From: Galbibacter mesophilus
Lineage (GTDB): Bacteria > Bacteroidota > Bacteroidia > Flavobacteriales > Flavobacteriaceae
DNA: 64,000 nucleotides
Direction of reading: 5' to 3'
Assembly: GCF_023721415.1 (NCBI RefSeq)
Contig: NZ_JAMQVC010000001.1
Span: 1,302,001-1,366,000 of the forward strand
The notes beneath the pieces are model-generated. The model was given only the letters and a program-made list of their open reading frames with translations, ran no database searches and was not told the DNA's origin. Shown one piece after another: positions 1 to 64,000 of the stretch (positions are counted from its first letter, which is position 1; each line of letters opens with the position of its first letter). Made by a program: the position numbers and the translations under genes.

Positions 1-583
1 TTTGTACCCTTTCGGTAACAGGAAATTTTTTACCCCAAAAGATAAGTCCGTAAATAATTAAAGGAACATAAAGTAGACCTACCATAATCTGCCATCCTAG
101 TCCCATTACATCCATAACGAGCCATCCCATTAAAGCACCGATAACGATACCTCCAGGGAACCAAACGTGAAATCGGTTAAGCATTTTGGTCTTTTTGTTT
201 GGAAACATAGAGGCTACCATAGGATTGAACGCCGCTTCCACCATTCCATTTCCGATTCCTACAAAAAGTGTTGCGATAAAAAGCGAATTCATATCGTAGG
301 CCAAAATAGTTAGAGTAATACCAATAGCGTGCGTTATAAAAGCAATCCAAGCAATTTTCTTAATTCCCAGTCGGTCTACCAGTGGCCCCCCGAAAATCAT
401 GGCAAGGGTAAAGCCCCAAAATGCAGGCGCAAAGGCAGTTCCTATTTGTTCTAAATTAAGTCCAACGCCATCTGGGCCAAAAACCAATTCCAGTTTTGCC
501 CTAATTGCAAATGTCATTGAGGTTACCACCAAGGCTATGCAGGAGCCAATAAATAATTTTTGCTTGTTTATGTTTTCTTCCAT
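1..583 (-). CDS. MFS transporter, N-terminal part (cut by window edge)
   Basis: About 194 residues are visible, starting MEENINKQKLFIG and running off the left edge, so the C-terminal half is missing. The sequence is a series of hydrophobic helices, and the short loop GGPLVDRLGIKK matches the conserved cytoplasmic loop between helices 2 and 3 of major facilitator proteins. A second typical stretch is GIGNGMVEAAFNPMVASMFP, of the kind seen in sugar or nucleoside-type MFS members. It should be an inner-membrane secondary transporter; the substrate cannot be read from this fragment. The start at 583 is the first ATG of the open frame. An inverted repeat (630-667) lies just upstream and might be an operator. 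Confidence 0.85.
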   Translation of the reverse strand, partial: MEENINKQKLFIGSCIALVVTSMTFAIRAKLELVFGPDGVGLNLEQIGTAFAPAFWGFTLAMIFGGPLVDRLGIKKIAWIAFITHAIGITLTILAYDMNSLFIATLFVGIGNGMVEAAFNPMVASMFPNKKTKMLNRFHVWFPGGIVIGALMGWLVMDVMGLGWQIMVGLLYVPLIIYGLIFWGKKFPVTERVQ

Positions 584-629
584 CGTTTAGTGTAGTTTTG
601 GTTATTCGTATTTTAGATTGCTCGAAATA

Positions 630-667
630 TCGCCGTAATTTATAATGTATTCTGAAAAATACGGCGA
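630..667. promoter_or_regulatory. Inverted repeat upstream of the MFS gene
   Basis: TCGCCGTA (630-637) and TACGGCGA (660-667) are a perfect 8-base inverted repeat separated by 22 AT-rich bases. It stands out because the flanking DNA is very poor in G and C. It lies 47-84 bases upstream of the MFS start codon on the - strand, where an operator or leader hairpin would be expected. No regulator gene is adjacent, so the role is a guess. Confidence 0.3.
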
Positions 668-812
668 AAACTTTTGCAAAATAGTAAATATTTATAAATA
701 ATAGTCATATTGACTTTTTGATTCTGATTTTGTTTGAAAAGTTTTAGCACATATATTGTTAATTTATGAAGCTCTGGTTTAAAATAGCATTGAAATTAGC
801 TACTAAAAAACT

Positions 813-971
813 CCTTATCCCCAGAATAGTAATCAAAAGCTCCGAAAACAGGAGCGTAGGCACGGAGCGACGCGGAGTTTTGATTACGGTTTTTCGACTT
901 AATGGTCGAAAAAATTCCTTGGATAAGGCGCCCTTTTCTTTGTTTCGTTTCTTTTGGGCGAGCAAAAGAAA
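813..971. repeat. Multi-hairpin intergenic element (REP-like or structured RNA)
   Basis: Several inverted repeats nest here. CCTTATCC (813-820) pairs with GGATAAGG (921-928) as an outer stem. TAATCAAAAGCTCCG (830-844) pairs with CGGAGTTTTGATTA (873-886), with one bulge. TTTTCGAC (891-898) pairs with GTCGAAAA (905-912). Together these make a three-way junction. A further hairpin, TTTCTTTTG (948-956) with CAAAAGAAA (963-971), follows. From memory, sequences like the last hairpin recur between genes in many Flavobacteriaceae genomes and are often mis-annotated as tiny proteins. I therefore read this as an interspersed repeat rather than a gene; a structured RNA is the alternative. Confidence 0.55.
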
Positions 972-1037
972 TGAAAGGATATTATACAAATTCACAACAA
1001 CAATATTCATAAGCACAAATTTAAACTAGAGCAATTT

Positions 1038-1754
1038 ATGATTGTAACAACCAAAGCCATAGTATTATCTGCTCTAAGGTACGGGGATACAAGTTTAATT
1101 GTACGTCTGTTCAGTGAGAGTGATGGAGTGAAATCCTATATGCTAAAAGGAGTGCTTGCATCTAAAAAAGGAAAAATTAAGAAAGGATACTTTCAGCCGT
1201 TAACGCAACTGGAAGTAGTTGCCAACCATAAAAACAAAGGTACTTTGGAGAGTTTGAGGGATGTTAAATTGACAACTTCTTACGAAACTTTGCAAACCGA
1301 TGTACTTAAAAGCTCCATGGCCTTGTTCTTATCAGAAATGTTGGTGGTTTCGCTTCAGGAGGAGGAAGAGAATAAGCCGCTTTTTAATTTTCTTAGCTAT
1401 TCTTTTGATTGGTTGGATAGGTCGGAAGAAATAGCCAATTTTCATATTTCGTTTTTAGTGCAGCTCACACAATACTTGGGTTTTTACCCCGATGATTCCA
1501 ATATTAATCTTCCTTATTTTGATTTAACTGAAGGCGAATTTGTGCCAACACTTTACAATGAAGTCATGGAAGGAGCACCCTTATTGGCTTTTAAGCAGCT
1601 TTTAAATGCAGATTTTGATGCTTCAAAAGAAGTTAAGATGAATAGACAAACGAGAGCCGCTTTATTAAATCATTTGATTCGTTTTTATCAACTTCATTTA
1701 AACGATTTTAAAAAGCCGAGATCACTTGAAATACTTCAGCAGGTATTTGGCTGA
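1038..1754 (+). CDS. recO: DNA repair protein RecO
   Basis: RecO works with RecF and RecR to load RecA onto SSB-coated single-stranded DNA in recombinational repair. The 238-residue product has the usual size. It begins with the family's OB-fold N-terminus (MIVTTKAIVLSALRYGDTS, then SYMLKGV), followed by the helical region. No zinc-finger cysteines are seen, as in other Bacteroidota RecO proteins. It stands alone between the hairpin element and the ileS leader, and no terminator is evident after it. The ATG at 1038 matches the conserved N-terminus. Confidence 0.93.
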   Translation: MIVTTKAIVLSALRYGDTSLIVRLFSESDGVKSYMLKGVLASKKGKIKKGYFQPLTQLEVVANHKNKGTLESLRDVKLTTSYETLQTDVLKSSMALFLSEMLVVSLQEEEENKPLFNFLSYSFDWLDRSEEIANFHISFLVQLTQYLGFYPDDSNINLPYFDLTEGEFVPTLYNEVMEGAPLLAFKQLLNADFDASKEVKMNRQTRAALLNHLIRFYQLHLNDFKKPRSLEILQQVFG

Positions 1755-2098
1755 TTTCTCCTTTTTCTTCCGAAGAAATGTATGCTCTAGTCTAGATAAA
1801 GATTAAAGCTATTCATGATTAAAAATCTTATCGCCACATGAAATCTCTTCTTTTTTCATGTAGTAAAGCAGTCTTGAATCTTTTGCCGAACAGTGTGTTA
1901 AAATAGTGTAAGTGTAAAGCTTACCTTATATTACCATTATATTGCGGTGAAATCTGTTTTATTGCGGCGCTTTTAATTATTATGAGGTATGTCAATTCAC
2001 TGGAATTTAGTAATTTTGCCAACTTTAATCCCTCAAAGGGTTTATGTTTACACGTTTTTTGTAAAAGCGAATTAAGAAGGTTAACCGATTAGATATAA
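1755..2098 (+). other. Leader/intergenic region before ileS
   Basis: This 344-base gap has no credible gene. ACATGAA (1836-1842) and TTCATGT (1855-1861) form a short hairpin that may end recO transcription, as a run of T lies in its loop. A perfect -7 box, TAATTTTG, lies at 2011-2018. Together these suggest an ileS transcript with a leader of roughly 75 bases. Confidence 0.4.
2011..2018 (+). promoter_or_regulatory. Probable -7 box of the ileS promoter
   Basis: TAATTTTG matches the Bacteroidota -7 consensus TAnnTTTG exactly and lies about 80 bases before the ileS start codon. I see no good TTG-type -33 box at the expected distance, so the call rests on the -7 box alone. Confidence 0.4.
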
Positions 2099-5000
2099 AT
2101 GAAGTTTACAGAATATAAAGGATTGGATTTGCCTAAAACGGCAGAAGAAGTACTGAAGTTTTGGGAAGAGCAGGCTATTTTTGAAAAAAGTATTTCAACA
2201 AGAGAAGGGAAAGAACCGTTCGTTTTTTTCGAGGGGCCTCCTTCGGCCAATGGTTTGCCAGGAATCCACCATGTAATGGCACGCGCTATTAAAGATATTT
2301 TCTGTCGATATAAAACTCAAAAAGGATATCAGGTAAAAAGAAAAGCTGGGTGGGATACCCACGGCTTACCTGTAGAATTGGGTGTTGAGAAAGAATTGGG
2401 AATCACCAAAGAAGACATTGGTACTAAAATTTCCGTAGAAGATTATAACGAAGCTTGTAAAAAAGCGGTAATGCGTTATACCGATATTTGGAACGATATG
2501 ACGCGCAAGATTGGTTATTGGGTAGATATGGACGATCCATACATTACCTACAAACCAAAATATATGGAAAGCGTTTGGTGGCTGCTAAAGCAGATCTATG
2601 ACAAGGATTTAATGTACAAAGGATACACCATTCAGCCATATTCTCCTAAAGCGGGTACAGGGTTAAGTTCCCATGAAGTTAACCAACCCGGAGCGTATCA
2701 AGATGTTACCGACACTACAATAGTGGCGCAGTTCAAAGCGAAAGATGAAACTTTACCGGAATTTTTAAAAGGATTTGGAACTATTCATTTCTTGGCTTGG
2801 ACAACCACACCGTGGACGCTTCCGTCGAACACAGCGCTAACGGTTGGGCCTAAAATTGATTATGTGTTGGTAAAAACATTTAATCAATATACCCACGAGC
2901 CTGTAAATGTTGTGGTGGCAAAACCTTTATTGAAAAAACAGTTTTCTGGAAAATACTTCGAAGCAACCGACGAAGATTTTGGTAAGTATGAAGCCGGAGC
3001 TAAAAAAATTCCATTCCAAGTTATTGCTGAAGGAAAAGGTGCCGATATGGTTGGAGCGGAGTATGAGCAATTGCTTACTTATGCTTTGCCGTATCAAAAT
3101 CCGGAAAACGCTTTTAGGGTAATCAGCGGTGATTTTGTTACTACGGAAGACGGTACAGGTATTGTACATACGGCTCCGACTTTTGGTGCGGACGATGCCA
3201 AGGTGGCCAAAGAAGCTACGCCAGAAGTGCCGCCTATGTTGGTGCTTGACCTTAATGGAAATCCGGTACCTTTGGTAGATTTACAAGGACGTTTTAGAGC
3301 GGAACTTCCGGAAATAGGCGGAAAATACGTTAAAAACGAATATTATACTGATGGTGAAGCGCCTGAGAAATCGGTCGATGTAGAGATTGCCATCAAATTG
3401 AAAGAAGAAAATAAAGCCTTTAAGGTTGAAAAATACGTCCATAGTTATCCACATTGTTGGAGAACGGACAAACCTGTTCTGTACTACCCGCTCGATTCTT
3501 GGTTTATTAAAGTTACCGAGGTAAAAGAGCGCATGTACGAACTTAATAAAACTATCAATTGGAAACCAAAGGCAACAGGCGAAGGCCGTTTTGGAAATTG
3601 GTTGCAAAATGCCAATGACTGGAATTTATCGCGGTCCCGTTTCTGGGGAATCCCTTTACCAATTTGGCGTACCGAAGATGGCAAAGAGGAGATCGTTATT
3701 GGTTCTATTGAAGAGTTGAAAGATGAGATGGAAAAATCGGTAGCTGCCGGTTTTATGGATGCTGATATTTTTGAAGGTTTTGAAGTAGGGAATATGAGTG
3801 AAGAGAACTACGACAAAGTTGATCTTCATAAAAATGTGGTCGATAAAATTACATTGGTTTCTCCTTCCGGAAAACCGATGAAAAGAGAAGCCGACCTTAT
3901 TGACGTATGGTTCGACTCTGGTTCCATGCCTTACGCGCAATGGCATTACCCTTTTGAAGCCCTCCCGAAGATTGACGATGGACAGGCGTATCCTGCGGAT
4001 TATATCGCTGAAGGTGTGGATCAAACAAGGGGCTGGTTTTATACCTTACACGCTATCGGGACGATGGTTTTCGATTCGGTTGCCTATAAAAACGTGGTTT
4101 CAAATGGTCTTGTTTTGGATAAAAACGGACAAAAAATGTCTAAGCGTCTAGGAAATGCTGTTGATCCTTTTGAAACGTTAAAAGAATACGGTCCAGATGC
4201 TACCCGTTGGTACATGATTTCCAACGCCAATCCTTGGGATAACTTAAAGTTTGATTTGGAAGGGATTGCTGAGGTGCGTAGAAAATTCTTCGGAACACTT
4301 TACAATACTTATTCGTTTTTCAGTTTATATGCCAATATTGATAACTTTACTTATGCGGAAGATGATATTCCGTTAGAAGAGCGACCAGAAATAGATCGAT
4401 GGATTCTTTCAGAATTAAACACACTCATCAAAAAAGTAGATGAGGCCTATGCTGATTACGAGCCAACAAAAGCAACACGTGCTATATCTGACTTTGTTCA
4501 GGAGAATTTAAGTAACTGGTACGTACGTTTATGCAGAAGACGTTTTTGGAAAGGAGATTATGAAAAAGATAAGATTTCTGCCTACCAAACGTTATATACT
4601 TGCCTTTTAACAGTTGCAAAGTTAGGCGCACCCGTGGCTCCTTTTTATATGGATCAGTTGTACAAAGACTTGATAGCTGCCACAGGTAAGGAGAAATTCG
4701 AGAGTGTGCACTTGGCAGATTTCCCTGAATTTGTAGAAAACTTTGTTGATAAGTTGTTAGAGGGAAGAATGGAGAAGGCGCAGATAGTTTCCTCTTTAGT
4801 GTTGTCGCTTCGGAAGAAAGAAATGATTAAAGTGCGTCAACCTTTGCAAAGGGTAATGATTCCGGTGCTTGACGAGTCTCAGAAAGAGGAAATTCAGGCA
4901 GTTGAAGCATTAATAAAATCAGAGGTAAACGTAAAAGAAATTGAATTAATTGATGATGCTTCAGGACTATTAGTCAAGCAAATAAAGCCTAATTTTAAAG

Positions 5001-5494
5001 TTTTAGGCCCACGTTTCGGAAAAGATATGAAGCTGATTGTCAGTGAAATAGCGAAATTTGGTCAACCTGAAATTCAGAAAATAGAAAAGGATGGTGAGAT
5101 TGCTATTGAAATTAACGGGAAAAATAGTACTTTAGGGATCGATGAAGTGGAGATTTCATCACAAGATATAGAGGGGTGGTTGGTAGCCAGTTCAGGGCCA
5201 ATCACGGTAGCACTAGATGTTACCATTACCGATGATTTGCGAAACGAAGGCGTAGCGAGAGAGTTGGTAAACCGTATTCAAAACCTCCGTAAGGATTCTG
5301 GTTTTGATGTGACTGATAAAATCGATGTGAAGCTGCAGAAGGATGGGTTTCTAGAAAAGGCTGTTAAGAACAATTTGGAATATATTAAAGCGGAAACCCT
5401 AACAGCAGAGCTTGATTTCGAGGAAACGCTCAACAATGGTACGGAAATTGCCTTTGATGAGGTGAACACCAAATTAATCATTCAAAAACATTAG
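2099..5494 (+). CDS. ileS: Isoleucyl-tRNA synthetase
   Basis: This class I synthetase charges tRNA-Ile in the cytoplasm. At 1131 residues it is of the long bacterial/eukaryote-like IleS type. The HIGH signature appears as GIHH (residues 55-58) after the stretch FFEGPPSANGLP. The signature KMSKR is at residues 679-683. The editing domain is present between them (WTTTPWTLPSNTAL, and GTGIVHTAPTFGADD), and an anticodon-binding domain follows. The C-terminal extension (ISSQDIEGWLVASSGPITVALD) is typical of the long type. It is followed after 4 bases by the DksA-like gene, so the two are probably co-transcribed, ending at the terminator near 5905. Confidence 0.97.
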   Translation: MKFTEYKGLDLPKTAEEVLKFWEEQAIFEKSISTREGKEPFVFFEGPPSANGLPGIHHVMARAIKDIFCRYKTQKGYQVKRKAGWDTHGLPVELGVEKELGITKEDIGTKISVEDYNEACKKAVMRYTDIWNDMTRKIGYWVDMDDPYITYKPKYMESVWWLLKQIYDKDLMYKGYTIQPYSPKAGTGLSSHEVNQPGAYQDVTDTTIVAQFKAKDETLPEFLKGFGTIHFLAWTTTPWTLPSNTALTVGPKIDYVLVKTFNQYTHEPVNVVVAKPLLKKQFSGKYFEATDEDFGKYEAGAKKIPFQVIAEGKGADMVGAEYEQLLTYALPYQNPENAFRVISGDFVTTEDGTGIVHTAPTFGADDAKVAKEATPEVPPMLVLDLNGNPVPLVDLQGRFRAELPEIGGKYVKNEYYTDGEAPEKSVDVEIAIKLKEENKAFKVEKYVHSYPHCWRTDKPVLYYPLDSWFIKVTEVKERMYELNKTINWKPKATGEGRFGNWLQNANDWNLSRSRFWGIPLPIWRTEDGKEEIVIGSIEELKDEMEKSVAAGFMDADIFEGFEVGNMSEENYDKVDLHKNVVDKITLVSPSGKPMKREADLIDVWFDSGSMPYAQWHYPFEALPKIDDGQAYPADYIAEGVDQTRGWFYTLHAIGTMVFDSVAYKNVVSNGLVLDKNGQKMSKRLGNAVDPFETLKEYGPDATRWYMISNANPWDNLKFDLEGIAEVRRKFFGTLYNTYSFFSLYANIDNFTYAEDDIPLEERPEIDRWILSELNTLIKKVDEAYADYEPTKATRAISDFVQENLSNWYVRLCRRRFWKGDYEKDKISAYQTLYTCLLTVAKLGAPVAPFYMDQLYKDLIAATGKEKFESVHLADFPEFVENFVDKLLEGRMEKAQIVSSLVLSLRKKEMIKVRQPLQRVMIPVLDESQKEEIQAVEALIKSEVNVKEIELIDDASGLLVKQIKPNFKVLGPRFGKDMKLIVSEIAKFGQPEIQKIEKDGEIAIEINGKNSTLGIDEVEISSQDIEGWLVASSGPITVALDVTITDDLRNEGVARELVNRIQNLRKDSGFDVTDKIDVKLQKDGFLEKAVKNNLEYIKAETLTAELDFEETLNNGTEIAFDEVNTKLIIQKH

Positions 5495-5498
5495 TACA

Positions 5499-5882
5499 AT
5501 GGAAACAGACATTAAAGTTAGATATTCAGATAAAGACTTAGCAGAATTTAGAGAGCTTATAGAAGCTAAAATGGAAAAAGCCTATCAAGATTTGGAACTT
5601 TTAAAGAGTTCTTATAAAAACGATGGGAATAATGGAACTGACGACACATCGCCTACATTTAAGGCTTTTGAAGAAGGTTCGGAGACCATGAGTAGGGAAG
5701 CGAACACGCAACTTGCTTTGCGTCAGGAAAAATTTATTCGTGATTTAAAGAATGCTTTGGTGCGTATTGAAAACAAAACATACGGCATTTGTAGGGTAAC
5801 CGGTAAGCTTATCAACAAGGATCGTCTAAAATTAGTACCGCACGCTACATTAAGTATTGAAGCAAAAAATATGCAGTCTTAA
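5499..5882 (+). CDS. DksA/TraR-family protein with degenerate zinc finger
   Basis: The 127-residue protein has an N-terminal coiled-coil part and the C-terminal DksA/TraR signature YGICRVTGKLINKDRL followed by PHATLSIEAK. Members of this family bind in the RNA polymerase secondary channel and modulate initiation together with ppGpp. Only one of the four zinc-binding cysteines remains (in YGIC); the others are replaced by Thr, Ser and Ala. From memory this Cys-poor form is usual in Flavobacteriia. The gene sits 4 bases after ileS and before lspA. The role in RNA polymerase control is inferred from the family. Confidence 0.85.
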   Translation: METDIKVRYSDKDLAEFRELIEAKMEKAYQDLELLKSSYKNDGNNGTDDTSPTFKAFEEGSETMSREANTQLALRQEKFIRDLKNALVRIENKTYGICRVTGKLINKDRLKLVPHATLSIEAKNMQS

Positions 5883-5904
5883 TAATAGTTGTAAATAATA
5901 GAAT

Positions 5905-5933
5905 AAAAAACGCTCTGTTGTAGGGCGTTTTTT
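5905..5933 (+). terminator. Rho-independent terminator after ileS-dksA
   Basis: AAAAAACGCTCT, loop GTTGT, then AGGGCGTTTTTT form a 12-bp stem with one T-G pair, followed by further Ts. It lies 23 bases after the DksA-like stop codon. Confidence 0.85.
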
Positions 5934-5954
5934 GTTTTTACACCGCATTTGAAA

Positions 5955-6576
5955 ATGAAATACCTGTTGATTATTTTGACGATGTTGCAAGGAGGTTGGG
6001 TAATAGGACAAAAATCAGTTGAGAAATCTGTAGACGTTACCAGTGTTTCAAAAATTGTCCTAGACGCTTCAAATCTTTTTGGTGTTTCGTTATCCACTAT
6101 CAAAGGGAGTCAGGTTTTCTTGGATACCCAAATGGAAGGAGAATATCAGGAAAAGTATATAAATTCAGTAAAAAAAGAAGGAACAACACTTTATATTGGT
6201 GTAGAGCGTGCGCCAGCATTTCATGATATTAATGATAAGTTGAGTGCGCACAAAGTTGTTTCTGTTCATTTGGATATCGCTGTTCCAGAATTTAAAGAGG
6301 TAGTGGTTTATGGAGATTACACCAGCATTTCAGCACGTGGAAAGTATAAATTACTGGAATTATCCACTCGAAATAAACCTATTACAATCGGTTGAAGCGA
6401 ATCTTGTAAAATCTACGACCCAAACGGGCGCTATTTATGTAAAGCAGGATGAAGGTGTCATCGATGCCACTTCCAAATACGGAAATGTATTTCGGGAGGG
6501 TAATTTGCGAAATGGGTTCAGTAGGTTTGAATTAAATTCGATCAGTGGAAACATTTACATTCAAAAAACAGAATAA
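5955..6576 (+). pseudogene. Exported beta-rich protein (DUF4097/DUF2807-like), frameshifted
   Basis: Two overlapping frames together make one plausible protein. The first (5955-6395) begins with a signal peptide, MKYLLIILTMLQGGWVIGQ, and continues with alternating short strands. The second (visible from about 6310 to 6576) carries the C-terminal half, with strands such as GAIYVKQDEGVIDATSKYGN and a clean stop. Dropping one base near 6361-6365 (TATCCACTCG) would join them as ELS-LEINLLQSVEAN. The repeated strand pattern resembles putative auto-transporter adhesin-like proteins of the DUF2807/DUF4097 kind; that assignment is tentative. An earlier TTG at 5949 is in frame, but ATG 5955 gives the better signal peptide. 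A true mutation or a sequencing error would look the same. Confidence 0.6.
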
Positions 6577-6644
6577 TATCCTTATTTTTACCGCCTTAAA
6601 AAATAGATAATCAGCGTAAGCTGAAATAGACGATTATTTAAAAG

Positions 6645-7286
6645 ATGTCATTAAAAAAAGCAACCTTCATTATAATATTGGTTCTATTGATAGACCAAAT
6701 TTCCAAAATTTACGTAAAAACAAACTTTGTACTCGGTGAATATGTAGAAGTTTTCAGTTGGTTTAAAATTCTGTTTATTGAAAATGAAGGTGCTGCTTGG
6801 GGAACGAAGATAAGTGATATCATTCCAGTGGTTTCTGATGAGGTTGGAAAACTTATTCTAACTGTTTTCAGGTTGTTTGCCATTTGCGGTATTGCTTATT
6901 GGTTGTACGATTCCATTCGTAAAAACGCAACCCCCACGCTAGTTTTAGCGATTGCCCTGATTTTTTCCGGAGCGTTGGGAAATATTATTGATTCCGTTTT
7001 TTATGGGGTCATTTTTAACGATAGCTATGGGCAAGTAGCTACATTATTTTCTGAAGAGCCTTATGGAACACTGTTTCATGGAAAAGTGGTAGATATGCTT
7101 CATTTCCCAATGATTGACACTACGTTGCCAGAGTGGTTCCCTATTTGGGGCGGAAATAACTTTAGGTTTTTTGAGCCTGTTTTTAATATCGCAGATTCAG
7201 CTATAAGTATTGGTGTAGGAATTTTATTGGTGTTCAATAAAAAAGCGTTTCCAAAAGATCCAGGAGTTATGGCAAAAAAGCGATAA
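6645..7286 (+). CDS. lspA: Lipoprotein signal peptidase (signal peptidase II)
   Basis: LspA is the inner-membrane aspartyl protease that removes the signal peptide from prolipoproteins after lipidation. Four hydrophobic segments are visible. Both catalytic aspartates are present, in GNIIDS (D116) and NIADS (D184). At 213 residues it is longer than the roughly 160-170 of the E. coli enzyme. The extra length lies between the two catalytic motifs (about residues 120-175), a feature I associate with Bacteroidota LspA. Many lipoproteins in this window depend on it (14.5, 31.3, 34.9, 36.6 and 52.4 kb). It converges on the cyclo-ligase gene, with 6 bases between the stops. Confidence 0.95.
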   Translation: MSLKKATFIIILVLLIDQISKIYVKTNFVLGEYVEVFSWFKILFIENEGAAWGTKISDIIPVVSDEVGKLILTVFRLFAICGIAYWLYDSIRKNATPTLVLAIALIFSGALGNIIDSVFYGVIFNDSYGQVATLFSEEPYGTLFHGKVVDMLHFPMIDTTLPEWFPIWGGNNFRFFEPVFNIADSAISIGVGILLVFNKKAFPKDPGVMAKKR

Positions 7287-7292
7287 TTTGTT

Positions 7293-7856
7293 CTAGAACT
7301 TTATAATCTTTTCTGGAGTTACACAGAAATCCAATGCGATATCTTGTATAGATACATCTTCAATTTTTTCTTCAGGAGGAAAAAATGATAGTCCGATTTT
7401 AATTACATTCTTGTTGCAAGAAGCTAAAAACCTATCGTAGAATCCTTTTCCGTAGCCAATTCGGTTACCTTGTTTGTCGTAAGCTAGCAGTGGGATGAAA
7501 ACGACTTCAATCTTTTTATTAGGAATTTCAATACCATCTACAGGCTCTGGAATGCCGTATGGGTTAACTTTAATTTTGGTGTTGTCTGTTAGGAGATAAT
7601 TTATCAGTTCTCCTGTTTCAAAATTACTTTTGGAAATAACAACCTCTTTGTCCTTGCCTTGAAGAATACTTAAAATGTAAGAAGTGTCTATTTCTTTTTG
7701 TTTTTCAATGCTAAGAAATAGATGAAAATATGTTTTGTCCCAAATTGGGAGTGGTAAAAGTTGGTTGGCAATGGCAATACTAAAATCTTCAATATTGCTT
7801 GGAGTGAGTAAAGAACGTTTATTTTTATACTGTAAACGAAGTTCAGTTTTGTTCAT
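7293..7856 (-). CDS. 5-formyltetrahydrofolate cyclo-ligase
   Basis: The enzyme uses ATP to convert 5-formyl-THF to 5,10-methenyl-THF, recovering folate for one-carbon metabolism. The 187-residue length fits the family. Its C-terminal signature is clear: VVFIPLLAYDKQGNRIGYG followed by KGFYDRFL, the ATP and substrate loop. The N-terminal NKTELRLQYKNKR stretch with basic residues is also typical. The receiver gene lies 3 bases upstream on the same strand, so the two are probably one transcript. Start ATG 7856 is the first in frame. Confidence 0.92.
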   Translation of the reverse strand: MNKTELRLQYKNKRSLLTPSNIEDFSIAIANQLLPLPIWDKTYFHLFLSIEKQKEIDTSYILSILQGKDKEVVISKSNFETGELINYLLTDNTKIKVNPYGIPEPVDGIEIPNKKIEVVFIPLLAYDKQGNRIGYGKGFYDRFLASCNKNVIKIGLSFFPPEEKIEDVSIQDIALDFCVTPEKIIKF

Positions 7857-7859
7857 TCA

Positions 7860-8267
7860 TTATACTTTTTCGAACATTTCTTCGAGTTCGCCTAGGGAAA
7901 TTGGTTTCACCCAATAATCCGAAACTTCTTCAAAAGCTTTTGCTCTTTCAATATCCTCGGGATTTATGGATGAGCTTACCACATATAAGGTTATGGGGTG
8001 GTTTAGTTCGCACTTTATTTTTACGAATTCCTCTAAAAACTGCCATCCATCCATAACTGGCATATTGAGGTCTAGTAAGATTACCTGCGGAAGTTTTTCT
8101 TTCTCAGGCTGTTCAAAAACCCCTTTAAAATAGGAATAGGCTTCGCTTCCGTTTTCGAATACCAAAAATTCTTTGCAAAGCTTTTTTATGTCCAATAAAC
8201 GAGAAAGCATCTTAACATAGAGCTTATCGTCATCTATAATGCACGCTAGGTCTATTTTGTGATTCAT
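7860..8267 (-). CDS. Single-domain response regulator (CheY-like receiver)
   Basis: The 135-residue protein is one receiver domain with no output domain. The acidic pocket is D12-D14, the phospho-acceptor is D66 in ILLDLNMPVMDGW, and the conserved lysine is K121 in YWVKP. Such stand-alone receivers pass phosphoryl groups in relays or control partners by direct contact. No histidine kinase is adjacent; the nearest in the window is the orphan kinase at 27.6 kb, and pairing them would be speculation. It ends 3 bases before the cyclo-ligase start. Confidence 0.9.
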   Translation of the reverse strand: MNHKIDLACIIDDDKLYVKMLSRLLDIKKLCKEFLVFENGSEAYSYFKGVFEQPEKEKLPQVILLDLNMPVMDGWQFLEEFVKIKCELNHPITLYVVSSSINPEDIERAKAFEEVSDYWVKPISLGELEEMFEKV

Positions 8268-8459
8268 GTAAGGTAATTGTTAGGGCTATAATTAAAAAAA
8301 TCAGCTGCTAAATATAGGTTTTTTTTAATAGTTGAGGGTAATAAAAAATTACAGTCCTCAAATTTTATTTAAAATAGATGATTTACACTAAAATAAGTAA
8401 TCTTTTTCATTCAAAAAAATAAAACGATGCAGTTCGGAATAGGTGCGAATTTTAATGGA

Positions 8460-8963
8460 TTAAAATAAATCGTTTTTATATTCCCAAGCCTTCGCTATAA
8501 AAATCACAAGAAAAATTATGGCGACTATCAATTTTAAAAAAGTTCCAGTTAAAAATCCTAAAAAAGAACCAAAAGCTGCTCTTAAGGCGGTTTTACTATC
8601 TGCTTTATTAATAATTTCACCAACAAATGCGCCCACAAAAGGCCAAATTATAATTCCGAACAAACCAAGTACAGGGAAAATGATGGAAATAACCAAGCCA
8701 ACCGTGGTACCAATCACACCTGCTTTGCTCCCTCCAAAACGTTTGGTGCCGGCAATGGGAATTATATAATCTACAACAACAATCCCAATGGCAACAATGA
8801 GTGTAATTATTAGCATCCACCAATTGGTAGGTACGGCTTCTGTAAGGTAAAGAAGCAATAATCCAATCCAGCTAATGGGGGCTCCCGGTAGAACAGGCAA
8901 CACACTACCGAATATTCCAACAATGATACAGACGAACCCGAAGGTTAGCAGAAGAATGTCCAT
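8460..8963 (-). CDS. DUF456-family membrane protein
   Basis: The 167-residue protein is almost entirely hydrophobic with Gly-rich helices, starting MDILLLTFGFVCIIVGIFG. The motif LPVLPGAPISWIGLLLLY and the later FPVLGLFGIIIWPFVGAFVGE are characteristic of DUF456 proteins. Five or so membrane spans are likely. No function is established for the family that I can state. It stands alone, divergent from the DUF177 gene. Confidence 0.85.
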   Translation of the reverse strand: MDILLLTFGFVCIIVGIFGSVLPVLPGAPISWIGLLLLYLTEAVPTNWWMLIITLIVAIGIVVVDYIIPIAGTKRFGGSKAGVIGTTVGLVISIIFPVLGLFGIIIWPFVGAFVGEIINKADSKTALRAAFGSFLGFLTGTFLKLIVAIIFLVIFIAKAWEYKNDLF

Positions 8964-9188
8964 TCTTTTTCAGATATATTTATAGGATTAAAGGTAAAGA
9001 ATAGTTGCGGTTAATTATCTTTGTTTTTGAATAAAAATAGATTATTGTAAAAGAGAGATAATGGATGATTTGCTGAAAATTTAGGGCTTTCAAGACGCTT
9101 CCATTTAGGGAATTACATGGCATAATCAGGAAATAAACGTTATAAACAAAAAAAAGTTAATAACATTATTATCCTAAATAAAAATTTA

Positions 9189-9196
9189 TATCTTTG
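9189..9196 (+). promoter_or_regulatory. -7 box of the DUF177-rpmF promoter
   Basis: TATCTTTG matches TAnnTTTG exactly, followed by GCACCCGCC, where transcription should begin. It lies 48 bases before the ATG at 9244, which argues against the upstream in-frame TTG (9211) as the start. No convincing -33 box is visible. Confidence 0.6.
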
Positions 9197-9243
9197 CACC
9201 CGCCTTATACTTGAGGTATAGGCTTTTAAAACTGATGTTTACA

Positions 9244-9783
9244 ATGAAGAAGTTTAAGGAGTTTGATATCCCGTTTGTAGGATTAAAACAAGGAAAACAC
9301 CAGTTCGACTTTGAAATTAAAAAAGAGTTCTTTGATGCTTTTGAGTTTGATGAGTATAATGATGCCGACGTGCACGTTGACCTCATTTTAGACAAAAAAA
9401 GCAATATGTTGGAGTTGACCTTTACCTGTAAGGGGTTTGTGAATGTTTATTGCGACTTGTCCAATGAACCTTATGACCAAAAAATTAAAGGAAAGCTTCA
9501 TCTGTTGGTGAAATTTGGAGATGAGTACAACGATGAGAATGAAGAAGTTCTCATTCTTCCTCATGGGGAATATCAAATAAATGTAGCACAATACATTTAT
9601 GAAATGATAGTGCTTTCTGTGCCCAACAAAAGGGTGCACCCAGGGGTGAAAGACGGTACTTTGTCAACGGAGGTATTAGAGAAACTGGAGGCGTTTCAGC
9701 CAAAAGAGGTAAAAGAAAATAACGAAGGAGAAACAGATCCGAGGTGGGATCAATTGAAAAAACTATTAACGGACAATAAATAA
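9244..9783 (+). CDS. DUF177/YceD-family protein
   Basis: The protein starts MKKFKEFDIPFVGLKQGKH and contains the YceD core: a central Cys pair region (FTCKGFVNVYCDLS) and an acidic C-terminal part (DPRWDQLKKLL). YceD-type genes sit directly before rpmF across bacteria, as here (9 bases). They have been linked to 23S rRNA and ribosome biogenesis; the molecular role is not clear. Start 9244 is preferred because the promoter lies at 9189; ATG 9235 is also possible. Confidence 0.88.
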   Translation: MKKFKEFDIPFVGLKQGKHQFDFEIKKEFFDAFEFDEYNDADVHVDLILDKKSNMLELTFTCKGFVNVYCDLSNEPYDQKIKGKLHLLVKFGDEYNDENEEVLILPHGEYQINVAQYIYEMIVLSVPNKRVHPGVKDGTLSTEVLEKLEAFQPKEVKENNEGETDPRWDQLKKLLTDNK

Positions 9784-9792
9784 GATTGAAAA

Positions 9793-9990
9793 ATGGCACA
9801 TCCTAAAAGAAGACAGTCTAGCACTAGAAGAGATAAGAGAAGAACGCATTACAAAGCTACGACTCCTCAAATCGCTAAAGATCCTACTACTGGGGAAGCG
9901 CATGTGTATCACAGAGCGCACTGGCACGAAGGTAAACTTTACTACAGAGGTCAGGTTCTTATAGATAACACAACAGAAGAAGTAGCTTAA
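9793..9990 (+). CDS. rpmF: 50S ribosomal protein L32
   Basis: This 65-residue basic protein begins [21 protein letters not shown], the L32 signature, and is a component of the large ribosomal subunit. It has no cysteine, so it is the zinc-free form. It follows the DUF177 gene by 9 bases and is closed by a strong terminator at 10014, which separates the ribosomal unit from fabH-accBC. Confidence 0.98.
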
Positions 9991-10013
9991 GGCGAAATTT
10001 TAGTTGAAAAGTT

Positions 10014-10043
10014 AAAACTCTCACATGAAGTGGGAGTTTTTTT
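10014..10043 (+). terminator. Rho-independent terminator after rpmF
   Basis: AAAACTCTCAC and GTGGGAGTTTT form an 11-bp stem with one G-T pair around the loop ATGAA, followed by a T run. Confidence 0.88.
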
Positions 10044-10163
10044 ATTTAAAATTTTTCTATAAATCAAAAACACCCTATTTTGCACCACTATTCGAATAAA
10101 AATTAGTAATTTCACTTAATTTTCATCGAATTTTGCCCGTTTTTGAAAAAAACAAAGCGAATT

Positions 10164-11159
10164 ATGAATAGACTTAAAGCAGCTATTACAGCTGTAGGAG
10201 CATATGTGCCCGAGTATGTACTTACCAACCAAATACTGGAAACCATGGTAGACACCAATGATGAGTGGATTACCTCCAGAACAGGTATTAAACAAAGGCA
10301 TATTTTAAAGGAAGAAGGTAAAGGAACCTCTTACTTAGCTATTAAGGCCGCAGAAGACTTGCTGAAAAAAAGCGGGGCGCGACCAGAAGAAATAGATATG
10401 GTAATTGTAGCTACGGCTACCCCCGATTTACCTGTTGCGGCAACAGCTGCGTACGTGGCTTCTGAGATTGGAGCCGTTAATGCATTCGCTTACGACCTAC
10501 AAGCGGCTTGTTCCAGTTTTTTATATGGAATGTCTACAGCTTCCAGTTATATAGAATCCGGACGTTACAAAAAAATATTATTGGTAGGAGCAGATAAAAT
10601 GTCTTCTATCATCGATTATACAGATAGAACTACGTGTATTATTTTTGGAGATGGAGCAGGTGCCGTTCTTTTTGAACCTAATGAAGAAGGATTAGGTTTG
10701 CAGGACGAATACTTGCGAAGTGATGGTGTTGGAAGGGATTTCTTGAAAATTGAAGCTGGTGGTTCAGTTTTGCCAGCATCAGAAGAAACAGTAAAGAACA
10801 AACAACATTATGTTTTTCAGGATGGAAAAACAGTTTTTAAGTTTGCCGTATCCAACATGGCAGATGTTGCCGAAAAAATAATGACACGGAATAACCTTAC
10901 AAAAGAAGATGTTCAGTGGTTGGTTCCGCATCAAGCAAATAAAAGAATTATTGATGCTACCGCTAATCGCGTAGAACTTGAACCTTCAAAAGTAATGGTT
11001 AATATTCAGAAATATGGAAATACCACCTCTGCAACACTACCTTTGCTACTTAACGATTACGAAAAGCAATTAAAAAAAGGCGATAACTTGGTATTTGCTG
11101 CATTTGGTGGTGGATTTACTTGGGGTTCCATTTATTTAAAGTGGGCTTATAACTCATAA
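10164..11159 (+). CDS. fabH: 3-oxoacyl-ACP synthase III (KAS III)
   Basis: FabH starts type II fatty acid synthesis by condensing an acyl-CoA with malonyl-ACP. The catalytic triad is intact: C116 in QAACSSF, H256 in VPHQAN and N286 in YGNTTSAT. The 331-residue length is normal. ATG 10164 (MNRLKAAITAVGAYVPEY) fits the family N-terminus better than the upstream in-frame TTG at 10143. It leads a group with accB and accC, so the condensing enzyme and two acetyl-CoA carboxylase parts are made together. PlsX, which often lies between rpmF and fabH in other bacteria, is absent here. Confidence 0.97.
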   Translation: MNRLKAAITAVGAYVPEYVLTNQILETMVDTNDEWITSRTGIKQRHILKEEGKGTSYLAIKAAEDLLKKSGARPEEIDMVIVATATPDLPVAATAAYVASEIGAVNAFAYDLQAACSSFLYGMSTASSYIESGRYKKILLVGADKMSSIIDYTDRTTCIIFGDGAGAVLFEPNEEGLGLQDEYLRSDGVGRDFLKIEAGGSVLPASEETVKNKQHYVFQDGKTVFKFAVSNMADVAEKIMTRNNLTKEDVQWLVPHQANKRIIDATANRVELEPSKVMVNIQKYGNTTSATLPLLLNDYEKQLKKGDNLVFAAFGGGFTWGSIYLKWAYNS

Positions 11160-11189
11160 CAACGAAACAAACACTAATAAAACTCAATC

Positions 11190-11693
11190 ATGGATTTAAA
11201 AGAGATTCAAAGTTTAATCAAATTCGTGGCGAAATCTGGAGCAAGTGAAGTAAAGCTTGAAATGGAGGACGTAAAAATTACAATTAAGACAGGATCTGAG
11301 GACAAAAAAGGAGAGACTACAACCTATGTTCAACAAATTCCTGTAAACCAAGCGTTGCCACAGCAAGGAGCTCCTGCACAACCTGCAGCAGCCCCACAAG
11401 CAGAGGCGGAAAAAGCACCTGCGGCAGCATCTTCGGGTGAAGACGATAGCAAATACATAACTGTTAAGTCGCCTATCATTGGAACTTTCTACAGAAAGCC
11501 ATCACCAGACAAGCCAAATTTTGTGGAAGTTGGTGATTCTATTGGAAAGGGCGATGTGTTATGTATTATTGAGGCCATGAAATTGTTCAATGAAATTGAA
11601 TCTGAGGTTTCCGGTAAGATTGTAAAAGTATTGGTTGATGAATCTTCTCCTGTAGAATTTGATCAACCTTTATTTTTGGTAGATCCATCATAG
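11190..11693 (+). CDS. accB: Acetyl-CoA carboxylase biotin carboxyl carrier protein
   Basis: BCCP carries biotin between the carboxylase and carboxyltransferase parts of acetyl-CoA carboxylase. The 167-residue protein has an N-terminal helical domain (MDLKEIQSLIKF), a flexible Ala/Pro/Gln-rich linker (about residues 50-82) and the C-terminal biotinyl domain. The biotinylated lysine is K131 in IIEAMKL. It lies 30 bases after fabH and 70 before accC. Confidence 0.97.
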   Translation: MDLKEIQSLIKFVAKSGASEVKLEMEDVKITIKTGSEDKKGETTTYVQQIPVNQALPQQGAPAQPAAAPQAEAEKAPAAASSGEDDSKYITVKSPIIGTFYRKPSPDKPNFVEVGDSIGKGDVLCIIEAMKLFNEIESEVSGKIVKVLVDESSPVEFDQPLFLVDPS

Positions 11694-11763
11694 AAATTTT
11701 GAAGGGCAAATTGTAAAATTGAAGTAAGCTCCTTTTGGGAGTTCAAAATTTAAAATTTCAGGG

Positions 11764-13119
11764 ATGTTTAAAAAAATATTGATCGCAAATAGAGGGGAAA
11801 TAGCACTTCGTGTTATTAGAACCTGTAAAGAGATGGGTATCAAAACAGTGGCTGTATACTCCAAGGCAGACGAAGAGAGTTTGCACGTGAGGTTTGCAGA
11901 TGAAGCTGTTTGTATTGGGCCAGCGCCCAGTAAAGATTCCTATCTTAAAATAGCTAATATTATTGCTGCAGCAGAAATCACCAATGCTGATGCTATTCAC
12001 CCAGGTTACGGATTCCTCTCAGAAAACGCCAACTTTTCAAGAATTTGTAAGGAACACGGTATAAAATTTATTGGTGCCGGTCCCGATATGATTGAAAAAA
12101 TGGGGGATAAGGCCACAGCTAAAGCTACCATGAAGGCTGCAAACGTACCTACCGTTCCAGGTTCCGACGGCTTGTTGAAATCTATCGACCATGCAAAACA
12201 GGTCGCTAAGGAAATGGGCTATCCAGTAATGCTTAAGGCAACTGCTGGTGGGGGTGGTAAAGGGATGCGTGCCGTTTGGAAAGAAGAAAACCTTCAAAAA
12301 GCTTTTGAAAGTGCCAAGCAAGAAGCGGCTGCGTCTTTTAGTAACGACGGAATGTACATGGAAAAGCTTATTGAGGAACCTCGCCATATTGAAATTCAAG
12401 TGGTAGGTGATCAATTTGGGAAAGCATGCCACCTTTCTGAAAGGGATTGTTCCGTACAAAGACGTCACCAAAAATTAACCGAGGAGACTCCTTCGCCATT
12501 TATGACCGATGAATTGAGGGACCAAATGGGGAAAGCCGCGGTAAAGGCTGCCGAGTTCATAAAATATGAAGGAGCAGGTACGGTTGAGTTCTTAGTAGAT
12601 AAGCATAGAAATTTCTATTTCATGGAAATGAATACGCGTATTCAGGTGGAGCACCCGATTACCGAACAGGTAATTGACTACGACTTAATTCGTGAGCAAA
12701 TATTGGTTGCGGCCGGAGTGCCAATTTCAGGAAAAAATTACTTCCCAAAATTGCATTCTATTGAATGTAGAATTAACGCGGAAGACCCATACAATGATTT
12801 TAGGCCATCGCCAGGTAGAATTACTACGCTGCATGCGCCAGGAGGTCATGGAGTGCGTCTGGATACACATGTTTATAGCGGTTACATTATTCCGCCAAAT
12901 TACGATTCTATGATCGCTAAGTTGATTACCACTGCACAAACGCGTGAAGAGGCTATCAACAAAATGAAGCGTGCTTTAGATGAATTTGTAATTGAAGGTA
13001 TTAAAACGACCATTCCATTCCACAGACAGTTGATGGATGAACCGGATTATGTTTCTGGTAATTACACCACCAAGTTTATGGAAGATTTTAAAATGAAGCC
13101 AAAACCAGAGGAAGAATAA
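11764..13119 (+). CDS. accC: Acetyl-CoA carboxylase, biotin carboxylase subunit
   Basis: AccC uses ATP and bicarbonate to carboxylate the biotin on AccB. The 451-residue protein shows the N-terminal fold ([20 protein letters not shown]), the ATP-grasp glycine loop ([11 protein letters not shown]), the metal- and bicarbonate-binding stretch ([15 protein letters not shown]) and the C-terminal domain (ECRINAEDP). All are in the usual order and at the usual size. It closes the fabH-accB-accC group, with a terminator at 13158. Confidence 0.97.
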
Positions 13120-13157
13120 ATCTTTATTGCTATTTAAACTCAGGTTTATAAATATTT

Positions 13158-13198
13158 CAACCCGTATCATTCTCAATTGATGCGGGTTGTTTATTTTT
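13158..13198 (+). terminator. Terminator after accC
   Basis: CAACCCGTATCA pairs with TGATGCGGGTTG (12 bp, one T-G pair) around TTCTCAAT, followed by a T-rich tail. It lies 38 bases after the accC stop. Confidence 0.8.
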
Positions 13199-13251
13199 AC
13201 AAGGCAATCCATTTAGAGATTGAATTTTTTAAACTTATCCTGTAGTAATCT

Positions 13252-13938
13252 ATGTTGAAAAAACTCTTCCGATTTATTGGTAAGCTTGTTGTCTGGTTTT
13301 TAGTTATAACTATCGGATTTGTATTGCTTTATAAGTGGGTGCCCGTTCCAGTAACACCGCTTATGGTTATTAGGTCGGTACAGCAAAAACAGGAAGGGAA
13401 AGATATAACTTGGAAACACGACTGGGTTTCTATTGATAAAATATCCAAGAATTTACAGTTGGCCGTTATCTGTAGCGAAGATCAGAAATTTTTACAACAC
13501 AATGGTTTTGATATCGAGGCGATTGAAAAGGTAATGGAAACCAACAAAAAAGGAAAGAAACTGCGTGGAGCCAGCACGATTTCCCAACAGACCGCGAAAA
13601 ATGTTTTTCTATGGCCAGGTAGAAGTTGGTTGCGAAAAGGTTTTGAAGTCTATTTCACATTTTTAATCGAATTGTTTTGGAGTAAAGAGCGCATTCTTGA
13701 GGTGTATCTTAACAGTATAGAAATGGGTAATGGCGTTTACGGTGCAGAAGCCGCTTCCCAGTATTGGTTTCGTAAAAGTGCGGTGAATCTTTCTAAGCAG
13801 GAAGCCGCTGCCATTGCGGCTATTCTTCCCAATCCGCTGCGTTTAAAAGCGGCCCCAGCTTCCGGCTATATCCAAACCCGAAAGAATTGGATTGTACAGC
13901 AAATGGGTTATTTTGGGGTGTTTAATTTAAAGGATTAA
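13252..13938 (+). CDS. mtgA: Monofunctional peptidoglycan glycosyltransferase
   Basis: MtgA polymerises glycan strands from lipid II at the outer face of the inner membrane. There is one N-terminal anchor (about residues 10-28), then a GT51 domain. The first catalytic glutamate is E76 in ICSEDQKF, followed by the motifs GASTISQQTAKN and KERILEVYLNSIEMGNGVYG. At 228 residues there is no room for a transpeptidase domain, so this is the monofunctional form. It overlaps no gene but is only 1 base from the GreA-like gene, so the two are likely co-transcribed. Confidence 0.95.
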   Translation: MLKKLFRFIGKLVVWFLVITIGFVLLYKWVPVPVTPLMVIRSVQQKQEGKDITWKHDWVSIDKISKNLQLAVICSEDQKFLQHNGFDIEAIEKVMETNKKGKKLRGASTISQQTAKNVFLWPGRSWLRKGFEVYFTFLIELFWSKERILEVYLNSIEMGNGVYGAEAASQYWFRKSAVNLSKQEAAAIAAILPNPLRLKAAPASGYIQTRKNWIVQQMGYFGVFNLKD

Positions 13939-13939
13939 T

Positions 13940-14404
13940 ATGCACTCAATAAAAAAACAACTAATAGAAAAATGTGAAGGCCTTTTGAATGAACGTCTTT
14001 ACCAAGTTCAAAAGTCCATCGCTGCCATAGAAGAGGCATTTGCATCGGAAACTAAAAGTAGTGCAGGGGATAAGCATGAAACGGGCAGGGCTATGCTTCA
14101 GTTGGAACGCGAAAAAGCTGGGCAACGTTTGCTAGAGGTTGAAACCTTGCTTCAGAATTTTTCCAAAATCAATCATGCAATCCCTTCCGAAGAAAACAAC
14201 AAGTATATACGTGTGGGCAGTTTGGTAGAAACCGATGGTGCTGTTTATTACATTGCGGTCTCTTTGGGTGCTGTACAAGTGAATGATGATACCGTTTATT
14301 GCATTTCCCCGCAATCACCTATTGGAAGTTTGTTGTTGGGTAAAACGGTGGGTGAAACCTTTTCTTTTAACAATAAGACTTCGTTAATTCTTTCTATATT
14401 TTAA
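13940..14404 (+). CDS. GreA/GreB-like protein
   Basis: The 154-residue protein has a helical N-terminal half (residues 1-80, coiled-coil in character) and a C-terminal part ending SPQSPIGSLLLGKTVGETFSF. That end matches the FKBP-like C-terminal domain of transcript cleavage factors GreA/GreB (SPIGxALLGKxxGD). In some databases such proteins carry a misleading 3-oxoacyl-ACP synthase label. Whether it binds RNA polymerase is inference; the acidic tip residues of true Gre factors are not obvious. It starts 1 base after the mtgA stop. Confidence 0.65.
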   Translation: MHSIKKQLIEKCEGLLNERLYQVQKSIAAIEEAFASETKSSAGDKHETGRAMLQLEREKAGQRLLEVETLLQNFSKINHAIPSEENNKYIRVGSLVETDGAVYYIAVSLGAVQVNDDTVYCISPQSPIGSLLLGKTVGETFSFNNKTSLILSIF

Positions 14405-14553
14405 TTTTCTTCTTTCCGATAAACGACTGATTCTTAAACTATCTTAAATTTTTGAGCGTAGTTTTTAACTTTTTTTACTGAAAATTCATCTCTGCACGCA
14501 ACCAATTGTCATTTATTGCCTCTAATAAGAAACAATAAACTTAAAAGCATAAA

Positions 14554-15102
14554 ATGAAAACAACAAAATTAATAGCCACTGGTTTAATGGTGGCATTTGC
14601 AGGTCTGTTTGTAAGTTGTAATGATGATGATAGTGATAGCTGTGCTGTGGATTACACAGGAGAATTGTCTCAGCCAGAAATGCAATTTGTAGGCACTTGG
14701 TCGTTAACAGCTATTCAATCCAGTGAACCGGTTGATTTAACTGATGACGATACCGAAAACCCGAGTACCGACATATTTGCTCAAAACACGCCATGCCGCA
14801 ACGATGTTGTGTATGAGTTTAATGAAGATAGAACTTTCACCTACATGGAAGGTTTAAATGAAGAGGATTGCAATGAAGAGAACATTAATGGAACTTGGAT
14901 GTTGGGTGGAAATACTTTAGGGCTTGTAACAGGTTGTTTTGAGGTGATAGAGGAACTTGCTTTTAATGCAAGCAGAACGTCTTACAGTGTGAGCAGCGAG
15001 GTGAATATTGTTGATGTAAATGGACAATCGCAAGCGGTGGAGCTTACATTTACCTACACACAAGGACCAAATATGGAAGATCCAGAGCCGGCGTTTGAAT
15101 AA
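14554..15102 (+). CDS. Lipocalin-like lipoprotein
   Basis: The signal peptide MKTTKLIATGLMVAFAGLFVSC ends in a lipobox with C22, followed by a run of aspartates (NDDDSDS). The rest (FVGTWSLTAIQSS, then YEFNEDRTFTY, then NGTWMLGGNTL) has the strand pattern and GxW motif of lipocalin-like proteins of the DUF5004 kind. Acidic residues directly after the lipid Cys often mark surface export in Bacteroidota. The ligand is unknown. A good terminator follows at 15135. Confidence 0.75.
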   Translation: MKTTKLIATGLMVAFAGLFVSCNDDDSDSCAVDYTGELSQPEMQFVGTWSLTAIQSSEPVDLTDDDTENPSTDIFAQNTPCRNDVVYEFNEDRTFTYMEGLNEEDCNEENINGTWMLGGNTLGLVTGCFEVIEELAFNASRTSYSVSSEVNIVDVNGQSQAVELTFTYTQGPNMEDPEPAFE

Positions 15103-15134
15103 GCTCGCATAAAAATATTAGTTAGTTTTAGGTT

Positions 15135-15177
15135 AAAAATCCGGTAGCTGATTGCAAAATCACTATCGGTTTTTTTG
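15135..15177 (+). terminator. Terminator after the lipocalin-like gene
   Basis: CCGGTAG-C-TGATT pairs with AATCACTATCGG, with one bulged base and one wobble. It is preceded by an A run and followed by TTTTTTT. Confidence 0.8.
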
Positions 15178-15247
15178 TTTCCAAGCTTTTGGAAATTCTA
15201 TTTATCATGTTGTCGGTAAGAATTTTAACAGTTTATGTTATGCATTC

Positions 15248-15472
15248 AGCGGGTATTGCTAAGCAGTGAGCGGTTCATGTTGCTCTTTAAGTGGGCCTTG
15301 TTGTGCACTAAGTGGTTCATGTTGTCAACGAAGTGGGTATTGTTGCTCAGCAAGTGGGTATTGTTGCTCAGCAAGTGGATATTGTTGTCCATTAAGTGGG
15401 TGTTGCTTCGCAGAGAGCGGATATTGTTTCACGCAGAGTGGGTCATGTTTCGCGCCAAGCGGGTAATGTTGT
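15248..15472. repeat. Tandem array of 21-bp units, Cys-rich heptad if translated
   Basis: Ten full units and one partial unit of 21 bases, with consensus AGTGGGTATTGTTGCTCAGC plus A. Two adjacent units (15332-15352 and 15353-15373) are identical; the others differ at several positions. On the + strand, GTG 15266 opens a 66-codon frame whose product repeats SGxCCxx nine times. Ser, Gly and the first Cys are kept in every one of those units, mostly with silent third-base changes. The first unit has a TAA in this frame, so the open frame covers only units 2-10. The opposite strand also has a repeating frame (QQYPLAE) that is broken by stops. No signal peptide or clear ribosome binding site is visible. 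I call it a repeat array, with coding possible but unproven. Confidence 0.85.
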
Positions 15473-15497
15473 GATTAAATTGAATCAAGGTTATTTA

Positions 15498-16208
15498 TTA
15501 GTGCAAATGCGATTTCCTATGGTAGAATTTATTTAGATCGGAAATTGTTTTTCTTCCAATCCACTGTTGGGTTTTACTGTTGGAGAGGATTAGTTTTTGA
15601 CAGGTTTTTATGCAATCTTCTGCTAATTCGGTGTTCCGTTTTCCGATATTTTTTAATGCCCATTGCGCTGCTTTTTTTACAAAGTTTCTATTATCGTCAC
15701 ATTTTGTGGCAACAAGGAATATATAATTCTGAAAAATTTCGTTTTCTGAGACCTTATCTTTGGTAGCAAGCGAAGCTATAAGTACAAAAGCAGTTCTTTT
15801 TACAAATTCTTGCTCCCTATCGATATAGCGGAGAACCAAATCTTTGGCAAGCGCGCTTTTAGACAACAGATTAACGCTTAGCTGATCGCATAAATCCCAC
15901 GAATATAAATCTGCCGTCCATTTATCTGCTTGCTTTTCAGTTACTTTTTTTGGGTTTGCAATAATGGTTGCTAGGATTTTCATTTCATGGATGGGCGATT
16001 CCCAAAGCTCAAGAGCTAATTCGTGATCGTTTTTGTAGGAACGGGCGATTCTTCTTAGTTCAGGGACTTTTACACCCAGTGCCTGACGGCTTTCAATACC
16101 AAAACGTTTTAATCCATCGGCAAATTCTTTGTCCCCGATTTCTTGAAGCGCTGCCAGTATTTTTTCTTTTTTGTTGATGGGTGAGGTTTTATGAATCTTA
16201 TTTTTCAC
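15498..16208 (-). CDS. DNA alkylation repair protein (AlkD-like HEAT repeats)
   Basis: The 236-residue protein has the helical repeat pattern and conserved phrases of AlkD-type DNA glycosylases: GVKVPELRRIARSYKNDHELALELWESP, WDLCDQL, and FVKKAAQWALKNIGKRN. AlkD removes N3- and N7-alkylated purines using a curved HEAT-like surface that captures DNA without flipping the base. Its start overlaps the end of the small membrane-protein gene upstream by 11 bases, so the two are probably translated from one message. Confidence 0.88.
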   Translation of the reverse strand: MKNKIHKTSPINKKEKILAALQEIGDKEFADGLKRFGIESRQALGVKVPELRRIARSYKNDHELALELWESPIHEMKILATIIANPKKVTEKQADKWTADLYSWDLCDQLSVNLLSKSALAKDLVLRYIDREQEFVKRTAFVLIASLATKDKVSENEIFQNYIFLVATKCDDNRNFVKKAAQWALKNIGKRNTELAEDCIKTCQKLILSNSKTQQWIGRKTISDLNKFYHRKSHLH

Positions 16209-16440
16209 TTTCTCGAATAATAACGAAGTAAATTACATACAACCATCCTAAAACTCCGTGAAGCATGGCATAAAGTATAGACTTGTTTCTGTCCCAAGAA
16301 ATTACAATTGCGATTACGCTGCCAATTCCAATTCCGTTTTTTACCATGGTTTGTTTAATTTCGGAATTTCCAGTTTGTTGACTAAAACACTCTAAGGAAA
16401 ATAATAGTAGAAAAATTAAAAGTAGTTTAATTTTGTTCAT
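16198..16440 (-). CDS. Small membrane protein, unknown
   Basis: The 80-residue product starts MNKIKLLLIFLLLFSLECFSQ, a good Bacteroidota signal peptide ending before QTGN. Two further hydrophobic stretches follow (GIGIGSVIAIVISW and LHGVLGWLYVIYFVII). The latter recalls small transmembrane proteins common in flavobacteria. I do not recognise a function. It overlaps the AlkD-like gene by 11 bases. Confidence 0.7.
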   Translation of the reverse strand: MNKIKLLLIFLLLFSLECFSQQTGNSEIKQTMVKNGIGIGSVIAIVISWDRNKSILYAMLHGVLGWLYVIYFVIIRESEK

Positions 16441-16564
16441 TCGATTTTATTTTAGTGACAATGAACCCCAAAATCTTTCAGACTTAAATAGGAGTAGAAA
16501 TAATTGCTTTTGAAGTAGGGGCCAAAATGTTATCATAGTTCAGTTGTTCTTACTTTCGTTGACA

Positions 16565-17257
16565 TTATGCTTGTAATTTTTTATACAACCGCCAGTTCAT
16601 GTCTCTTGTCACTTCATAACCCAAGTCTTCATAAAGAGGAATTGCTAAGTTTCCCTTGTTTGTGTGTAAAATTGGGGTTTTGTTTTCCTTTAAAATTTCA
16701 TTTGTATTGTGGGCTATTAATTGTTTTGCAAATCCTCTTCTGGTGTAATCGGGATGTGTAACAACGCCGCTAACTTCTATAAAAAGATCAGTTTGCATGC
16801 GTTGACCTGCTATTGCAATTAATCTATCGTTTTTAACAATCCCAAAATATTTACCCATTTCATAAGATCTTTTTTGATAATAGCCGGGCATAACCAACCA
16901 AATTAAATCATATATTTCATCTATGAATGTCTCATCCAATTGAATGATTTTTTCTGTAATTTGAATCTCAGGTAATTGCTTTAAAACCATTTGGCAGCCA
17001 TCAATCTTTTTTTTCAATAGAATTTTGGAGTCATCAATTATCGGAGTATGTTTCTCGGAAACAAAAAAGAATTCTTCAGATGTTTTTACATATTCGTTTG
17101 AAGCATTTTTTGTTTTTGTTTCATCGAAAAAGGAGCCAAATGTACAAATCTCGGGTTTATAGAATTGAACTCCATCAAATTGAATAGAAAAATGTTTATG
17201 CGTTTCCTTTAAGGAGTGCCAAACAGGATTTTTTAATTGCTGTTCTAACGTTGTCAT
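16565..17257 (-). CDS. GNAT-family N-acetyltransferase
   Basis: The C-terminal half (about residues 125-230) carries the GNAT acetyl-CoA site: VSGVVTHPDYTRRGFAKQLI (motif A, with R-R-G-F-A), then NKGNLAIPLYEDLGYE (motif B). The N-terminal 120 residues are specific to this subgroup (FR47-like). It acetylates an unknown amine. It stands alone. Confidence 0.85.
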   Translation of the reverse strand: MTTLEQQLKNPVWHSLKETHKHFSIQFDGVQFYKPEICTFGSFFDETKTKNASNEYVKTSEEFFFVSEKHTPIIDDSKILLKKKIDGCQMVLKQLPEIQITEKIIQLDETFIDEIYDLIWLVMPGYYQKRSYEMGKYFGIVKNDRLIAIAGQRMQTDLFIEVSGVVTHPDYTRRGFAKQLIAHNTNEILKENKTPILHTNKGNLAIPLYEDLGYEVTRDMNWRLYKKLQA

Positions 17258-17595
17258 TAAACTAATATAGTTAATGTGATGTTGAAGATTATTTAAGGGA
17301 TGAAAGTTTAATCTTTTATTTTAGAAGCCCCCCTGCGTCTATTTCCTTTTCAAATATAGCATAAAATTTAATTGGGGAGGATGCGTAGAGATTTCTAAGT
17401 ACCGAAAAGCTAAGCCTTAAAAACAAAAAAGCCTTCAACAATTTAGCATTTGCTAAAAAGGAAAGCCTTTCATTGGTATAGCGCTTAACAAAGTTAAACA
17501 CTTCTACAAACTCCAGTGGAAAAGTCTCCACTGAACAACACAACTATTTTTATGCGAAAAAAGCTCCAATTCTCATTGAAGCTTTTTGCTTTTCG
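17258..17595. other. Gap between GNAT gene and tRNA-Asp
   Basis: A 75-codon frame (17316-17543, - strand, MCCSVETFPLEFVEVF...) crosses this gap. It has no recognisable domain or ribosome binding site and I do not support it as a gene. The right end holds the tRNA-Asp terminator. Nothing else is seen. Confidence 0.4.
17557..17587 (-). terminator. Terminator downstream of tRNA-Asp
   Basis: Read on the - strand, AAAAAGCTTCAAT pairs with AATTGGAGCTTTTT around GAG, followed by Ts. It lies just past the 3' end of tRNA-Asp. Confidence 0.75.
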
Positions 17596-17669
17596 CGGTC
17601 TGGACGGGATTCGAACCCGCGACCCCATGCGTGACAGGCATGTATTCTAACCAGCTGAACTACCAGACC
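17596..17669 (-). tRNA. tRNA-Asp (GTC)
   Basis: A 74-base cloverleaf on the - strand. The acceptor stem is GGTCTGG/CCAGACC with discriminator G. The D arm (AGTTCAGCTGGTTAGA), anticodon loop CTGTCAC between CATGC and GCATG stems, and T arm with GGTTCGAATCC are all present. The anticodon GTC gives Asp. CCA is not encoded. Confidence 0.98.
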
Positions 17670-17686
17670 TTTCGTTATTGCGAGTG

Positions 17687-17717
17687 CAAATATACACCCA
17701 ATTCTCAATTAGGCAAA
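17687..17717 (-). promoter_or_regulatory. Promoter of tRNA-Asp
   Basis: On the - strand, TTTG (17714-17717) is the -33 box and TATATTTG (17687-17694) the -7 box, with 19 bases between them. Both match the Bacteroidota sigma factor consensus exactly. The tRNA starts 17 bases further on. Confidence 0.85.
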
Positions 17718-17754
17718 CCTTTTTGAATAAAAAATTTAAATTTTTTTACCTCAC

Positions 17755-18687
17755 CTAAATAAACTTTTGACGTTCAATTAGATAGGTTTCTAAAATTTTA
17801 TTGAAATTTTTTCTCACATCTACTTCAACATACGCAATGCGGTATTTTGCACAGCGTAAACGAAGTTCTTTCTGGTAATCTTTCATCATACCTTCGTATG
17901 ATTCTTTAACATTTTCAGAAAAAAGGTCGATCGTTGTTTCGGTTTCTACATCCACAAACCTTTTGGGGGTGTTCTCAAAATTAAAGTTGAATTCCTTTTC
18001 CTTATCCATAACATGAAACAAGACCACTTCGTGTTTGTTGTACTTTAAATGCTGCAATGCCTGAAACAATCCTTCCTGATTGGTTTCCGTTTGAAACATA
18101 TCAGTAAACAAGAACAACAAACTGCGCCGATGTATTTTATTGGCGATTTGGTGCAAATAGGTATACGTTTTTGTCTCTTTATTGGCTGTTTTGGTTGTGG
18201 TTAAAAGCGTTTCCAACGTATTTAGGAGTAAATAGCGGTGTCGGTCGCTTCCTTTTTCAGGAGCATAGAATTCGTACGTGTCCGAATACACGCTCAAGCC
18301 CACGGCATCGCGTTGTTTTTTTAGCATTTTCATTAAAACCGCGGTTGCCAAGGCGGAAAAACCAACTTTATTTAGGTTATCAATGGTTTGGTGATTCACT
18401 TTTGGATAATGCATGGAGGCGGAATTGTCAATAATGATGTGACACCTTAAATTCGTTTCTTCATCATATTTTTTGGTGTACAGCTTGTCGGTTTTTCCAA
18501 ACAGTTTCCAGTCGATATGCCGCGTACTTTCCCCTTGATTGTAAATTTTGTGTTCGGCAAATTCCGAAGAGAATCCGTGAAACGGACTTTTATGCATGCC
18601 GCTGATAAAGCCTTCTACAATTTGCTGGGCTAACAATTCCAAATTTCCCGAGATGGCTACGTTATTTACTTCCTGCTGTAACTTCAT
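17755..18687 (-). CDS. DUF58-domain protein
   Basis: The 310-residue protein has the DUF58 core, with a short motif near residues 55-62 (STRHIDWKLFGKTDKLY), then a von Willebrand A-like fold with a MIDAS-type motif DNSASM. DUF58 genes usually accompany a MoxR ATPase and aerotolerance (Bat) genes; neither is in the immediate neighbourhood, so it stands alone. Partner and role are unknown. Confidence 0.88.
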   Translation of the reverse strand: MKLQQEVNNVAISGNLELLAQQIVEGFISGMHKSPFHGFSSEFAEHKIYNQGESTRHIDWKLFGKTDKLYTKKYDEETNLRCHIIIDNSASMHYPKVNHQTIDNLNKVGFSALATAVLMKMLKKQRDAVGLSVYSDTYEFYAPEKGSDRHRYLLLNTLETLLTTTKTANKETKTYTYLHQIANKIHRRSLLFLFTDMFQTETNQEGLFQALQHLKYNKHEVVLFHVMDKEKEFNFNFENTPKRFVDVETETTIDLFSENVKESYEGMMKDYQKELRLRCAKYRIAYVEVDVRKNFNKILETYLIERQKFI

Positions 18688-18816
18688 TTCTAATTTTCTC
18701 CCTTAAACTTCTTCCCAATAAAACACTGAAACTATTTTACAATGAAAATGGAAGGTTAAACGTTATAGTGATTAAATTTACTTTATTACTTTTACACATC
18801 CAATTATATTTAGAGT

Positions 18817-19692
18817 ATGAGCAAATCTTTTGAGCGCTACCAGAAACGCAAACTTATATCTTCCTACTTTTCTGTTATTTTAAGTATTGCGTTGGTGTTG
18901 TTTTTGCTTGGCGTATTGGGGCTGCTGGTTATCAATACTAAAAAGTTGGCCAATCACTTTAAAGAACAAGTGGCTATTACTGTTTTTCTGAAGGATAATG
19001 CGAAGGAAGTAGAAATTAACCAACTGCAGAAAAGTTTGGCGATGACCGAATATACCAAAACGGCAACGTTTGTTTCGAAGGAAGTGGCTGCGGAAGAACA
19101 CAGCAAAGAAATTGGGGAAAACTTTTTGGACTTTCTAGGATACAATCCGCTACAAAACTCCATCGACGTGCATCTAAAAGCCGATTATGTGGCCAACGAT
19201 AGCATAAAAAAAATTGCTGATGAACTCTCGCAAAAAGAATATGTAGCCGACATTTCGTACGATCAACCGCTTATTACATTGCTGAATGAAAACGTTAAAC
19301 GCATGAGCTTTTGGATACTTATTGCCAGCGGCGTTTTTACACTAATTGCCGTTTTGCTTATAAACAGTTCCATAAGATTATCGGTTTTTTCTAAGCGATT
19401 TATTATAAAAACCATGCAAATGGTGGGCGCTACCAAACGATTTATAAGAAGACCTTTTATTTGGAACAGTATAAAACTAGGGATGATTGGGGCATTGGTG
19501 GCTTTGGTAGCCATGGCTGGCGTTCTGTATTATGCTGATACTAAAATGCCGCAGCTTCAGTTGTTGTCCGATCCACTTGCATTGGCTTCCCTATTTATTG
19601 GTATCTTTGTCATCGGGATTATTATAACCTGGATAAGTACTTATATCGCCACGCAACGGTATTTGAATTTAAGAACCGATGACTTGTATTAA
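18817..19692 (+). CDS. ftsX: Cell division protein FtsX
   Basis: FtsX is the membrane part of the FtsEX complex, which links the divisome to peptidoglycan hydrolases. The 291-residue protein has the typical layout. The N-terminal tail (SFERYQKRKLISSYFS) and first span (about residues 22-42) come first. A periplasmic domain follows (AVTVFLKDN-type, here AITVFLKDNAKEVEI), then three more spans with the conserved LLINSSIRLSVFSKRF-I-IKTMQMVGAT loop. ftsE is not adjacent, as is common in Bacteroidota. It begins a + run with DUF3098, uppP and truB. Confidence 0.94.
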   Translation: MSKSFERYQKRKLISSYFSVILSIALVLFLLGVLGLLVINTKKLANHFKEQVAITVFLKDNAKEVEINQLQKSLAMTEYTKTATFVSKEVAAEEHSKEIGENFLDFLGYNPLQNSIDVHLKADYVANDSIKKIADELSQKEYVADISYDQPLITLLNENVKRMSFWILIASGVFTLIAVLLINSSIRLSVFSKRFIIKTMQMVGATKRFIRRPFIWNSIKLGMIGALVALVAMAGVLYYADTKMPQLQLLSDPLALASLFIGIFVIGIIITWISTYIATQRYLNLRTDDLY

Positions 19693-19791
19693 AATCGATT
19701 TTTGCTGAAGGAAGTTGCTTATGACTGGCAATTAAACTCAGCCACAAAAAGAAAACAGCCCAATAAGCGGTTTATAAAAATATATATATTG

Positions 19792-20052
19792 ATGAAAAAG
19801 AATCCACAAACAAACACCCATAAAGAATTTGTCTTTCAGAAAAAGAATTACCTTTTTATGTTTATCGGTCTGGCATTTATTGTGCTTGGTTTTATCTTAA
19901 TGAGTGGTGGAGGCAGTGACGACCCGAACGTTTTTAATCCGGATATTTTTAATTTCAGAAGGATTAGACTCGCACCTACCCTGGTTCTCATTGGCTTTGG
20001 TATAGAAGCGTATGCCATTTTATTGAACCCGAACAAGAAGAAAGAAAACTAA
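19792..20052 (+). CDS. DUF3098-family membrane protein
   Basis: The 86-residue protein has two spans (YLFMFIGLAFIVLGFILMSG and LAPTLVLIGFGIEAYAIL) separated by a DPNVFNPDIFNFRRI loop typical of DUF3098. The family is found next to ftsX and uppP in Bacteroidota. No function is established that I know of. The start at ATG 19792 (MKKNPQTN) is preferred over the longer frame from a TTG at 19702, which would add about 30 unlikely residues. Confidence 0.88.
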   Translation: MKKNPQTNTHKEFVFQKKNYLFMFIGLAFIVLGFILMSGGGSDDPNVFNPDIFNFRRIRLAPTLVLIGFGIEAYAILLNPNKKKEN

Positions 20053-20082
20053 ATTCACATTTAATTCCATCAAACCGTTCGC

Positions 20083-20877
20083 ATGGATGTAATAGATGCT
20101 ATTATCCTTGGGATAATTCAAGGACTTACGGAGTTTCTTCCAGTTTCTTCCAGTGGGCACTTAGAGTTGGGGAAAGCCATTTTAGGCGATCATTCCCTGC
20201 CACAGGAAAGCCTTTTGTTTACCGTAGTGCTTCATTTTGCCACCGCTTTAAGTACCATGGTGGTTTTCAGAAAAGATATTTTAGAGTTGCTAAAGGGGTT
20301 GTTTCAGTTTGAATGGAATGAAGAACTTCAATTCTCGTTGAAAATACTTATTTCCATGATTCCCGCTGCCTGTATTGGGTTTTTCTTTGAAGACCAATTG
20401 GAGATGCTCTTCAACGGAAACGTACTATTGGTTGGCTTTATGCTTATTGTAACAGCACTTTTACTCTATTTGGCCGATAAAGCAAAACATACTGGGAAAC
20501 CCGTTTCGTATACCAATTCGTTTGTTATTGGCGTATCTCAAGCCATTGCTATGCTGCCCGGAATTTCGAGGTCGGGAGCTACAATTTCCACTTCTGTATT
20601 GCTGGGGAATGATAAAAGCAAAGCGGCACGTTTCTCTTTTTTAATGGTGGTGCCACTTATTTTTGGGAAAATAGCGAAAGATATTCTTAGCGGAAATCTT
20701 TCTTTTGAAGCGAATAATATTGCTAGTTTGACAATTGGTTTTTTAGCAGCTTTCATTTCAGGAATCCTCGCTTGTACTTGGATGATAAAACTCGTGAAAA
20801 GCAGTAAACTTATTTATTTTGCGATTTACTGTTTTGTGGTTGGACTGGTGGCTATTGCTTTAGGGTATTATTACTAA
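20083..20877 (+). CDS. uppP: Undecaprenyl-diphosphatase
   Basis: UppP (BacA) dephosphorylates undecaprenyl diphosphate so the lipid carrier can be reused for cell wall synthesis. The 264-residue membrane protein has both catalytic signatures, IQGLTEFLPVSSSGH (residues 12-26, with E17) and PGISRSGATIS. The first glutamate of the E-x-x-x-E motif is Q here, a variant also seen in other members. It lies 7 bases before truB. Confidence 0.95.
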   Translation: MDVIDAIILGIIQGLTEFLPVSSSGHLELGKAILGDHSLPQESLLFTVVLHFATALSTMVVFRKDILELLKGLFQFEWNEELQFSLKILISMIPAACIGFFFEDQLEMLFNGNVLLVGFMLIVTALLLYLADKAKHTGKPVSYTNSFVIGVSQAIAMLPGISRSGATISTSVLLGNDKSKAARFSFLMVVPLIFGKIAKDILSGNLSFEANNIASLTIGFLAAFISGILACTWMIKLVKSSKLIYFAIYCFVVGLVAIALGYYY

Positions 20878-20884
20878 TTTTTTG

Positions 20885-21580
20885 ATGATGATGTACACAG
20901 AGGAAACTATTAAAAGCGGACAAATTTTACGAATTGATAAACCCTTGGAATGGTCTTCTTTCCAGGCTGTAAACAAAATAAAATGGGCCATCAAGAAAAA
21001 GTTTAAACTGAAAAAAATAAAAGTTGGTCACGCAGGAACTTTAGACCCCTTGGCAACCGGACTTTTAATTATTTGCACGGGGAAGTTCACCAAGAAGATT
21101 CCAGAGCTTCAAGGGCAAATTAAAGAGTATACGGGAACCATCACTTTGGGTGCCACAAGACCTTCTTTTGATATGGAAACCGAAATTGATCAAACGTATT
21201 CCGTTGACCATATTTTCGAAGAAAACATACAAGCAGCTACACAAAAGTTTATCGGTGAGATAGAACAATACCCTCCAGTTTTTTCAGCATTAAAAAAAGA
21301 TGGAAAACGTTTGTACGAATATGCACGAGAGGGCAAGGAAGTTACTATAAATCCGCGTAAAATTACAATTGAAACCTTTGAAATTACCCAAATAAATATG
21401 CCCGAAGTTTCCTTTCGAGTAGTTTGTAGCAAAGGTACTTACATACGTTCGTTAGCACATGATTTTGGAAGGGAATTAGATTCTGGTGCCTATTTATCCA
21501 GTTTGCGAAGAACCAAAATAGGTGATTTTAACGTAGATAATGCTATAACGCCAGATGCTTTTGCTGAAATGCTTCAGTAG
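20885..21580 (+). CDS. truB: tRNA pseudouridine-55 synthase
   Basis: TruB makes pseudouridine at position 55 in the T loop of most tRNAs. The catalytic aspartate is D54 in HAGTLDPLATGLL, and further family motifs are QYPPVFSALKKDGKRLYEYAR and SKGTYIRSLAHDFG. The length, 231 residues, is normal for a form with no large C-terminal domain. Three consecutive ATG codons (20885, 20888, 20891) make the exact start uncertain. Confidence 0.95.
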   Translation: MMMYTEETIKSGQILRIDKPLEWSSFQAVNKIKWAIKKKFKLKKIKVGHAGTLDPLATGLLIICTGKFTKKIPELQGQIKEYTGTITLGATRPSFDMETEIDQTYSVDHIFEENIQAATQKFIGEIEQYPPVFSALKKDGKRLYEYAREGKEVTINPRKITIETFEITQINMPEVSFRVVCSKGTYIRSLAHDFGRELDSGAYLSSLRRTKIGDFNVDNAITPDAFAEMLQ

Positions 21581-21648
21581 CCAAAGTAGAAAAAAACTGA
21601 CAAGCCAAGCCATGGGTTGGTTTAAGTAAACAAATAAGATAAATTTTC

Positions 21649-21656
21649 TATCTTTA
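21649..21656 (+). promoter_or_regulatory. Probable -7 box before the TonB-like gene
   Basis: TATCTTTA differs from TAnnTTTG only at the last base and lies 21 bases before the start codon at 21678. No clear -33 box is seen. Confidence 0.35.
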
Positions 21657-21677
21657 GCATCCAAGTCGTTTCTGTTT

Positions 21678-22520
21678 ATGAACCTAAAAGAGCTTATACA
21701 TCGGTTTAATGAAACCAGCGAAAAAATCGTTGGTGCTATTGCAGATGGTTACTACAAGTTCGTTTCTCCTCAACTAGAAAGAGTAGGTAAAAAATTGGAT
21801 GTCTTCAGCAATCAACAATTAGCATTGATTATTGCCACTTCCATTATGGGTATTTTTTTGCTGACACTTGTAAATATTCAGTTGGCCGATAAAAAGGAAG
21901 AAGAGTTTCTGTACGAATTAAGTTTCGATGAAGAATTATTGAACGAAGAAATTCCGCAGGAAGAAGAAATGACGCTTACCGAACTTGAAAGTCACAAGGC
22001 GTATAACGAAGCTGAAGAAAGTAAGTTTGCCGACGAATTAGACGATTTTAAAACGTTGGAAGAGCTGGAGCAGGAAGCACAGGAAGCTGCCAGTCAAAAT
22101 CCCGACAATACGCAGGATTTTAACAATGATTTATCGCTAAACGATGGATTTTCCAATGAGTATGCGGAAAAGCTTAAAGAACAACGTAGAAAAATAGAAG
22201 CCTTAAAACGAAAAGGGGAGGCCCCAAAGGTAAATATTAAACGAAGAACGACCATTACCTATTCCTTGGTAGACCGAAGTCACTATAATTTACCTAATCC
22301 GGTGTATACTTGTGAAAGTTTTGGAAAAGTGGTTATTAATATTGTGGTAGATGCCAACGGAAATGTAACTGACGCCTCTTTTAATGCCAGTAGTTCCACC
22401 ACATCCAACGGTTGTCTTGTAGAAAATGCAACACAATATGCGCTAAAGGCAAAATTCACCCCAAAAAATGGTGCAGAGGGACAGCCTGGCACCATTACCT
22501 ATTTATTCCAGGGAGAGTAA
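21678..22520 (+). CDS. TonB-like membrane protein
   Basis: The 280-residue protein has a cytoplasmic N-terminal region of about 48 residues, one span (LALIIATSIMGIFLLTLVNIQ), a long acidic coiled region (residues 70-190) and a C-terminal domain. That domain carries VVINIVVDANGNVTDASF and YALKAKFTPKNGAEGQPGTITYLF, the TonB C-terminal pattern. A single N-terminal anchor with a periplasmic C-terminus suits a link between the inner membrane and outer-membrane partners. It lacks the usual proline-rich linker. Its 3' end overlaps the convergent thioredoxin-like gene by 18 bases. Confidence 0.75.
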   Translation: MNLKELIHRFNETSEKIVGAIADGYYKFVSPQLERVGKKLDVFSNQQLALIIATSIMGIFLLTLVNIQLADKKEEEFLYELSFDEELLNEEIPQEEEMTLTELESHKAYNEAEESKFADELDDFKTLEELEQEAQEAASQNPDNTQDFNNDLSLNDGFSNEYAEKLKEQRRKIEALKRKGEAPKVNIKRRTTITYSLVDRSHYNLPNPVYTCESFGKVVINIVVDANGNVTDASFNASSSTTSNGCLVENATQYALKAKFTPKNGAEGQPGTITYLFQGE

Positions 22521-23117
22521 GGCTTTCAGGTCTTCAATAACGTTTTTACCTTTGTCTTTGTTGTACCAAACCTGAAGTTCTTGTTTAAACTCCGCAGATA
22601 GGATTCCGAACTTTTCTTTTTCCTCCTTCACCATTTTTGTTGCCTTAGAAGGTCTTGGCCCCCATGTGTTTAGAACTTCGCCAGAGGCATCATCCAACAT
22701 GATTAACTTTGGAATGGACTTACTACCATTGGTTAAAAACTGGTCCATCAAATCTTTATGTTCGTCGCGAAGTACAATTTTTAAATCAATATTTTCAGAA
22801 GCTGCTGCAAATTTTTGGATTATGGGTAAACTCTGGGCTGCATCGCCACACCAACTTTCTGTAATCACCAACCAAGTTACTTTGTGGTCTAAGTCTTGAA
22901 GTTTGGCAAGGGTTTCTTCCGGTAGAGAAATAGTTTTTGTGAGCCTTTGCATGCGTTTCGCGTTTAGCTTGGTGTAATTAACCAGTGCTTCCGTTTGTTC
23001 GTCGCCCGTATTCTTTCCTTCTACAACCAAACGCTCATGTAACTGTATGTAATCATCATAGCTTTTACCTTCTTTTAAAGATTTTTGTATAACATTTTCA
23101 ACAGTAATTTCTTCCAT
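22503..23117 (-). CDS. Thioredoxin-family protein with WCGD motif
   Basis: The 204-residue protein has a thioredoxin fold region around VTWLVITESWCGDAAQSLPIIQKF. The active site is WCGD, so only one of the two redox cysteines of thioredoxin is present. The cis-proline region (KSIPKLIMLD) is present. From memory, this WCGDAAQS form is a common Bacteroidota subgroup annotated as thioredoxin family; a reduced or bacillithiol-like role is only a guess. The gene is cytoplasmic (no signal) and converges on the TonB-like gene. Confidence 0.82.
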   Translation of the reverse strand: MEEITVENVIQKSLKEGKSYDDYIQLHERLVVEGKNTGDEQTEALVNYTKLNAKRMQRLTKTISLPEETLAKLQDLDHKVTWLVITESWCGDAAQSLPIIQKFAAASENIDLKIVLRDEHKDLMDQFLTNGSKSIPKLIMLDDASGEVLNTWGPRPSKATKMVKEEKEKFGILSAEFKQELQVWYNKDKGKNVIEDLKALLSLE

Positions 23118-23254
23118 TATTTATTGATTTATACTGGTTCTTTCTTTTAAATTTAGAAACAACCTAGACATTTATTATGTAATTTAGACTAAAAAAGTGA
23201 AGAACCTTACAAGCTTATTAAAAGCATGGTATTGTTCTCAATAGCAAATGAAAA

Positions 23255-24604
23255 ATGAAAAATAATCTCTTCGGAAAAATTTCCCTTTGGTATAAAAAAT
23301 TTCAAGTAAGCAAATCCCCACAAATGAATTTGGTTTGGGGTTTTTTCCTTTATACCGTTTTTGGTTTTATCTTATTGTCACTCCCCATTTTCCATAAAAC
23401 AAATGTAGGGCTTTTGGACAATCTATTTATTTCAACATCTGCCATTTCCACAACAGGATTGGTCACCGTGAGCGTTTTCGATTCCTACAACTTTTTCGGA
23501 CAGTTTATTGTTATGGTACTTTTTCAAATAGGAGGTATTGGTTACATGACCCTCACCACCTATTACTTGTTATTTACCACCAAAAGAATAACGCATTGGC
23601 ACCATAAAATTATGGGTACAGCCTTTACGTTACCAAAAACCATTCAAATAAAGGATTTTATAAAAAGTGTGATCCTGTTTACGGTGGTAATGGAAACCCT
23701 TGGCGCCATTGCATTTTACATCGCTTTTAGTAGCTCAGGGTTTAGTGGCGGAAAAGCAGTTTGGTTTTCTATTTTCCATAGTGTTTCTGCGTTTTGTACG
23801 GCGGGATTTGGTTTGTTTAATAACAGTTTTGAAGGATATAGCGATAACATTCTTATAAATATCATCATTTCTGTATTGGCTATCGCGGGTTCGTTAGGGT
23901 TTATTGTAATTACAGATTTGTGGTACCGTATCAGCGGAAAATCAAAAAACCTTTCTTTTACAACAAAGATTATAACGTACGGCTTCGTCATTTTACTCTC
24001 AACAGGAACGTTACTAATTTACTTTTTAGAACCTTCTGTTCAAAATACAGAATCGTCCTTAATCATATCATTTTTTCAAGCAATGACCGCGATGACGACG
24101 GTTGGCTTTAATACTATTCCGACGGGAGGTCTTGCCCTCCCAATTTTGCTTTTTGTTACGTTTTTAATGTACATTGGAGCTTCTCCTTCCGGAACCGCTG
24201 GGGGTATGAAAATAACAACACTAACAGCAATGATTGCTGTTTTGAAAAGTAGATTGTTCGGACAAAAAAAGGTGACTTTTCTTAATAGAATAATTCCTTT
24301 TGAAAGACTCTACGTGGCTACTTCAACGTTTATTTTGTACACAAGCATCATATTTCTGTTTACTTTTTTAATGACCTTTACGGAAGATTTCGGACTCCAA
24401 AGAATCCTTTTTGAAGTGGCTTCTGCTTTAGGCACCGTCGGATTGAGTACAGGTATAACGGGGGATTTATCTTCCGCTGGAAAAGTTTTTACCATAATCC
24501 TTATGTTTGTAGGGCGTGTTGGGGTACTTACTTTTGGTTTTGCCCTGTTGGAAAGAAAAGCAAAGCCAAAACTGGAAAATGTAGAAGACGATTTAGCTGT
24601 CTAA
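23255..24604 (+). CDS. TrkH/KtrB-type potassium uptake channel subunit
   Basis: The 449-residue membrane protein has four repeats of the MPM type. The selectivity-filter regions are visible: STTGLVTVS, FCTAGFGLF, MTTVGFNTIPTGG and LGTVGLSTG, each with the conserved glycine. It conducts K+ (or Na+-coupled K+) into the cell. Its cytoplasmic gating partner (TrkA/KtrA RCK protein) is not adjacent and not in this window, so it must be encoded elsewhere. It lies 19 bases before tag. Confidence 0.9.
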   Translation: MKNNLFGKISLWYKKFQVSKSPQMNLVWGFFLYTVFGFILLSLPIFHKTNVGLLDNLFISTSAISTTGLVTVSVFDSYNFFGQFIVMVLFQIGGIGYMTLTTYYLLFTTKRITHWHHKIMGTAFTLPKTIQIKDFIKSVILFTVVMETLGAIAFYIAFSSSGFSGGKAVWFSIFHSVSAFCTAGFGLFNNSFEGYSDNILINIIISVLAIAGSLGFIVITDLWYRISGKSKNLSFTTKIITYGFVILLSTGTLLIYFLEPSVQNTESSLIISFFQAMTAMTTVGFNTIPTGGLALPILLFVTFLMYIGASPSGTAGGMKITTLTAMIAVLKSRLFGQKKVTFLNRIIPFERLYVATSTFILYTSIIFLFTFLMTFTEDFGLQRILFEVASALGTVGLSTGITGDLSSAGKVFTIILMFVGRVGVLTFGFALLERKAKPKLENVEDDLAV

Positions 24605-24623
24605 CTTATAAAAACCTTTACGA

Positions 24624-25190
24624 ATGAAGAAAAGATGTGGTTGGTGCGAGGGAGATGCACTTTATGAAGCGTATCACGACCAAGAATGGGGTGTTCCCGT
24701 ATATGATGATGCTACTATTTTTGAGTTTCTGATACTGGAAACCTTTCAAGCGGGTTTAAGTTGGATTACCATTCTACGGAAGCGTGAAAACTTCCGTAAA
24801 GCTTTTGACAATTTTGATTGTAAAAAAATTGCCCAATATGGTGAAGCTAAATATGAAGAACTACTGAAAAATGAAGGCATCATTCGAAATAAACTGAAGA
24901 TTAAAGCTACCATTACGAACGCGCAGAACTTTATGAAAATCCAAGAGGAATTTGGAAGCTTCAGCAAGTACATTTGGGGTTTTGTGGATGGAAAGCCAAT
25001 CCAAAACAGGGTGATTGATTACAAAAAAGCACCAGCTACAACGCCTATTTCAGATAAACTTAGCAAGGATTTAAAAAAACGCGGATTTAAATTTGTGGGT
25101 TCCACCGTTATTTATGCACACATGCAAGCAACGGGCATGGTAAACGACCATGAAGTGGATTGCTTTCGGTATGACGAAGTAAAAAACTAG
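24624..25190 (+). CDS. tag: DNA-3-methyladenine glycosylase I
   Basis: Tag removes 3-methyladenine from alkylated DNA. The N-terminus has the family signature (KKRCGWCEGDALYEAYHDQEWG), with the zinc-binding Cys, and the C-terminus has the matching HMQATGMVNDHEVDC with His and Cys ligands. The length, 188 residues, is standard. It converges on aat with a 1-base gap between the stop codons. A second alkylation repair gene (AlkD-like) is at 15.5 kb. Confidence 0.95.
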   Translation: MKKRCGWCEGDALYEAYHDQEWGVPVYDDATIFEFLILETFQAGLSWITILRKRENFRKAFDNFDCKKIAQYGEAKYEELLKNEGIIRNKLKIKATITNAQNFMKIQEEFGSFSKYIWGFVDGKPIQNRVIDYKKAPATTPISDKLSKDLKKRGFKFVGSTVIYAHMQATGMVNDHEVDCFRYDEVKN

Positions 25191-25191
25191 C

Positions 25192-25836
25192 TTAACCTAG
25201 CCCGAGGTCCAAGAAACTCTTAAAAACTTCCCTTGGTATTTCACGGGCTCCTAAAGACGCTAAATGTGGTGTGTACAATTGACAATCGATAAGTTTATAA
25301 TTTTCTTTTTGAGCTTTTTCAGCTAAAAAAATAAAGGCTGCTTTAGAAGCGTTGCTCATTTTAGAAAACATACTTTCCCCGCAAAAAATATGGCCAAGGT
25401 CTATTCCGTACAAACCACCGACGAGCTCATCTTCATGCCAAACCTCAACTGATTTTGCCCAGCCTAATTGATGTAGCTCCGTATAGGACTTAATCATTTC
25501 GTCGTGAATCCACGTTCCATCTTGTCCTTCCCTTTTTATTTTAGCACAGTTAGTAATTACAGCTTCAAAAGCAGTATTGTAAGTTATTTGAAAGGTTTTC
25601 TTCTGAAGTATTTTCCGCATGCTTTTCGAAATTTTTATTTCAGAAGGATATAAAACCATACGTGGATCTGGACTCCACCATAAGATTAAAGAACCTTGAT
25701 CGAACCATGGAAAAATGCCTTTTTTATACGCTTCTTGTAGCCTTTTCACGGAAAGATCACCACCAACAGCAACCACACCATCCGATGAGGCCGTTTCGAC
25801 GGGGGGAAATTTTACACTATCTGTAAGAAAAAACAT
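25192..25836 (-). CDS. aat: Leucyl/phenylalanyl-tRNA-protein transferase
   Basis: Aat adds Leu or Phe to the N-terminus of proteins with basic N-terminal residues, marking them for ClpAP under the N-end rule. The 214-residue protein has all the family blocks: GVVAVGGDLSVKRLQEAYKKGIFPW, LWWSPDPRMVL, DGTWIHDEMIKSY and GGLYGIDLGHIFCGESMFS. Confidence 0.96.
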   Translation of the reverse strand: MFFLTDSVKFPPVETASSDGVVAVGGDLSVKRLQEAYKKGIFPWFDQGSLILWWSPDPRMVLYPSEIKISKSMRKILQKKTFQITYNTAFEAVITNCAKIKREGQDGTWIHDEMIKSYTELHQLGWAKSVEVWHEDELVGGLYGIDLGHIFCGESMFSKMSNASKAAFIFLAEKAQKENYKLIDCQLYTPHLASLGAREIPREVFKSFLDLGLG

Positions 25837-26004
25837 CTAAATTATTTATTTTAAAGGTTTATTTTCAATAAAAATGCATTATTATTAAATTTAACTTGGT
25901 TATTATAAATAATTATTACATTTTTGATAATGCCTTATGTGACCAATTATTTTCATCATTGCTTTTTGAGTTTAACGCATTTGGCAAACCTAAAACCACA
26001 ATAC

Positions 26005-26033
26005 AAGTCCCAATTTCGATTGGGACTTTTTTT
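26005..26033 (+). terminator. Orphan terminator with TTCG loop
   Basis: AAGTCCCAAT and ATTGGGACTT form a perfect 10-bp stem around the very stable loop TTCG, followed by TTTTT on the + strand. No + gene lies upstream (aat is on the - strand), so it may close a short RNA from the 25.86-26.0 kb gap. On the - strand there is no T run, so it does not serve the DUF3127 gene. Confidence 0.8.
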
Positions 26034-26045
26034 ATGCTTTATCAT

Positions 26046-26070
26046 AAAAAAGGAGGCCGAAAAGCCTCCT
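26046..26070 (-). terminator. Terminator after the DUF3127 gene
   Basis: On the - strand, AGGAGGC and GCCTCCT form a 7-bp stem around TTTTCG, followed by TTTTTT. It lies 31 bases after the stop codon of the DUF3127 gene. Confidence 0.85.
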
Positions 26071-26100
26071 GAAATATACACTAATATTTTGTTTTGTAAT

Positions 26101-26478
26101 TTAAAACGGTAGATCGTCGTGGTCTTCTTCGTTAAAATCATTAGCCGGCTCAAAAGCATCTTCTGGAGGCATCGGAGGCATATCCGGAGCACCATTTCCG
26201 GCTTGTAAATTTTCAATGCGCCATCCTTGAATGGAATTGAAATACTTGGTTTCCCCCTGTGGGTTTGTCCATTCCCTTCCGCGTAAATTAATACTTACTT
26301 TTACCTGTTGCCCTACTTGATAGCTATCCAAAATGTCACATTTATCTTGAATAAACTCAACCATTATATGTTGTGGATATTGCTCTTCAGTAGTAACAAC
26401 CATTTCTCTTTTTCTAAAACCATTGTTTCCATAGGTTTTAGTTTCATCAATCAACTTAATCTTTCCTTGTATTTCCAT
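26101..26478 (-). CDS. DUF3127 OB-fold protein with SSB-like C-terminal tip
   Basis: The 125-residue protein is DUF3127, a small OB-fold-like family in Bacteroidota (EIQGKIKLIDETKTYGNNGF, then KVSINLRGREWTNPQGETKYFNSIQGWRIE). It then has a Pro- and acid-rich linker (from about residue 92) and ends DDLPF. That end resembles the SSB C-terminal tip DDDIPF, which recruits recombination and replication enzymes. An SSB-like, nucleic-acid-related role is inferred. A -7 box TACTTTTG ends only 4 bases before the start codon, so the message may be leaderless. Confidence 0.85.
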   Translation of the reverse strand: MEIQGKIKLIDETKTYGNNGFRKREMVVTTEEQYPQHIMVEFIQDKCDILDSYQVGQQVKVSINLRGREWTNPQGETKYFNSIQGWRIENLQAGNGAPDMPPMPPEDAFEPANDFNEEDHDDLPF

Positions 26479-26482
26479 GCAT

Positions 26483-26490
26483 CAAAAGTA
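26483..26490 (-). promoter_or_regulatory. Possible -7 box for the DUF3127 gene
   Basis: TACTTTTG on the - strand matches TAnnTTTG exactly, but it ends 4 bases before the ATG. If it is used, transcription would begin at or inside the start codon. No -33 box is evident. Confidence 0.3.
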
Positions 26491-26501
26491 TTAAAATAAA
26501 T

Positions 26502-27377
26502 CTATTTTTTTGCTAATAACAGCTTCCATGCGGAAACAGTTTTATTTTCAGCTATTAAATTTTGTGCGTAGGTGTGTATTTCAGTTTCATCGTTGGTACT
26601 TAAAACCTCCCTCGCTTTAGCATTATTTTTAATAAAATCCTCAATTTCTGTTTCGGTTGGTAGAACATCTACATTGGCTAAAATTCCCAAATCATTTCCG
26701 GTTAAAACCGTACTTTTCCTAATGTTGTCCGGCAGCCCATCAAAGCCAATTCCTAAAGTAGACAGAGGTTTTGGGACTTCAAACATTCCCAAATTGGCTC
26801 TGCTGTACCAATTTCCGCCCATTCTACTTACCAAATCAATTTTATGCTGGTCTATTTGTCCGCTTTCATCCAAAACGTCTTCATCAATATGCATTTTTAA
26901 CACTTCGCACACGATTAAATTTCCGGCACCTCCTTCTTCGCCCAAGGCGATAACTTCATTCACTTTGCATTCAAATTGCACAGGAGATTCCGCTACACGA
27001 AAAGGCTTGACAGTTTCCGAAGGTAGCATCGTTAATCCTGCTTTTTCAAATTCGTTTACCCCTTTGGCATATTCGGTGCTACTTAAAGAAACTTGTTGAA
27101 CCATATTGAAATTAACAATATTTACTACCACTTCTTTAGTTTCCAGAACATTTTCCAACGTATGTTTGGTGGTATTGTCACGTACCCTTCGGTTGGCAGA
27201 AAACACCATAATTGGCGGATTGGAACTATACACATTAAAGAAGCTGAATGGTGATAAATTCACCTCTCCAGAATTACTTATTGTGCTTGCAAAAGCAATA
27301 GGTCTAGGGCCTACTGCACCTAATAAATATCCGTGAAGTTTGCCGGTTGAAATCTCTTTCGGATTGATTGAAAGCAT
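26502..27377 (-). CDS. Flavin reductase-like (FMN-binding) protein
   Basis: The 291-residue protein starts with the flavin reductase-like fold: GAVGPRPIAFASTISNSGEVNLSPFSFFNVYSSNPP, which holds FMN, then RDNTTKHTLENVLETKEVVVNIV. It belongs to the DIM6/NTAB group with a C-terminal extension of about 90 residues. It likely binds FMN and may reduce free flavin or a quinone-like substrate. The substrate is not readable. Confidence 0.85.
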   Translation of the reverse strand: MLSINPKEISTGKLHGYLLGAVGPRPIAFASTISNSGEVNLSPFSFFNVYSSNPPIMVFSANRRVRDNTTKHTLENVLETKEVVVNIVNFNMVQQVSLSSTEYAKGVNEFEKAGLTMLPSETVKPFRVAESPVQFECKVNEVIALGEEGGAGNLIVCEVLKMHIDEDVLDESGQIDQHKIDLVSRMGGNWYSRANLGMFEVPKPLSTLGIGFDGLPDNIRKSTVLTGNDLGILANVDVLPTETEIEDFIKNNAKAREVLSTNDETEIHTYAQNLIAENKTVSAWKLLLAKK

Positions 27378-27636
27378 AGCTTTGTTTTAGACAAAAATAA
27401 GGGAAATTAAAGACGGACGAAAATGTTTCTTAGCCGAGGATTTACATTATTTTTAGTAATGAATTATAAAGCGAAACAATAAAAGTGAAGCTTTTACTTT
27501 ATATTTATACCAGTTCTTGTTTGAAATTACTGAAAAAGAAAGGAAAAAAGAACGTTTTATAGCAGTCATTTCAAATAGGTTATAACCTGACAGGTCTATT
27601 GCATTCACTTGATTCAGCATCAATTGTTTTAGTAAA

Positions 27637-28779
27637 ATGAAAAAAACCACTCGTTGGATTCTTATCATATCCTCTTTTGTAATTGTTGTTTCCATACTTT
27701 GGAATACGTATGTGTTTTTTCAGAAATTTAAAGAGGAAGAGCGTACTAAAATGAAAATTTGGGCAGAGGCGCTTGGTGAATTTCTGCAAACTACCGACTT
27801 GGATAGGGATTTAGGGAATCTTACATTGGCCGTGATAAAAAATAATACCAGCACCCCTATGATTTATGTTGGTAAAGACGGTGAAATTCGCTCCAACAAC
27901 CTTCCGGAAAATAAAGCTGGCGACTCTATTTATATTCAGAAAAAAATTAAACAATTCAATAGCGAAAACGACCCGATTGAAGTTACTTTTCGAACCGATA
28001 AATACGGTACGCTTTACTATGGCAATTCTGATGTTTTAAATAACCTGAAGTATTATCCCATTGCATTAATTTTGATTATCGTTTTTTTTAGTGCCGCTGT
28101 ATATTTCTTTTTCAGAATTTCTAAAGTGGCAGACCAAAATAAGTTGTGGGCCGGAATGGCGAAAGAAACTGCGCATCAAATAGGGACGCCATTATCTTCT
28201 CTTTTGGGCTGGTCTGAATTGCTAAAATCTGAAAATGTAAGTCCGACTATTACGGAAGAAATTGAAAAGGATATAGACAGACTTTCTACCATTACCGATC
28301 GATTCTCCAAAATAGGCTCCGTTCCCAAATTGGAGAAGCTTGATATTATTTCAGAAACAAAAAAATCTTTTGATTACCTGAAAGCGCGGAGTTCTAAATT
28401 AGTAGAATTTAACTTCATTGCTCCGACCGAAGAAATTTACTGTTTGGTAAATTCCCAACTTTATGGATGGACCATTGAGAATTTGATTAAGAATGCCATT
28501 GACGCCATGAAGGGGAAGGGAAGATTGACAATTGAAATTAAAAAGGATAAGAAAACCGTTAAAATTAACGTTATAGATAGTGGTAAAGGAATTCATAAAA
28601 GTGATTATCTAAAGATTTTTAATCCGGGCTATACCACAAAGAAGCGAGGGTGGGGGCTAGGATTGTCTTTGGTGAAAAGAATTATTGAGAATTACCACGA
28701 CGGAAAAGTAAAAGTTTTACATTCCGTTATCGATAAAGGGAGCACACTGCAAATTTTGTTAAAAACAGTAGATGATTAA
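27637..28779 (+). CDS. Sensor histidine kinase (orphan)
   Basis: The 380-residue kinase has two spans (about residues 8-28 and 143-165) around a small extracytoplasmic sensor domain of about 110 residues. The H box AKETAHQIGTPLSSLLGW has H180 as phosphorylation site, the N box is NLIKNAIDAM and the G boxes are DSGKGI and GWGLGLSLVKRI. No response regulator is next to it. From the family it autophosphorylates and passes phosphate to an unlinked regulator. Confidence 0.93.
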   Translation: MKKTTRWILIISSFVIVVSILWNTYVFFQKFKEEERTKMKIWAEALGEFLQTTDLDRDLGNLTLAVIKNNTSTPMIYVGKDGEIRSNNLPENKAGDSIYIQKKIKQFNSENDPIEVTFRTDKYGTLYYGNSDVLNNLKYYPIALILIIVFFSAAVYFFFRISKVADQNKLWAGMAKETAHQIGTPLSSLLGWSELLKSENVSPTITEEIEKDIDRLSTITDRFSKIGSVPKLEKLDIISETKKSFDYLKARSSKLVEFNFIAPTEEIYCLVNSQLYGWTIENLIKNAIDAMKGKGRLTIEIKKDKKTVKINVIDSGKGIHKSDYLKIFNPGYTTKKRGWGLGLSLVKRIIENYHDGKVKVLHSVIDKGSTLQILLKTVDD

Positions 28780-28799
28780 ATTGTCTTGCAAAATTTTAC

Positions 28800-28834
28800 T
28801 TTGGAACATAAACCCTCGGAAGAGGATAAATTTG
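28800..28834 (+). promoter_or_regulatory. Promoter of the zinc-ribbon membrane protein gene
   Basis: TTTG (28800-28803) and TAAATTTG (28827-28834) match both Bacteroidota boxes, with 23 bases between. The start codon GTG at 28852 follows 17 bases later. Confidence 0.6.
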
Positions 28835-28851
28835 CATAAAAACAACAACCA

Positions 28852-29196
28852 GTGAGTATAAAACAAAAAGAAATTAAACAAACACCGCTAACCAATAACT
28901 GTCCGGAGTGCTTTTCCAACGACGGACTTATGCTTACTTTTCATCAAAAGCATATTGAAAATGCTTGGTATAAAAAGGCGACCGATACAATTTCAGATAC
29001 GATTGTATGCCACAAATGCCATACAACTATTTACCCCGTACGATGGACGGAAGATATTGAACGTGTTCGGGAATTTTATTTAAAATCGGTAGGGAAGCCA
29101 AAAACATTTTTTAAGCTTACTAGACTGTCTGTTTTTGTTTTGATTGGAGTTGCTTCAGTAAGTATTGCCTTGGTAGTGTTCCTTCAGCAAATGTAA
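28852..29196 (+). CDS. Small zinc-ribbon protein with C-terminal membrane anchor
   Basis: The 114-residue product has two Cys pairs (CPEC near residue 17 and CHKC near residue 53), a likely zinc ribbon. One hydrophobic segment at the end (SVFVLIGVASVSIALVVFLQ) suggests a tail-anchored protein facing the cytoplasm. The start is GTG 28852, supported by the promoter just upstream. The function is unknown. Confidence 0.72.
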   Translation: MSIKQKEIKQTPLTNNCPECFSNDGLMLTFHQKHIENAWYKKATDTISDTIVCHKCHTTIYPVRWTEDIERVREFYLKSVGKPKTFFKLTRLSVFVLIGVASVSIALVVFLQQM

Positions 29197-29198
29197 AT

Positions 29199-29588
29199 TT
29201 ACATCGCTGCATTTATTTTATCGGCTAGTGTAGAAAATTCGTCTTCCGTTAAGGAAACTTTATGTTGAAAGGTCATTTCACTCATATTGTTTAGCGGTAT
29301 CAAGTGAACGTGAACATGTGGCACTTCCAAGCCAACAACAGCAATGCCCACGCGCTTACATTCCACAGTTTTTTCCAAAGCCTTCGCCACTTTTCGTGAG
29401 AAAGCCATTAAACCCATATAAGTATCTTCATCTAAGTCAAAAATTTTGTCCACTTCTTTCTTGGGGATGCAAAGTGTATGTCCCTTAGCATTGGGGTTGA
29501 TGTCTAAAAAAGCATAGAAATCTTCGTCTTCTGCTACTTTATAGCTAGGGATTTCCCCATTGATTATTTTGGTAAAAATTGATGCCAT
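29199..29588 (-). CDS. HIT-family hydrolase
   Basis: The 129-residue protein has the histidine triad PHVHVHLIP (H91, H93, H95) and the N-terminal FTKIINGEIPSYKVAEDEDFYAFLDI. HIT proteins hydrolyse nucleoside phosphoramidates or dinucleotides such as AMP-lysine and Ap4A. It converges on the zinc-ribbon gene. Confidence 0.95.
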   Translation of the reverse strand: MASIFTKIINGEIPSYKVAEDEDFYAFLDINPNAKGHTLCIPKKEVDKIFDLDEDTYMGLMAFSRKVAKALEKTVECKRVGIAVVGLEVPHVHVHLIPLNNMSEMTFQHKVSLTEDEFSTLADKINAAM

Positions 29589-29628
29589 GGTTTCAGATAT
29601 TAGTCGTAATGTATTGTCAATCTAAAAT

Positions 29629-29662
29629 AAAAAAGGTTTGACCCTTAGCCAAACCTTTTTTA
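29629..29662. terminator. Bidirectional terminator between HIT gene and trxA
   Basis: AAAAAAGGTTTG and CAAACCTTTTTT form a perfect 12-bp stem that reads as a terminator on either strand. It lies 17 bases after the trxA stop, so it ends trxA transcription on the - strand before the HIT gene. Confidence 0.85.
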
Positions 29663-29679
29663 TAAAAGAAGATGAATTA

Positions 29680-29997
29680 TTATAATAATTCGTCGATTGC
29701 TTCGCTGTATGCTGTTTTAGGAGCAACACCAACTTGGCGTCCCACTACCTCTCCGTTTTGGAAAACCAATACAGTAGGAATGTTTCTTACGCCGTATTTA
29801 GCAGCAAACTCTTGGTTAGCATCTACATCTACCTTACCAATAACCGCTTTTCCATCGTACTCCTCACTAAGTTGATCAATAATGGGAGCAACCATTCTAC
29901 AAGGTCCACACCAAGCAGCCCAAAAATCTACTAAAACCGGTTTGTCGCTTTTTAAAACTACTTCATCAAAAGTAGCATCTGTTATCTCTAAAGCCAT
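29680..29997 (-). CDS. trxA: Thioredoxin
   Basis: The 105-residue protein has the canonical active site WCGPC (C30, C33) in DFWAAWCGPCRMVAP and the cis-proline in VRNIPTVLVF. It is the cytoplasmic dithiol reductant for ribonucleotide reductase and other targets. A -7 box TAAATTTG lies about 40 bases upstream. Confidence 0.97.
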   Translation of the reverse strand: MALEITDATFDEVVLKSDKPVLVDFWAAWCGPCRMVAPIIDQLSEEYDGKAVIGKVDVDANQEFAAKYGVRNIPTVLVFQNGEVVGRQVGVAPKTAYSEAIDELL

Positions 29998-30038
29998 TTT
30001 GTATAATTTTAATTTATATTCAAGTTTGTATTATAATG

Positions 30039-30046
30039 CAAATTTA
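30039..30046 (-). promoter_or_regulatory. -7 box of the trxA promoter
   Basis: TAAATTTG on the - strand matches the consensus exactly. A TTTG lies 14 bases upstream, closer than usual, so only the -7 box is firm. Confidence 0.5.
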
Positions 30047-30167
30047 GTCAATTATTTCTCCAAACCTTACAGGAGCTATATTTGTTTTGATTATCAAGGT
30101 ATTTAGTTTGTTAATTGTAATCTTAACAAAAGCAATTTAAGAAGATGAAAATCGTTATCTTGTTAAT

Positions 30168-30584
30168 ATGAATAGAATATTGTTGTTCTTTAGCTTCGTT
30201 TTCATAAGTGGCATCGTAAGGTCGCAGGAAAGCACATTTTCTGAAGATAGTTTAAAATGGGTGCCGCTTTATGTAAAAGCGTCTGCTTACAATTCCTTGG
30301 CGGGCCAAACGGTTGGTAACCCTGCTTTAAGTGCTTGGGGAGACACCTTGCAGCCGGGCATGAAAGCTATTGCCATTTCACGGGACTTATTAAAATTGGG
30401 AATTACGCACAATACCCCAGTAAGAATTGAAGGACTGGACGGCTTTTATTTGGTAAAAGATAAAATGAATGCACGTTACCGGAAAAAAATAGATGTGTAT
30501 ATGGGTGAAGAGTTACAAAAAGCGAGAAACTTCGGGAATAAATATTTGAAAATTTGGTATGGAGTTCCTATCGATAAGAATTGA
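30168..30584 (+). CDS. Exported 3D-domain protein
   Basis: The 138-residue protein has a signal peptide (about residues 1-20, ending SQES) and a 3D-type double-psi barrel: ASAYNSLAGQTVGNPALSAWGDTLQPGMKAIAIS, then VRIEGLDGFYLVKDKMNARYRKKIDVYMG. The three aspartates of the fold are in WGD, KDK and IDV. The fold occurs in MltA and related wall-associated proteins; a peptidoglycan role is likely but the exact activity is unknown. Confidence 0.82.
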   Translation: MNRILLFFSFVFISGIVRSQESTFSEDSLKWVPLYVKASAYNSLAGQTVGNPALSAWGDTLQPGMKAIAISRDLLKLGITHNTPVRIEGLDGFYLVKDKMNARYRKKIDVYMGEELQKARNFGNKYLKIWYGVPIDKN

Positions 30585-31347
30585 TGATAGGTAGTTATTA
30601 GATCCGTTCTAAGCTATACCTTACCCACAGCTACCAATTAACTTTTGCTCACTTGGAGATTGAAAACTGGCTTGGTTTTGTAGCGTTTTCTGAAAATTCG
30701 TCTTTTTAACAAGTTTTGACAGATATATCTCTAATTTACGAATGGATTCAAACGATTCCAGATCAATTTAAAATATAGTAATTCATGCCACCTTCTCAGT
30801 AAGGCATTGGCGCACGAAGTTATCCAAAGCGCTACATCTTTATCGCAAAGTAAAAAATAATGGTTGCATCTAATTAATTATTAATATTTTATGTATTTTT
30901 AGATTAAATTCTTTCCCCTAAACACTGCATATTAGTTTTAACAACCTTAAAAACGAATAAAAAGTGTCCATTTTCTTATTCTCTGGGGTAATCAAGTTAT
31001 TGCGTAGATGTAAGGAACAATTTAAAACTTTTCCGCTTGCGGCAATAAAAAAATTGGCTTTGAAAGTCAATGTAAACAATGCTGGGATTGAAGAAAATTA
31101 TCATGCTCTTTTCGGAACCTGCATCAGCAGAATATTACCAAATTTCAATACCTCCTATTCCACATTATGGGCAGATATTGGCAAAGAATCTTTACAGCCA
31201 ATCACCTGTGATAAAATAACTCTTTCAAAAACTATTAATCAGAACCCAAGGCATATACACAACCAAGTATATGCTTATACTGAGGTGCCTTTTATGGATA
31301 AATCTTTTAATAATGAACGATCAACTTAATAAATAAATACAAATAAA
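30585..31347 (+). other. Gap before the sulfatase block; no convincing gene
   Basis: This 763-base stretch precedes the accessory block. Short fragments of open frame appear, but none with a domain. One 121-codon frame (30964-31329, GTG start, MSIFLFSGVIKLLRRCKEQF...) is open. I recognise no family, and it could be decayed or chance. Poor coding character suggests remnants at an insertion boundary. Confidence 0.4.
30964..31329 (+). CDS. Doubtful 121-residue open frame
   Basis: The frame opens with GTG and ends 18 bases before the DUF1254 gene, where a leader or an upstream gene might lie. The product has no signal peptide and no domain or repeat that I recognise. It is kept only because it is open, on the same strand and close to the block. 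It may be a remnant of a larger gene. Confidence 0.2.
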   Translation: MSIFLFSGVIKLLRRCKEQFKTFPLAAIKKLALKVNVNNAGIEENYHALFGTCISRILPNFNTSYSTLWADIGKESLQPITCDKITLSKTINQNPRHIHNQVYAYTEVPFMDKSFNNERST

Positions 31348-32433
31348 ATGAAAACAACATTTCTATCAATAGCAGTATGCTTTATGACCATTGTGGTTAC
31401 CAGTTGCAAACAGCAGAAAAAAGAGGGTAAAACGACAACAGAAGATACCGTTGCCGCTACAGAAGATAATAAAGTAAGCGTTACCAAAGATAATTTTGCC
31501 AGGGCCATGTGCGATTTAGCCATGCAAAAAGAGTTTGCCCAAGGGGGCGACAATGCTTTTAATCATCACCGAAAGCCAATGCCGCTTGATGAGCAGCCCG
31601 CTCCGCTTATGAACAGGGATACCAACTATTCCTTCGCCATATTGGACGGTAGAGGAGATGTAGCCATTACTTTACCGGAAACAGATGGCCGCTATATGTC
31701 TTTACACGTGATGAACCACGACCACGTAACCGCCTTTGTATATTATGGCCCGGGTCGCTATGTAATTCCTGCCGATAAAACTACTGATTTCTTTTATGCC
31801 AACGTTCGCATCCAAATAGATGCCAGCGATCCCGATGATGTCAAAAAGGTAAATGACTATCAAGATCAGCTGAAGATTGAATTTTTGAATGGTTATCAAC
31901 CCAAATCATTCCAGGTGACCAATTGGAATATGGAAGAGTTTGAACAACAGCGCAAGCATTATGTGAAAATTGCTCAAGAGGAAGGCGTAAGGGGAACCAT
32001 GGGAACTTTAGACGATCCGGTTTCCACGGAAGATAGAAACCGAGGGGTTGCAATTGCTACTGGACTTTTGCCAGATGAGGATGCGGTGTACTTTACTGAA
32101 AGGTATGATGTGGAAAAAGATAAAACCTACAAAGTGACCTATCAGGTACCTGAGATGCGGGATGAGGAACTTGGTTTTTATTCCGTGACCATCTATGGGG
32201 CAGACCAGCATTTAAAAACCGATGAGGGATCTATTATTAGTAATGATAAGATTAAGCTTAATCCCGATGGAAAAACTTTCGATCTCTATTATGTGCCGCA
32301 AGACCAATTTGCGAAGGCAGATTATGCCAACAAAGTATTGGTGCCATCAAAACCATTCTGGATTTGTTTTAGGGTATACATCCCAAGCGAATCGGTAATC
32401 GATGGGGGCTATGTTTTACCCGAAGTAAAATAA
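31348..32433 (+). CDS. DUF1254/DUF1214 lipoprotein (first copy)
   Basis: The 361-residue protein has a lipoprotein signal ending VVTSC (C20). An N-terminal DUF1254-like part follows (DGRGDVAITLPETDGRYMSLHVMNHDHVTAFVYYGPGRYVIP), then a C-terminal DUF1214-like part (YQVPEMRDEELGFYSVTIYGADQHL, and PFWICFRVYIPSESVIDGGYVLPEVK). These domains pair in exported proteins of unknown activity. It is shorter than the second copy at 34.9 kb. It leads the sulfatase block (31.3-40.4 kb), all on one strand. Confidence 0.78.
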   Translation: MKTTFLSIAVCFMTIVVTSCKQQKKEGKTTTEDTVAATEDNKVSVTKDNFARAMCDLAMQKEFAQGGDNAFNHHRKPMPLDEQPAPLMNRDTNYSFAILDGRGDVAITLPETDGRYMSLHVMNHDHVTAFVYYGPGRYVIPADKTTDFFYANVRIQIDASDPDDVKKVNDYQDQLKIEFLNGYQPKSFQVTNWNMEEFEQQRKHYVKIAQEEGVRGTMGTLDDPVSTEDRNRGVAIATGLLPDEDAVYFTERYDVEKDKTYKVTYQVPEMRDEELGFYSVTIYGADQHLKTDEGSIISNDKIKLNPDGKTFDLYYVPQDQFAKADYANKVLVPSKPFWICFRVYIPSESVIDGGYVLPEVK

Positions 32434-32546
32434 GTTATGAAATGCCCATCAACAAAAATTTAAAATTACCGATAGATTAACAGGGCTTTCAATCTGCCTA
32501 CCGGCAAGACGGGTCTGACCAATAAAGAACAACTAAATATTAGGAG

Positions 32547-34883
32547 ATGAAAACAACCATTTTAACACTATCAGCTGTAGCGATTTTTCTAGCTACCATC
32601 AGTCAATTACAAGCACAGGAAAAAAACAAACTTCCCTATGACGATCAGGAGTTTCATGGTAAAATAGGCCGTACTTATAAGGATTCTGAAATGGACTGGC
32701 CAGAATATGTAGAGCCCGAAGAAGGAGCTCCCAATGTGGTGGTTATTTTGCTGGACGATGTAGGTTTTGGTATGATTAGCACTTATGGCGGTCCTGTGCC
32801 TACGCCACATTTGGATTCATTGGCCAGTGAAGGCCTGCGCTACAACCGCTTCCACACCACGGCTATATGTGCGGCCACCCGAGCAGCGCTAATTACAGGT
32901 AGAAATCACCACAACGCCTCCAGCGGTTTCTTGCCGGAGTGGTCAACAGGCTTTCCAGGCTATACTTCGATGATTCCAAGAAGTACCACGCCTATCAGCA
33001 AGGTGATGAAATACAATGGGATGAACACGGCTTGGTTTGGTAAAAACCACAACACGCCCGACTGGGAAACTTCCCCTGCTGGACCTTTCGATCGCTGGCC
33101 AACAGGGATGGGATTTGATTATTTTTATGGCTTCAATGCCGGGGAGACCGACCAATACAATCCTGTAATCTTTGAAAACACCCTTCCGGTCGAGCCAGAA
33201 ACGACTCCGGAAGAAGGCTATCACTTTATGGCCGATATGACTGACAAGGCCATCGACTGGATGAAATTGCAAAAGTCCATTTCTCCAGACAAACCCGTCT
33301 TTATGTATTTCGCCCCAGGGGCCATCCATGCGCCACATCACACACCTAAAGAATGGCGGGATAAGTTTAAAGGAAAGTTTGACCATGGCTGGGACAAGCA
33401 ACGTGAAATCACTTACGCGCGCCAAAAAGAAATGGGCATTATTCCGGCAGATGCTAAACTGTCTGCCCGAAATGAAAATATAAAAGCCTGGAATTCACTT
33501 TCAGCCGATGAGCAAAAGTTTTATGCACTTTTACAAGAAAACTACGCTGGCTATATGGCCTATACAGACCATGAAATCGGTCGTTTGTTGCAGGCGATAG
33601 CACAGTTGCCCGATGCTGAAAATACTTTGATAATGTACATTGTAGGCGATAATGGTGCCAGTACCGAAGGCGGTTTGGAAGGAACATTAAATGAAATAAA
33701 AGCCTTAAACGGTATTCAAAGTACACTAAAAGAAAACTTGTCTAGAGCTGATGAAATTGGTGAGCCTGGTTCTGAGCCACATGTGCCCGTAGGTTGGGGT
33801 CTGGCAATGAATACCCCTTTCCCCTGGGCAAAGCAAGTGGCTTCTCACTTTGGCGGCAGCCGAAACCCCATGGTGGTTTCTTGGCCTAAAGTGATCAAAG
33901 ACAAAGGCGGTATACGTTCCCAATTTTTGCACGTAATTGATGTGATGCCTACCGTCTTGGAAGCTACAGGCATGAAAGCGCCTGAATACATAGATGGCGT
34001 GAAGCAAAAACCACTAGATGGTGTTTCTTTTATGAGCACATTCACTAATGCCAATGCTCCTGAAGTGCGTACCACGCAGTATTTTGAAATTTTGGCCAAC
34101 CGTGCCATTTACCACGAAGGATGGGTTGCAGCACACCAGCATACCAAACCATGGAGAATGGACTTGGCTCCTGGCTTTGAAAACCAAACTTGGGAATTGT
34201 ACAATATCGAGGAGGACTTTTCTGAAGCCGTAAATGTAGCTGACCAATACCCGGATAAGCTTAAAGAACTGAAGGATGTGTTTGAAAAAGAAGCGAAAAA
34301 ATATCAGGTATATCCTTTGGATGACCGTGGAGCACAAAGACTTACCGTGCCCAAACCTTCATTGATTGAAGGTAGAACCTCCTTCACCTTTTACGAAGGC
34401 GCGGTTCGACTGCCAGAGACCGTAGCACCAAACACCAAAAACACTTCTTGGACTATGGAGGCCATGCTTGAAACAGCCCCCGGAAACAAAGACGGTGTAG
34501 TAAATGCCATAGGTGGATCCAGTGCTGGATACGCATTGCATGTTAAAAATGGATATCCAACCTTTACTTACAATTATTTTGAAGCAGCAGTAACCGACAT
34601 TAAGTCCAGCAAAAAGCTGCCCGATGGTCTCGCTTCTATTAAGGTAGACTTCCAATATGATGGAGGTGGAGCCGGAAAAGGAGCCGATGTAATCTTGTAC
34701 ATCAACAACGAGAAAGTAGCAGAAGGCCGATTGGACGCCACTGTACCCGCTCGTTTCGGAATTGATACCTTCGGGGTAGGTGTAGATACGGGCTCACCAG
34801 TAACAAAAAACTATTCAGTGAACGAATTTCAGGGGCGAATAGCCGAGGTGAATATTGATTTGAAGCCAAAAAACAAACCATAA
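32547..34883 (+). CDS. Periplasmic arylsulfatase-like protein with CAATR motif
   Basis: The 778-residue protein has a Sec signal peptide (ending about LQAQ, residue 24) and an alkaline phosphatase-fold sulfatase domain. The metal aspartates are D70-D71 in ILLDDVGFG. The sulfatase signature is ICAATRAALITGRN (C108, R112), where the usual proline is alanine. That cysteine is converted to formylglycine by a maturation enzyme. The block NHHNASSG and GRN, and the overall size, resemble large AtsD-type arylsulfatases. The last 130 residues look like a beta-sandwich (concanavalin-like) domain. The substrate is unknown. Confidence 0.9.
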   Translation: MKTTILTLSAVAIFLATISQLQAQEKNKLPYDDQEFHGKIGRTYKDSEMDWPEYVEPEEGAPNVVVILLDDVGFGMISTYGGPVPTPHLDSLASEGLRYNRFHTTAICAATRAALITGRNHHNASSGFLPEWSTGFPGYTSMIPRSTTPISKVMKYNGMNTAWFGKNHNTPDWETSPAGPFDRWPTGMGFDYFYGFNAGETDQYNPVIFENTLPVEPETTPEEGYHFMADMTDKAIDWMKLQKSISPDKPVFMYFAPGAIHAPHHTPKEWRDKFKGKFDHGWDKQREITYARQKEMGIIPADAKLSARNENIKAWNSLSADEQKFYALLQENYAGYMAYTDHEIGRLLQAIAQLPDAENTLIMYIVGDNGASTEGGLEGTLNEIKALNGIQSTLKENLSRADEIGEPGSEPHVPVGWGLAMNTPFPWAKQVASHFGGSRNPMVVSWPKVIKDKGGIRSQFLHVIDVMPTVLEATGMKAPEYIDGVKQKPLDGVSFMSTFTNANAPEVRTTQYFEILANRAIYHEGWVAAHQHTKPWRMDLAPGFENQTWELYNIEEDFSEAVNVADQYPDKLKELKDVFEKEAKKYQVYPLDDRGAQRLTVPKPSLIEGRTSFTFYEGAVRLPETVAPNTKNTSWTMEAMLETAPGNKDGVVNAIGGSSAGYALHVKNGYPTFTYNYFEAAVTDIKSSKKLPDGLASIKVDFQYDGGGAGKGADVILYINNEKVAEGRLDATVPARFGIDTFGVGVDTGSPVTKNYSVNEFQGRIAEVNIDLKPKNKP

Positions 34884-34910
34884 TCCAATTTTAGAAATAA
34901 ACACAGAACC

Positions 34911-36446
34911 ATGGATACTAAATTTTTAAGAGTAGGATTGTTGTTGTCCATAGTGGTGGTAACAACTTTTTCCTGCAAGAACAGCTCAAAAGAAAGTAAG
35001 GAAGACAAGGCTACCTCTGAGGCAACAGAAAAGCAATTTTCCATTGAAAGCAATGATGCTAATGATCCCTTCAAGGTAGTACTGCCAGCAAAACCTGAAA
35101 AAGTCACACCAGAGTATGCCCGGGAACTGGGGAAGTTTGCCTACGTATGGGGCTGGCCAATGGTCAATATGCTCAATAGAAGAACACAAATAACACAAGC
35201 GCCCGAGCCGAGTTATCTAAACAATGTATTGCCTGTTTCGCCACAAGGCCAATTGGCTATGCTAAATGATTATATTTTACCAGAAGAAACCTTTGTTACC
35301 TGTCCCAATCAAGATGTGGTGTATGGTTTAGGTTTTTTTGATTTAAACACTCAGCCGGTGGTTCTACAAGTGCCAGATTTTGGAGACCGCTTTTGGGTGT
35401 ATGCTATCTACGATCAGCGCACCAACCAAGTAGGAGAGCTAGGAACGCCATACCAGACCGAAACGGGGTTTTATTTGCTAGTCGGACCTAATTGGAGTGG
35501 CGAAACACCAGAAGGCATCAATGGCGTAATCAAAAGCCCAACAACCTTGGCCAACATTATTCCACGTGTATTTCAAAACGATACCGAAGCAGACAACGCA
35601 GCACTTCAACCCACAATCAATCAAATTGTGGCATACCCGCTTCCAGAATTTGACGGCACAATGAAGACCATTGTTTGGAAAAACATTCCATCTATTCAAG
35701 GTCCTGCCTCCGATGGAAAAGAAACCAAATGGGTGGTTCCGGAAAAGTTCTTTGATGCCAACCAATTAGGCAAGGTATTGGAAATTTTGCCTCCTCTGGA
35801 TGGCGAGGAAGCTTTGTATGAACAATTAAAAGAGTTGTTAGCAGCAGCGAAGAATGATCCTACCATTAAAAGGGCATTGGTGGAAACGGCAGTGAAAACA
35901 GAAAAAGATGTCATTGGAAGTTTCTTCCTGTGGAAAAACAATGGGGTTGATGCAGGCAATGGTTGGAACCGCTCCTACTACAGTGCAGATTGGGATGGGT
36001 CCGGAGATTACAACTACTACGATAGAACTGCTACTGCAAAATCAAATATGTTTGATAACAGGCCCAATGAAACGCAATATTACTACACGGATAAAACCTC
36101 TGGTGGTGAGCAACTGGATGGCAACAACAACTACACCGTAACTTTCAAAAAAGGGGAAGAACCACCTGTTGAAGGGTTTTGGTCTTTGACTTTATATAAT
36201 AAAAATCATCTATTTTCTAGTAACGAGTTGAATCGCTATTCTGTTGGGACAAAAAGTAAAGGTCTTGAAAGAAACGAAGATGGTTCATTGACCATCTATA
36301 TCGGTTCTGAATCTCCAGGTGAAGACAAGAAAAGCAACTGGTTGCCGGCTCCAGCCGAACACTTTTCGTTATACATCAGGGCCTATTGGGGGAAAGAGGG
36401 CGTAACTGAAGGAACTTGGATTCCTCCTACCATTGAAAAATACTAA
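34911..36446 (+). CDS. DUF1254/DUF1214 lipoprotein (second, full-length copy)
   Basis: The 511-residue protein has a lipoprotein signal ending TTFSC (C22) and a low-complexity linker. DUF1254 follows (ELGKFAYVWGWPMVNMLNRR, then NQDVVYGLGFFDLNTQPVVLQVPDFGDRFW), and then the C-terminal DUF1214 (PPVEGFWSLTLYNKNHLFSSNELNRYSVG, then YIRAYWGKE). It is 27 bases after the sulfatase stop, so probably co-transcribed. The pairing with a shorter paralogue in the same block suggests the two work together on one ligand. Confidence 0.9.
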   Translation: MDTKFLRVGLLLSIVVVTTFSCKNSSKESKEDKATSEATEKQFSIESNDANDPFKVVLPAKPEKVTPEYARELGKFAYVWGWPMVNMLNRRTQITQAPEPSYLNNVLPVSPQGQLAMLNDYILPEETFVTCPNQDVVYGLGFFDLNTQPVVLQVPDFGDRFWVYAIYDQRTNQVGELGTPYQTETGFYLLVGPNWSGETPEGINGVIKSPTTLANIIPRVFQNDTEADNAALQPTINQIVAYPLPEFDGTMKTIVWKNIPSIQGPASDGKETKWVVPEKFFDANQLGKVLEILPPLDGEEALYEQLKELLAAAKNDPTIKRALVETAVKTEKDVIGSFFLWKNNGVDAGNGWNRSYYSADWDGSGDYNYYDRTATAKSNMFDNRPNETQYYYTDKTSGGEQLDGNNNYTVTFKKGEEPPVEGFWSLTLYNKNHLFSSNELNRYSVGTKSKGLERNEDGSLTIYIGSESPGEDKKSNWLPAPAEHFSLYIRAYWGKEGVTEGTWIPPTIEKY

Positions 36447-36579
36447 ACGTAACCAGCTTAAAAAACAATATAGGGATTTAAACTAAATGGTTTTTACAAT
36501 CAAAATAGGTAACTAAAAGAATAATAAATATTGCAACTACTCAATTTCAGTAGAAACATCAGTAAAAACAAAAACAACT

Positions 36580-38451
36580 ATGAAACCAACACACACCATA
36601 CTTGCACTGCTTACATTTTTTGCAGTGGTAAGTTGCAATCAAGAAACGAAAAAGGAAACTTCAGACACTGTCAATATGGTTGAAAAGGCAGATTCCAAAT
36701 CTTCCAAAATAAAAGAAAACCCAGATAAGAACTGCTTTTTTGGAGATTTGCACTTACATACAGCCCTGTCGGTCGATGCCAATGTATTTGGCGCTACTTT
36801 AGGACCGGAAGCTTCCTATAAATACGCCTTAGGAGAAGAGGTAGAGTATCTGGGGCAAAAGGTTAAGCGCCATGCACCGCTCGATTTTTTGGCTGTAACA
36901 GATCATGCCGAGTATTTAGGTATTATGGTAGAAGTGCGTAAACCGGGTAGTGAGATTTCAAAAACAGATCTTGGTAAATTACTTACTAGCTCAGACCCCG
37001 ATGAACGCAATAAGGCTTTTGCATTCTTATCCGGTGCTGTAGCTTCCAATACACGTGTTCCCGACTTTGAAAAACCAGAGGTGTTAAGTAATAGCTGGAA
37101 GCATGTAATTGAAACAGCGGAACGTTATAATGATCCAGGGAAATTCACTTCTTTGGTAGGGTTTGAATGGACATCCGCTCCGGGAACAGCCAATAAGGCA
37201 CAGCAAAACATACACCGCTGTGTAATTTTTAAAGGAGCCGATGTACCTGAACAAACATACTCTTCTTTTGATTCTCCAGATCCTGAAGATTTATGGACGT
37301 ACCTGGAGAAGGCTCGTGCAACTGGAGATGATGTCATTGCGATTCCGCATAATGGAAACATAAGTAACGGATTGATGTTCGATACAAAAACGCTAAGTGG
37401 TGAGCCACTTACAAAGGAATATGCTATACGAAGAATGGCCAACGAGCCGCTTACTGAAATAGCTCAGGGGAAAGGGCAAAGCGAAACGCATCCTGAATTA
37501 TCACCTAACGATGAATTTGCCGATTACGAAATTTATGAAACCCTACTAGGTTCACAGACGACCGCAAAATATCAAACCGGCAGTTACGTTCGTCAGGCAT
37601 ACGGAGTAGGTCAGGAATTACAGGAAAAACTTGGGGTGAATCCATTTAAATATGGTTTAGAGGGCGGTACGGATTATCATTCGGCATTATCTACTACAGA
37701 TGAAGATGGTTATCCAGGTTCTCATGGGCTCACCGATGATCAAAGAAACCCGGAAAAGCTTTTTACAGAAGCTACAGGTACCATAGGAGAGCCTCCTGTG
37801 AAGTTAGCTGCGGCCGGACTTACCGGTGTTTGGGCAGAAAGTAATACCAGAGAGAGCATTTTTGAGGCATTAAAAAGAAAAGAATGCTTTGGAACTTCTG
37901 GCGTAAGAATGAAAGTACGCCTGTTTGCAGGCTGGGATTATACTGCAGATTTATTAAAGCAAAACAATTGGATAAAACAGGCGTACGCTAAGGGTGTGCC
38001 CATGGGCGGAGATTTGCCTTTAGCATCTGGCAATCCTAAATTCTTGGTGCAGGCGTTAAAAGACCCAAACTCTGGAAACCTTGACCGCATTCAAATAATT
38101 AAAGTGACCACCAAAAATGGTAAATCATCAGAAAAGGTGTTTGACGTGGTTTGGAGTGGAGACCGAAAACGTGATGAAAAAGGAAAAGTACCTGCGGTGG
38201 GCAATACAGTTGATATGAAAACAGCTACCTATACCAACACCATTGGTTCTACAGAATTAATCGGCTATTGGGAAGACACGGACTTCAATCCAGATGCTTA
38301 CACCACTTACTATGCAAGAGTACTGGAAATACCAACACCAAGATGGAGTACCCAACTTGCTGTTAAAAATAATTTACCGGTAAGCAAAACGGTTCCGCCA
38401 ATTATACAGGAAAGGGCATGGACAAGCCCAGTTTGGTACAGTCCTAATTAG
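36580..38451 (+). CDS. DUF3604 lipoprotein (PHP-like metal site)
   Basis: The 623-residue protein has a lipoprotein signal ending AVVSC (C19). It carries a PHP-type phosphoesterase-like motif set: GDLHLHTALSVDA (H58, H60), AVTDHAEYLG (D108, H109), a later IPHNGN and GGTDYHSA. Such residues bind metals in PHP enzymes. DUF3604 proteins often lie near sulfatases and DUF1254 genes in marine bacteria. The substrate is unknown; a hydrolase role is inferred. Confidence 0.85.
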   Translation: MKPTHTILALLTFFAVVSCNQETKKETSDTVNMVEKADSKSSKIKENPDKNCFFGDLHLHTALSVDANVFGATLGPEASYKYALGEEVEYLGQKVKRHAPLDFLAVTDHAEYLGIMVEVRKPGSEISKTDLGKLLTSSDPDERNKAFAFLSGAVASNTRVPDFEKPEVLSNSWKHVIETAERYNDPGKFTSLVGFEWTSAPGTANKAQQNIHRCVIFKGADVPEQTYSSFDSPDPEDLWTYLEKARATGDDVIAIPHNGNISNGLMFDTKTLSGEPLTKEYAIRRMANEPLTEIAQGKGQSETHPELSPNDEFADYEIYETLLGSQTTAKYQTGSYVRQAYGVGQELQEKLGVNPFKYGLEGGTDYHSALSTTDEDGYPGSHGLTDDQRNPEKLFTEATGTIGEPPVKLAAAGLTGVWAESNTRESIFEALKRKECFGTSGVRMKVRLFAGWDYTADLLKQNNWIKQAYAKGVPMGGDLPLASGNPKFLVQALKDPNSGNLDRIQIIKVTTKNGKSSEKVFDVVWSGDRKRDEKGKVPAVGNTVDMKTATYTNTIGSTELIGYWEDTDFNPDAYTTYYARVLEIPTPRWSTQLAVKNNLPVSKTVPPIIQERAWTSPVWYSPN

Positions 38452-38538
38452 AACTAATTTAACATACAAAAACAGGCTTATATTTATTAATACGAGCCTA
38501 TTGTTACTATTTTATTTAACCTCTAGAAAAAAGAATAT

Positions 38539-39420
38539 ATGACGCGATGGATAAAAGAACCGCTCCTGCATTTTGTAGTGCTTGGAGCACTTATATTTGT
38601 AGTCTACAGTTTAGTGAATACTTCAGAAGATAACGACCGAAAAATTGTAATAGATGATGATAGATTGAAACACATAAATGCCCTATATGAAATTCAATGG
38701 GATCGCCCTGCAACACCCGAGGAGTTAAGGGCGTTAGTGGAGATATACATTCGTCAAGAAGTGTTGTATCGAGAAGCCCTTCGCATGAATTTAGACCATA
38801 ACGATGAGGTGGTGAAACGTCGTTTGTCGCAAAAAATGGAGTTTATAAGTAGCGATTTAACCAAAATGGTGGAGCCTATTACTGAAACTAAATTGCAAGC
38901 CTACTTTGAAGAGAATAAAGAGGATTATCGGGTTCCAACAGCCTATTCATTTTCACACATTCTTTTGTCAAACCAAAATCATATTAATCCAAAAGAAGAT
39001 GCATCAAAACTTTTGGCCTCTGTGGATGTTGCGCAATATGAATCTTTAATTAGGGAAGGAGATCAAACCACGCTTTCTCTATCATATAAAGATGCAAGTG
39101 GCTCCATGATATTAAAAGAATTGGGCGCAAAATTTTATAGCAGCTTAGATACATTGCCACTCAGTCAATGGACCGGCCCTATAAGTTCAGGTTTTGGCAT
39201 CCATTTGGTATTTATCTCCAACAAAACCAACACCCACATTCCAGAACTTGCCGAGGTGAAAAATAAAGTAGTAAGGGATTATGAGTATGCAACAGAAATA
39301 GCCACAAGAGATGCTGTATATAACGAATTGAAAAAGAATTATGAAGTGATTATTGAATTGGATGATTTGAATCAATCTGAAAAAAACAAATTGTACGCTA
39401 ATTTAAAATTACAAAAATGA
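38539..39420 (+). CDS. Membrane-anchored peptidyl-prolyl isomerase (parvulin type)
   Basis: The 293-residue protein has one N-terminal anchor (FVVLGALIFVVYSLV). A SurA/PrsA-like helical part with ALRMNLDHNDEVVKRRLSQKM follows, then a parvulin-like region (TAYSFSHILLSN, then GFGIHLVFISNK). It would help fold exported proteins, and the block makes several large ones. The stop overlaps the start of the HupE-like gene by 4 bases, so translation is coupled. Confidence 0.82.
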   Translation: MTRWIKEPLLHFVVLGALIFVVYSLVNTSEDNDRKIVIDDDRLKHINALYEIQWDRPATPEELRALVEIYIRQEVLYREALRMNLDHNDEVVKRRLSQKMEFISSDLTKMVEPITETKLQAYFEENKEDYRVPTAYSFSHILLSNQNHINPKEDASKLLASVDVAQYESLIREGDQTTLSLSYKDASGSMILKELGAKFYSSLDTLPLSQWTGPISSGFGIHLVFISNKTNTHIPELAEVKNKVVRDYEYATEIATRDAVYNELKKNYEVIIELDDLNQSEKNKLYANLKLQK

Positions 39421-40403
39421 AATTATCCAAACTTTTATTTTTCGTTATCTTTTTAATGTTTTTTAGTGTAAAGGGTTGGAGCCATGAAATACGTCCTGCA
39501 TACCTTCAAATAACGCAAACAGAAGAAAATAGCTATCAATTACTATGGAAAGTCCCTAGACGGGGGGATTTGGTGATAAGTTTGCGGCCAGTTTTTCCAG
39601 AAGGCTTTACATTGAAAGAAACCGAGCGTTATAGGATAACAGGCGATGCTAAGATATTTAATTTTGAATTAGAGGCTGACCGACCGTTAGCAGGAGAGCA
39701 AATTAGCATTCATAATTTAAACAAAACATTGGTAGATGTACTGGTAACAGTTAAGTACCTGAACGGAGAAAAGGTGACACTTATAGTAAAACCCGAAAAT
39801 CCACAAGTAACACTACCTGGGAAAACGGAAAAATGGGAAGTAGTAAAAACCTACACTATTTTAGGTGTTGAACACATTCTTTTTGGGATAGATCATCTTT
39901 TATTTGTTCTCGCATTGATTATTATAACCAAAGGGTTTGGTAAAATAGTAAGAACTATTACTGCTTTTACCCTTGCACATAGTATTACGCTAAGTATGGC
40001 CGTGTTGGGGGTTGCCAATTTACCGGGACCACCTGTAGAAGCAGTTATTGCATTGAGTATTGTTTTTTTGGCGGTTGAGATTATTAAGAATATTCAAGGA
40101 AAAGAAACGTTAACAAGCAAAAAGCCTTGGTTAGTTGCTTTTACATTCGGACTTTTGCACGGGTTTGGTTTTGCCGGAGCTTTGGCAGATGTTGGATTGC
40201 CGCAAACCGAAATTCCGTTGGCGTTGGCCTTTTTTAATATAGGTGTAGAAGTAGGGCAAATTTTATTTGTAGTAACAACGCTTGCAGTTATTTGGTTGCT
40301 GCAGCGCTATAAAAAATGGCCGATATGGTTAAAAAAAGCACCCGCGTATGCTATTGGTACACTTGCAGCCTTTTGGGTAATAGAGCGTATTTTACTTTTT
40401 TAA
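39417..40403 (+). CDS. HupE/UreJ-like membrane protein
   Basis: The 328-residue protein has a signal peptide, an exported N-terminal domain of about 120 residues (SHEIRPAYLQITQ) and a C-terminal HupE-like part with six or so spans. The motifs are GVEHILFGIDHLLFVLAL, FTLAHSITLSMAVLG and LLHGFGFAGALADVG. Family members have been linked to nickel or cobalt entry; here the His-rich GxEHILFGxDH motif is kept. It is coupled to the isomerase gene and followed by a His-rich small protein and a TonB receptor, which fits a metal-related role. Confidence 0.85.
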   Translation: MKLSKLLFFVIFLMFFSVKGWSHEIRPAYLQITQTEENSYQLLWKVPRRGDLVISLRPVFPEGFTLKETERYRITGDAKIFNFELEADRPLAGEQISIHNLNKTLVDVLVTVKYLNGEKVTLIVKPENPQVTLPGKTEKWEVVKTYTILGVEHILFGIDHLLFVLALIIITKGFGKIVRTITAFTLAHSITLSMAVLGVANLPGPPVEAVIALSIVFLAVEIIKNIQGKETLTSKKPWLVAFTFGLLHGFGFAGALADVGLPQTEIPLALAFFNIGVEVGQILFVVTTLAVIWLLQRYKKWPIWLKKAPAYAIGTLAAFWVIERILLF

Positions 40404-40513
40404 TCCCTTGAAAATAAAGAAAACCTTCTGTGTGCATTACAAATAATTAAACCGTCGTTATAGAAACCGCATTTGTATATATAAAAAGTTTTATCCTACG
40501 GGCTTTTATAGGC

Positions 40514-40933
40514 ATGGTGGTGCTTGCTTATCTTTTTATGCCATTGAAGAATCAGGTGTTTACGGTAGTTCATTACTTATCCCACGAAATTGAAAGTATT
40601 TTTAATGCGCACCATCATCATATAAAAATGCATACCCATAACTTTCAACTGCCAAATAGCATTCATCATCAGCATCAACATTCACATGTTGCTGAGCATA
40701 CTCATAGGCACGATACCCTAGCTTTGTTGGCGTCTATTTTTTCTTCAGAAGAAGATGGGAATAAAAAAGAAGGTGTTTTAACCTATTATCAACTGGATAA
40801 ACATTTTCATTCAAGTATTTATAGGATTTCCCATAAAAGCTCACTTTTTCAAAAGGAAAACAAACGGATAATAACTTTCAATTATTTTTCTATAACTATT
40901 CCCATAATCGTTCCACCTCCCCAATTTTCATAA
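40514..40933 (+). CDS. Small His-rich membrane protein
   Basis: The 139-residue product has a short hydrophobic N-terminus (MVVLAYLFMPLKNQVF) and then histidine clusters between about residues 33 and 66: HHHH, HHQHQHSH and HTHRHD. It likely binds transition metal. The frame stays open upstream of ATG 40514 with more hydrophobic residues, but without a better start. It lies just before the TonB receptor and after the HupE-like gene. Its function is inferred only from composition. Confidence 0.62.
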   Translation: MVVLAYLFMPLKNQVFTVVHYLSHEIESIFNAHHHHIKMHTHNFQLPNSIHHQHQHSHVAEHTHRHDTLALLASIFSSEEDGNKKEGVLTYYQLDKHFHSSIYRISHKSSLFQKENKRIITFNYFSITIPIIVPPPQFS

Positions 40934-41036
40934 GCTATTTTTTTAAATGAACTACAGCCTCATTCAGGAGGGTGTAAATTGCAATGTATTCAATGTACGT
41001 CATGGGTAAGCCATGTCTAATTTTAAATTAATAATT

Positions 41037-43265
41037 ATGAAAAAAATAATGGCAGCATGTTTATTGCTTGCTACGAGTATATCTTATGCCCAAACCATAC
41101 GAGGAAAAGTAATTAATGAAAAGGGAGAACCGTTGCCGGATGTGGGGGTATTCAACAAAACTTCCGGCAGCCATTCACATACCAACGTGGTGGGCGATTA
41201 TTCATTAGATAGAACTTCCGTCGGCGATTCCGTTCTATTTTCCAGCTTAGGATATGGTTCGCAATATTTGGTAATTGCACAAGAAGATTTTTCAAGTGAA
41301 AAAAATATGGTGCTAAGACCTACAAATATTTCTTTGGATCAAATTGTGTTGGTGTCTGAAGTAAACTCACTGAGCCGATTTGTAGACGTTGATATACAAA
41401 CCAATCCCGTGAAATCATCACAAGAAATTTTAAGAAAAGTACCGGGGTTGATTATTGGGCAACATGCCGGAGGCGGAAAAGCAGAGCAAATATTTTTGCG
41501 TGGTTTTGATATTGACCACGGTACCGATGTAGCAATAAATGTAGATGGACTACCGGTTAACATGGTGTCGCATGCGCACGGACAAGGGTATTCTGATTTG
41601 CATTTCGTAATTCCAGAAACTTTGGAAGACATCAACTTTGGGAAAGGACCTTATTATGCCGATCATGGAGACTTTACCACAGCAGGGTATGTAGATTTAC
41701 ACTTGCGAAAATCTATTGATAAAAGTTTAATTTCCATGGAAGTTGGGCAGTTCAACACAAGCCGATTTGTAGGTATGCTAAAAGTTTTGGATACTGAAAA
41801 AAGCAATGCTTATGTGGCTTCAGAATTGTACCTAACCGATGGTCCTTTTGATTCGCCCCAAGATTTTAACCGAATAAATGTAATGGGGCGTTACAATTAT
41901 AAATTGGCCAACAACGAAGACCTTTTGGTTACCTTGTCCCATTTTCAAAGTAAATGGGATGCTTCGGGGCAAATACCCCAAAGAGCAGTCGATCAAGGCA
42001 TCATTGGAAGATTTGGTGCTATAGATGATACGGAAGGCGGGCAAACCAGCAGAACGAATTTACTGGTGAACCACATAAAATTATTGGATGACAACCAAAC
42101 TGTAAAAACAAAAGCTTACATCTCTCAGTACAATTTTGAACTGTTTTCTAATTTTACGTTTTATCTAGACGATCCTGTAAACGGAGATCAAATTCAGCAA
42201 GAAGAAAGTAGGTTGATTGTTGGTGCGGAAAGTGTTTATGAAAAAGCAAACATTTCTTTAACCGAAGGTATTGATTTTGATTACCAAGCCGGGGTAGGAT
42301 TTCGTTACGACAATGTAGACGATGTACAACTTTCCCATACGCTCAACAGAAAAGAGATACTGGAAAGGCTTGCTTATGGCGATGTAGATGAGGTAAATAC
42401 CTATGGGTTTGTAAATACGGAATTTAAAATGGGCAAATGGTTGATTAATCCTGCGCTAAGACTCGATTATCTTAAATTTGATTATTACAACAAGTTAACA
42501 GAAACCTACGATAACAACAGTGAAAGCAAAGTGGCTCTTAGTCCGAAGCTTAACACGGTTTACTCCTTCAATTCCAATTGGCAGGTATTTTTAAAAACGG
42601 GTCTCGGTTTCCACTCCAACGATGCACGGGTAGTAGTTGCTAACGAAGGAGAAGATATTTTACCAACCGCTTATGGGGCCGATTTTGGAGCCATTTATAA
42701 GCCTTTTAGCAAGCTTGCCTTAAATGCTGCCTTGTGGTGGTTGTATTTAGACCAAGAGTTTGTTTACGTTGGAGATGCCGGTATTGTAGAGCCTAGTGGA
42801 GAAACAAGAAGACTGGGGGTTGATGTTGGAGCTCGCTACCAAGCATTGCCTTGGTTATATATTTATGCGGATGCCAATTTTAGTAAGGGGCGAAGCGTAG
42901 GTGAGCCTAATGGAGCAGATTATATACCATTGGCGCCCGATTTTACTTCGGTTGGTGGTTTACTAGTAGATAATTTAGGGAACTTTTCTGGAAGTTTAAC
43001 CTATAGATATGTTGACGACCGTCCTGCAAACGAAGACAATTCCATTGTTGCTGAGGGATATTTCGTTACGGATTTCAATATAAATTATTCGTGGAAAAAT
43101 TGGACATACGGTATTGTTATTGAAAATTTATTTGATACGGAATGGAACGAAACCCAATTCGCTACCGAAAGCCGTTTGTTTGATGAACCTGCACCGGTAG
43201 AAGAAATTCATTTTACACCCGGAACTCCTTTTTATTTAAGAGGGAAAGTGAGTGTTGCTTTTTAA
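41037..43265 (+). CDS. TonB-dependent outer-membrane receptor
   Basis: The 742-residue protein has a Sec signal (MKKIMAACLLLATSISYAQ). A carboxypeptidase-regulatory-like domain follows (IRGKVINEKGEPLPDVGVFN, with HSH), then a plug domain (QEILRKVPGLIIGQHAGGG, then FLRGFDIDHGTDVAINVDGLPVNMVSHAHGQG) and a 22-strand barrel ending in SVAF. Histidines cluster in the plug (SHAHGQGYSDLHF). It imports an unknown ligand through the outer membrane using TonB. ATG 41037 is preferred over 41013 because it gives the signal peptide. A long palindrome follows at 43294. Confidence 0.9.
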   Translation: MKKIMAACLLLATSISYAQTIRGKVINEKGEPLPDVGVFNKTSGSHSHTNVVGDYSLDRTSVGDSVLFSSLGYGSQYLVIAQEDFSSEKNMVLRPTNISLDQIVLVSEVNSLSRFVDVDIQTNPVKSSQEILRKVPGLIIGQHAGGGKAEQIFLRGFDIDHGTDVAINVDGLPVNMVSHAHGQGYSDLHFVIPETLEDINFGKGPYYADHGDFTTAGYVDLHLRKSIDKSLISMEVGQFNTSRFVGMLKVLDTEKSNAYVASELYLTDGPFDSPQDFNRINVMGRYNYKLANNEDLLVTLSHFQSKWDASGQIPQRAVDQGIIGRFGAIDDTEGGQTSRTNLLVNHIKLLDDNQTVKTKAYISQYNFELFSNFTFYLDDPVNGDQIQQEESRLIVGAESVYEKANISLTEGIDFDYQAGVGFRYDNVDDVQLSHTLNRKEILERLAYGDVDEVNTYGFVNTEFKMGKWLINPALRLDYLKFDYYNKLTETYDNNSESKVALSPKLNTVYSFNSNWQVFLKTGLGFHSNDARVVVANEGEDILPTAYGADFGAIYKPFSKLALNAALWWLYLDQEFVYVGDAGIVEPSGETRRLGVDVGARYQALPWLYIYADANFSKGRSVGEPNGADYIPLAPDFTSVGGLLVDNLGNFSGSLTYRYVDDRPANEDNSIVAEGYFVTDFNINYSWKNWTYGIVIENLFDTEWNETQFATESRLFDEPAPVEEIHFTPGTPFYLRGKVSVAF

Positions 43266-43293
43266 CTCACTTTTTTATTAGATAAATGTTTGA

Positions 43294-43327
43294 ATTGCCA
43301 GTCAGTTTTACAAAACTGACTGGTAAT
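43294..43327. repeat. Long palindrome after the TonB receptor
   Basis: ATTGCCAGTCAGTTTT and AAAACTGACTGGTAAT form a 16-bp stem with one wobble, around AC. It lies 28 bases after the stop. No T run follows, so it is not a standard terminator; a processing or transcription stop signal is possible. Confidence 0.6.
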
Positions 43328-43508
43328 TATTCGGATAGGTTGAATATCTATACTGTGTATAAGCTGAGTTTTGAAATATGGACTACCTTCCAAAACTATC
43401 TATAACTAATATTATTTTGCATGGTTTTTTGTTGTTAGGCTTGTTGGCTTGCCGATGCTCCGTTTTGCTACTATTGGGATAGGCTTCTCACACCAGAAGT
43501 TTGCGCAT

Positions 43509-43540
43509 AAAAAAAGCCACACTTCCGTGCGGCTTTTTTT
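43509..43540 (-). terminator. Terminator downstream of the tRNA-Asn fragment
   Basis: On the - strand, AAAAAAAGCCGCAC and GTGTGGCTTTTTTT form a 14-bp stem with one G-T pair, around GGAA. It belongs to the original tRNA-Asn gene. Confidence 0.8.
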
Positions 43541-43541
43541 G

Positions 43542-43583
43542 CTCCCCCTCTTGGGCTCGAACCAAGGACCCTCTGATTAACAG
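43542..43583 (-). other. tRNA-Asn 3' fragment, left attachment site of the island
   Basis: Read on the - strand: loop CTGTTAA with anticodon GTT, 3' anticodon strand TCAGA, T arm CTTGG-TTCGAGC-CCAAG and acceptor strand AGGGGGA with discriminator G. The 5' half is missing; past 43583 the sequence no longer fits a tRNA. A cut in the anticodon loop, next to an integrase at 43735, is the classic sign of a tRNA attachment site. The intact tRNA-Asn should lie at the other end of the island, beyond the window. Confidence 0.85.
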
Positions 43584-43734
43584 AAAGAAAATTTTTCATT
43601 CTTCTGCTTTCATAAATTTTCTTATATATTGATTTTCAGTTTTTTATAAAATATACTTTTGCATATAATTTCAAAAAAAGTAACTTTATCTTTTAATTTG
43701 TTGTACCTATGTTGTACCCATTATTATAAAAGCT

Positions 43735-44940
43735 ATGGCGAGTATAAAGGTTATATTGCGTAAAAAGCAGCTCTCAGATGGAACATATCCGGTTTGCTTA
43801 CGTGTTATCAAAGATAGAAAAACAAAATATTTTAAAACTATCTATAATGCCCTTCCCAAGCATTGGGACGAACAGGCAGGAGCATTTAATAAAAGCTACC
43901 CCAATTACATCCAAAGCAATCGGCTTTTGCTTAAATTCAAAGATAGGGCGTTAAAAATATATTCAGAATTAGATATTGAAAAAGATAATTTTTCTTTGGA
44001 AGATTTCGAAAAGCATTTTAGAATAGAGGCTAATCCCATTAAGCAAAATGTTTTCAATTTTTGGGATGAAATTATCCATGAAATGATTGATGCCGGTAGA
44101 ACTGGCAATGCAAGGGCTAATAGGGACTCTTACAATTCCGTCAAAAAGTTTTATCGAACAAAATCCCTTAATTTTCAAGATATCACCCATACATTTTTAA
44201 ATAAGTACGAAGTATTCTTAAGAGCAAGAGGTGGCACCGATGGAGGGATTGGTGTTCGTATGCGAGCAATTAGGGCATTATATAATATGGCTATTGAAAG
44301 GAATATCGTTAAAAGGGAGCTTTATCCTTTTGATGCTTATAAAGTATCTAAATTAAAAGGTAAGGGAATAAAAAGGGCATTGAATATTGAGGAAATACAA
44401 AGAATTATCAATCTTGATGTTTCCGAATACCCACATTTAACTGATAGCAAAAATTACTTCGTATTTAGTTTTTACACCAGGGGTATGAATTTTGCTGATA
44501 TGATGAAGCTAGAAAAGAAGGACGTTTCAGAGGATAGGATATTTTATACTAGATCCAAGACCAAGGGGAATTTTATTATAAAAATACTTCCTCCAGTTAA
44601 AACTATATTGAATTATTACAGTACGGTAAGTACGACCAAATATGTTTTCCCTATACTTTTAAAGGATAAAATGTCCCCAAGCCAGATAGAAAACCGAAAA
44701 TCCAAAACCCTTAAAAAATACAATAAAAACCTGAAAGAAATCGCAAAAGTATGCAAAATAGATAAGTCTATCAGCAGTTATGTCGCCAGACACAGTTTTG
44801 CCAATTGCTTAAAGCAGAAAGGTATTGCAACGGACATAATAAGCGAATCAATGGGGCATCAAAATGTAGCGATAACGCAAGCATATTTAAAGGAGCTAGA
44901 TAGTTCGGTTTTGGATGAAGCATGTGAGTTATTGTTATAA
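43735..44940 (+). CDS. Tyrosine recombinase (integrase)
   Basis: The 401-residue protein has an N-terminal arm-binding-type part (ASIKVILRKKQLSDGTYPVCLRV), a SAM-like core-binding part and a catalytic domain. Catalytic residues are visible: R249 (FYTRGMNFADM), R352 (YVARHSFAN), H375 (GHQNVAITQAYL) and Y384. It is complete, so probably active. It should integrate the island into tRNA-Asn, given the adjacent attachment fragment. It is the only + strand gene of the island in view. Confidence 0.95.
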   Translation: MASIKVILRKKQLSDGTYPVCLRVIKDRKTKYFKTIYNALPKHWDEQAGAFNKSYPNYIQSNRLLLKFKDRALKIYSELDIEKDNFSLEDFEKHFRIEANPIKQNVFNFWDEIIHEMIDAGRTGNARANRDSYNSVKKFYRTKSLNFQDITHTFLNKYEVFLRARGGTDGGIGVRMRAIRALYNMAIERNIVKRELYPFDAYKVSKLKGKGIKRALNIEEIQRIINLDVSEYPHLTDSKNYFVFSFYTRGMNFADMMKLEKKDVSEDRIFYTRSKTKGNFIIKILPPVKTILNYYSTVSTTKYVFPILLKDKMSPSQIENRKSKTLKKYNKNLKEIAKVCKIDKSISSYVARHSFANCLKQKGIATDIISESMGHQNVAITQAYLKELDSSVLDEACELLL

Positions 44941-45060
44941 TTTTTGAAACAGTCCATTCTTGGTGTACAATTATTTTCTTTATGAAAATCTTCTCCAATT
45001 CAATTTCAAATCTAAATATTTTATTTGATGCTATTGCCAGTAATAAAAGATATCTGTAAT

Positions 45061-46791
45061 TTAATGAACACTGTCAATAGTTGAACCGCAGTTAAGCATT
45101 GCCTCGCCATAATACGGATTTAAAATTTCTTTTGTGCTACTTATCCAAACTGCACCATGGTTGTTATGGGCCATCGGGCATTTTTGAATATACAATTTCT
45201 GGTTCACATTATCGAGATTCTTTATCAAAGGAACCATGTTTTGGTTTAAAACAACAAATTGTTCCCGTTGATTTTCAATATCAGTAGTTCCCAAAATGGT
45301 AGTAAGCGCTTTTTTAATTTCCATTAAATGGAGACTTTGCAATCTTTCCATTTCAGATTTGGGAATCGCATTGATTTGCTCCAAGGTAAGCTGTGCGAAA
45401 GTGTGAATATCTTCAATTTTTTCACTTACAAAAGCATCTTTCATCTGTAAATAAGGTTTTACACTTTTTCTGAATTTCTTCCCTGCCGCTGCGGAAAGTT
45501 CTACTTTCGTTTCAGAAATAGGAGATACATTCTTAGATTGGTTCATCATTGATTTTTTACCCTGCAATTGCGCTGCCGCATCTACGGTAAAAGTACCATT
45601 GGTTACGATTTCTTCACCATTGTTTATTCCCGATAAAATAATATACCCATCTTGATACCGATTACCCAAAACTACTTCCCGCATTTCAAAAACTGGTTCT
45701 TTGGGATTCGTCTTTACATACACCAAAGAGCGCTCCCCTGTCCACATAACCGAACTAGCTGGAATAATAAGGTGTGAACTTTTATTGACATCTTTCGCCT
45801 CAATTCTACCGGTAACAAACATTCCAGGTTTCAATAACCCGTTGTTATTATTAAGAATCGCCCGTACAGTTACCGTTCGGGTTTGAGTATTAAGAACAGG
45901 ATCGACAAACGAAATATTGGCATCAAATTCCTTATCGGGGTAGGCGGTGCTGATAACCTTTACCTTTTGACCTTTACTAAATTCTGAAATTTGGCTTTCG
46001 TAAGCATCAAATTCTGCCCAAACTGAAGCAAGGTTTGCTGTTTGTAAAATTGCCATTTCATCTGTTATGTGTCCACCTTCAGACACGTTTAAAGCAGTTA
46101 CGACACCATCAATATGGGAATAAATTGTAAGGCTTGTTTTAACCGTTCCCGATTTTATTACCTGGTTCACCTCATCGGAAGGGATCCTCCAAATTTTAAA
46201 TTTATTTTTAACAGCTTCAAAAAGCTGTGGTTGGGATTCTTTCAATTTGGCAGCCGTAATAAGCTCTTGTTGGGCAGCTACCAATTCCGGCGAATATACA
46301 ACCGCAATTGCTTGCCCTTTTCGCAAGGTCTCTCCCAAAGTTTTCACGTATAGTTTCTCAATTCTACCATTGAAATGGGCAGACTGTGTAAAAGTCTCAT
46401 TTTCATTTGGTTTGATTTTTCCAGAAAGAGAAATCGTATTTTCACCATTCTTGGAATGGCTACCAACAATAATCGTTTCAATATTGGCCAATGCCACAGC
46501 GTTCTTGGACATTTTAATTTCGTTGGGAGCCAATCCATCAGCACCCGATTCCGCTGGAATTAAATCCATCCCACAAATTGGGCAATCTCCCGGCTCGGGC
46601 TGCATAATCTGCGGATGCATCGAGCATGTCCACATTTGATTTTTCCCGGCTGCATCATGGTCGTGATTTGTAATCGCTTCGGAAGTATTCTCAACAGATT
46701 TTATTTCTTCGGAAGTACCGCCAAAAATAAGCCAACCACCAAACAGTCCCACAAGGACCGCAATGGCGATGTATATTATATATTTATTCAT
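45061..46791 (-). CDS. cusB: CusB-type RND adaptor with DUF3347 tail
   Basis: The 576-residue periplasmic adaptor links the CusA-type pump to the TolC-type channel. It has an N-terminal anchor, a heavy-metal-binding domain (WTCSMHPQIMQPEPGDCPICGMDLIP) and the HlyD-like hairpin and barrel (LYVKTLGETLRKGQAIAVVYSPELVAAQQEL). A C-terminal DUF3347 part ends YIQKCPMAHNNHGAVWISS and NPYYGEAMLNCG. It lies at the far end from CusA and TolC (about 9.3 kb away from TolC), which is unusual. It follows the DUF305 gene by 6 bases. Confidence 0.9.
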   Translation of the reverse strand: MNKYIIYIAIAVLVGLFGGWLIFGGTSEEIKSVENTSEAITNHDHDAAGKNQMWTCSMHPQIMQPEPGDCPICGMDLIPAESGADGLAPNEIKMSKNAVALANIETIIVGSHSKNGENTISLSGKIKPNENETFTQSAHFNGRIEKLYVKTLGETLRKGQAIAVVYSPELVAAQQELITAAKLKESQPQLFEAVKNKFKIWRIPSDEVNQVIKSGTVKTSLTIYSHIDGVVTALNVSEGGHITDEMAILQTANLASVWAEFDAYESQISEFSKGQKVKVISTAYPDKEFDANISFVDPVLNTQTRTVTVRAILNNNNGLLKPGMFVTGRIEAKDVNKSSHLIIPASSVMWTGERSLVYVKTNPKEPVFEMREVVLGNRYQDGYIILSGINNGEEIVTNGTFTVDAAAQLQGKKSMMNQSKNVSPISETKVELSAAAGKKFRKSVKPYLQMKDAFVSEKIEDIHTFAQLTLEQINAIPKSEMERLQSLHLMEIKKALTTILGTTDIENQREQFVVLNQNMVPLIKNLDNVNQKLYIQKCPMAHNNHGAVWISSTKEILNPYYGEAMLNCGSTIDSVH

Positions 46792-46797
46792 AGGTTG

Positions 46798-47289
46798 TTA
46801 TTTTTTGTTCTGTAATCGTTCAATCATTACTTTCATTTCGGCAATTTCCTTGCGCTGTGCCTTAATGATTTCTTCTGCCAGTTTCTTCACCTCTGGGTCT
46901 TTGATATCCGCACGCTCGCTTGTTAAAATTGCTATTGAATGATGGGGAATCATTGCTTTCATCCAAAGCACATCGCCCACAGTTGATTTTTGGTCACGTA
47001 CCAGTCCCAACGCACCTACAAATAGAACAATACTTCCCAAAACAATGGCGATATTCTTCTTTTTATTTTGATACATCCCACGCATTGCGACAAACATTAT
47101 GATGGCCATTGCTGCGATGCCTAAGCAACTCATATAAAATCTTGTCAGACTGAAATATACGTGGTCAATAGCATATGTATTCAAGTACATTGTTATGTAC
47201 ATTGCTACGAAGGATGCTGCGAGCATTCCTACAAACTTTGTGTAATTACCTTTTTTCATTTCATCGTGATTGTTTTCTTTTGAATTCAT
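46798..47289 (-). CDS. DUF305-family membrane protein
   Basis: The 163-residue protein has three or so spans and the DUF305 motif VLWMKAMIPHHSIAIL with two histidines, followed by a helical region that ends EIAEMKVMIERLQ. The motif probably binds metal (often copper). It lies between copA and cusB in the same run. Confidence 0.85.
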   Translation of the reverse strand: MNSKENNHDEMKKGNYTKFVGMLAASFVAMYITMYLNTYAIDHVYFSLTRFYMSCLGIAAMAIIMFVAMRGMYQNKKKNIAIVLGSIVLFVGALGLVRDQKSTVGDVLWMKAMIPHHSIAILTSERADIKDPEVKKLAEEIIKAQRKEIAEMKVMIERLQNKK

Positions 47290-47309
47290 AATTTTTGGTT
47301 TTTTAGTTG

Positions 47310-50042
47310 TTAATCAATTGATTTTGTTCTGAGTCTAAGTGCGTTTGCAATTACAGAAACTGAACTAAAGCTCATTGCCAGTGCCGCAATCATAGGCGAT
47401 AATAGAATTCCGAAAAATGGGAATAATACACCTGCCGCAATCGGCACACCCAGCGTGTTGTATATCATAGCAAAAAACAGATTCTGTTTGATGTTACGCA
47501 TAACTTTGTGGCTAAGGTTTCTTGCTTTTACGATACCGTGCAAATCTCCTTTTACAAGCGTAATCATCGCACTTTCAATAGCGACATCGGTTCCAGTACC
47601 CATTGCGATACCCACATCACTTTTTGCCAGAGCAGGTGCATCGTTGATACCATCACCTGCCATAGCGACCACTTTACCCTGTTCCTGTAGTTTTTTAACC
47701 TCGTCTAGTTTGTTTTCAGGTAACATTCCCGCTTTGAAGTTGGCGAGATTGAGTTTGCTCGCCACTGCCTGAGCGGTGTCGTGATTATCTCCTGTGAGCA
47801 TTATTACTTCGATGCCTTTATCCTGTAACTCTTTGATTGCCTTGGCACTCGATTCTTTTATTTTGTCGCCAATAACCACATAGCCTGAAACTTCGCCATC
47901 AATGGACAAATAAGAAACGGTCTTCCCTTGTTTCTGAAAGGATTGTGCTTCTGTTTCCATTTCAGATGATATTTTGGCATTTGCATACTCCATCATTTTG
48001 GCATTTCCTAAATCGAGCTTCTTGCCATCAACTGTTCCTTCTACGCCTTTACCAGTTACTGCGCTAAAGTTTTCGGTTTTTGATATTTCAGTTTTCCGCT
48101 CCTTTCCGTATTTCACGGTAGCTTCGGCAAGAGGATGCTCGCTGGAACTGTTTAGGGATGCGATAAGATGTAGAATTTCGCTTTCGCGAAAGCGAGATTC
48201 ATCAAACGATCCAATTTTCTCAACCGTCGGTTTGCCTTCGGTAATGGTTCCTGTTTTATCAACGATAAGTGTGTCCACTTTGTCCATTTTCTCTAAGGCT
48301 TCGGCATTTTTAATCAACACACCATTTTGTGCGCCTTTACCAACACCTACCATAACGGACATCGGCGTCGCCAATCCCAAGGCACACGGACAGGCAATAA
48401 TCAATACGGCAATGGCATTTACAAGGGCAAATACATAAGCTGGCTCTGGACCCCATATTGCCCAAACAATGAAAGTGATGACCGCAATGATTACCACTAC
48501 AGGCACAAAATAGCCTGAAACCGTATCTGCCAATTTCTGAATAGGGGCACGACTGCGGCTGGCATCGTTGACCATATGTATGATTTGGGAAAGTAAGGTT
48601 TCGCTACCTACTTTTTCGGCTTCCATCAAGAACGATTGATTCCCATTAATGGTACCGCTACTTACTTTGTCATCTACAGATTTATTAACTGGAATCGGTT
48701 CTCCCGAAATCATTGATTCATCCACGGTAGTTTCGCCTTCGGTAATTTTGCCATCCACAGGAATTTTATCTCCTGGCTTCACACGTAATATATCTCCTTT
48801 TTCAATTTGGTCAATGGAAACTTCTTCCTCATTTCCATCAATTATCTTAATGGCTTTATTGGGTGCGAGTTTCAATAGTTCCTTAACTGCTGAATTGGTT
48901 TTGCTATGCGCACGCGCTTCCAAAACCTGACCCATCAATACCAACGTTAGAATAACAGTAGCGGCTTCAAAATACACGTGAACCGCACCAGATTCTGTTT
49001 TAAATTGTTCAGGAAAAAAGTCTGGAAACAACATCCCAAAAACACTAAAGAGCCAAGCCACGCCTGCACCTATACCGATTAGTGTGAACATATTGAGTTT
49101 CCAGGTTTTAATACTTCGATAAGCACGTTCAAAGAACATCCAAGTGGCATAAAACACTACTGGAATGGAAAGCCCAAATTGAATCCAGTTCCACCATTTC
49201 TGTTCCATTACATCGTATAGCGGATTGTTGGGAATCATCTCACTCATAGCGATTAGAAAAATAGGAAGCGTAAAGGCTACTGCTATCCAAAATTTCTTAA
49301 TCAGCTTATTATATGTTTTTTCTTCGGCAGATAAATCAGGTTCCATCGGCACTAAATCCATTCCGCAAATAGGACAAGCTCCGGGTCCATCTTTGACAAT
49401 TTCTGGGTGCATTGGGCACGTCCATTGTTCAGAAGTTGTAGCTGACAAATTCTGTTCCTCGACCAAATCCATTCCGCAGACAGGGCAATCGCCTGGCTTA
49501 TCATAGGTTTTATCACCTTCGCAATGCATTGGGCAGTAGAAGGTTCCTGTTCCTTTGCCTTTGGGTTTTTGCTCTATTGTTTCTTCCGAAGGGTCAGGGC
49601 GCTGACCCGATTTGTATATGGCGTAAGTGCCACCATCATTTTTTAAGACATCCTGGAACTGCTCTATCGCTATTTCAGATGTCATATCAATTTTGGCTTC
49701 AGCCTTTTCCAAGTCCACGGTTACATTTTTAACACCATCGACTTTGGAAAGCGTTTTTTCTACGTGCGCTTTACAGCCGTTACAAGTCATTCCGTTTATA
49801 TCGAAAGTGCGTGTTCTTGCACCGTCGGGTTTAATGGGGTGAACGTGATATTTACTTTTCTTTTTCTGAACGGCTTCTTCCAGTTTTTCAATAGGAATAT
49901 GATTTTCCATTTGAATAGTCGCTACGGACGCATCCAAGTCAATATCGACATCGGTAACGCCGGGAATATCGCTGAGAGCCGATTTCACGTTTCTCAAGCA
50001 ACCTTTACAGGTCATTCCCTCAATTTGATATGTGTGTTTCAT
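47310..50042 (-). CDS. copA: Copper-exporting P1B-type ATPase CopA
   Basis: The 910-residue ATPase exports Cu(I). It has two HMA domains (GMTCKGC near residue 9 and GMTCNGC near residue 84) and two heavy-metal-binding domains (YCPMHCEGDKTY, then WTCPMHPEIVKDGPGACPICGMD). The membrane CPC motif is C551-P-C553 in ACPCALGLATP, and the phosphorylated aspartate is D595 in VDKTGTITEG. The motifs SEHPLAEA and GDGINDAPAL follow. ATG 50042 (MKHTYQIEGMTC) is preferred over the longer frame from 50072. Five tandem metal sites is a rich N-terminus. Confidence 0.95.
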   Translation of the reverse strand: MKHTYQIEGMTCKGCLRNVKSALSDIPGVTDVDIDLDASVATIQMENHIPIEKLEEAVQKKKSKYHVHPIKPDGARTRTFDINGMTCNGCKAHVEKTLSKVDGVKNVTVDLEKAEAKIDMTSEIAIEQFQDVLKNDGGTYAIYKSGQRPDPSEETIEQKPKGKGTGTFYCPMHCEGDKTYDKPGDCPVCGMDLVEEQNLSATTSEQWTCPMHPEIVKDGPGACPICGMDLVPMEPDLSAEEKTYNKLIKKFWIAVAFTLPIFLIAMSEMIPNNPLYDVMEQKWWNWIQFGLSIPVVFYATWMFFERAYRSIKTWKLNMFTLIGIGAGVAWLFSVFGMLFPDFFPEQFKTESGAVHVYFEAATVILTLVLMGQVLEARAHSKTNSAVKELLKLAPNKAIKIIDGNEEEVSIDQIEKGDILRVKPGDKIPVDGKITEGETTVDESMISGEPIPVNKSVDDKVSSGTINGNQSFLMEAEKVGSETLLSQIIHMVNDASRSRAPIQKLADTVSGYFVPVVVIIAVITFIVWAIWGPEPAYVFALVNAIAVLIIACPCALGLATPMSVMVGVGKGAQNGVLIKNAEALEKMDKVDTLIVDKTGTITEGKPTVEKIGSFDESRFRESEILHLIASLNSSSEHPLAEATVKYGKERKTEISKTENFSAVTGKGVEGTVDGKKLDLGNAKMMEYANAKISSEMETEAQSFQKQGKTVSYLSIDGEVSGYVVIGDKIKESSAKAIKELQDKGIEVIMLTGDNHDTAQAVASKLNLANFKAGMLPENKLDEVKKLQEQGKVVAMAGDGINDAPALAKSDVGIAMGTGTDVAIESAMITLVKGDLHGIVKARNLSHKVMRNIKQNLFFAMIYNTLGVPIAAGVLFPFFGILLSPMIAALAMSFSSVSVIANALRLRTKSID

Positions 50043-50120
50043 TTTTAAAATCTTTAAAAGGTTAAACAGCACAAAGTATGCAGTATACCGCTCAATAGCT
50101 TTAACGATTCTGGTTAAAGC

Positions 50121-50678
50121 TTATACAATTCTGTCCAACGTTTTTCTATTCCATTTTTGCAATTTTCGATACTCGGTCATCGATATTCCCGTAACACTTT
50201 TAAACTGTTTGGCCAAGTGGCTACCTGCACTATAATCCAATGCGTAGGCTATTTCCGAAAAGGTCATTGTTTCCATCTGCAAGAGTTCCTTGGCTTTTTC
50301 GATTTTCAAACGGATAAGATATTTTTCAACGGTTATTCCCGTAGTAGCACTGAAAGTTTTGCTAATAATCGAATAATCCGTTTTTAATCGATGTGAGAGA
50401 AATGAAGATGTGTTTTCCTCAAAACCCTTTAAGTTTTCAACTGCACCAATCAAAAGGGATTTTAAGTTTTCGACTAATTCAGAAGTAGGATTATCAATGA
50501 TTTCAAATCCATTTTGGTTCGCTATTTCCTGAATGACACTTTTACTGACCGAAATATCATCCAGAACTACCAATTCACCCAATTCAACTGAGACGATACC
50601 GATTCCGGCGTTTTCCAATTCTTGTTTCAGGACGGTTTTACAGCGGTCGCAGACCATATTTTTAAGTTTGATTTTCAT
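50121..50678 (-). CDS. AraC-type regulator with HMA-like N-terminus (first copy)
   Basis: The 185-residue protein starts KLKNMVCDRCKTV, with C10 and C13 as an HMA-like metal-binding pair. A short middle part follows, then an AraC DNA-binding domain (TFSEIAYALDYSAGSHLAKQFKSVTGISMTEYRK). A metal-sensing one-component regulator of the module is inferred. It lies 78 bases upstream of copA. A paralogue is at 55.5 kb. Confidence 0.85.
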   Translation of the reverse strand: MKIKLKNMVCDRCKTVLKQELENAGIGIVSVELGELVVLDDISVSKSVIQEIANQNGFEIIDNPTSELVENLKSLLIGAVENLKGFEENTSSFLSHRLKTDYSIISKTFSATTGITVEKYLIRLKIEKAKELLQMETMTFSEIAYALDYSAGSHLAKQFKSVTGISMTEYRKLQKWNRKTLDRIV

Positions 50679-50682
50679 ACCG

Positions 50683-51912
50683 CTATTGAATAAAAAACTT
50701 TATAATTAATCCTCCAAAAAGCCATATATAGCAAACGAAGGCGAGATATTTCAAAACCTTTTCTAGTAAAGGACTTTTAGGAGCCATTTCACTCATGGAG
50801 TGTTGAACATCCTTTTTTTTATAAAAACCTAGATAAATAAGATAACCGGAAATAATAAGAAAAGTGATGTTCAAGAAAAAAGTATAGTCAATTTTAAAAT
50901 ATTTGCTATCCTGAATTTTAACTTGCGAAGGGTCTGGAAGTATCCCCAGTAAATCAAATCCATAATGCAGGCTTAAAGAAGTGCCTACTAACGCTGTAAA
51001 TAGCAGAAAGAGAATGAAAAGGGACATCTTCCATCCGTAGTATTTGGCATTGATGCGCAACACTGGAAATACCACCAAATCACTAAAAATAAACGCCATA
51101 ACACCTGCAAAACTTACGCCTTTTCCAAAGAGCAGGGCGGCCAATGGAATATTGCCCATTGAACCTATAAAGGTTAGGAAGGCTGCAACGGGACCTACCA
51201 CAACATGTTCCAAAATTTCAAGAAAAGTAAAATCTGTATTCCCTTGCCCGCTATTTATAAAAAGTGTTTGAAAAAAGGAATCTGGAACAAAAGCTGCAAC
51301 AAGACCAGCAATGGTAAATCCTACGGTAACATCTTTCCATACCATTTGCCATTCCATTTTATACTTTTTGGCTACTTTGGCCCAGCTATCCTCTTTTTTA
51401 ATTTGCTTTTTCCAATCTTTAGAAGCGTCTGTTTCTTCTTCGTCATCTTGACTTTCTAAATTCTTTTTAGCCTTTTCGATAAGTCTTTTAGGATTGATTA
51501 CACGAATTAGAATCCAGCAAATCAATATTAACAATATCCCACCTACATATTCCCCAACTACAAATTGCCAGCCTAAAAAGATTGATATAATTATGCCCAA
51601 TTCAATGACCAAATTAGTCGAAGCCAGCAAAAAGGCAATGGAAGCCACAAAACTAGCTCCTTTTTTAAAAATTGATTTCGCACTTGCCAATGCCGCAAAA
51701 CTGCATGAACTGCTTATAAAACCAAAAAAAGTTCCCAGAAGCACGCTTTTGCCTTCATTTTCACCCATGGCTTTTTGCATTCGCTTTTCGGTCACGAAAA
51801 TTTGTATCATACTACTGATGATATACCCTAAGATAAAAGCCCAAAGTGCCATCCAGAAGAATCCTGTTGTAGTATAGGCAGCTTCGCCCCATTGTTTTAA
51901 AAAATCGTTCAT
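50683..51912 (-). CDS. Permease (ArsP/DUF318-like)
   Basis: The 409-residue membrane protein has about ten spans and the conserved motifs SSSCSFAALASAKSIFKKGASFVAS and GNIPLAALLFGKGVSFAGVMAF. The family includes permeases linked to arsenic and other metal resistance. Between the spans is a charged cytoplasmic loop (KKNLESQDDEEETDASKDW). The substrate is unknown. It lies 4 bases before the AraC gene. Confidence 0.82.
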   Translation of the reverse strand: MNDFLKQWGEAAYTTTGFFWMALWAFILGYIISSMIQIFVTEKRMQKAMGENEGKSVLLGTFFGFISSSCSFAALASAKSIFKKGASFVASIAFLLASTNLVIELGIIISIFLGWQFVVGEYVGGILLILICWILIRVINPKRLIEKAKKNLESQDDEEETDASKDWKKQIKKEDSWAKVAKKYKMEWQMVWKDVTVGFTIAGLVAAFVPDSFFQTLFINSGQGNTDFTFLEILEHVVVGPVAAFLTFIGSMGNIPLAALLFGKGVSFAGVMAFIFSDLVVFPVLRINAKYYGWKMSLFILFLLFTALVGTSLSLHYGFDLLGILPDPSQVKIQDSKYFKIDYTFFLNITFLIISGYLIYLGFYKKKDVQHSMSEMAPKSPLLEKVLKYLAFVCYIWLFGGLIIKFFIQ

Positions 51913-51986
51913 ACGCTTTACTTTTTGTGCCTGTCACGGGAAGGGTTACTAAGCAATCATCATACTTCCCTTCCCACAGCAGTACT

Positions 51987-52442
51987 TTATTCCAAGCTAT
52001 CTTTTAATTTTTTCATATAGTCAATTACTGCTATTTTGTATGCCTCGGAAAGAATGGCATCTCTATGAATCAGTGTATAGCTATTCAAAGGCATTTCACC
52101 ATTTTCAATCTGGTTTATGATAGACCGTAATTTGCTATTTTTCCTTCGATCGGAAAGGTTGCCCCATTCATTAAAATTGAGTTCTTCCTTTCCTTCTTTG
52201 ATATGGTCTTCTAAAAACGAGGCAACAGGTTGCACCTTATTGTACCAAGGATAGTCTGTATTGTCGCTGTGGCAATCATAGCAGGAAACCTGCAACGATT
52301 GTTCTACCATTGCAGGGACATTGTTTACGAGCATAAAATCGGTTTGTGGCACGGTTTCACTTCGGTTATAGTCCACTTGAAAAAACTGAACGACCACAAA
52401 GGCAATCAATGCTATCCACGCTATGATTTTTACTATTTTCAC
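51987..52442 (-). CDS. Haem-binding-domain protein
   Basis: The 151-residue protein has an N-terminal anchor (IIAWIALIAFVVVQFFQ) and a cytochrome-like site CYDCH (C54, C57, H58) in a haem-binding domain (WYNKVQPVASFLEDHIKEGKEELNFNEWG). The start is GTG 52442, directly next to the DUF3347 stop. It may pass electrons to the multicopper oxidase or sense redox state; this is inferred. Confidence 0.82.
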   Translation of the reverse strand: MKIVKIIAWIALIAFVVVQFFQVDYNRSETVPQTDFMLVNNVPAMVEQSLQVSCYDCHSDNTDYPWYNKVQPVASFLEDHIKEGKEELNFNEWGNLSDRRKNSKLRSIINQIENGEMPLNSYTLIHRDAILSEAYKIAVIDYMKKLKDSLE

Positions 52443-53030
52443 TTAGTTAATTTCACGCTGTACCTTACCACAATTTAGCATCGAACTACCATAATATGGA
52501 TTTTTGATGTTTTCGCTCCTACTCAACCAAGCTGTTCCTCCATCATACATTGGGCAGTATTGCTCATAGATTTTAATAGATGAACCCGTAATCGCCACCA
52601 TATCGGTAAGGTCTTTACTTAGCATTTTAAAATGTTCACGCTGGTGCTTGATGTCGCTTTTCCCAATATGTTCGGCGTGTTCAGTGGCATCTTGAATGAT
52701 GTCATTCAATTCATTTTTTTCATTACTCGAGTAAATCGTTGCATCAAAAGTTTTTAGAGATTCCGCTAGGGCATTTCCCATATCTTTCGCCTTTGAATTA
52801 TTATCATTGACCAAGGCATCTTTTAAGTCAAAATACTTATTCAAAATAGTCTCTCCAGAAGTCATTTGACCATTATTCATGCTCATTTCCTGATTTTTTT
52901 CTTTTTGATGATTCATTTCAGAATGATTCTTTGGTTGGTCATTTTTTGTTTCTGCATCTTTACAGGACATCGTTAGCGTTATGGTAGCAACGAGAGTCAT
53001 AATTCTTACTGTTTGTTTTACTTTTTTCAT
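52443..53030 (-). CDS. DUF3347 lipoprotein
   Basis: The 195-residue protein has a lipoprotein signal ending TMSC (C23) and a His- and Met-rich segment ([18 protein letters not shown]). DUF3347 follows, ending [18 protein letters not shown] and [12 protein letters not shown]. The same domain forms the tail of the CusB-type adaptor at 45.1 kb. It likely binds copper in the periplasm. It is adjacent to the multicopper oxidase gene. Confidence 0.85.
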
Positions 53031-53054
53031 TTCTATGGATATTAAAGTTAATAA

Positions 53055-55436
53055 TTAAAATCGGGCTAGAAGGCCGCCACCCCAGCCATATCGGTTATTA
53101 TAATTTGCTTGAATTGAAAAATTACGTGAAAGGATATAAGACAAACCTACCAGCCATTGCGTCTCACCTTCAAAAGACTTGTTATTGTCCAGCTCATTAA
53201 CCCAGCCAAAGTCTGCTCGGTATTCGTATTCGCCTTCAAGAAAAATTCTTGGAAAGATTAATAGCTCCCTGTCAAGTCGAATCCTGGGCCGAAGTTGATG
53301 GTCCATACTTACATCCACATTAAAACGGTACGGGGTAAAATATTTAACACCCAGTAATCCAACGGTGTTAAATGTGTCATAGGAATCTGGAGTGGAAGTT
53401 TCCGTATTTACCCCCACATAAAGACGCACCCAGTCGTTTAAATACCTATTATAATTAAATTCGGCTTCCAAATTTTCACTATAATCAAGTTCCGCCCGCA
53501 CCCCAAATTCATTTCTAATATTGCTAGAAATTAAAAATAACTCATTGAAATTCGACCCAATTCGAGCTGCCCCCCAAGAATAATAGTGATCGGTTTCATC
53601 AATCAATTTTTGCACAGGAAAATCCTCCATTCTTTCATCTCGGGGCGTATCATAACTAAACACACGAGCCATCCCGCCCATCATGTGATAGAGTATATGA
53701 CAATGGAAGAACCAATCGCCATACTCCTCGTTATAGAACTCGATGACCACTTTCTGCATCGGTGGCACATTGACGGTGTGTTTCAACGGCGAGCGCTCAC
53801 CATTTTCATTTATTACCCTAAAATAATGACCGTGAAGGTGCATTGGGTGGTGCATCATCGTTAGGTTGTTAAGGGTAATGCGGGTTACTTCACCACCCTT
53901 GATTTTAATCTTATCCGTTTCTGAAAGTGGCACACCATTCATACTCCACACATAGCGTTGCATATTTCCAGTCAGGTTCAATAGAATGTCGTTTACGGGC
54001 AAATCAGCGTTGTAGGTGGTATTTTCCTTCGCTTTTAAGAAATCATATTTGAAATAGGTTTTACGAGTATCGTAATCAAAAAATGAAGTGTCTTTCTGTA
54101 TCAAAGGCATATCGTGCCTCATATGGCCTCCCATCTTATGCGAAGGTTCGGTAGATTTCATTGGCATTGAATCTTTTTTCATTCCTGCCATACCGTTCAT
54201 CTTTTTGTCCATCTGCATATTATCGCCCTTTCCGCCTTTATTCATTGACATTTTATCTTGCATTCCCATATTCATCTGTCCATCTTTCATATCCATTTTC
54301 ATCCCGTAATTCTCCTTCAAAAACCCGGGTGTTTTTTTCTTTTTGTTACCCACCATTGCAGGTGCGCCCATCTTCATATCCATTTTGGCCATTTGTTTCA
54401 TCATTGCAACCTTGTCCGGTCTCTCAATTCTTTTTGCAGGATACAGGCTTCCCCGGCCCAAGCGCAACGAGGTGCTACCAGAACCATCTTGCGCTGTAGC
54501 AGTAACTTCCAAAGTTCCGTTGGGCATTGTAACAATAACATCATATGTTTCTGCTATGGCAAACAGAAATCTATTTTTTGAGACAGGCTGAATATCCACC
54601 CCGTCGCTGGAAACAATTGTTGGATTGCCACCCCCAAAATCCATCCAATAGTAAGTAGAGGCGGAGGCATTTATAAACCGTAGCCTTACTTTTTCTCCCG
54701 CTTTAAATTCAGGATATTCTACCAACATTTCCCCATTCATAAGAAATGCAGGATAATAGATGTCGGCTATATCAGCTCCTTCCATACGGTCTCTCCAAAA
54801 TTTCAGTTGTGCACCAAATGCGCCTTCTTTAATAACTCGGCTCAAAGGAACCGCCGTCCCTTTTTTGACCTGATACCACTCATTTCCTCTTTTAAGGTTA
54901 CGCAAAACATTCATAGGATTTTCGTTAGTCCAATCAGAGAGTACCACGACCAAATCCTTGTCATATTCCAGAGTTTTTTCTTTTGGTTGAATAATAATAG
55001 ACCCATATACACCGCTTTGCTCCTGTAGCATCGTATGGGAATGGTACCAGTAGGTGCCCGATTGGTTGATTGGGATTCTGTACTGAAAAGTTGTTCCTGG
55101 CTTAATAGGTGGCGTAGTCAAATAGGGAACGCCATCGTAAAAATTGGGAAGGATCAAACCGTGCCAGTGTACAGAGGTTTCTTCATCCATTTTATTGGTG
55201 ACGTTGATAAGTGCGAGGTCTCCTTCGTTGAATTCTAAAACTGGACCGGGAATTCCGCCATTGATGGTCATTCCTTTAGCGGTTACACCAGCGAGCGTCA
55301 TTTCATTTTCTTCAATAATAAGGTTATACTCCTTAACCGGTCTTCCTTCTTCTTTTCTATCCTGTCCGTTAGTTCCCACTTGGGCAAATGCAATAGAAGA
55401 AAGTAGCAGTAATGTGATAATTGTTAGGAATTTCAT
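53055..55436 (-). CDS. Multicopper oxidase fused to a CopB-like outer-membrane domain
   Basis: The 793-residue protein starts MKFLTIITLLLLSSIAFAQ (signal). Three cupredoxin domains follow, with copper motifs HWHG (HWHGLILPNFYDGVPY), YHSH (TYWYHSHTMLQEQSG), HPMHLHGH and the last HCHILYHMMGG. A Met- and Lys-rich insert (about residues 360-440) is typical of PcoA/CopA oxidases. After about residue 610 comes a beta-barrel part (RIGSNFNELFLISSNIRNEFGVRAEL, ending YGWGGGLLARF) like CopB. It should oxidise Cu(I) in the periplasm. ATG 55436 is chosen for the signal peptide. Confidence 0.9.
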   Translation of the reverse strand: MKFLTIITLLLLSSIAFAQVGTNGQDRKEEGRPVKEYNLIIEENEMTLAGVTAKGMTINGGIPGPVLEFNEGDLALINVTNKMDEETSVHWHGLILPNFYDGVPYLTTPPIKPGTTFQYRIPINQSGTYWYHSHTMLQEQSGVYGSIIIQPKEKTLEYDKDLVVVLSDWTNENPMNVLRNLKRGNEWYQVKKGTAVPLSRVIKEGAFGAQLKFWRDRMEGADIADIYYPAFLMNGEMLVEYPEFKAGEKVRLRFINASASTYYWMDFGGGNPTIVSSDGVDIQPVSKNRFLFAIAETYDVIVTMPNGTLEVTATAQDGSGSTSLRLGRGSLYPAKRIERPDKVAMMKQMAKMDMKMGAPAMVGNKKKKTPGFLKENYGMKMDMKDGQMNMGMQDKMSMNKGGKGDNMQMDKKMNGMAGMKKDSMPMKSTEPSHKMGGHMRHDMPLIQKDTSFFDYDTRKTYFKYDFLKAKENTTYNADLPVNDILLNLTGNMQRYVWSMNGVPLSETDKIKIKGGEVTRITLNNLTMMHHPMHLHGHYFRVINENGERSPLKHTVNVPPMQKVVIEFYNEEYGDWFFHCHILYHMMGGMARVFSYDTPRDERMEDFPVQKLIDETDHYYSWGAARIGSNFNELFLISSNIRNEFGVRAELDYSENLEAEFNYNRYLNDWVRLYVGVNTETSTPDSYDTFNTVGLLGVKYFTPYRFNVDVSMDHQLRPRIRLDRELLIFPRIFLEGEYEYRADFGWVNELDNNKSFEGETQWLVGLSYILSRNFSIQANYNNRYGWGGGLLARF

Positions 55437-55510
55437 AGTTTTCTCATAGTTATTGTTTAACAAAAATATTATTGACACTCAGCTTGTTGTGTTATAATTT
55501 TGGTTTATAT

Positions 55511-56077
55511 CTATACAATCTTGTCCAAAGGATTTCTAAAATTTTTTTGTCCATCCTTATAATCGCTCAGACTCATTCCAGTCTCACTTTTAAATTGTTT
55601 GCTAAGATGATTGACGTTGCTGTAATCGAGCAATTGGCTTATTTCCGTGAAATTATAATCGGGTGTTTGGATAAGTTCCTTGACCTTTTCTATTCTCAGT
55701 TTGATAAAATATTTTTCAATAGTAATGCCTTCGGTAATGGAAAACACCTTGCTGATTTTTGAATAGTCTCTTTGCAATTTATTCGCAAGAAAATCTGATA
55801 ACTTTCCATCGATTTTAAGTGGCAATTCATCCATTAACTTTATCAATTCAATTTTTACTTTCTCGGTTAATTTATCCTCGGTAGAAGTGATGAGTGTAAA
55901 TCCATTTCTTTCTAAAATTTCGATTAGTGTGTTCAATTGTTCTTTTTCATTGATATCCAATCGAAGCCTACCTAATTCAATATCCAACAGACTAATGTTA
56001 GCCTTAGATAGTTCATCTTCTAAGACCTTGATGCATCGGTCGCATACCATATTTTTTATGTAAAAGTCCTTTACCAT
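55511..56077 (-). CDS. AraC-type regulator with HMA-like N-terminus (second copy)
   Basis: The 188-residue protein starts YIKNMVCDRCIKV with C12 and C15, then a middle part and an AraC domain (NFTEISQLLDYSNVNHLSKQFKSETGMSLSDYKD). It is a paralogue of the gene at 50.1 kb; both end LD-I/K-IV and share similar sequence past the stop. It lies 74 bases upstream of the oxidase gene and 2 bases after tolC-like gene. Confidence 0.85.
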   Translation of the reverse strand: MVKDFYIKNMVCDRCIKVLEDELSKANISLLDIELGRLRLDINEKEQLNTLIEILERNGFTLITSTEDKLTEKVKIELIKLMDELPLKIDGKLSDFLANKLQRDYSKISKVFSITEGITIEKYFIKLRIEKVKELIQTPDYNFTEISQLLDYSNVNHLSKQFKSETGMSLSDYKDGQKNFRNPLDKIV

Positions 56078-56079
56078 AG

Positions 56080-57297
56080 TTAGTTGATTAGATAGTTGAT
56101 AATCGCTGACTGTGCATAGTACATCCGCACCGATTCGATCTGGTTCATCTGAAATTTCAATTGCAATTCCTGAATGTCCAGCACATCGTTAAAATCGATG
56201 GTTCCGGTCTCATAATTTTTTATCAGGATTTCTTCTGCGTCGTTCGCCTGCTTGAGATTCTTTTCTTGAGTGTTGAATTGGATACGTGCCTGATTGCGTT
56301 GCGATTTTGCTTTCGCGAAAGCGGTTTCCAACGTATTCAATCGTTCGTTTTTCTGGGATTCGATTTCCAGTTGTCTCAGTTCATTCTGTTTGGAAACCGA
56401 TGAATAGCGGTTGTTGAAAATCGGGATGGACAGCGATACCATTGGCATCACGATATCCTTGCCATTATCGCTAAAGGTCATATCGGGTCGCTCAGAAACG
56501 GGTACATAGTCCAATCCAAAACCGATGTTCGGGGCACTTTCCTTTTGGTTCAGCAATTCGGACTGCTCAATGGACTCGTAAAGTCTATCGTATTTGAGCA
56601 GTTCCGGATTGAGTGCCAAGCCTTCTTTGCTATATATCGGGTCTTCCGTCGGGATGGTCATTTCCGGGACGACTTCAACGGAAATGCTTTCCTTTCGGTT
56701 CAAAAGGTTGTTGAAGCTGGCTTGTTCCGCCAAATACTCTTCCTGAAGGACTTCCTTTTGTTGTTGCAGTTCGTTCTGCCGAATCTGCAATCGAAGAACA
56801 TCAACCGCAGAAGCCTTGTCCACTTCCACAGAGGTCAAAACCAACCGTTCGTAGGTTTGTAGCAGTTGGATGTTTTCGTCCAATACATCCTGTTTCGCCT
56901 TGTTGGCATACAGTTGGTAATAGGATTGTGCGACTGAGAGTGCTAGTTTTCGTTTGGCAATGGCAATTTCAACAAACTCGGTTTCCGCCATTGAACTGGC
57001 ATAATTTTCGCGCGCCGTTATGGTACCGAACCATGGCAACATCTGCGAAATAGAGAATCGTGCCCGTTGCGCACCCGTCCTTGTTTCGGGTTCGCTTACA
57101 AAGTATCCTGCGCTTACCACAGTATTAGGTAGCGTATTGACCTCGTTTACCTTTTCTTCGGCGATATTGTACTGCAGCTCGTAAGCCTGAATATCTGGAT
57201 TGTTCGCTTCCGCTTCCTGAATGTAGGATTGTAATTCCTGTGCTTTCGCAAAAGCGGAAACAAGCAATAATCCAATTATGATTTTTATATTTTTCAT
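56080..57297 (-). CDS. TolC-type outer-membrane channel (CusC-like)
   Basis: The 405-residue protein has a signal peptide (ending AFAKAQ) and TolC-type repeats (EAEANNPDIQAYELQYNIAEEKV, then two halves with long coiled coils). It gives the outer-membrane exit for the CusA pump. Its start overlaps the cusA stop by 4 bases (ATGA). Its signal peptide and a later helix contain the recurrent palindrome GCTTTCGCGAAAGC or a near copy. Confidence 0.88.
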   Translation of the reverse strand: MKNIKIIIGLLLVSAFAKAQELQSYIQEAEANNPDIQAYELQYNIAEEKVNEVNTLPNTVVSAGYFVSEPETRTGAQRARFSISQMLPWFGTITARENYASSMAETEFVEIAIAKRKLALSVAQSYYQLYANKAKQDVLDENIQLLQTYERLVLTSVEVDKASAVDVLRLQIRQNELQQQKEVLQEEYLAEQASFNNLLNRKESISVEVVPEMTIPTEDPIYSKEGLALNPELLKYDRLYESIEQSELLNQKESAPNIGFGLDYVPVSERPDMTFSDNGKDIVMPMVSLSIPIFNNRYSSVSKQNELRQLEIESQKNERLNTLETAFAKAKSQRNQARIQFNTQEKNLKQANDAEEILIKNYETGTIDFNDVLDIQELQLKFQMNQIESVRMYYAQSAIINYLIN

Positions 57298-60200
57298 TTG
57301 CTCGCACGTTTAAGTTGATACTCTTTTCGCCAGCTATATAGTATGGGCAGTAAGAAATATGAGGTTATATCAATGAGCATCCCGCCCACAATAGGGATGG
57401 CCATCGGAATCATAATATCGCTTCCCTTTCCGGTGGATGTCAGCACGGGCAACAAAGCCAGAACGGTCGTTACCGTGGTCATCAAACAAGGACGGATGCG
57501 CTTCCCGGCCGCTTCCCGAGTGGCTTCACGAATTCCCGGTTTGTCATTAGGTTTTTCCTTCTCAAAACTTTGGTCGAGATAGGTGGCCATCACCACACCG
57601 TCATCAGTGGCGATGCCGAAGAGTGCAATAAACCCGACCCATACCGCAACGCTCAAGTTTATGGTCTTGATGTTGAACAGGTCGCGAAGGTTCTCACCGA
57701 ACAAACTGAAATTGAGGAACCAGTCCTGGCCATACAGCCAAATCATTACAAAGCCACCTGCAAAGGCTATGGCGATACCCGTAAACACCATCAAAGAGGT
57801 GGTCACCGATTTAAACTGGAAGTATAGAATTAGGAAAATAATAATCAAGCAAAGGGGAACTACGATAGACAGGGTTTTCTCGGCTCGTAACTGGTTTTCG
57901 TAGGTGCCCGTAAACTTGTAGCTGATTCCCCTGGGCACGGTCAGTTCGCCGCTATTTATTCTGTCCTGAATCAATGACTGGGCGTTTTCCACCACATCCA
58001 CTTCGGCAAAGCCGTCCAACTTGTCAAATAAAACATAGCCGACCAAGAAGGTGTCCTCACTTTTGATGACCTGTGGCCCTTGCTCATAACGGATATCCAC
58101 GAGTTCACCAAGGGGAACAGGGCTTCCTTTTTCTACGGGAACGTAGATGTTTTTCAGGTCAGTCGGGTTATCACGTAATTCACGCGGGTAGCGCACCCTT
58201 ACCGCATAGCGTTCCCTGCCTTCGACGGTCTGGGTCAGGGGCATTCCGCCCACGGCCACTTGCAGAATTTCCTGTACGTCCATAATCGAAACACCGTAGC
58301 GTGCCAACTGTTCCCGTTTTATATCTACCAACAGATAAGGTTTGCCCACGATACGGTCGGCAAATACGGCCTGTTCTTTTACACCTTCGGCTTGTTTCAA
58401 TATTTCTTCTAGTTCCAATCCGAACGCTTCGATTTCCCGCAAGTCCTGACCCTTGACCTTGATGCCCATAGGTGCACGCATACCCGTTTGAAGCATTACC
58501 AATCTTGTTTCGATAGGCTGTAACTTGGGTGCGGAAGTAATACCGGGAAGTTTAGTGACCCTAACGATTTCGTTCCAAATATCATCTGGACTCTGGATTT
58601 CAGGTCGCCAGTTGCGATAGTACTCGCCATCGTCATCGGGAATCAACTCGTTTCTTGTAATAGACGTTTGCAATTGTGATGCTTCATAATTGGCATCGCT
58701 TTCTACTTCGTTGTTCGGATTGATATGTAACTTTTCGTTTTTCAATACAAAAAGACCATCATTATTAACCCGATAGCGTTGCCGTTCGCCCGAAGTGTTG
58801 CGCATATATTCGGACTTGTACTGAATCACGTTTTCGTACATCGAGAGCGGTGCCGGGTCAAGTGCTGATTCGGTGCGACCGGCTTTTCCGACCACCGTTT
58901 CGATTTCAGGGATGGTGGCCACCGCCATATCCAGTTGTTGCAAGACCCGTTTATTTTCCTCTACACCTGAGTGCGGTAGCGAAGTAGGCATCAACAGGAA
59001 CGAACCCTCATTGAGTGCTGGCATAAATTCCTTGCCCGTGTTCCGCATAATAAAGAAACCAAGGATGAGCAATGTTGTGGGGATTATCAAGAACAGCACC
59101 CTGTTTTGCAATGCCCATTTTAAGATGTTATCGTAGTACTTTCTGAGTAGCGAAAAGATGCCCAGAACACCAAAACAGCTTACCGCTACAAAAATGAGGT
59201 TCATAATTAGGCTGCGGTCGAAGCCGAGCGGTCGCCAATACTCGGCCAATAGGAACACAACAGCAATGGTGGCGATAGCCGTATTGATGAGATTTTTTTG
59301 CTTCCGCGAAAGCGAAACCCGCATCGATAAAATAGCTGCTGCACCAAATGCCACAAGCACTAGTCCCATCCAGTACCCAAAAACCACGGCGGTAATTCCC
59401 AAGAGGATTAAAAGCCCATTGATGGCATATTTCAAGCGCTCTCGCATTTCGGTTTTTCTAAAGAGAGTGGCCGCGAATGGTGGAATAAGAAACAGCGCAA
59501 TAACGAGTGCAGCGGCCAATGCCATTGTCTTGGTAAAAGCAAGTGGCCGGAAAAGTTTCCCTTCGGCACCAATCATCGTAAACACCGGAAGGAAACTGAT
59601 TATCGTAGTCATTACCGCAGTAACAATGGCACCCGAAACTTCGGCAGTGGCGTTGTACACGATTTCGTTTGTCGTATAAGGTTGACCGTTTTCGTTTGCC
59701 CGTAAGTCTTCATCTTCCAAATGGCGAATCATATTTTCGGCGAGGATGACCCCGACATCTACCATCGTGCCAATGGCAATGGCTATACCCGAAAGTGCCA
59801 CGATGTTCGCATCCACATTAAAGAGCTTCATCGTGATAAAGACCATCAACACGGCCACGGGCAATAATCCTGAAATCAATATGGATGCCCTTAGATTGAA
59901 TACCATTATGATGATGACCAAAATGGTTATCAGGATTTCCAAGGTCAGGGCCTCGTTAAGCGTACCTAAGGTTTCCTGAATGAGTTCGGTTCGGTCATAA
60001 AAGGGGACTATGGTTACTTGTGAGGTTCGACCGTCGGCCAATTCCTTTATAGGAAGCCCCGAGCTTACCTCATCGATTTGGTCTTTGACATTATTGATGA
60101 CTTCCAGAGGATTGGCACCATAGCGGGCTACCACCACACCACCTACGACTTCGGCACCTTCCTTGTCCAAAATTCCGCGACGTGTAGCAGGTCCCAAGTG

Positions 60201-61046
60201 TACCTTGCCTACATCCTTGATTCTTATAGACGTGAAATTCTCGGAATCGACGACGGCATTTTCTATGTCGGCAATGGATTTCACGTAGCCAAGACCGCGT
60301 ACCAGATACTCGGCCTTGTTCATTTCCAAGGTCTGTGCACCGATGTCCTGATTGCTTTCCTTGACCGCTTTTACGATATCGGCCAGACCGATGTTGTACT
60401 GCCTCATCTTTTCTGGGTCAACGTCCACTTGGTATTCTTGTACATAACCACCAATGGATGCCACTTCCGAAACACCGCTGGCAGAAGAAAGGGCATATTT
60501 TACGTAGTAATCCTGTATGCTGCGCAATTCCTGTAAGTCCCATCCGCCCGTAACATTACCGTCCCTATCACGCCCTTCCAAGGTGTACCAGAAAATCTGT
60601 CCCAATCCCGTGGCATCCGGACCCAAGGCGGGATTGACACCATCGGGCAAGAGACCGCTGGGTAGCGAGTTGAGCTTTTCCAGGATACGGCTTCGCGACC
60701 AGTAGAATTCGATATCCTCTTCAAAAATGATGTAAATGCTGGAAAACCCAAACATCGAGGAACTTCGTATGGTTTTCACACCAGGTATTCCTAGAAGGGA
60801 AGTGGTGAGCGGGTAGGTAATCTGGTCCTCGATATCCTGCGGTGAGCGTCCTTGCCATTTGGTGAAAACAATTTGTTGGTTTTCGCCAATATCCGGTATG
60901 GCGTCTACGGCCACAGGGGCATTGGGCAATATTCCGGTGTTTAAGTTAAAGGGGGCATTTACGATGCCCCAACCTACGAACAGGACGAGCATCAGAACCG
61001 CAACGAGTTTATTTTCTATAAGGAATTTTATGCCTTTGTTCAGCAT
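57294..61046 (-). CDS. cusA: CusA/CzcA-type heavy-metal RND pump
   Basis: The 1250-residue pump expels heavy metal (probably Cu or Ag, given its partners) by proton antiport. N- and C-terminal halves are both complete (DAIPDIGENQQIVFTKWQGRSPQDIEDQ; LDQSFEKEKP; GVVMATYL). It is about 200 residues longer than E. coli CusA (about 1050). Extra hydrophobic segments lie around residues 515-640 (INGLLILLGITAVVFGYWMG; LINTAIATIAVVFLL). It overlaps the TolC-type gene. The Met residues of the CusA copper path were not checked. Confidence 0.93.
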   Translation of the reverse strand: MLNKGIKFLIENKLVAVLMLVLFVGWGIVNAPFNLNTGILPNAPVAVDAIPDIGENQQIVFTKWQGRSPQDIEDQITYPLTTSLLGIPGVKTIRSSSMFGFSSIYIIFEEDIEFYWSRSRILEKLNSLPSGLLPDGVNPALGPDATGLGQIFWYTLEGRDRDGNVTGGWDLQELRSIQDYYVKYALSSASGVSEVASIGGYVQEYQVDVDPEKMRQYNIGLADIVKAVKESNQDIGAQTLEMNKAEYLVRGLGYVKSIADIENAVVDSENFTSIRIKDVGKVHLGPATRRGILDKEGAEVVGGVVVARYGANPLEVINNVKDQIDEVSSGLPIKELADGRTSQVTIVPFYDRTELIQETLGTLNEALTLEILITILVIIIMVFNLRASILISGLLPVAVLMVFITMKLFNVDANIVALSGIAIAIGTMVDVGVILAENMIRHLEDEDLRANENGQPYTTNEIVYNATAEVSGAIVTAVMTTIISFLPVFTMIGAEGKLFRPLAFTKTMALAAALVIALFLIPPFAATLFRKTEMRERLKYAINGLLILLGITAVVFGYWMGLVLVAFGAAAILSMRVSLSRKQKNLINTAIATIAVVFLLAEYWRPLGFDRSLIMNLIFVAVSCFGVLGIFSLLRKYYDNILKWALQNRVLFLIIPTTLLILGFFIMRNTGKEFMPALNEGSFLLMPTSLPHSGVEENKRVLQQLDMAVATIPEIETVVGKAGRTESALDPAPLSMYENVIQYKSEYMRNTSGERQRYRVNNDGLFVLKNEKLHINPNNEVESDANYEASQLQTSITRNELIPDDDGEYYRNWRPEIQSPDDIWNEIVRVTKLPGITSAPKLQPIETRLVMLQTGMRAPMGIKVKGQDLREIEAFGLELEEILKQAEGVKEQAVFADRIVGKPYLLVDIKREQLARYGVSIMDVQEILQVAVGGMPLTQTVEGRERYAVRVRYPRELRDNPTDLKNIYVPVEKGSPVPLGELVDIRYEQGPQVIKSEDTFLVGYVLFDKLDGFAEVDVVENAQSLIQDRINSGELTVPRGISYKFTGTYENQLRAEKTLSIVVPLCLIIIFLILYFQFKSVTTSLMVFTGIAIAFAGGFVMIWLYGQDWFLNFSLFGENLRDLFNIKTINLSVAVWVGFIALFGIATDDGVVMATYLDQSFEKEKPNDKPGIREATREAAGKRIRPCLMTTVTTVLALLPVLTSTGKGSDIMIPMAIPIVGGMLIDITSYFLLPILYSWRKEYQLKRASK

Positions 61047-61195
61047 ATAAAATGATAATTAGACAGTTATACAATGGTGGCTTGTTGCAATTCTGAAAGT
61101 TGAATACAACAAAACGTGCCCAGAACGGGATTATCGTTGGGCTTAATGCCGTTCCTATGTTCCTATCACATCGGAATCGGACTAATGTCTAAAAA

Positions 61196-61615
61196 TCAAA
61201 TTAAATAGGTCTCGTAGAGTGTCTGAACGTCTCGTTCAATAAAGGGGGACGAGTAATCCTTGAATGGAACGATGTTTTCATCAAGTCCCTCGAAAAGATT
61301 GATATAGGTATAGAAAAATGTGGCAACGAAGGTCTGTTGCTCAAAAGTAAGTTTGTTGAATGATGTTTTAAGGTCGTCAATATTTTCCTTCACGATTTTT
61401 TGGTCTGAGCAACAAGATTTCTTGCTCATTATGGGATTTTCACAACCCGTGGTTGCTTGTACCTTTTCCATTCCGCAGGTTTCTGCTTTTGTGAAGAAAC
61501 TAAAATCGACCAAAGAATCCCCACAGTAGTGCATATCTACCGTAAAAGACATTGTAGTGAACATCACTACAAACGCCATCAAAACGGACAATATTTTATG
61601 GAAAATCTTTTTCAT
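61196..61615 (-). CDS. HYC_CC_PP-type small secreted protein
   Basis: The 139-residue protein has a signal peptide (FHKILSVLMAFVVMFTTMSF). The Cys motifs are MHYCG and KSCCSD, the pattern that gives the family its name. It lies before metal pumps in Bacteroidota and probably binds metal; the exact role is unknown. A -7 box TAATTTTG (61621-61628) ends 5 bases before the start codon. Confidence 0.82.
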   Translation of the reverse strand: MKKIFHKILSVLMAFVVMFTTMSFTVDMHYCGDSLVDFSFFTKAETCGMEKVQATTGCENPIMSKKSCCSDQKIVKENIDDLKTSFNKLTFEQQTFVATFFYTYINLFEGLDENIVPFKDYSSPFIERDVQTLYETYLI

Positions 61616-61620
61616 TGATT

Positions 61621-61628
61621 CAAAATTA
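61621..61628 (-). promoter_or_regulatory. Possible -7 box for the HYC_CC_PP gene
   Basis: TAATTTTG on the - strand matches TAnnTTTG exactly, ending 5 bases before the ATG at 61615. If used, the message would be almost leaderless. No matching -33 box is evident. Confidence 0.3.
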
Positions 61629-61669
61629 CAAAATTTTAACGGTTTTTATTGGGTTTAACGAAATTTTAA

Positions 61670-63664
61670 TCATTTACCCCATTTCTTTTTCTGCAATCTG
61701 ACCGCATTCAAAATAGCCAATAACGCCACCCCAACATCGGCAAACACCGCTTCCCACATTGTGGCCAAGCCACCAGCACCAAGAATAAGAACAACAATTT
61801 TTACCCCAAAGGACAGACCTATGTTTTGCCAGACAATCCTACGGGTGGAACAACCGATTTTGACCGCTCTCGCTATCTTGCTTGGTTGGTCAGTCTGGAT
61901 AATTACGTCTGCGGTCTCTATCGCTACATCGCTTCCCAAACCACCCATTGCGATACCTACATCGCTTGCAGCAAGTACGGGCGCATCATTGATCCCGTCG
62001 CCCATAAAGGCTATGATCGTATCGGGTTGTGTTTTCAGTTCTTCAACCTCGTTCAGTTTATCTTCCGGTAGCAGACCACCTTTCGCCCAATCGATATTCA
62101 ATTCTTCAGACACCTGTTGGGTAGTGGAATCCTTATCGCCAGAGAGCATTATGACTTTGGAAATTCCTGCTTCACGAATTTGCTTTATGGCTTGGTGGGC
62201 ATCTTCCTTCAGTTCATCGGCTATGGTCACATATCCGGCAAAATTTCCGTCGATGGCTATCATTACTATGGATTCGATTATGGTATCGGTCTCAGCAGGA
62301 ACTTCGATACCGTTGGAAACCATCAAAGCTTTATTCCCAACCAATACGGTTTTTCCGTTTACCGTTCCTTTTAAGCCCTTTCCAGCAACTTCCGAAACTT
62401 CGGTCGCTTCCAAGTCTGCACCATCAGCTTTGTATTCCAGTATCGCCTTTGCGATTGGATGGGTGGATTGCTCTTCCATTGCCATTAGGTATTGCATAAA
62501 TTCCGCTTCCCCTTCGACTGCGCTCAGGGCAGGCGCGAAATTATTTTTGGTCACCACTTCCTTAATCTTAAAGACCCCCTTGGTAACAGTTCCCGTTTTG
62601 TCCATTACTACTGTATTTACTTTGGTCATTGCATCCAAAAAGGATGCGCCTTTGAACAGAATACCGTTACGGGATGCTGCACCCAGACCGCCGAAATATC
62701 CGAGCGGGATGGAAATGACCAACGCACAGGGACAGGAAATAACCAAGAAAATCAACGCACGATAAAGCCAATCCCTAAATACATAATCGTCCACAAAAAA
62801 GTAAGGCAAAAATGTTAAACCGATAGCAAGAAATACAACGATAGGGGTGTAAATCCGTGCAAACTTTCTGATGAACAATTCAGTCTTTGATTTACGTGCG
62901 GTGGCATTCTGCACCATATCCAGAATACGGGAAATAGAACTGTCCTTAAATTCTTTGGTGGTTTCAACTTCGATGACACCATCGAGATTGATACTTCCCG
63001 CAAAAACCTTTTCGCCTTTCGCGATGGTATCGGGCTTGCTTTCGCCTGTTAAAGCAGCTGTGTTGAACGCCCCTTTCTCTGAAAGTAAAATACCATCAAG
63101 CGGTACTTTTTCACCCACCCGAACCTGAATTTTCTCGCCAATAGCAACGGTTTCGGGATTAACAGAGACAAAATCATCATCACGATAGACCAAGGCTTCA
63201 TTAGGGCGCACATCGAGTAGTGTTTTAATATTTCTTTTGGCACGTTTGACCGCTGCATTCTGGAACAGTTCGCCTACGGCATAGAACAGCATAACCGCCA
63301 CACCTTCAGGATATTCGCCTATGGAAAAAGCCCCCAAGGTTGCAATGGACATCAAGAAAAATTCCGTAAAGAAATCGCCTTTTAAGATACTATTCCATCC
63401 TTCCCGTATAACGGGAAATCCAACCGGGATATAAGCTACTGTATACCAGACAACGCGAATCCAACCTTTAAAAAAGGGAAAGTCATCAAAATAATCAATG
63501 GCTATACCAATAATCAGCATTACAAAGCTGAAAATAGCGGGCAGGTAGGTTCTAAAATTGGAAACTTCATCGGGACTACTATGGTTGTGTCCGTCATCGT
63601 GACTGTGCTCACCTTGATGTTCGTTCGGGTCTAAATCCCGTAAGTTTACTTTTTTCTTTTTCAT
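61670..63664 (-). CDS. Heavy-metal P1B-type ATPase (ZntA/CadA-like)
   Basis: The 664-residue ATPase has a His-rich N-terminus (HQGEHSHDDGHNHSS) in place of an HMA domain. The membrane motif is C311-P-C313 (ISCPCALVIS), the phosphorylated aspartate D355 is in VMDKTGTVTKG, and GDGINDAPVLAASDVGIAMGG follows. It is likely a Zn/Cd/Pb exporter. After about residue 378 there is an in-frame insert (APALSAVEGEAE) made by a dispersed palindromic repeat. The SpoIIAA-like gene ends 1 base upstream. Confidence 0.9.
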   Translation of the reverse strand: MKKKKVNLRDLDPNEHQGEHSHDDGHNHSSPDEVSNFRTYLPAIFSFVMLIIGIAIDYFDDFPFFKGWIRVVWYTVAYIPVGFPVIREGWNSILKGDFFTEFFLMSIATLGAFSIGEYPEGVAVMLFYAVGELFQNAAVKRAKRNIKTLLDVRPNEALVYRDDDFVSVNPETVAIGEKIQVRVGEKVPLDGILLSEKGAFNTAALTGESKPDTIAKGEKVFAGSINLDGVIEVETTKEFKDSSISRILDMVQNATARKSKTELFIRKFARIYTPIVVFLAIGLTFLPYFFVDDYVFRDWLYRALIFLVISCPCALVISIPLGYFGGLGAASRNGILFKGASFLDAMTKVNTVVMDKTGTVTKGVFKIKEVVTKNNFAPALSAVEGEAEFMQYLMAMEEQSTHPIAKAILEYKADGADLEATEVSEVAGKGLKGTVNGKTVLVGNKALMVSNGIEVPAETDTIIESIVMIAIDGNFAGYVTIADELKEDAHQAIKQIREAGISKVIMLSGDKDSTTQQVSEELNIDWAKGGLLPEDKLNEVEELKTQPDTIIAFMGDGINDAPVLAASDVGIAMGGLGSDVAIETADVIIQTDQPSKIARAVKIGCSTRRIVWQNIGLSFGVKIVVLILGAGGLATMWEAVFADVGVALLAILNAVRLQKKKWGK
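62507..62535. repeat. Dispersed palindromic repeat inserted in frame
   Basis: The piece CCCTTCGACTGCGCTCAGGG (within 62510-62530) matches, from memory, a dispersed Bacteroidota repeat usually found between genes. Here it lies inside the P-type ATPase gene without breaking the frame, coding for PALSAVEG in the protein. Confidence 0.6.
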
Positions 63665-63665
63665 A

Positions 63666-64000
63666 CTATTCGGTCGCCCAAGCCATTGCCTGTTCCTTGT
63701 TTTTCATTTCAAAATATTTGGCTTCACTTCTGGTAAAAAAGTCGGTTGCCTTGGCCGCCCATTCCTGCCATTTTTTATTCCCGACGAATGCTATTTTCCC
63801 GTAATCGTTGATATGGGCTACATCGGTTTTGATGTCTTCCCAAAATCCTTTGAGCGTGTAACCTTCAAAATCTTCCATTTCAAAGTAGAAATTTACTTTT
63901 TGACCTTTATCGATGATTTGATGGATACGCTGGTGGATGGTCTTTAAATTGGCTTCATCCAATTTTCCCGATAGCCTTGCGGCTATTAGATTTTCTTTTG
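63666..64000 (-). CDS. SpoIIAA-like (STAS-fold) protein, C-terminal part
   Basis: The frame runs off the right edge. It is open upstream to at least KENLIAARLSGKLDEANLK, so the start is beyond 64000 and an internal TTG at 63962 is not the start. The visible 111 residues match SpoIIAA-like proteins (KVNFYFEMEDFEGYTLKGFWEDIKTD, then IAFVGNKKWQEWAAKATDFF). These often lie next to metal ATPases. Its role is unknown. Confidence 0.78.
   Translation of the reverse strand, partial: KENLIAARLSGKLDEANLKTIHQRIHQIIDKGQKVNFYFEMEDFEGYTLKGFWEDIKTDVAHINDYGKIAFVGNKKWQEWAAKATDFFTRSEAKYFEMKNKEQAMAWATE

Follow-up and report, generated by a model that had tools for sequence, protein, structure and literature searches.

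A DUF3604-parvulin-HupE gene unit and its neighbors in an eight-gene block of Galbibacter mesophilus

Within a 64,000-nucleotide stretch of the Galbibacter mesophilus genome (hereafter the window), a run of genes for a sulfatase, proteins of uncharacterized families, a parvulin, a HupE-type permease and a TonB-dependent receptor raises the question whether their products work together. A sequence-only reading had proposed that they form one uptake and processing system for a sulfated or metal-bound compound. The open reading frame list of the window confirms the eight co-directional genes and their limits, and Pfam agrees (Table 1). The intergenic gaps from gene A to gene H measure 113, 27, 133 and 87 bases, followed by a 4-base overlap of E and F and gaps of 110 and 79 bases. 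Judged by eye from the translations, genes A, C and D encode a lipobox-like cysteine, genes B, F and H a signal peptide and gene E an N-terminal membrane anchor, in line with the view that the products are mostly exported. Two DUF1254/DUF1214 proteins had been named, of which only gene C scores both domains, while gene A scores DUF1254 alone. As had been supposed, the literature searched contains no defined function for these families; DUF3604 received a single incidental mention there.

Table 1. Genes of the block, with positions in the window
Gene	Product	Position	Strand	Pfam and module
A	DUF1254 lipoprotein-like protein, 361 aa	31348..32433	+	DUF1254, 38 bits; sulfatase/DUF1254 module
B	Exported sulfatase, 778 aa, motif CAATR	32547..34883	+	Sulfatase, 201.8 bits
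C	DUF1254+DUF1214 lipoprotein-like protein, 511 aa	34911..36446	+	DUF1254 and DUF1214
D	DUF3604 lipoprotein-like protein, 623 aa	36580..38451	+	DUF3604, 683 bits; core module
E	Membrane-anchored parvulin (PPI)	38539..39420	+	Rotamase_2; core module
F	HupE_UreJ_2 permease, N-terminal beta domain	39417..40403	+	HupE_UreJ_2; core module
G	His-rich small protein	40514..40933	+	No match; pairs with H
H	TonB-dependent receptor, 750 aa	41013..43265	+	TonB plug; pairs with G

The block consists of three joined modules: a DUF3604-PPI-HupE core, a sulfatase/DUF1254 module and a His-rich protein/TonB receptor pair. The shared direction and short gaps would suit the proposal that all eight genes serve one system for a sulfated compound, but the G+C content drops from ~0.44–0.45 across genes A–C to ~0.37 across E–H, and in our neighborhood survey only DUF3604-PPI-HupE is conserved as a unit in other genomes, so that the eight genes do not stay together. 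The recurrence of these families that had been suggested for marine bacteria holds for this trio, whereas the sulfatase and DUF1254 genes seldom lie beside it and the receptor pair is separate. Nor is it specific to marine organisms, since rhizobia, Sphingomonas and Accumulibacter also carry the trio. Scans of the window for promoters and terminators decided nothing on transcription units: the frequency of promoter-like sites did not exceed that in shuffled sequences, and 18 terminator-like sites compare with a shuffle mean of 13.9 (sd 4.6). An RNA-family search returned one tRNA. A polysaccharide utilization locus is expected to have a SusC/SusD pair and carbohydrate-active enzymes; this assignment was rejected, because none of the eight genes matched SusD or a glycoside hydrolase family in Pfam.

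Genes G and H are a separate pair, an independent neighbor of the core unit. Receptor homologs (E ≤ 1e-60) occur in 125 of 299 genomes of the family and in 13 of the 25 that encode DUF3604, which is no enrichment (p = 0.30). In 10 of these 13 genomes the receptor lies elsewhere; it adjoins the trio in the other three (the window, G262 and G196). The pair is also present in loci without DUF3604. The receptor was therefore rejected as a general part of the trio system.

The sulfatase and DUF1254 genes show a looser association with the core. By genome, co-occurrence with DUF3604 amounts to 16/26 for the sulfatase type (threshold E 1e-90) and 18/35 for DUF1254. The single-system proposal can also draw on a cluster in G245, where two sulfatases, DUF1254 genes, HupE, PPI and DUF3604 fall within ~20 kb, and which includes a 66% homolog of gene A (L043); on locus L148 (G084), where a span of ~12 kb holds two genes of the DUF1254 type together with a distant sulfatase and a receptor/His-rich pair; on a Ruegeria plasmid that lines up TonB/ExbBD genes, the trio and a sulfatase; and on the two further genomes with the receptor beside the trio. 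Against this, the sulfatase and DUF1254 genes of DUF3604 genomes are mostly found elsewhere and seldom in cis, and with the distribution of the receptor and the G+C drop we consider one conserved eight-gene system improbable. The sulfatase/DUF1254 module probably works on a substrate class related to that of the core.

Gene B belongs to the Sulfatase family, with the sulfatases 7all and 1hdh (Arylsulfatase) as best PDB matches. The activation motif of formylglycine sulfatases is CxPxR; gene B deviates from both relatives in having CAATR at this place and ~200 extra C-terminal residues. Its closest relatives, five 73–75% homologs, carry CGPSR, CSPTR or CGPTR. The FGE-sulfatase maturase family (PF03781) is present in the genome; the anaerobic maturase (TIGR03942) was not found there. 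The PDB relatives of gene C, VPA0106 and VPA0735 (3u07, 2p3y and 3vb9), are named uncharacterized or hypothetical and offer no function to transfer. A DUF1254 gene is listed in Caulobacter iron data (PMC3751524), a listing that gave no lead.

The conserved unit, DUF3604-PPI-HupE, is widespread and little described. DUF3604 occurs in 25 of the 299 family genomes and the ~330-aa HupE type (E ≤ 1e-60) in 22, with both in 21 (p = 3e-27); hence 21 of 22 HupE-type genomes have DUF3604 and 21 of 25 DUF3604 genomes have the HupE type. Counted by genus, the figures are 18/19 and 18/21 (p = 6e-23), and apart from this repeat the co-occurrence tests ignore phylogeny. In the four DUF3604 genomes without this HupE type, PPI is accompanied by a ~720-aa protein (a membrane protein as judged by eye), an FtsX-type permease and ZnuA. 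The trio is found in Pseudomonadota, Bacteroidota and others, and also on rhizobial plasmids, including a plasmid-borne form in Sinorhizobium meliloti. Among 102 loci, 47 have all three genes on the same strand within 8 kb, 41 of them in the order D-E-F. Distance correlations, tested by Mantel shuffles that ignore species descent, are highest for E-F (r 0.82), lower for D-E (0.48) and lowest for D-F (0.35), as would be expected if E-F were the unit and D its client.

Some DUF3604 genes have neither E nor F in the stretch examined, which in some cases was short: 31 of 80 named loci (the best 80 of at least 577 confirmed relatives), 4 of 20 regions within the family (drawn from 20 of its 24 other DUF3604-encoding genomes) and both of two viral contigs. 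Several loci run into the end of a contig, and there the absence is weak evidence; in 14 of 14 genomes, representing 14 of those 31 named loci, a full-length HupE of the trio type lies outside the stretch. On plasmids, 51 of the 60 DUF3604 records listed (of 78) have a HupE match at most 6.5 kb away. The other nine have no HupE among the matches listed, and one of them (L184) has a HupE a few kb downstream. Conversely, of six inspected from the 14 plasmid HupE matches without a DUF3604 match, five have an annotated DUF3604 (short in L188) and one, L186, has none. The two viral loci, with DUF3604 alone, came from an alignment query; a single-sequence query of viral contigs found nothing.

What does the DUF3604 protein do? 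Its AlphaFold model (pLDDT 90.2) has as its best structural match the PHP-like phosphoesterase BVU_3505 (PDB 3e38; Foldseek E 1.9e-7, probability 1.00), two chains of which are the sole matches with E ≤ 0.001. DUF3604 is the larger protein, and the likeness is distant, with 10% identity, a low global TM (0.30/0.49) and an rmsd of 11. The metal ligands of PHP enzymes follow the pattern HxH, D/H, H, E, H, H, DxH. In gene D, H58, H60, D66, D108, H109, E196, H212, H257, D365 and H367 are invariant throughout the 49 rows of one alignment (A2), and the same holds for a second of 26 rows (A1) except for D108 (25/26). By modeled fold and conserved metal site, gene D is a predicted PHP-type metallohydrolase, and its hydrolase activity would need several metal ions.

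Gene E matches Rotamase_2 over the full domain length (50.8 bits), with 3rfw as a PDB relative (E 2e-5). Gene F scores 161 bits for PF13795 (cut-off 24.5), and its model has an N-terminal beta domain. The motif HX3GXDH and other histidine and glutamate residues of the membrane part are invariant among the relatives aligned. Cleavage placed by eye (SWS/HEIRP) would leave histidine as the likely mature N-terminus; the corresponding residue is histidine in 42 of 48 relatives and aspartate in six. Searches of the PDB with this HupE gave no structural match with E ≤ 0.001 and no significant sequence match to any chain; 9GCE, whose fold would be expected of an Anglerase (Ang-1) N-domain, is not among the 50 structural matches listed of 1734. 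The metal link in the sequence-only reading agrees with the description of the HupE class as metal permeases with a metal-binding N-terminal domain (PMC12537917); PMC5557971 likewise describes the family as metal permeases. Small organic, phosphate or sulfate products of the hydrolase could also be the cargo of HupE, and a tight HupE-hydrolase link would fit this as well, but given the invariant residues and both descriptions we regard product uptake as very unlikely.

The E-F pair has neighbors other than DUF3604. In three loci (L098, L168 and L169) an exported arginase-family gene lies directly upstream of it, which we read as pointing to a helper pair for exported metallohydrolases. The arginase-family gene of L055 lacks a signal peptide and for this reason was not accepted as a client; that of L179 has one but lies ~4 kb from PPI-HupE on the opposite strand, an observation that is supportive only. 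For a Streptomyces agmatinase taken as a control, the annotated neighbors include neither PPI nor HupE. On two plasmids, L180 and L188, CobW-type GTPases adjoin E-F. Two loci have E-F without DUF3604 or arginase in the stretch: L186, which adjoins a peptide/nickel-type ABC transporter, and L181, which adjoins a spermidine synthase, a 2OG-Fe(II) oxygenase and a copper chaperone.

Our proposal is that E and F form a dedicated pair securing folding and metal for exported metallohydrolases, a reading for which we see the chances as evenly balanced. Gene D would be the client, an exported PHP-fold hydrolase dependent on several metal ions. Gene E would be a membrane-tethered periplasmic folding helper that aids the enzyme at the membrane, and gene F a permease of the HupE type that has its N-terminal domain exported and manages the enzyme's metal, most likely zinc or nickel; both are assigned to families by sequence, and their actions are predicted. 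The pair would be portable, accompanying mostly DUF3604 enzymes and in few cases exported arginase-family enzymes. We count in favor the near-obligate pairing of D and HupE, the D-E-F order, the client swap, the metal links (ZnuA beside the variant loci, the CobW-type GTPases and the invariant HX3GXDH) and the PHP site. On the other side, HupE proteins have been described as uptake permeases, which would not directly supply an enzyme in the periplasm; we also count against the proposal the loci without E/F, the low D-F correlation, the lack of a PDB match for HupE, the N-terminal aspartate in six relatives and the neighbors in L186 and L181. How secreted metalloenzymes obtain the correct metal once outside the cytoplasm is in large part an open question. 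A small operon in which an exported metallohydrolase is linked with both a folding helper and a metal permease makes it testable. The trio also offers a first functional frame for DUF3604.

The same genes could instead serve metal scavenging, the hydrolase freeing a metal or metal-binding group from an organic compound for import by HupE and the parvulin only folding the hydrolase. PMC12537917 describes HupE/UreJ-2 domains as nickel permeases and proposes that the N-domain fishes for metals, and both the CobW-type GTPases and the ZnuA and ABC-type permease in place of a missing HupE would fit. Arginase-family clients are not expected to free metals, however, and multiple DUF3604 copies per locus (five in L063, four in L051 and L068) suggest diversifying organic substrates; we hold scavenging to be rather unlikely.

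Two described HupE systems serve as precedents for the helper-pair proposal. Anglerase (Ang-1)-HupE/UreJ-2 proteins (Franco Cairo et al. 2025, PMC12537917) likewise combine an exported beta domain with a PF13795 membrane part that follows it, and the N-domain of another HupE/UreJ-2 protein binds copper and nickel (PMC12537917). With its likely mature N-terminal histidine, as expected of Ang-1, the window HupE is a candidate Ang-1 protein; it has no sequence match to a PDB chain. Frequent neighbors named for Ang-1 are DUF4198, IndA-like and PfkB proteins, alongside functionally uncharacterized proteins, and the main text of that paper nowhere uses the words DUF3604, PpiC, rotamase or isomerase. 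The metformin hydrolase operon comprises hypA, hypB, two ureohydrolase genes and hupE (PMC11399263). There, too, HupE is encoded directly downstream of an arginase-family nickel-dependent metalloenzyme, but activation proceeds via HypA/HypB, the account of the operon names no parvulin, and the DUF3604 fold is unrelated to the ureohydrolases. A wider reading, which we consider doubtful, would make PPI-HupE a general portable maturation device in which the enzyme receives its metal from the permease in the periplasm and is folded there by the tethered parvulin; secreted enzymes would then have a dedicated machine for metal loading, comparable to cytoplasmic HypA/HypB.

The eight genes lie on the plus strand as the sequence-only reading had placed them and belong to the families it named, the one exception being gene A, with a match to DUF1254 only. 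Genes A and C are the sole DUF1254 matches found in the 3.77-Mb genome, and gene D is its only full-length DUF3604 match, besides one weak partial match. Since neither of the genus's two further genomes in the family sample has a DUF3604 match, the block is accessory. Its G+C content (0.44-0.45 at window 32-36 kb, 0.41 at 36-38 kb, about 0.37-0.38 at 38-44 kb) fits a mosaic. A tyrosine integrase gene stands between the block and a minus-strand run that looks like a heavy-metal island, where multicopper-oxidase-like and CzcA-like proteins were also recognized by eye. A 60% homologue of this integrase sits ~1.7 kb after a homologue of receptor H in locus L155.

Features of the block and its downstream neighborhood (window positions)
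Feature	Position	Strand	Content or location
Eight-gene block	31348-43265	+	A, DUF1254; B, sulfatase; C, DUF1254+DUF1214; D, DUF3604; E, parvulin (PPI); F, HupE permease; G, His-rich protein; H, TonB-dependent receptor
Gene B	32547-34883	+	sulfatase
Tyrosine integrase gene	43735-44940		downstream of block
Run adjoining block	45061-63664	-	CusB-like adaptor, ArsP-like permease

The sequence-only reading said that the block's families recur together in marine bacteria. A tblastn comparison of 20 regions from Flavobacteriaceae genomes narrowed this claim: DUF3604, PPI and HupE adjoin in most of them, and full-length sulfatase, DUF1254 and receptor homologues are occasional. Profile searches covered 102 loci, namely 80 named loci (the best 80 of 577 relatives), the 20 family regions and two viral contigs. 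Among these best 80, all three genes were found in 40, DUF3604 with HupE in four, with PPI in three, with PPI and a ~720-aa variant protein in two, and alone in 31; the corresponding family regions number 13 with all three, three with the variant and four with DUF3604 alone, which is also the state of both viral contigs. In 47 of the 102 loci the three genes share one strand and span less than 8 kb, mostly in the order DUF3604-PPI-HupE (41/47; PPI-HupE-DUF3604 in five, PPI-DUF3604-HupE in one). The complete trio was found in Sphingomonas, Novosphingobium, Rhizobium, Pseudomonas, Accumulibacter and Edaphobacter, as well as Flavobacteriaceae, Saprospiraceae and a Planctomycetota MAG. Three loci (L063, L051, L068) carry four or five DUF3604 genes each, which suggests diversified substrates. 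The contig of L136, classed as viral and carrying a DUF3604 gene, may be host DNA.

Across 299 family genomes, DUF3604 is present in 25 and the full-length HupE type (E<=1e-60) in 22, with 21 genomes having both (p=3e-27); by genus, the numbers are 21 and 19, with 18 in common (p=6e-23). Because HupE_UreJ_2 proteins overall occur in 273/299 genomes, the link to DUF3604 is specific to the ~330-aa type. G237 is the one genome with this HupE type and no DUF3604. The four genomes with the reverse pattern (G084, G223, G266, G291) encode PPI and the ~720-aa protein, followed downstream by an FtsX-type permease and a ZnuA-like protein; in G291 (L167), an ABC ATPase gene lies between the variant genes and the entire row follows DUF3604 on one strand. 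The ~720-aa protein, for which the L167 copy gave no Pfam family, replaces HupE beside PPI and with FtsX-type and ZnuA-like genes in L039, L048, L049, L066, L081 and L167, and is possibly a new kind of metal transporter. Where DUF3604 stands alone, the HupE type was found elsewhere in all four family genomes concerned (G017, G098, G145, G246) and, beyond the fetched stretch, in all 14 genomes checked among those of the 31 named loci; a single PPI-HupE pair may therefore serve distant DUF3604 enzymes.

The structure model of DUF3604 (pLDDT 90.2, pTM 0.90) matched only the two chains of 3e38, a PHP-like phosphoesterase, with E <= 0.001; a search of the PDB by DUF3604 sequence found no relative. 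Because global TM-scores are low (0.30/0.49), we take this match to cover the catalytic part. Ten His/Asp/Glu residues matching the PHP ligand pattern are invariant in 49/49 sequences. In the gene E product, an N-terminal anchor precedes a complete Rotamase_2 domain. The membrane part of the gene F product contains an invariant HX3GXDH motif and further invariant His and Glu residues, and the mature protein probably begins with His (likewise in 42/48 sequences; Asp in six). According to a 2025 study (PMC12537917), N-terminal His domains occur on HupE/UreJ-2 permeases, with measured Cu and Ni binding and a proposed role in metal capture; DUF3604 and the PPI terms PpiC, rotamase and isomerase are absent from its main text. 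The N-domain of gene F resembles these domains in its likely N-terminal His, with Ang-1 as a candidate identity.

The metallohydrolase beside PPI-HupE is swapped in three direct cases. In G237 (L168) and, as a second copy of the pair, in G025 (L169), PPI-HupE has no DUF3604 beside it and lies directly downstream of an arginase-family gene whose product carries a lipobox or signal peptide; in Pseudohalioglobus (L098), an exported arginase-family gene, PPI and HupE precede DUF3604. A Novosphingobium locus (L179) has an exported arginase-family gene ~4 kb from PPI-HupE on the other strand. Distance congruence over 48 trios was highest for PPI-HupE (r 0.82; DUF3604-PPI 0.48, DUF3604-HupE 0.35; each reached in 0/999 shuffles). 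Together, these neighbors and congruences suggest that the unit is PPI-HupE and that its client, an exported metallohydrolase, can change, with L181 and L186, where the pair stands beside other genes, as counter-cases. The surviving interpretation is a metallohydrolase served by a helper pair for folding and metal, in which E would fold D and F would handle its metal. In the open literature searched, DUF3604 appears solely in one paper's table of mutants and PF12228 is not mentioned. Among the open-literature titles listed for HupE with PPI or arginase, none concerned a DUF3604-PPI-HupE operon and one was relevant, the metformin hydrolase paper.

The trio is also plasmid-borne. The order DUF3604-PPI-HupE occurs on Sinorhizobium meliloti pCpl (gene ends overlapping in the annotated record), a second S. 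meliloti plasmid and plasmids of Rhodobacter, Roseibium (DUF1254 gene nearby), Neorhizobium (one small gene inserted) and Ruegeria (between TonB/ExbBD genes and a sulfatase gene). On a Rhizobium indicum plasmid, genes for a metallo-beta-lactamase-fold protein and a CobW GTPase come after PPI-HupE-DUF3604; L188 combines a short DUF3604, PPI and HupE with two CobW-type GTPases, one of which reaches 576.7 bits against the zinc chaperone ZigA, below the 600-bit cut-off. Among the matches listed, HupE lies within 6.5 kb of DUF3604 in at least 51/60 plasmid records; in Ruegeria sp. YS9, neither PPI nor HupE accompanies DUF3604 within the stretch examined. On a conjugative S. meliloti plasmid (L178), virB10-virB11 genes lie a few kb from the trio.

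The gene B type of sulfatase (E<=1e-90) occurs in 26/299 genomes, shared with DUF3604 in 16 (p=6e-14) and with DUF1254 in 20 (p=8e-17); DUF1254 itself occurs in 35, 18 of them with DUF3604 (p=4e-14). Seven loci (L148, L151, L152, L156, L162, L175, L176) hold DUF1254 genes in the same stretch as sulfatases, some of which are only distantly related to gene B. G245 assembles two sulfatases, DUF1254 genes, DUF3604, PPI and HupE in ~20 kb without the receptor. This module would act on related substrates. The motif of the gene B sulfatase reads CAATR (CGPSR, CSPTR or CGPTR in five 73-75% homologues). FGE-family proteins are present in the genome and an anaerobic maturase was not found there; activation of this sulfatase is uncertain.

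The receptor H type (E<=1e-60) occurs in 125/299 genomes, including 13 of the 25 with DUF3604 (p=0.30), and homologues of the His-rich gene adjoin those of receptor H in other genomes. Homologues of receptor H in L144, L145 and L146 have a HupE of a longer class (432 aa in L144) ~7 kb away; in L144, nonribosomal-peptide-synthetase-like genes separate the two.
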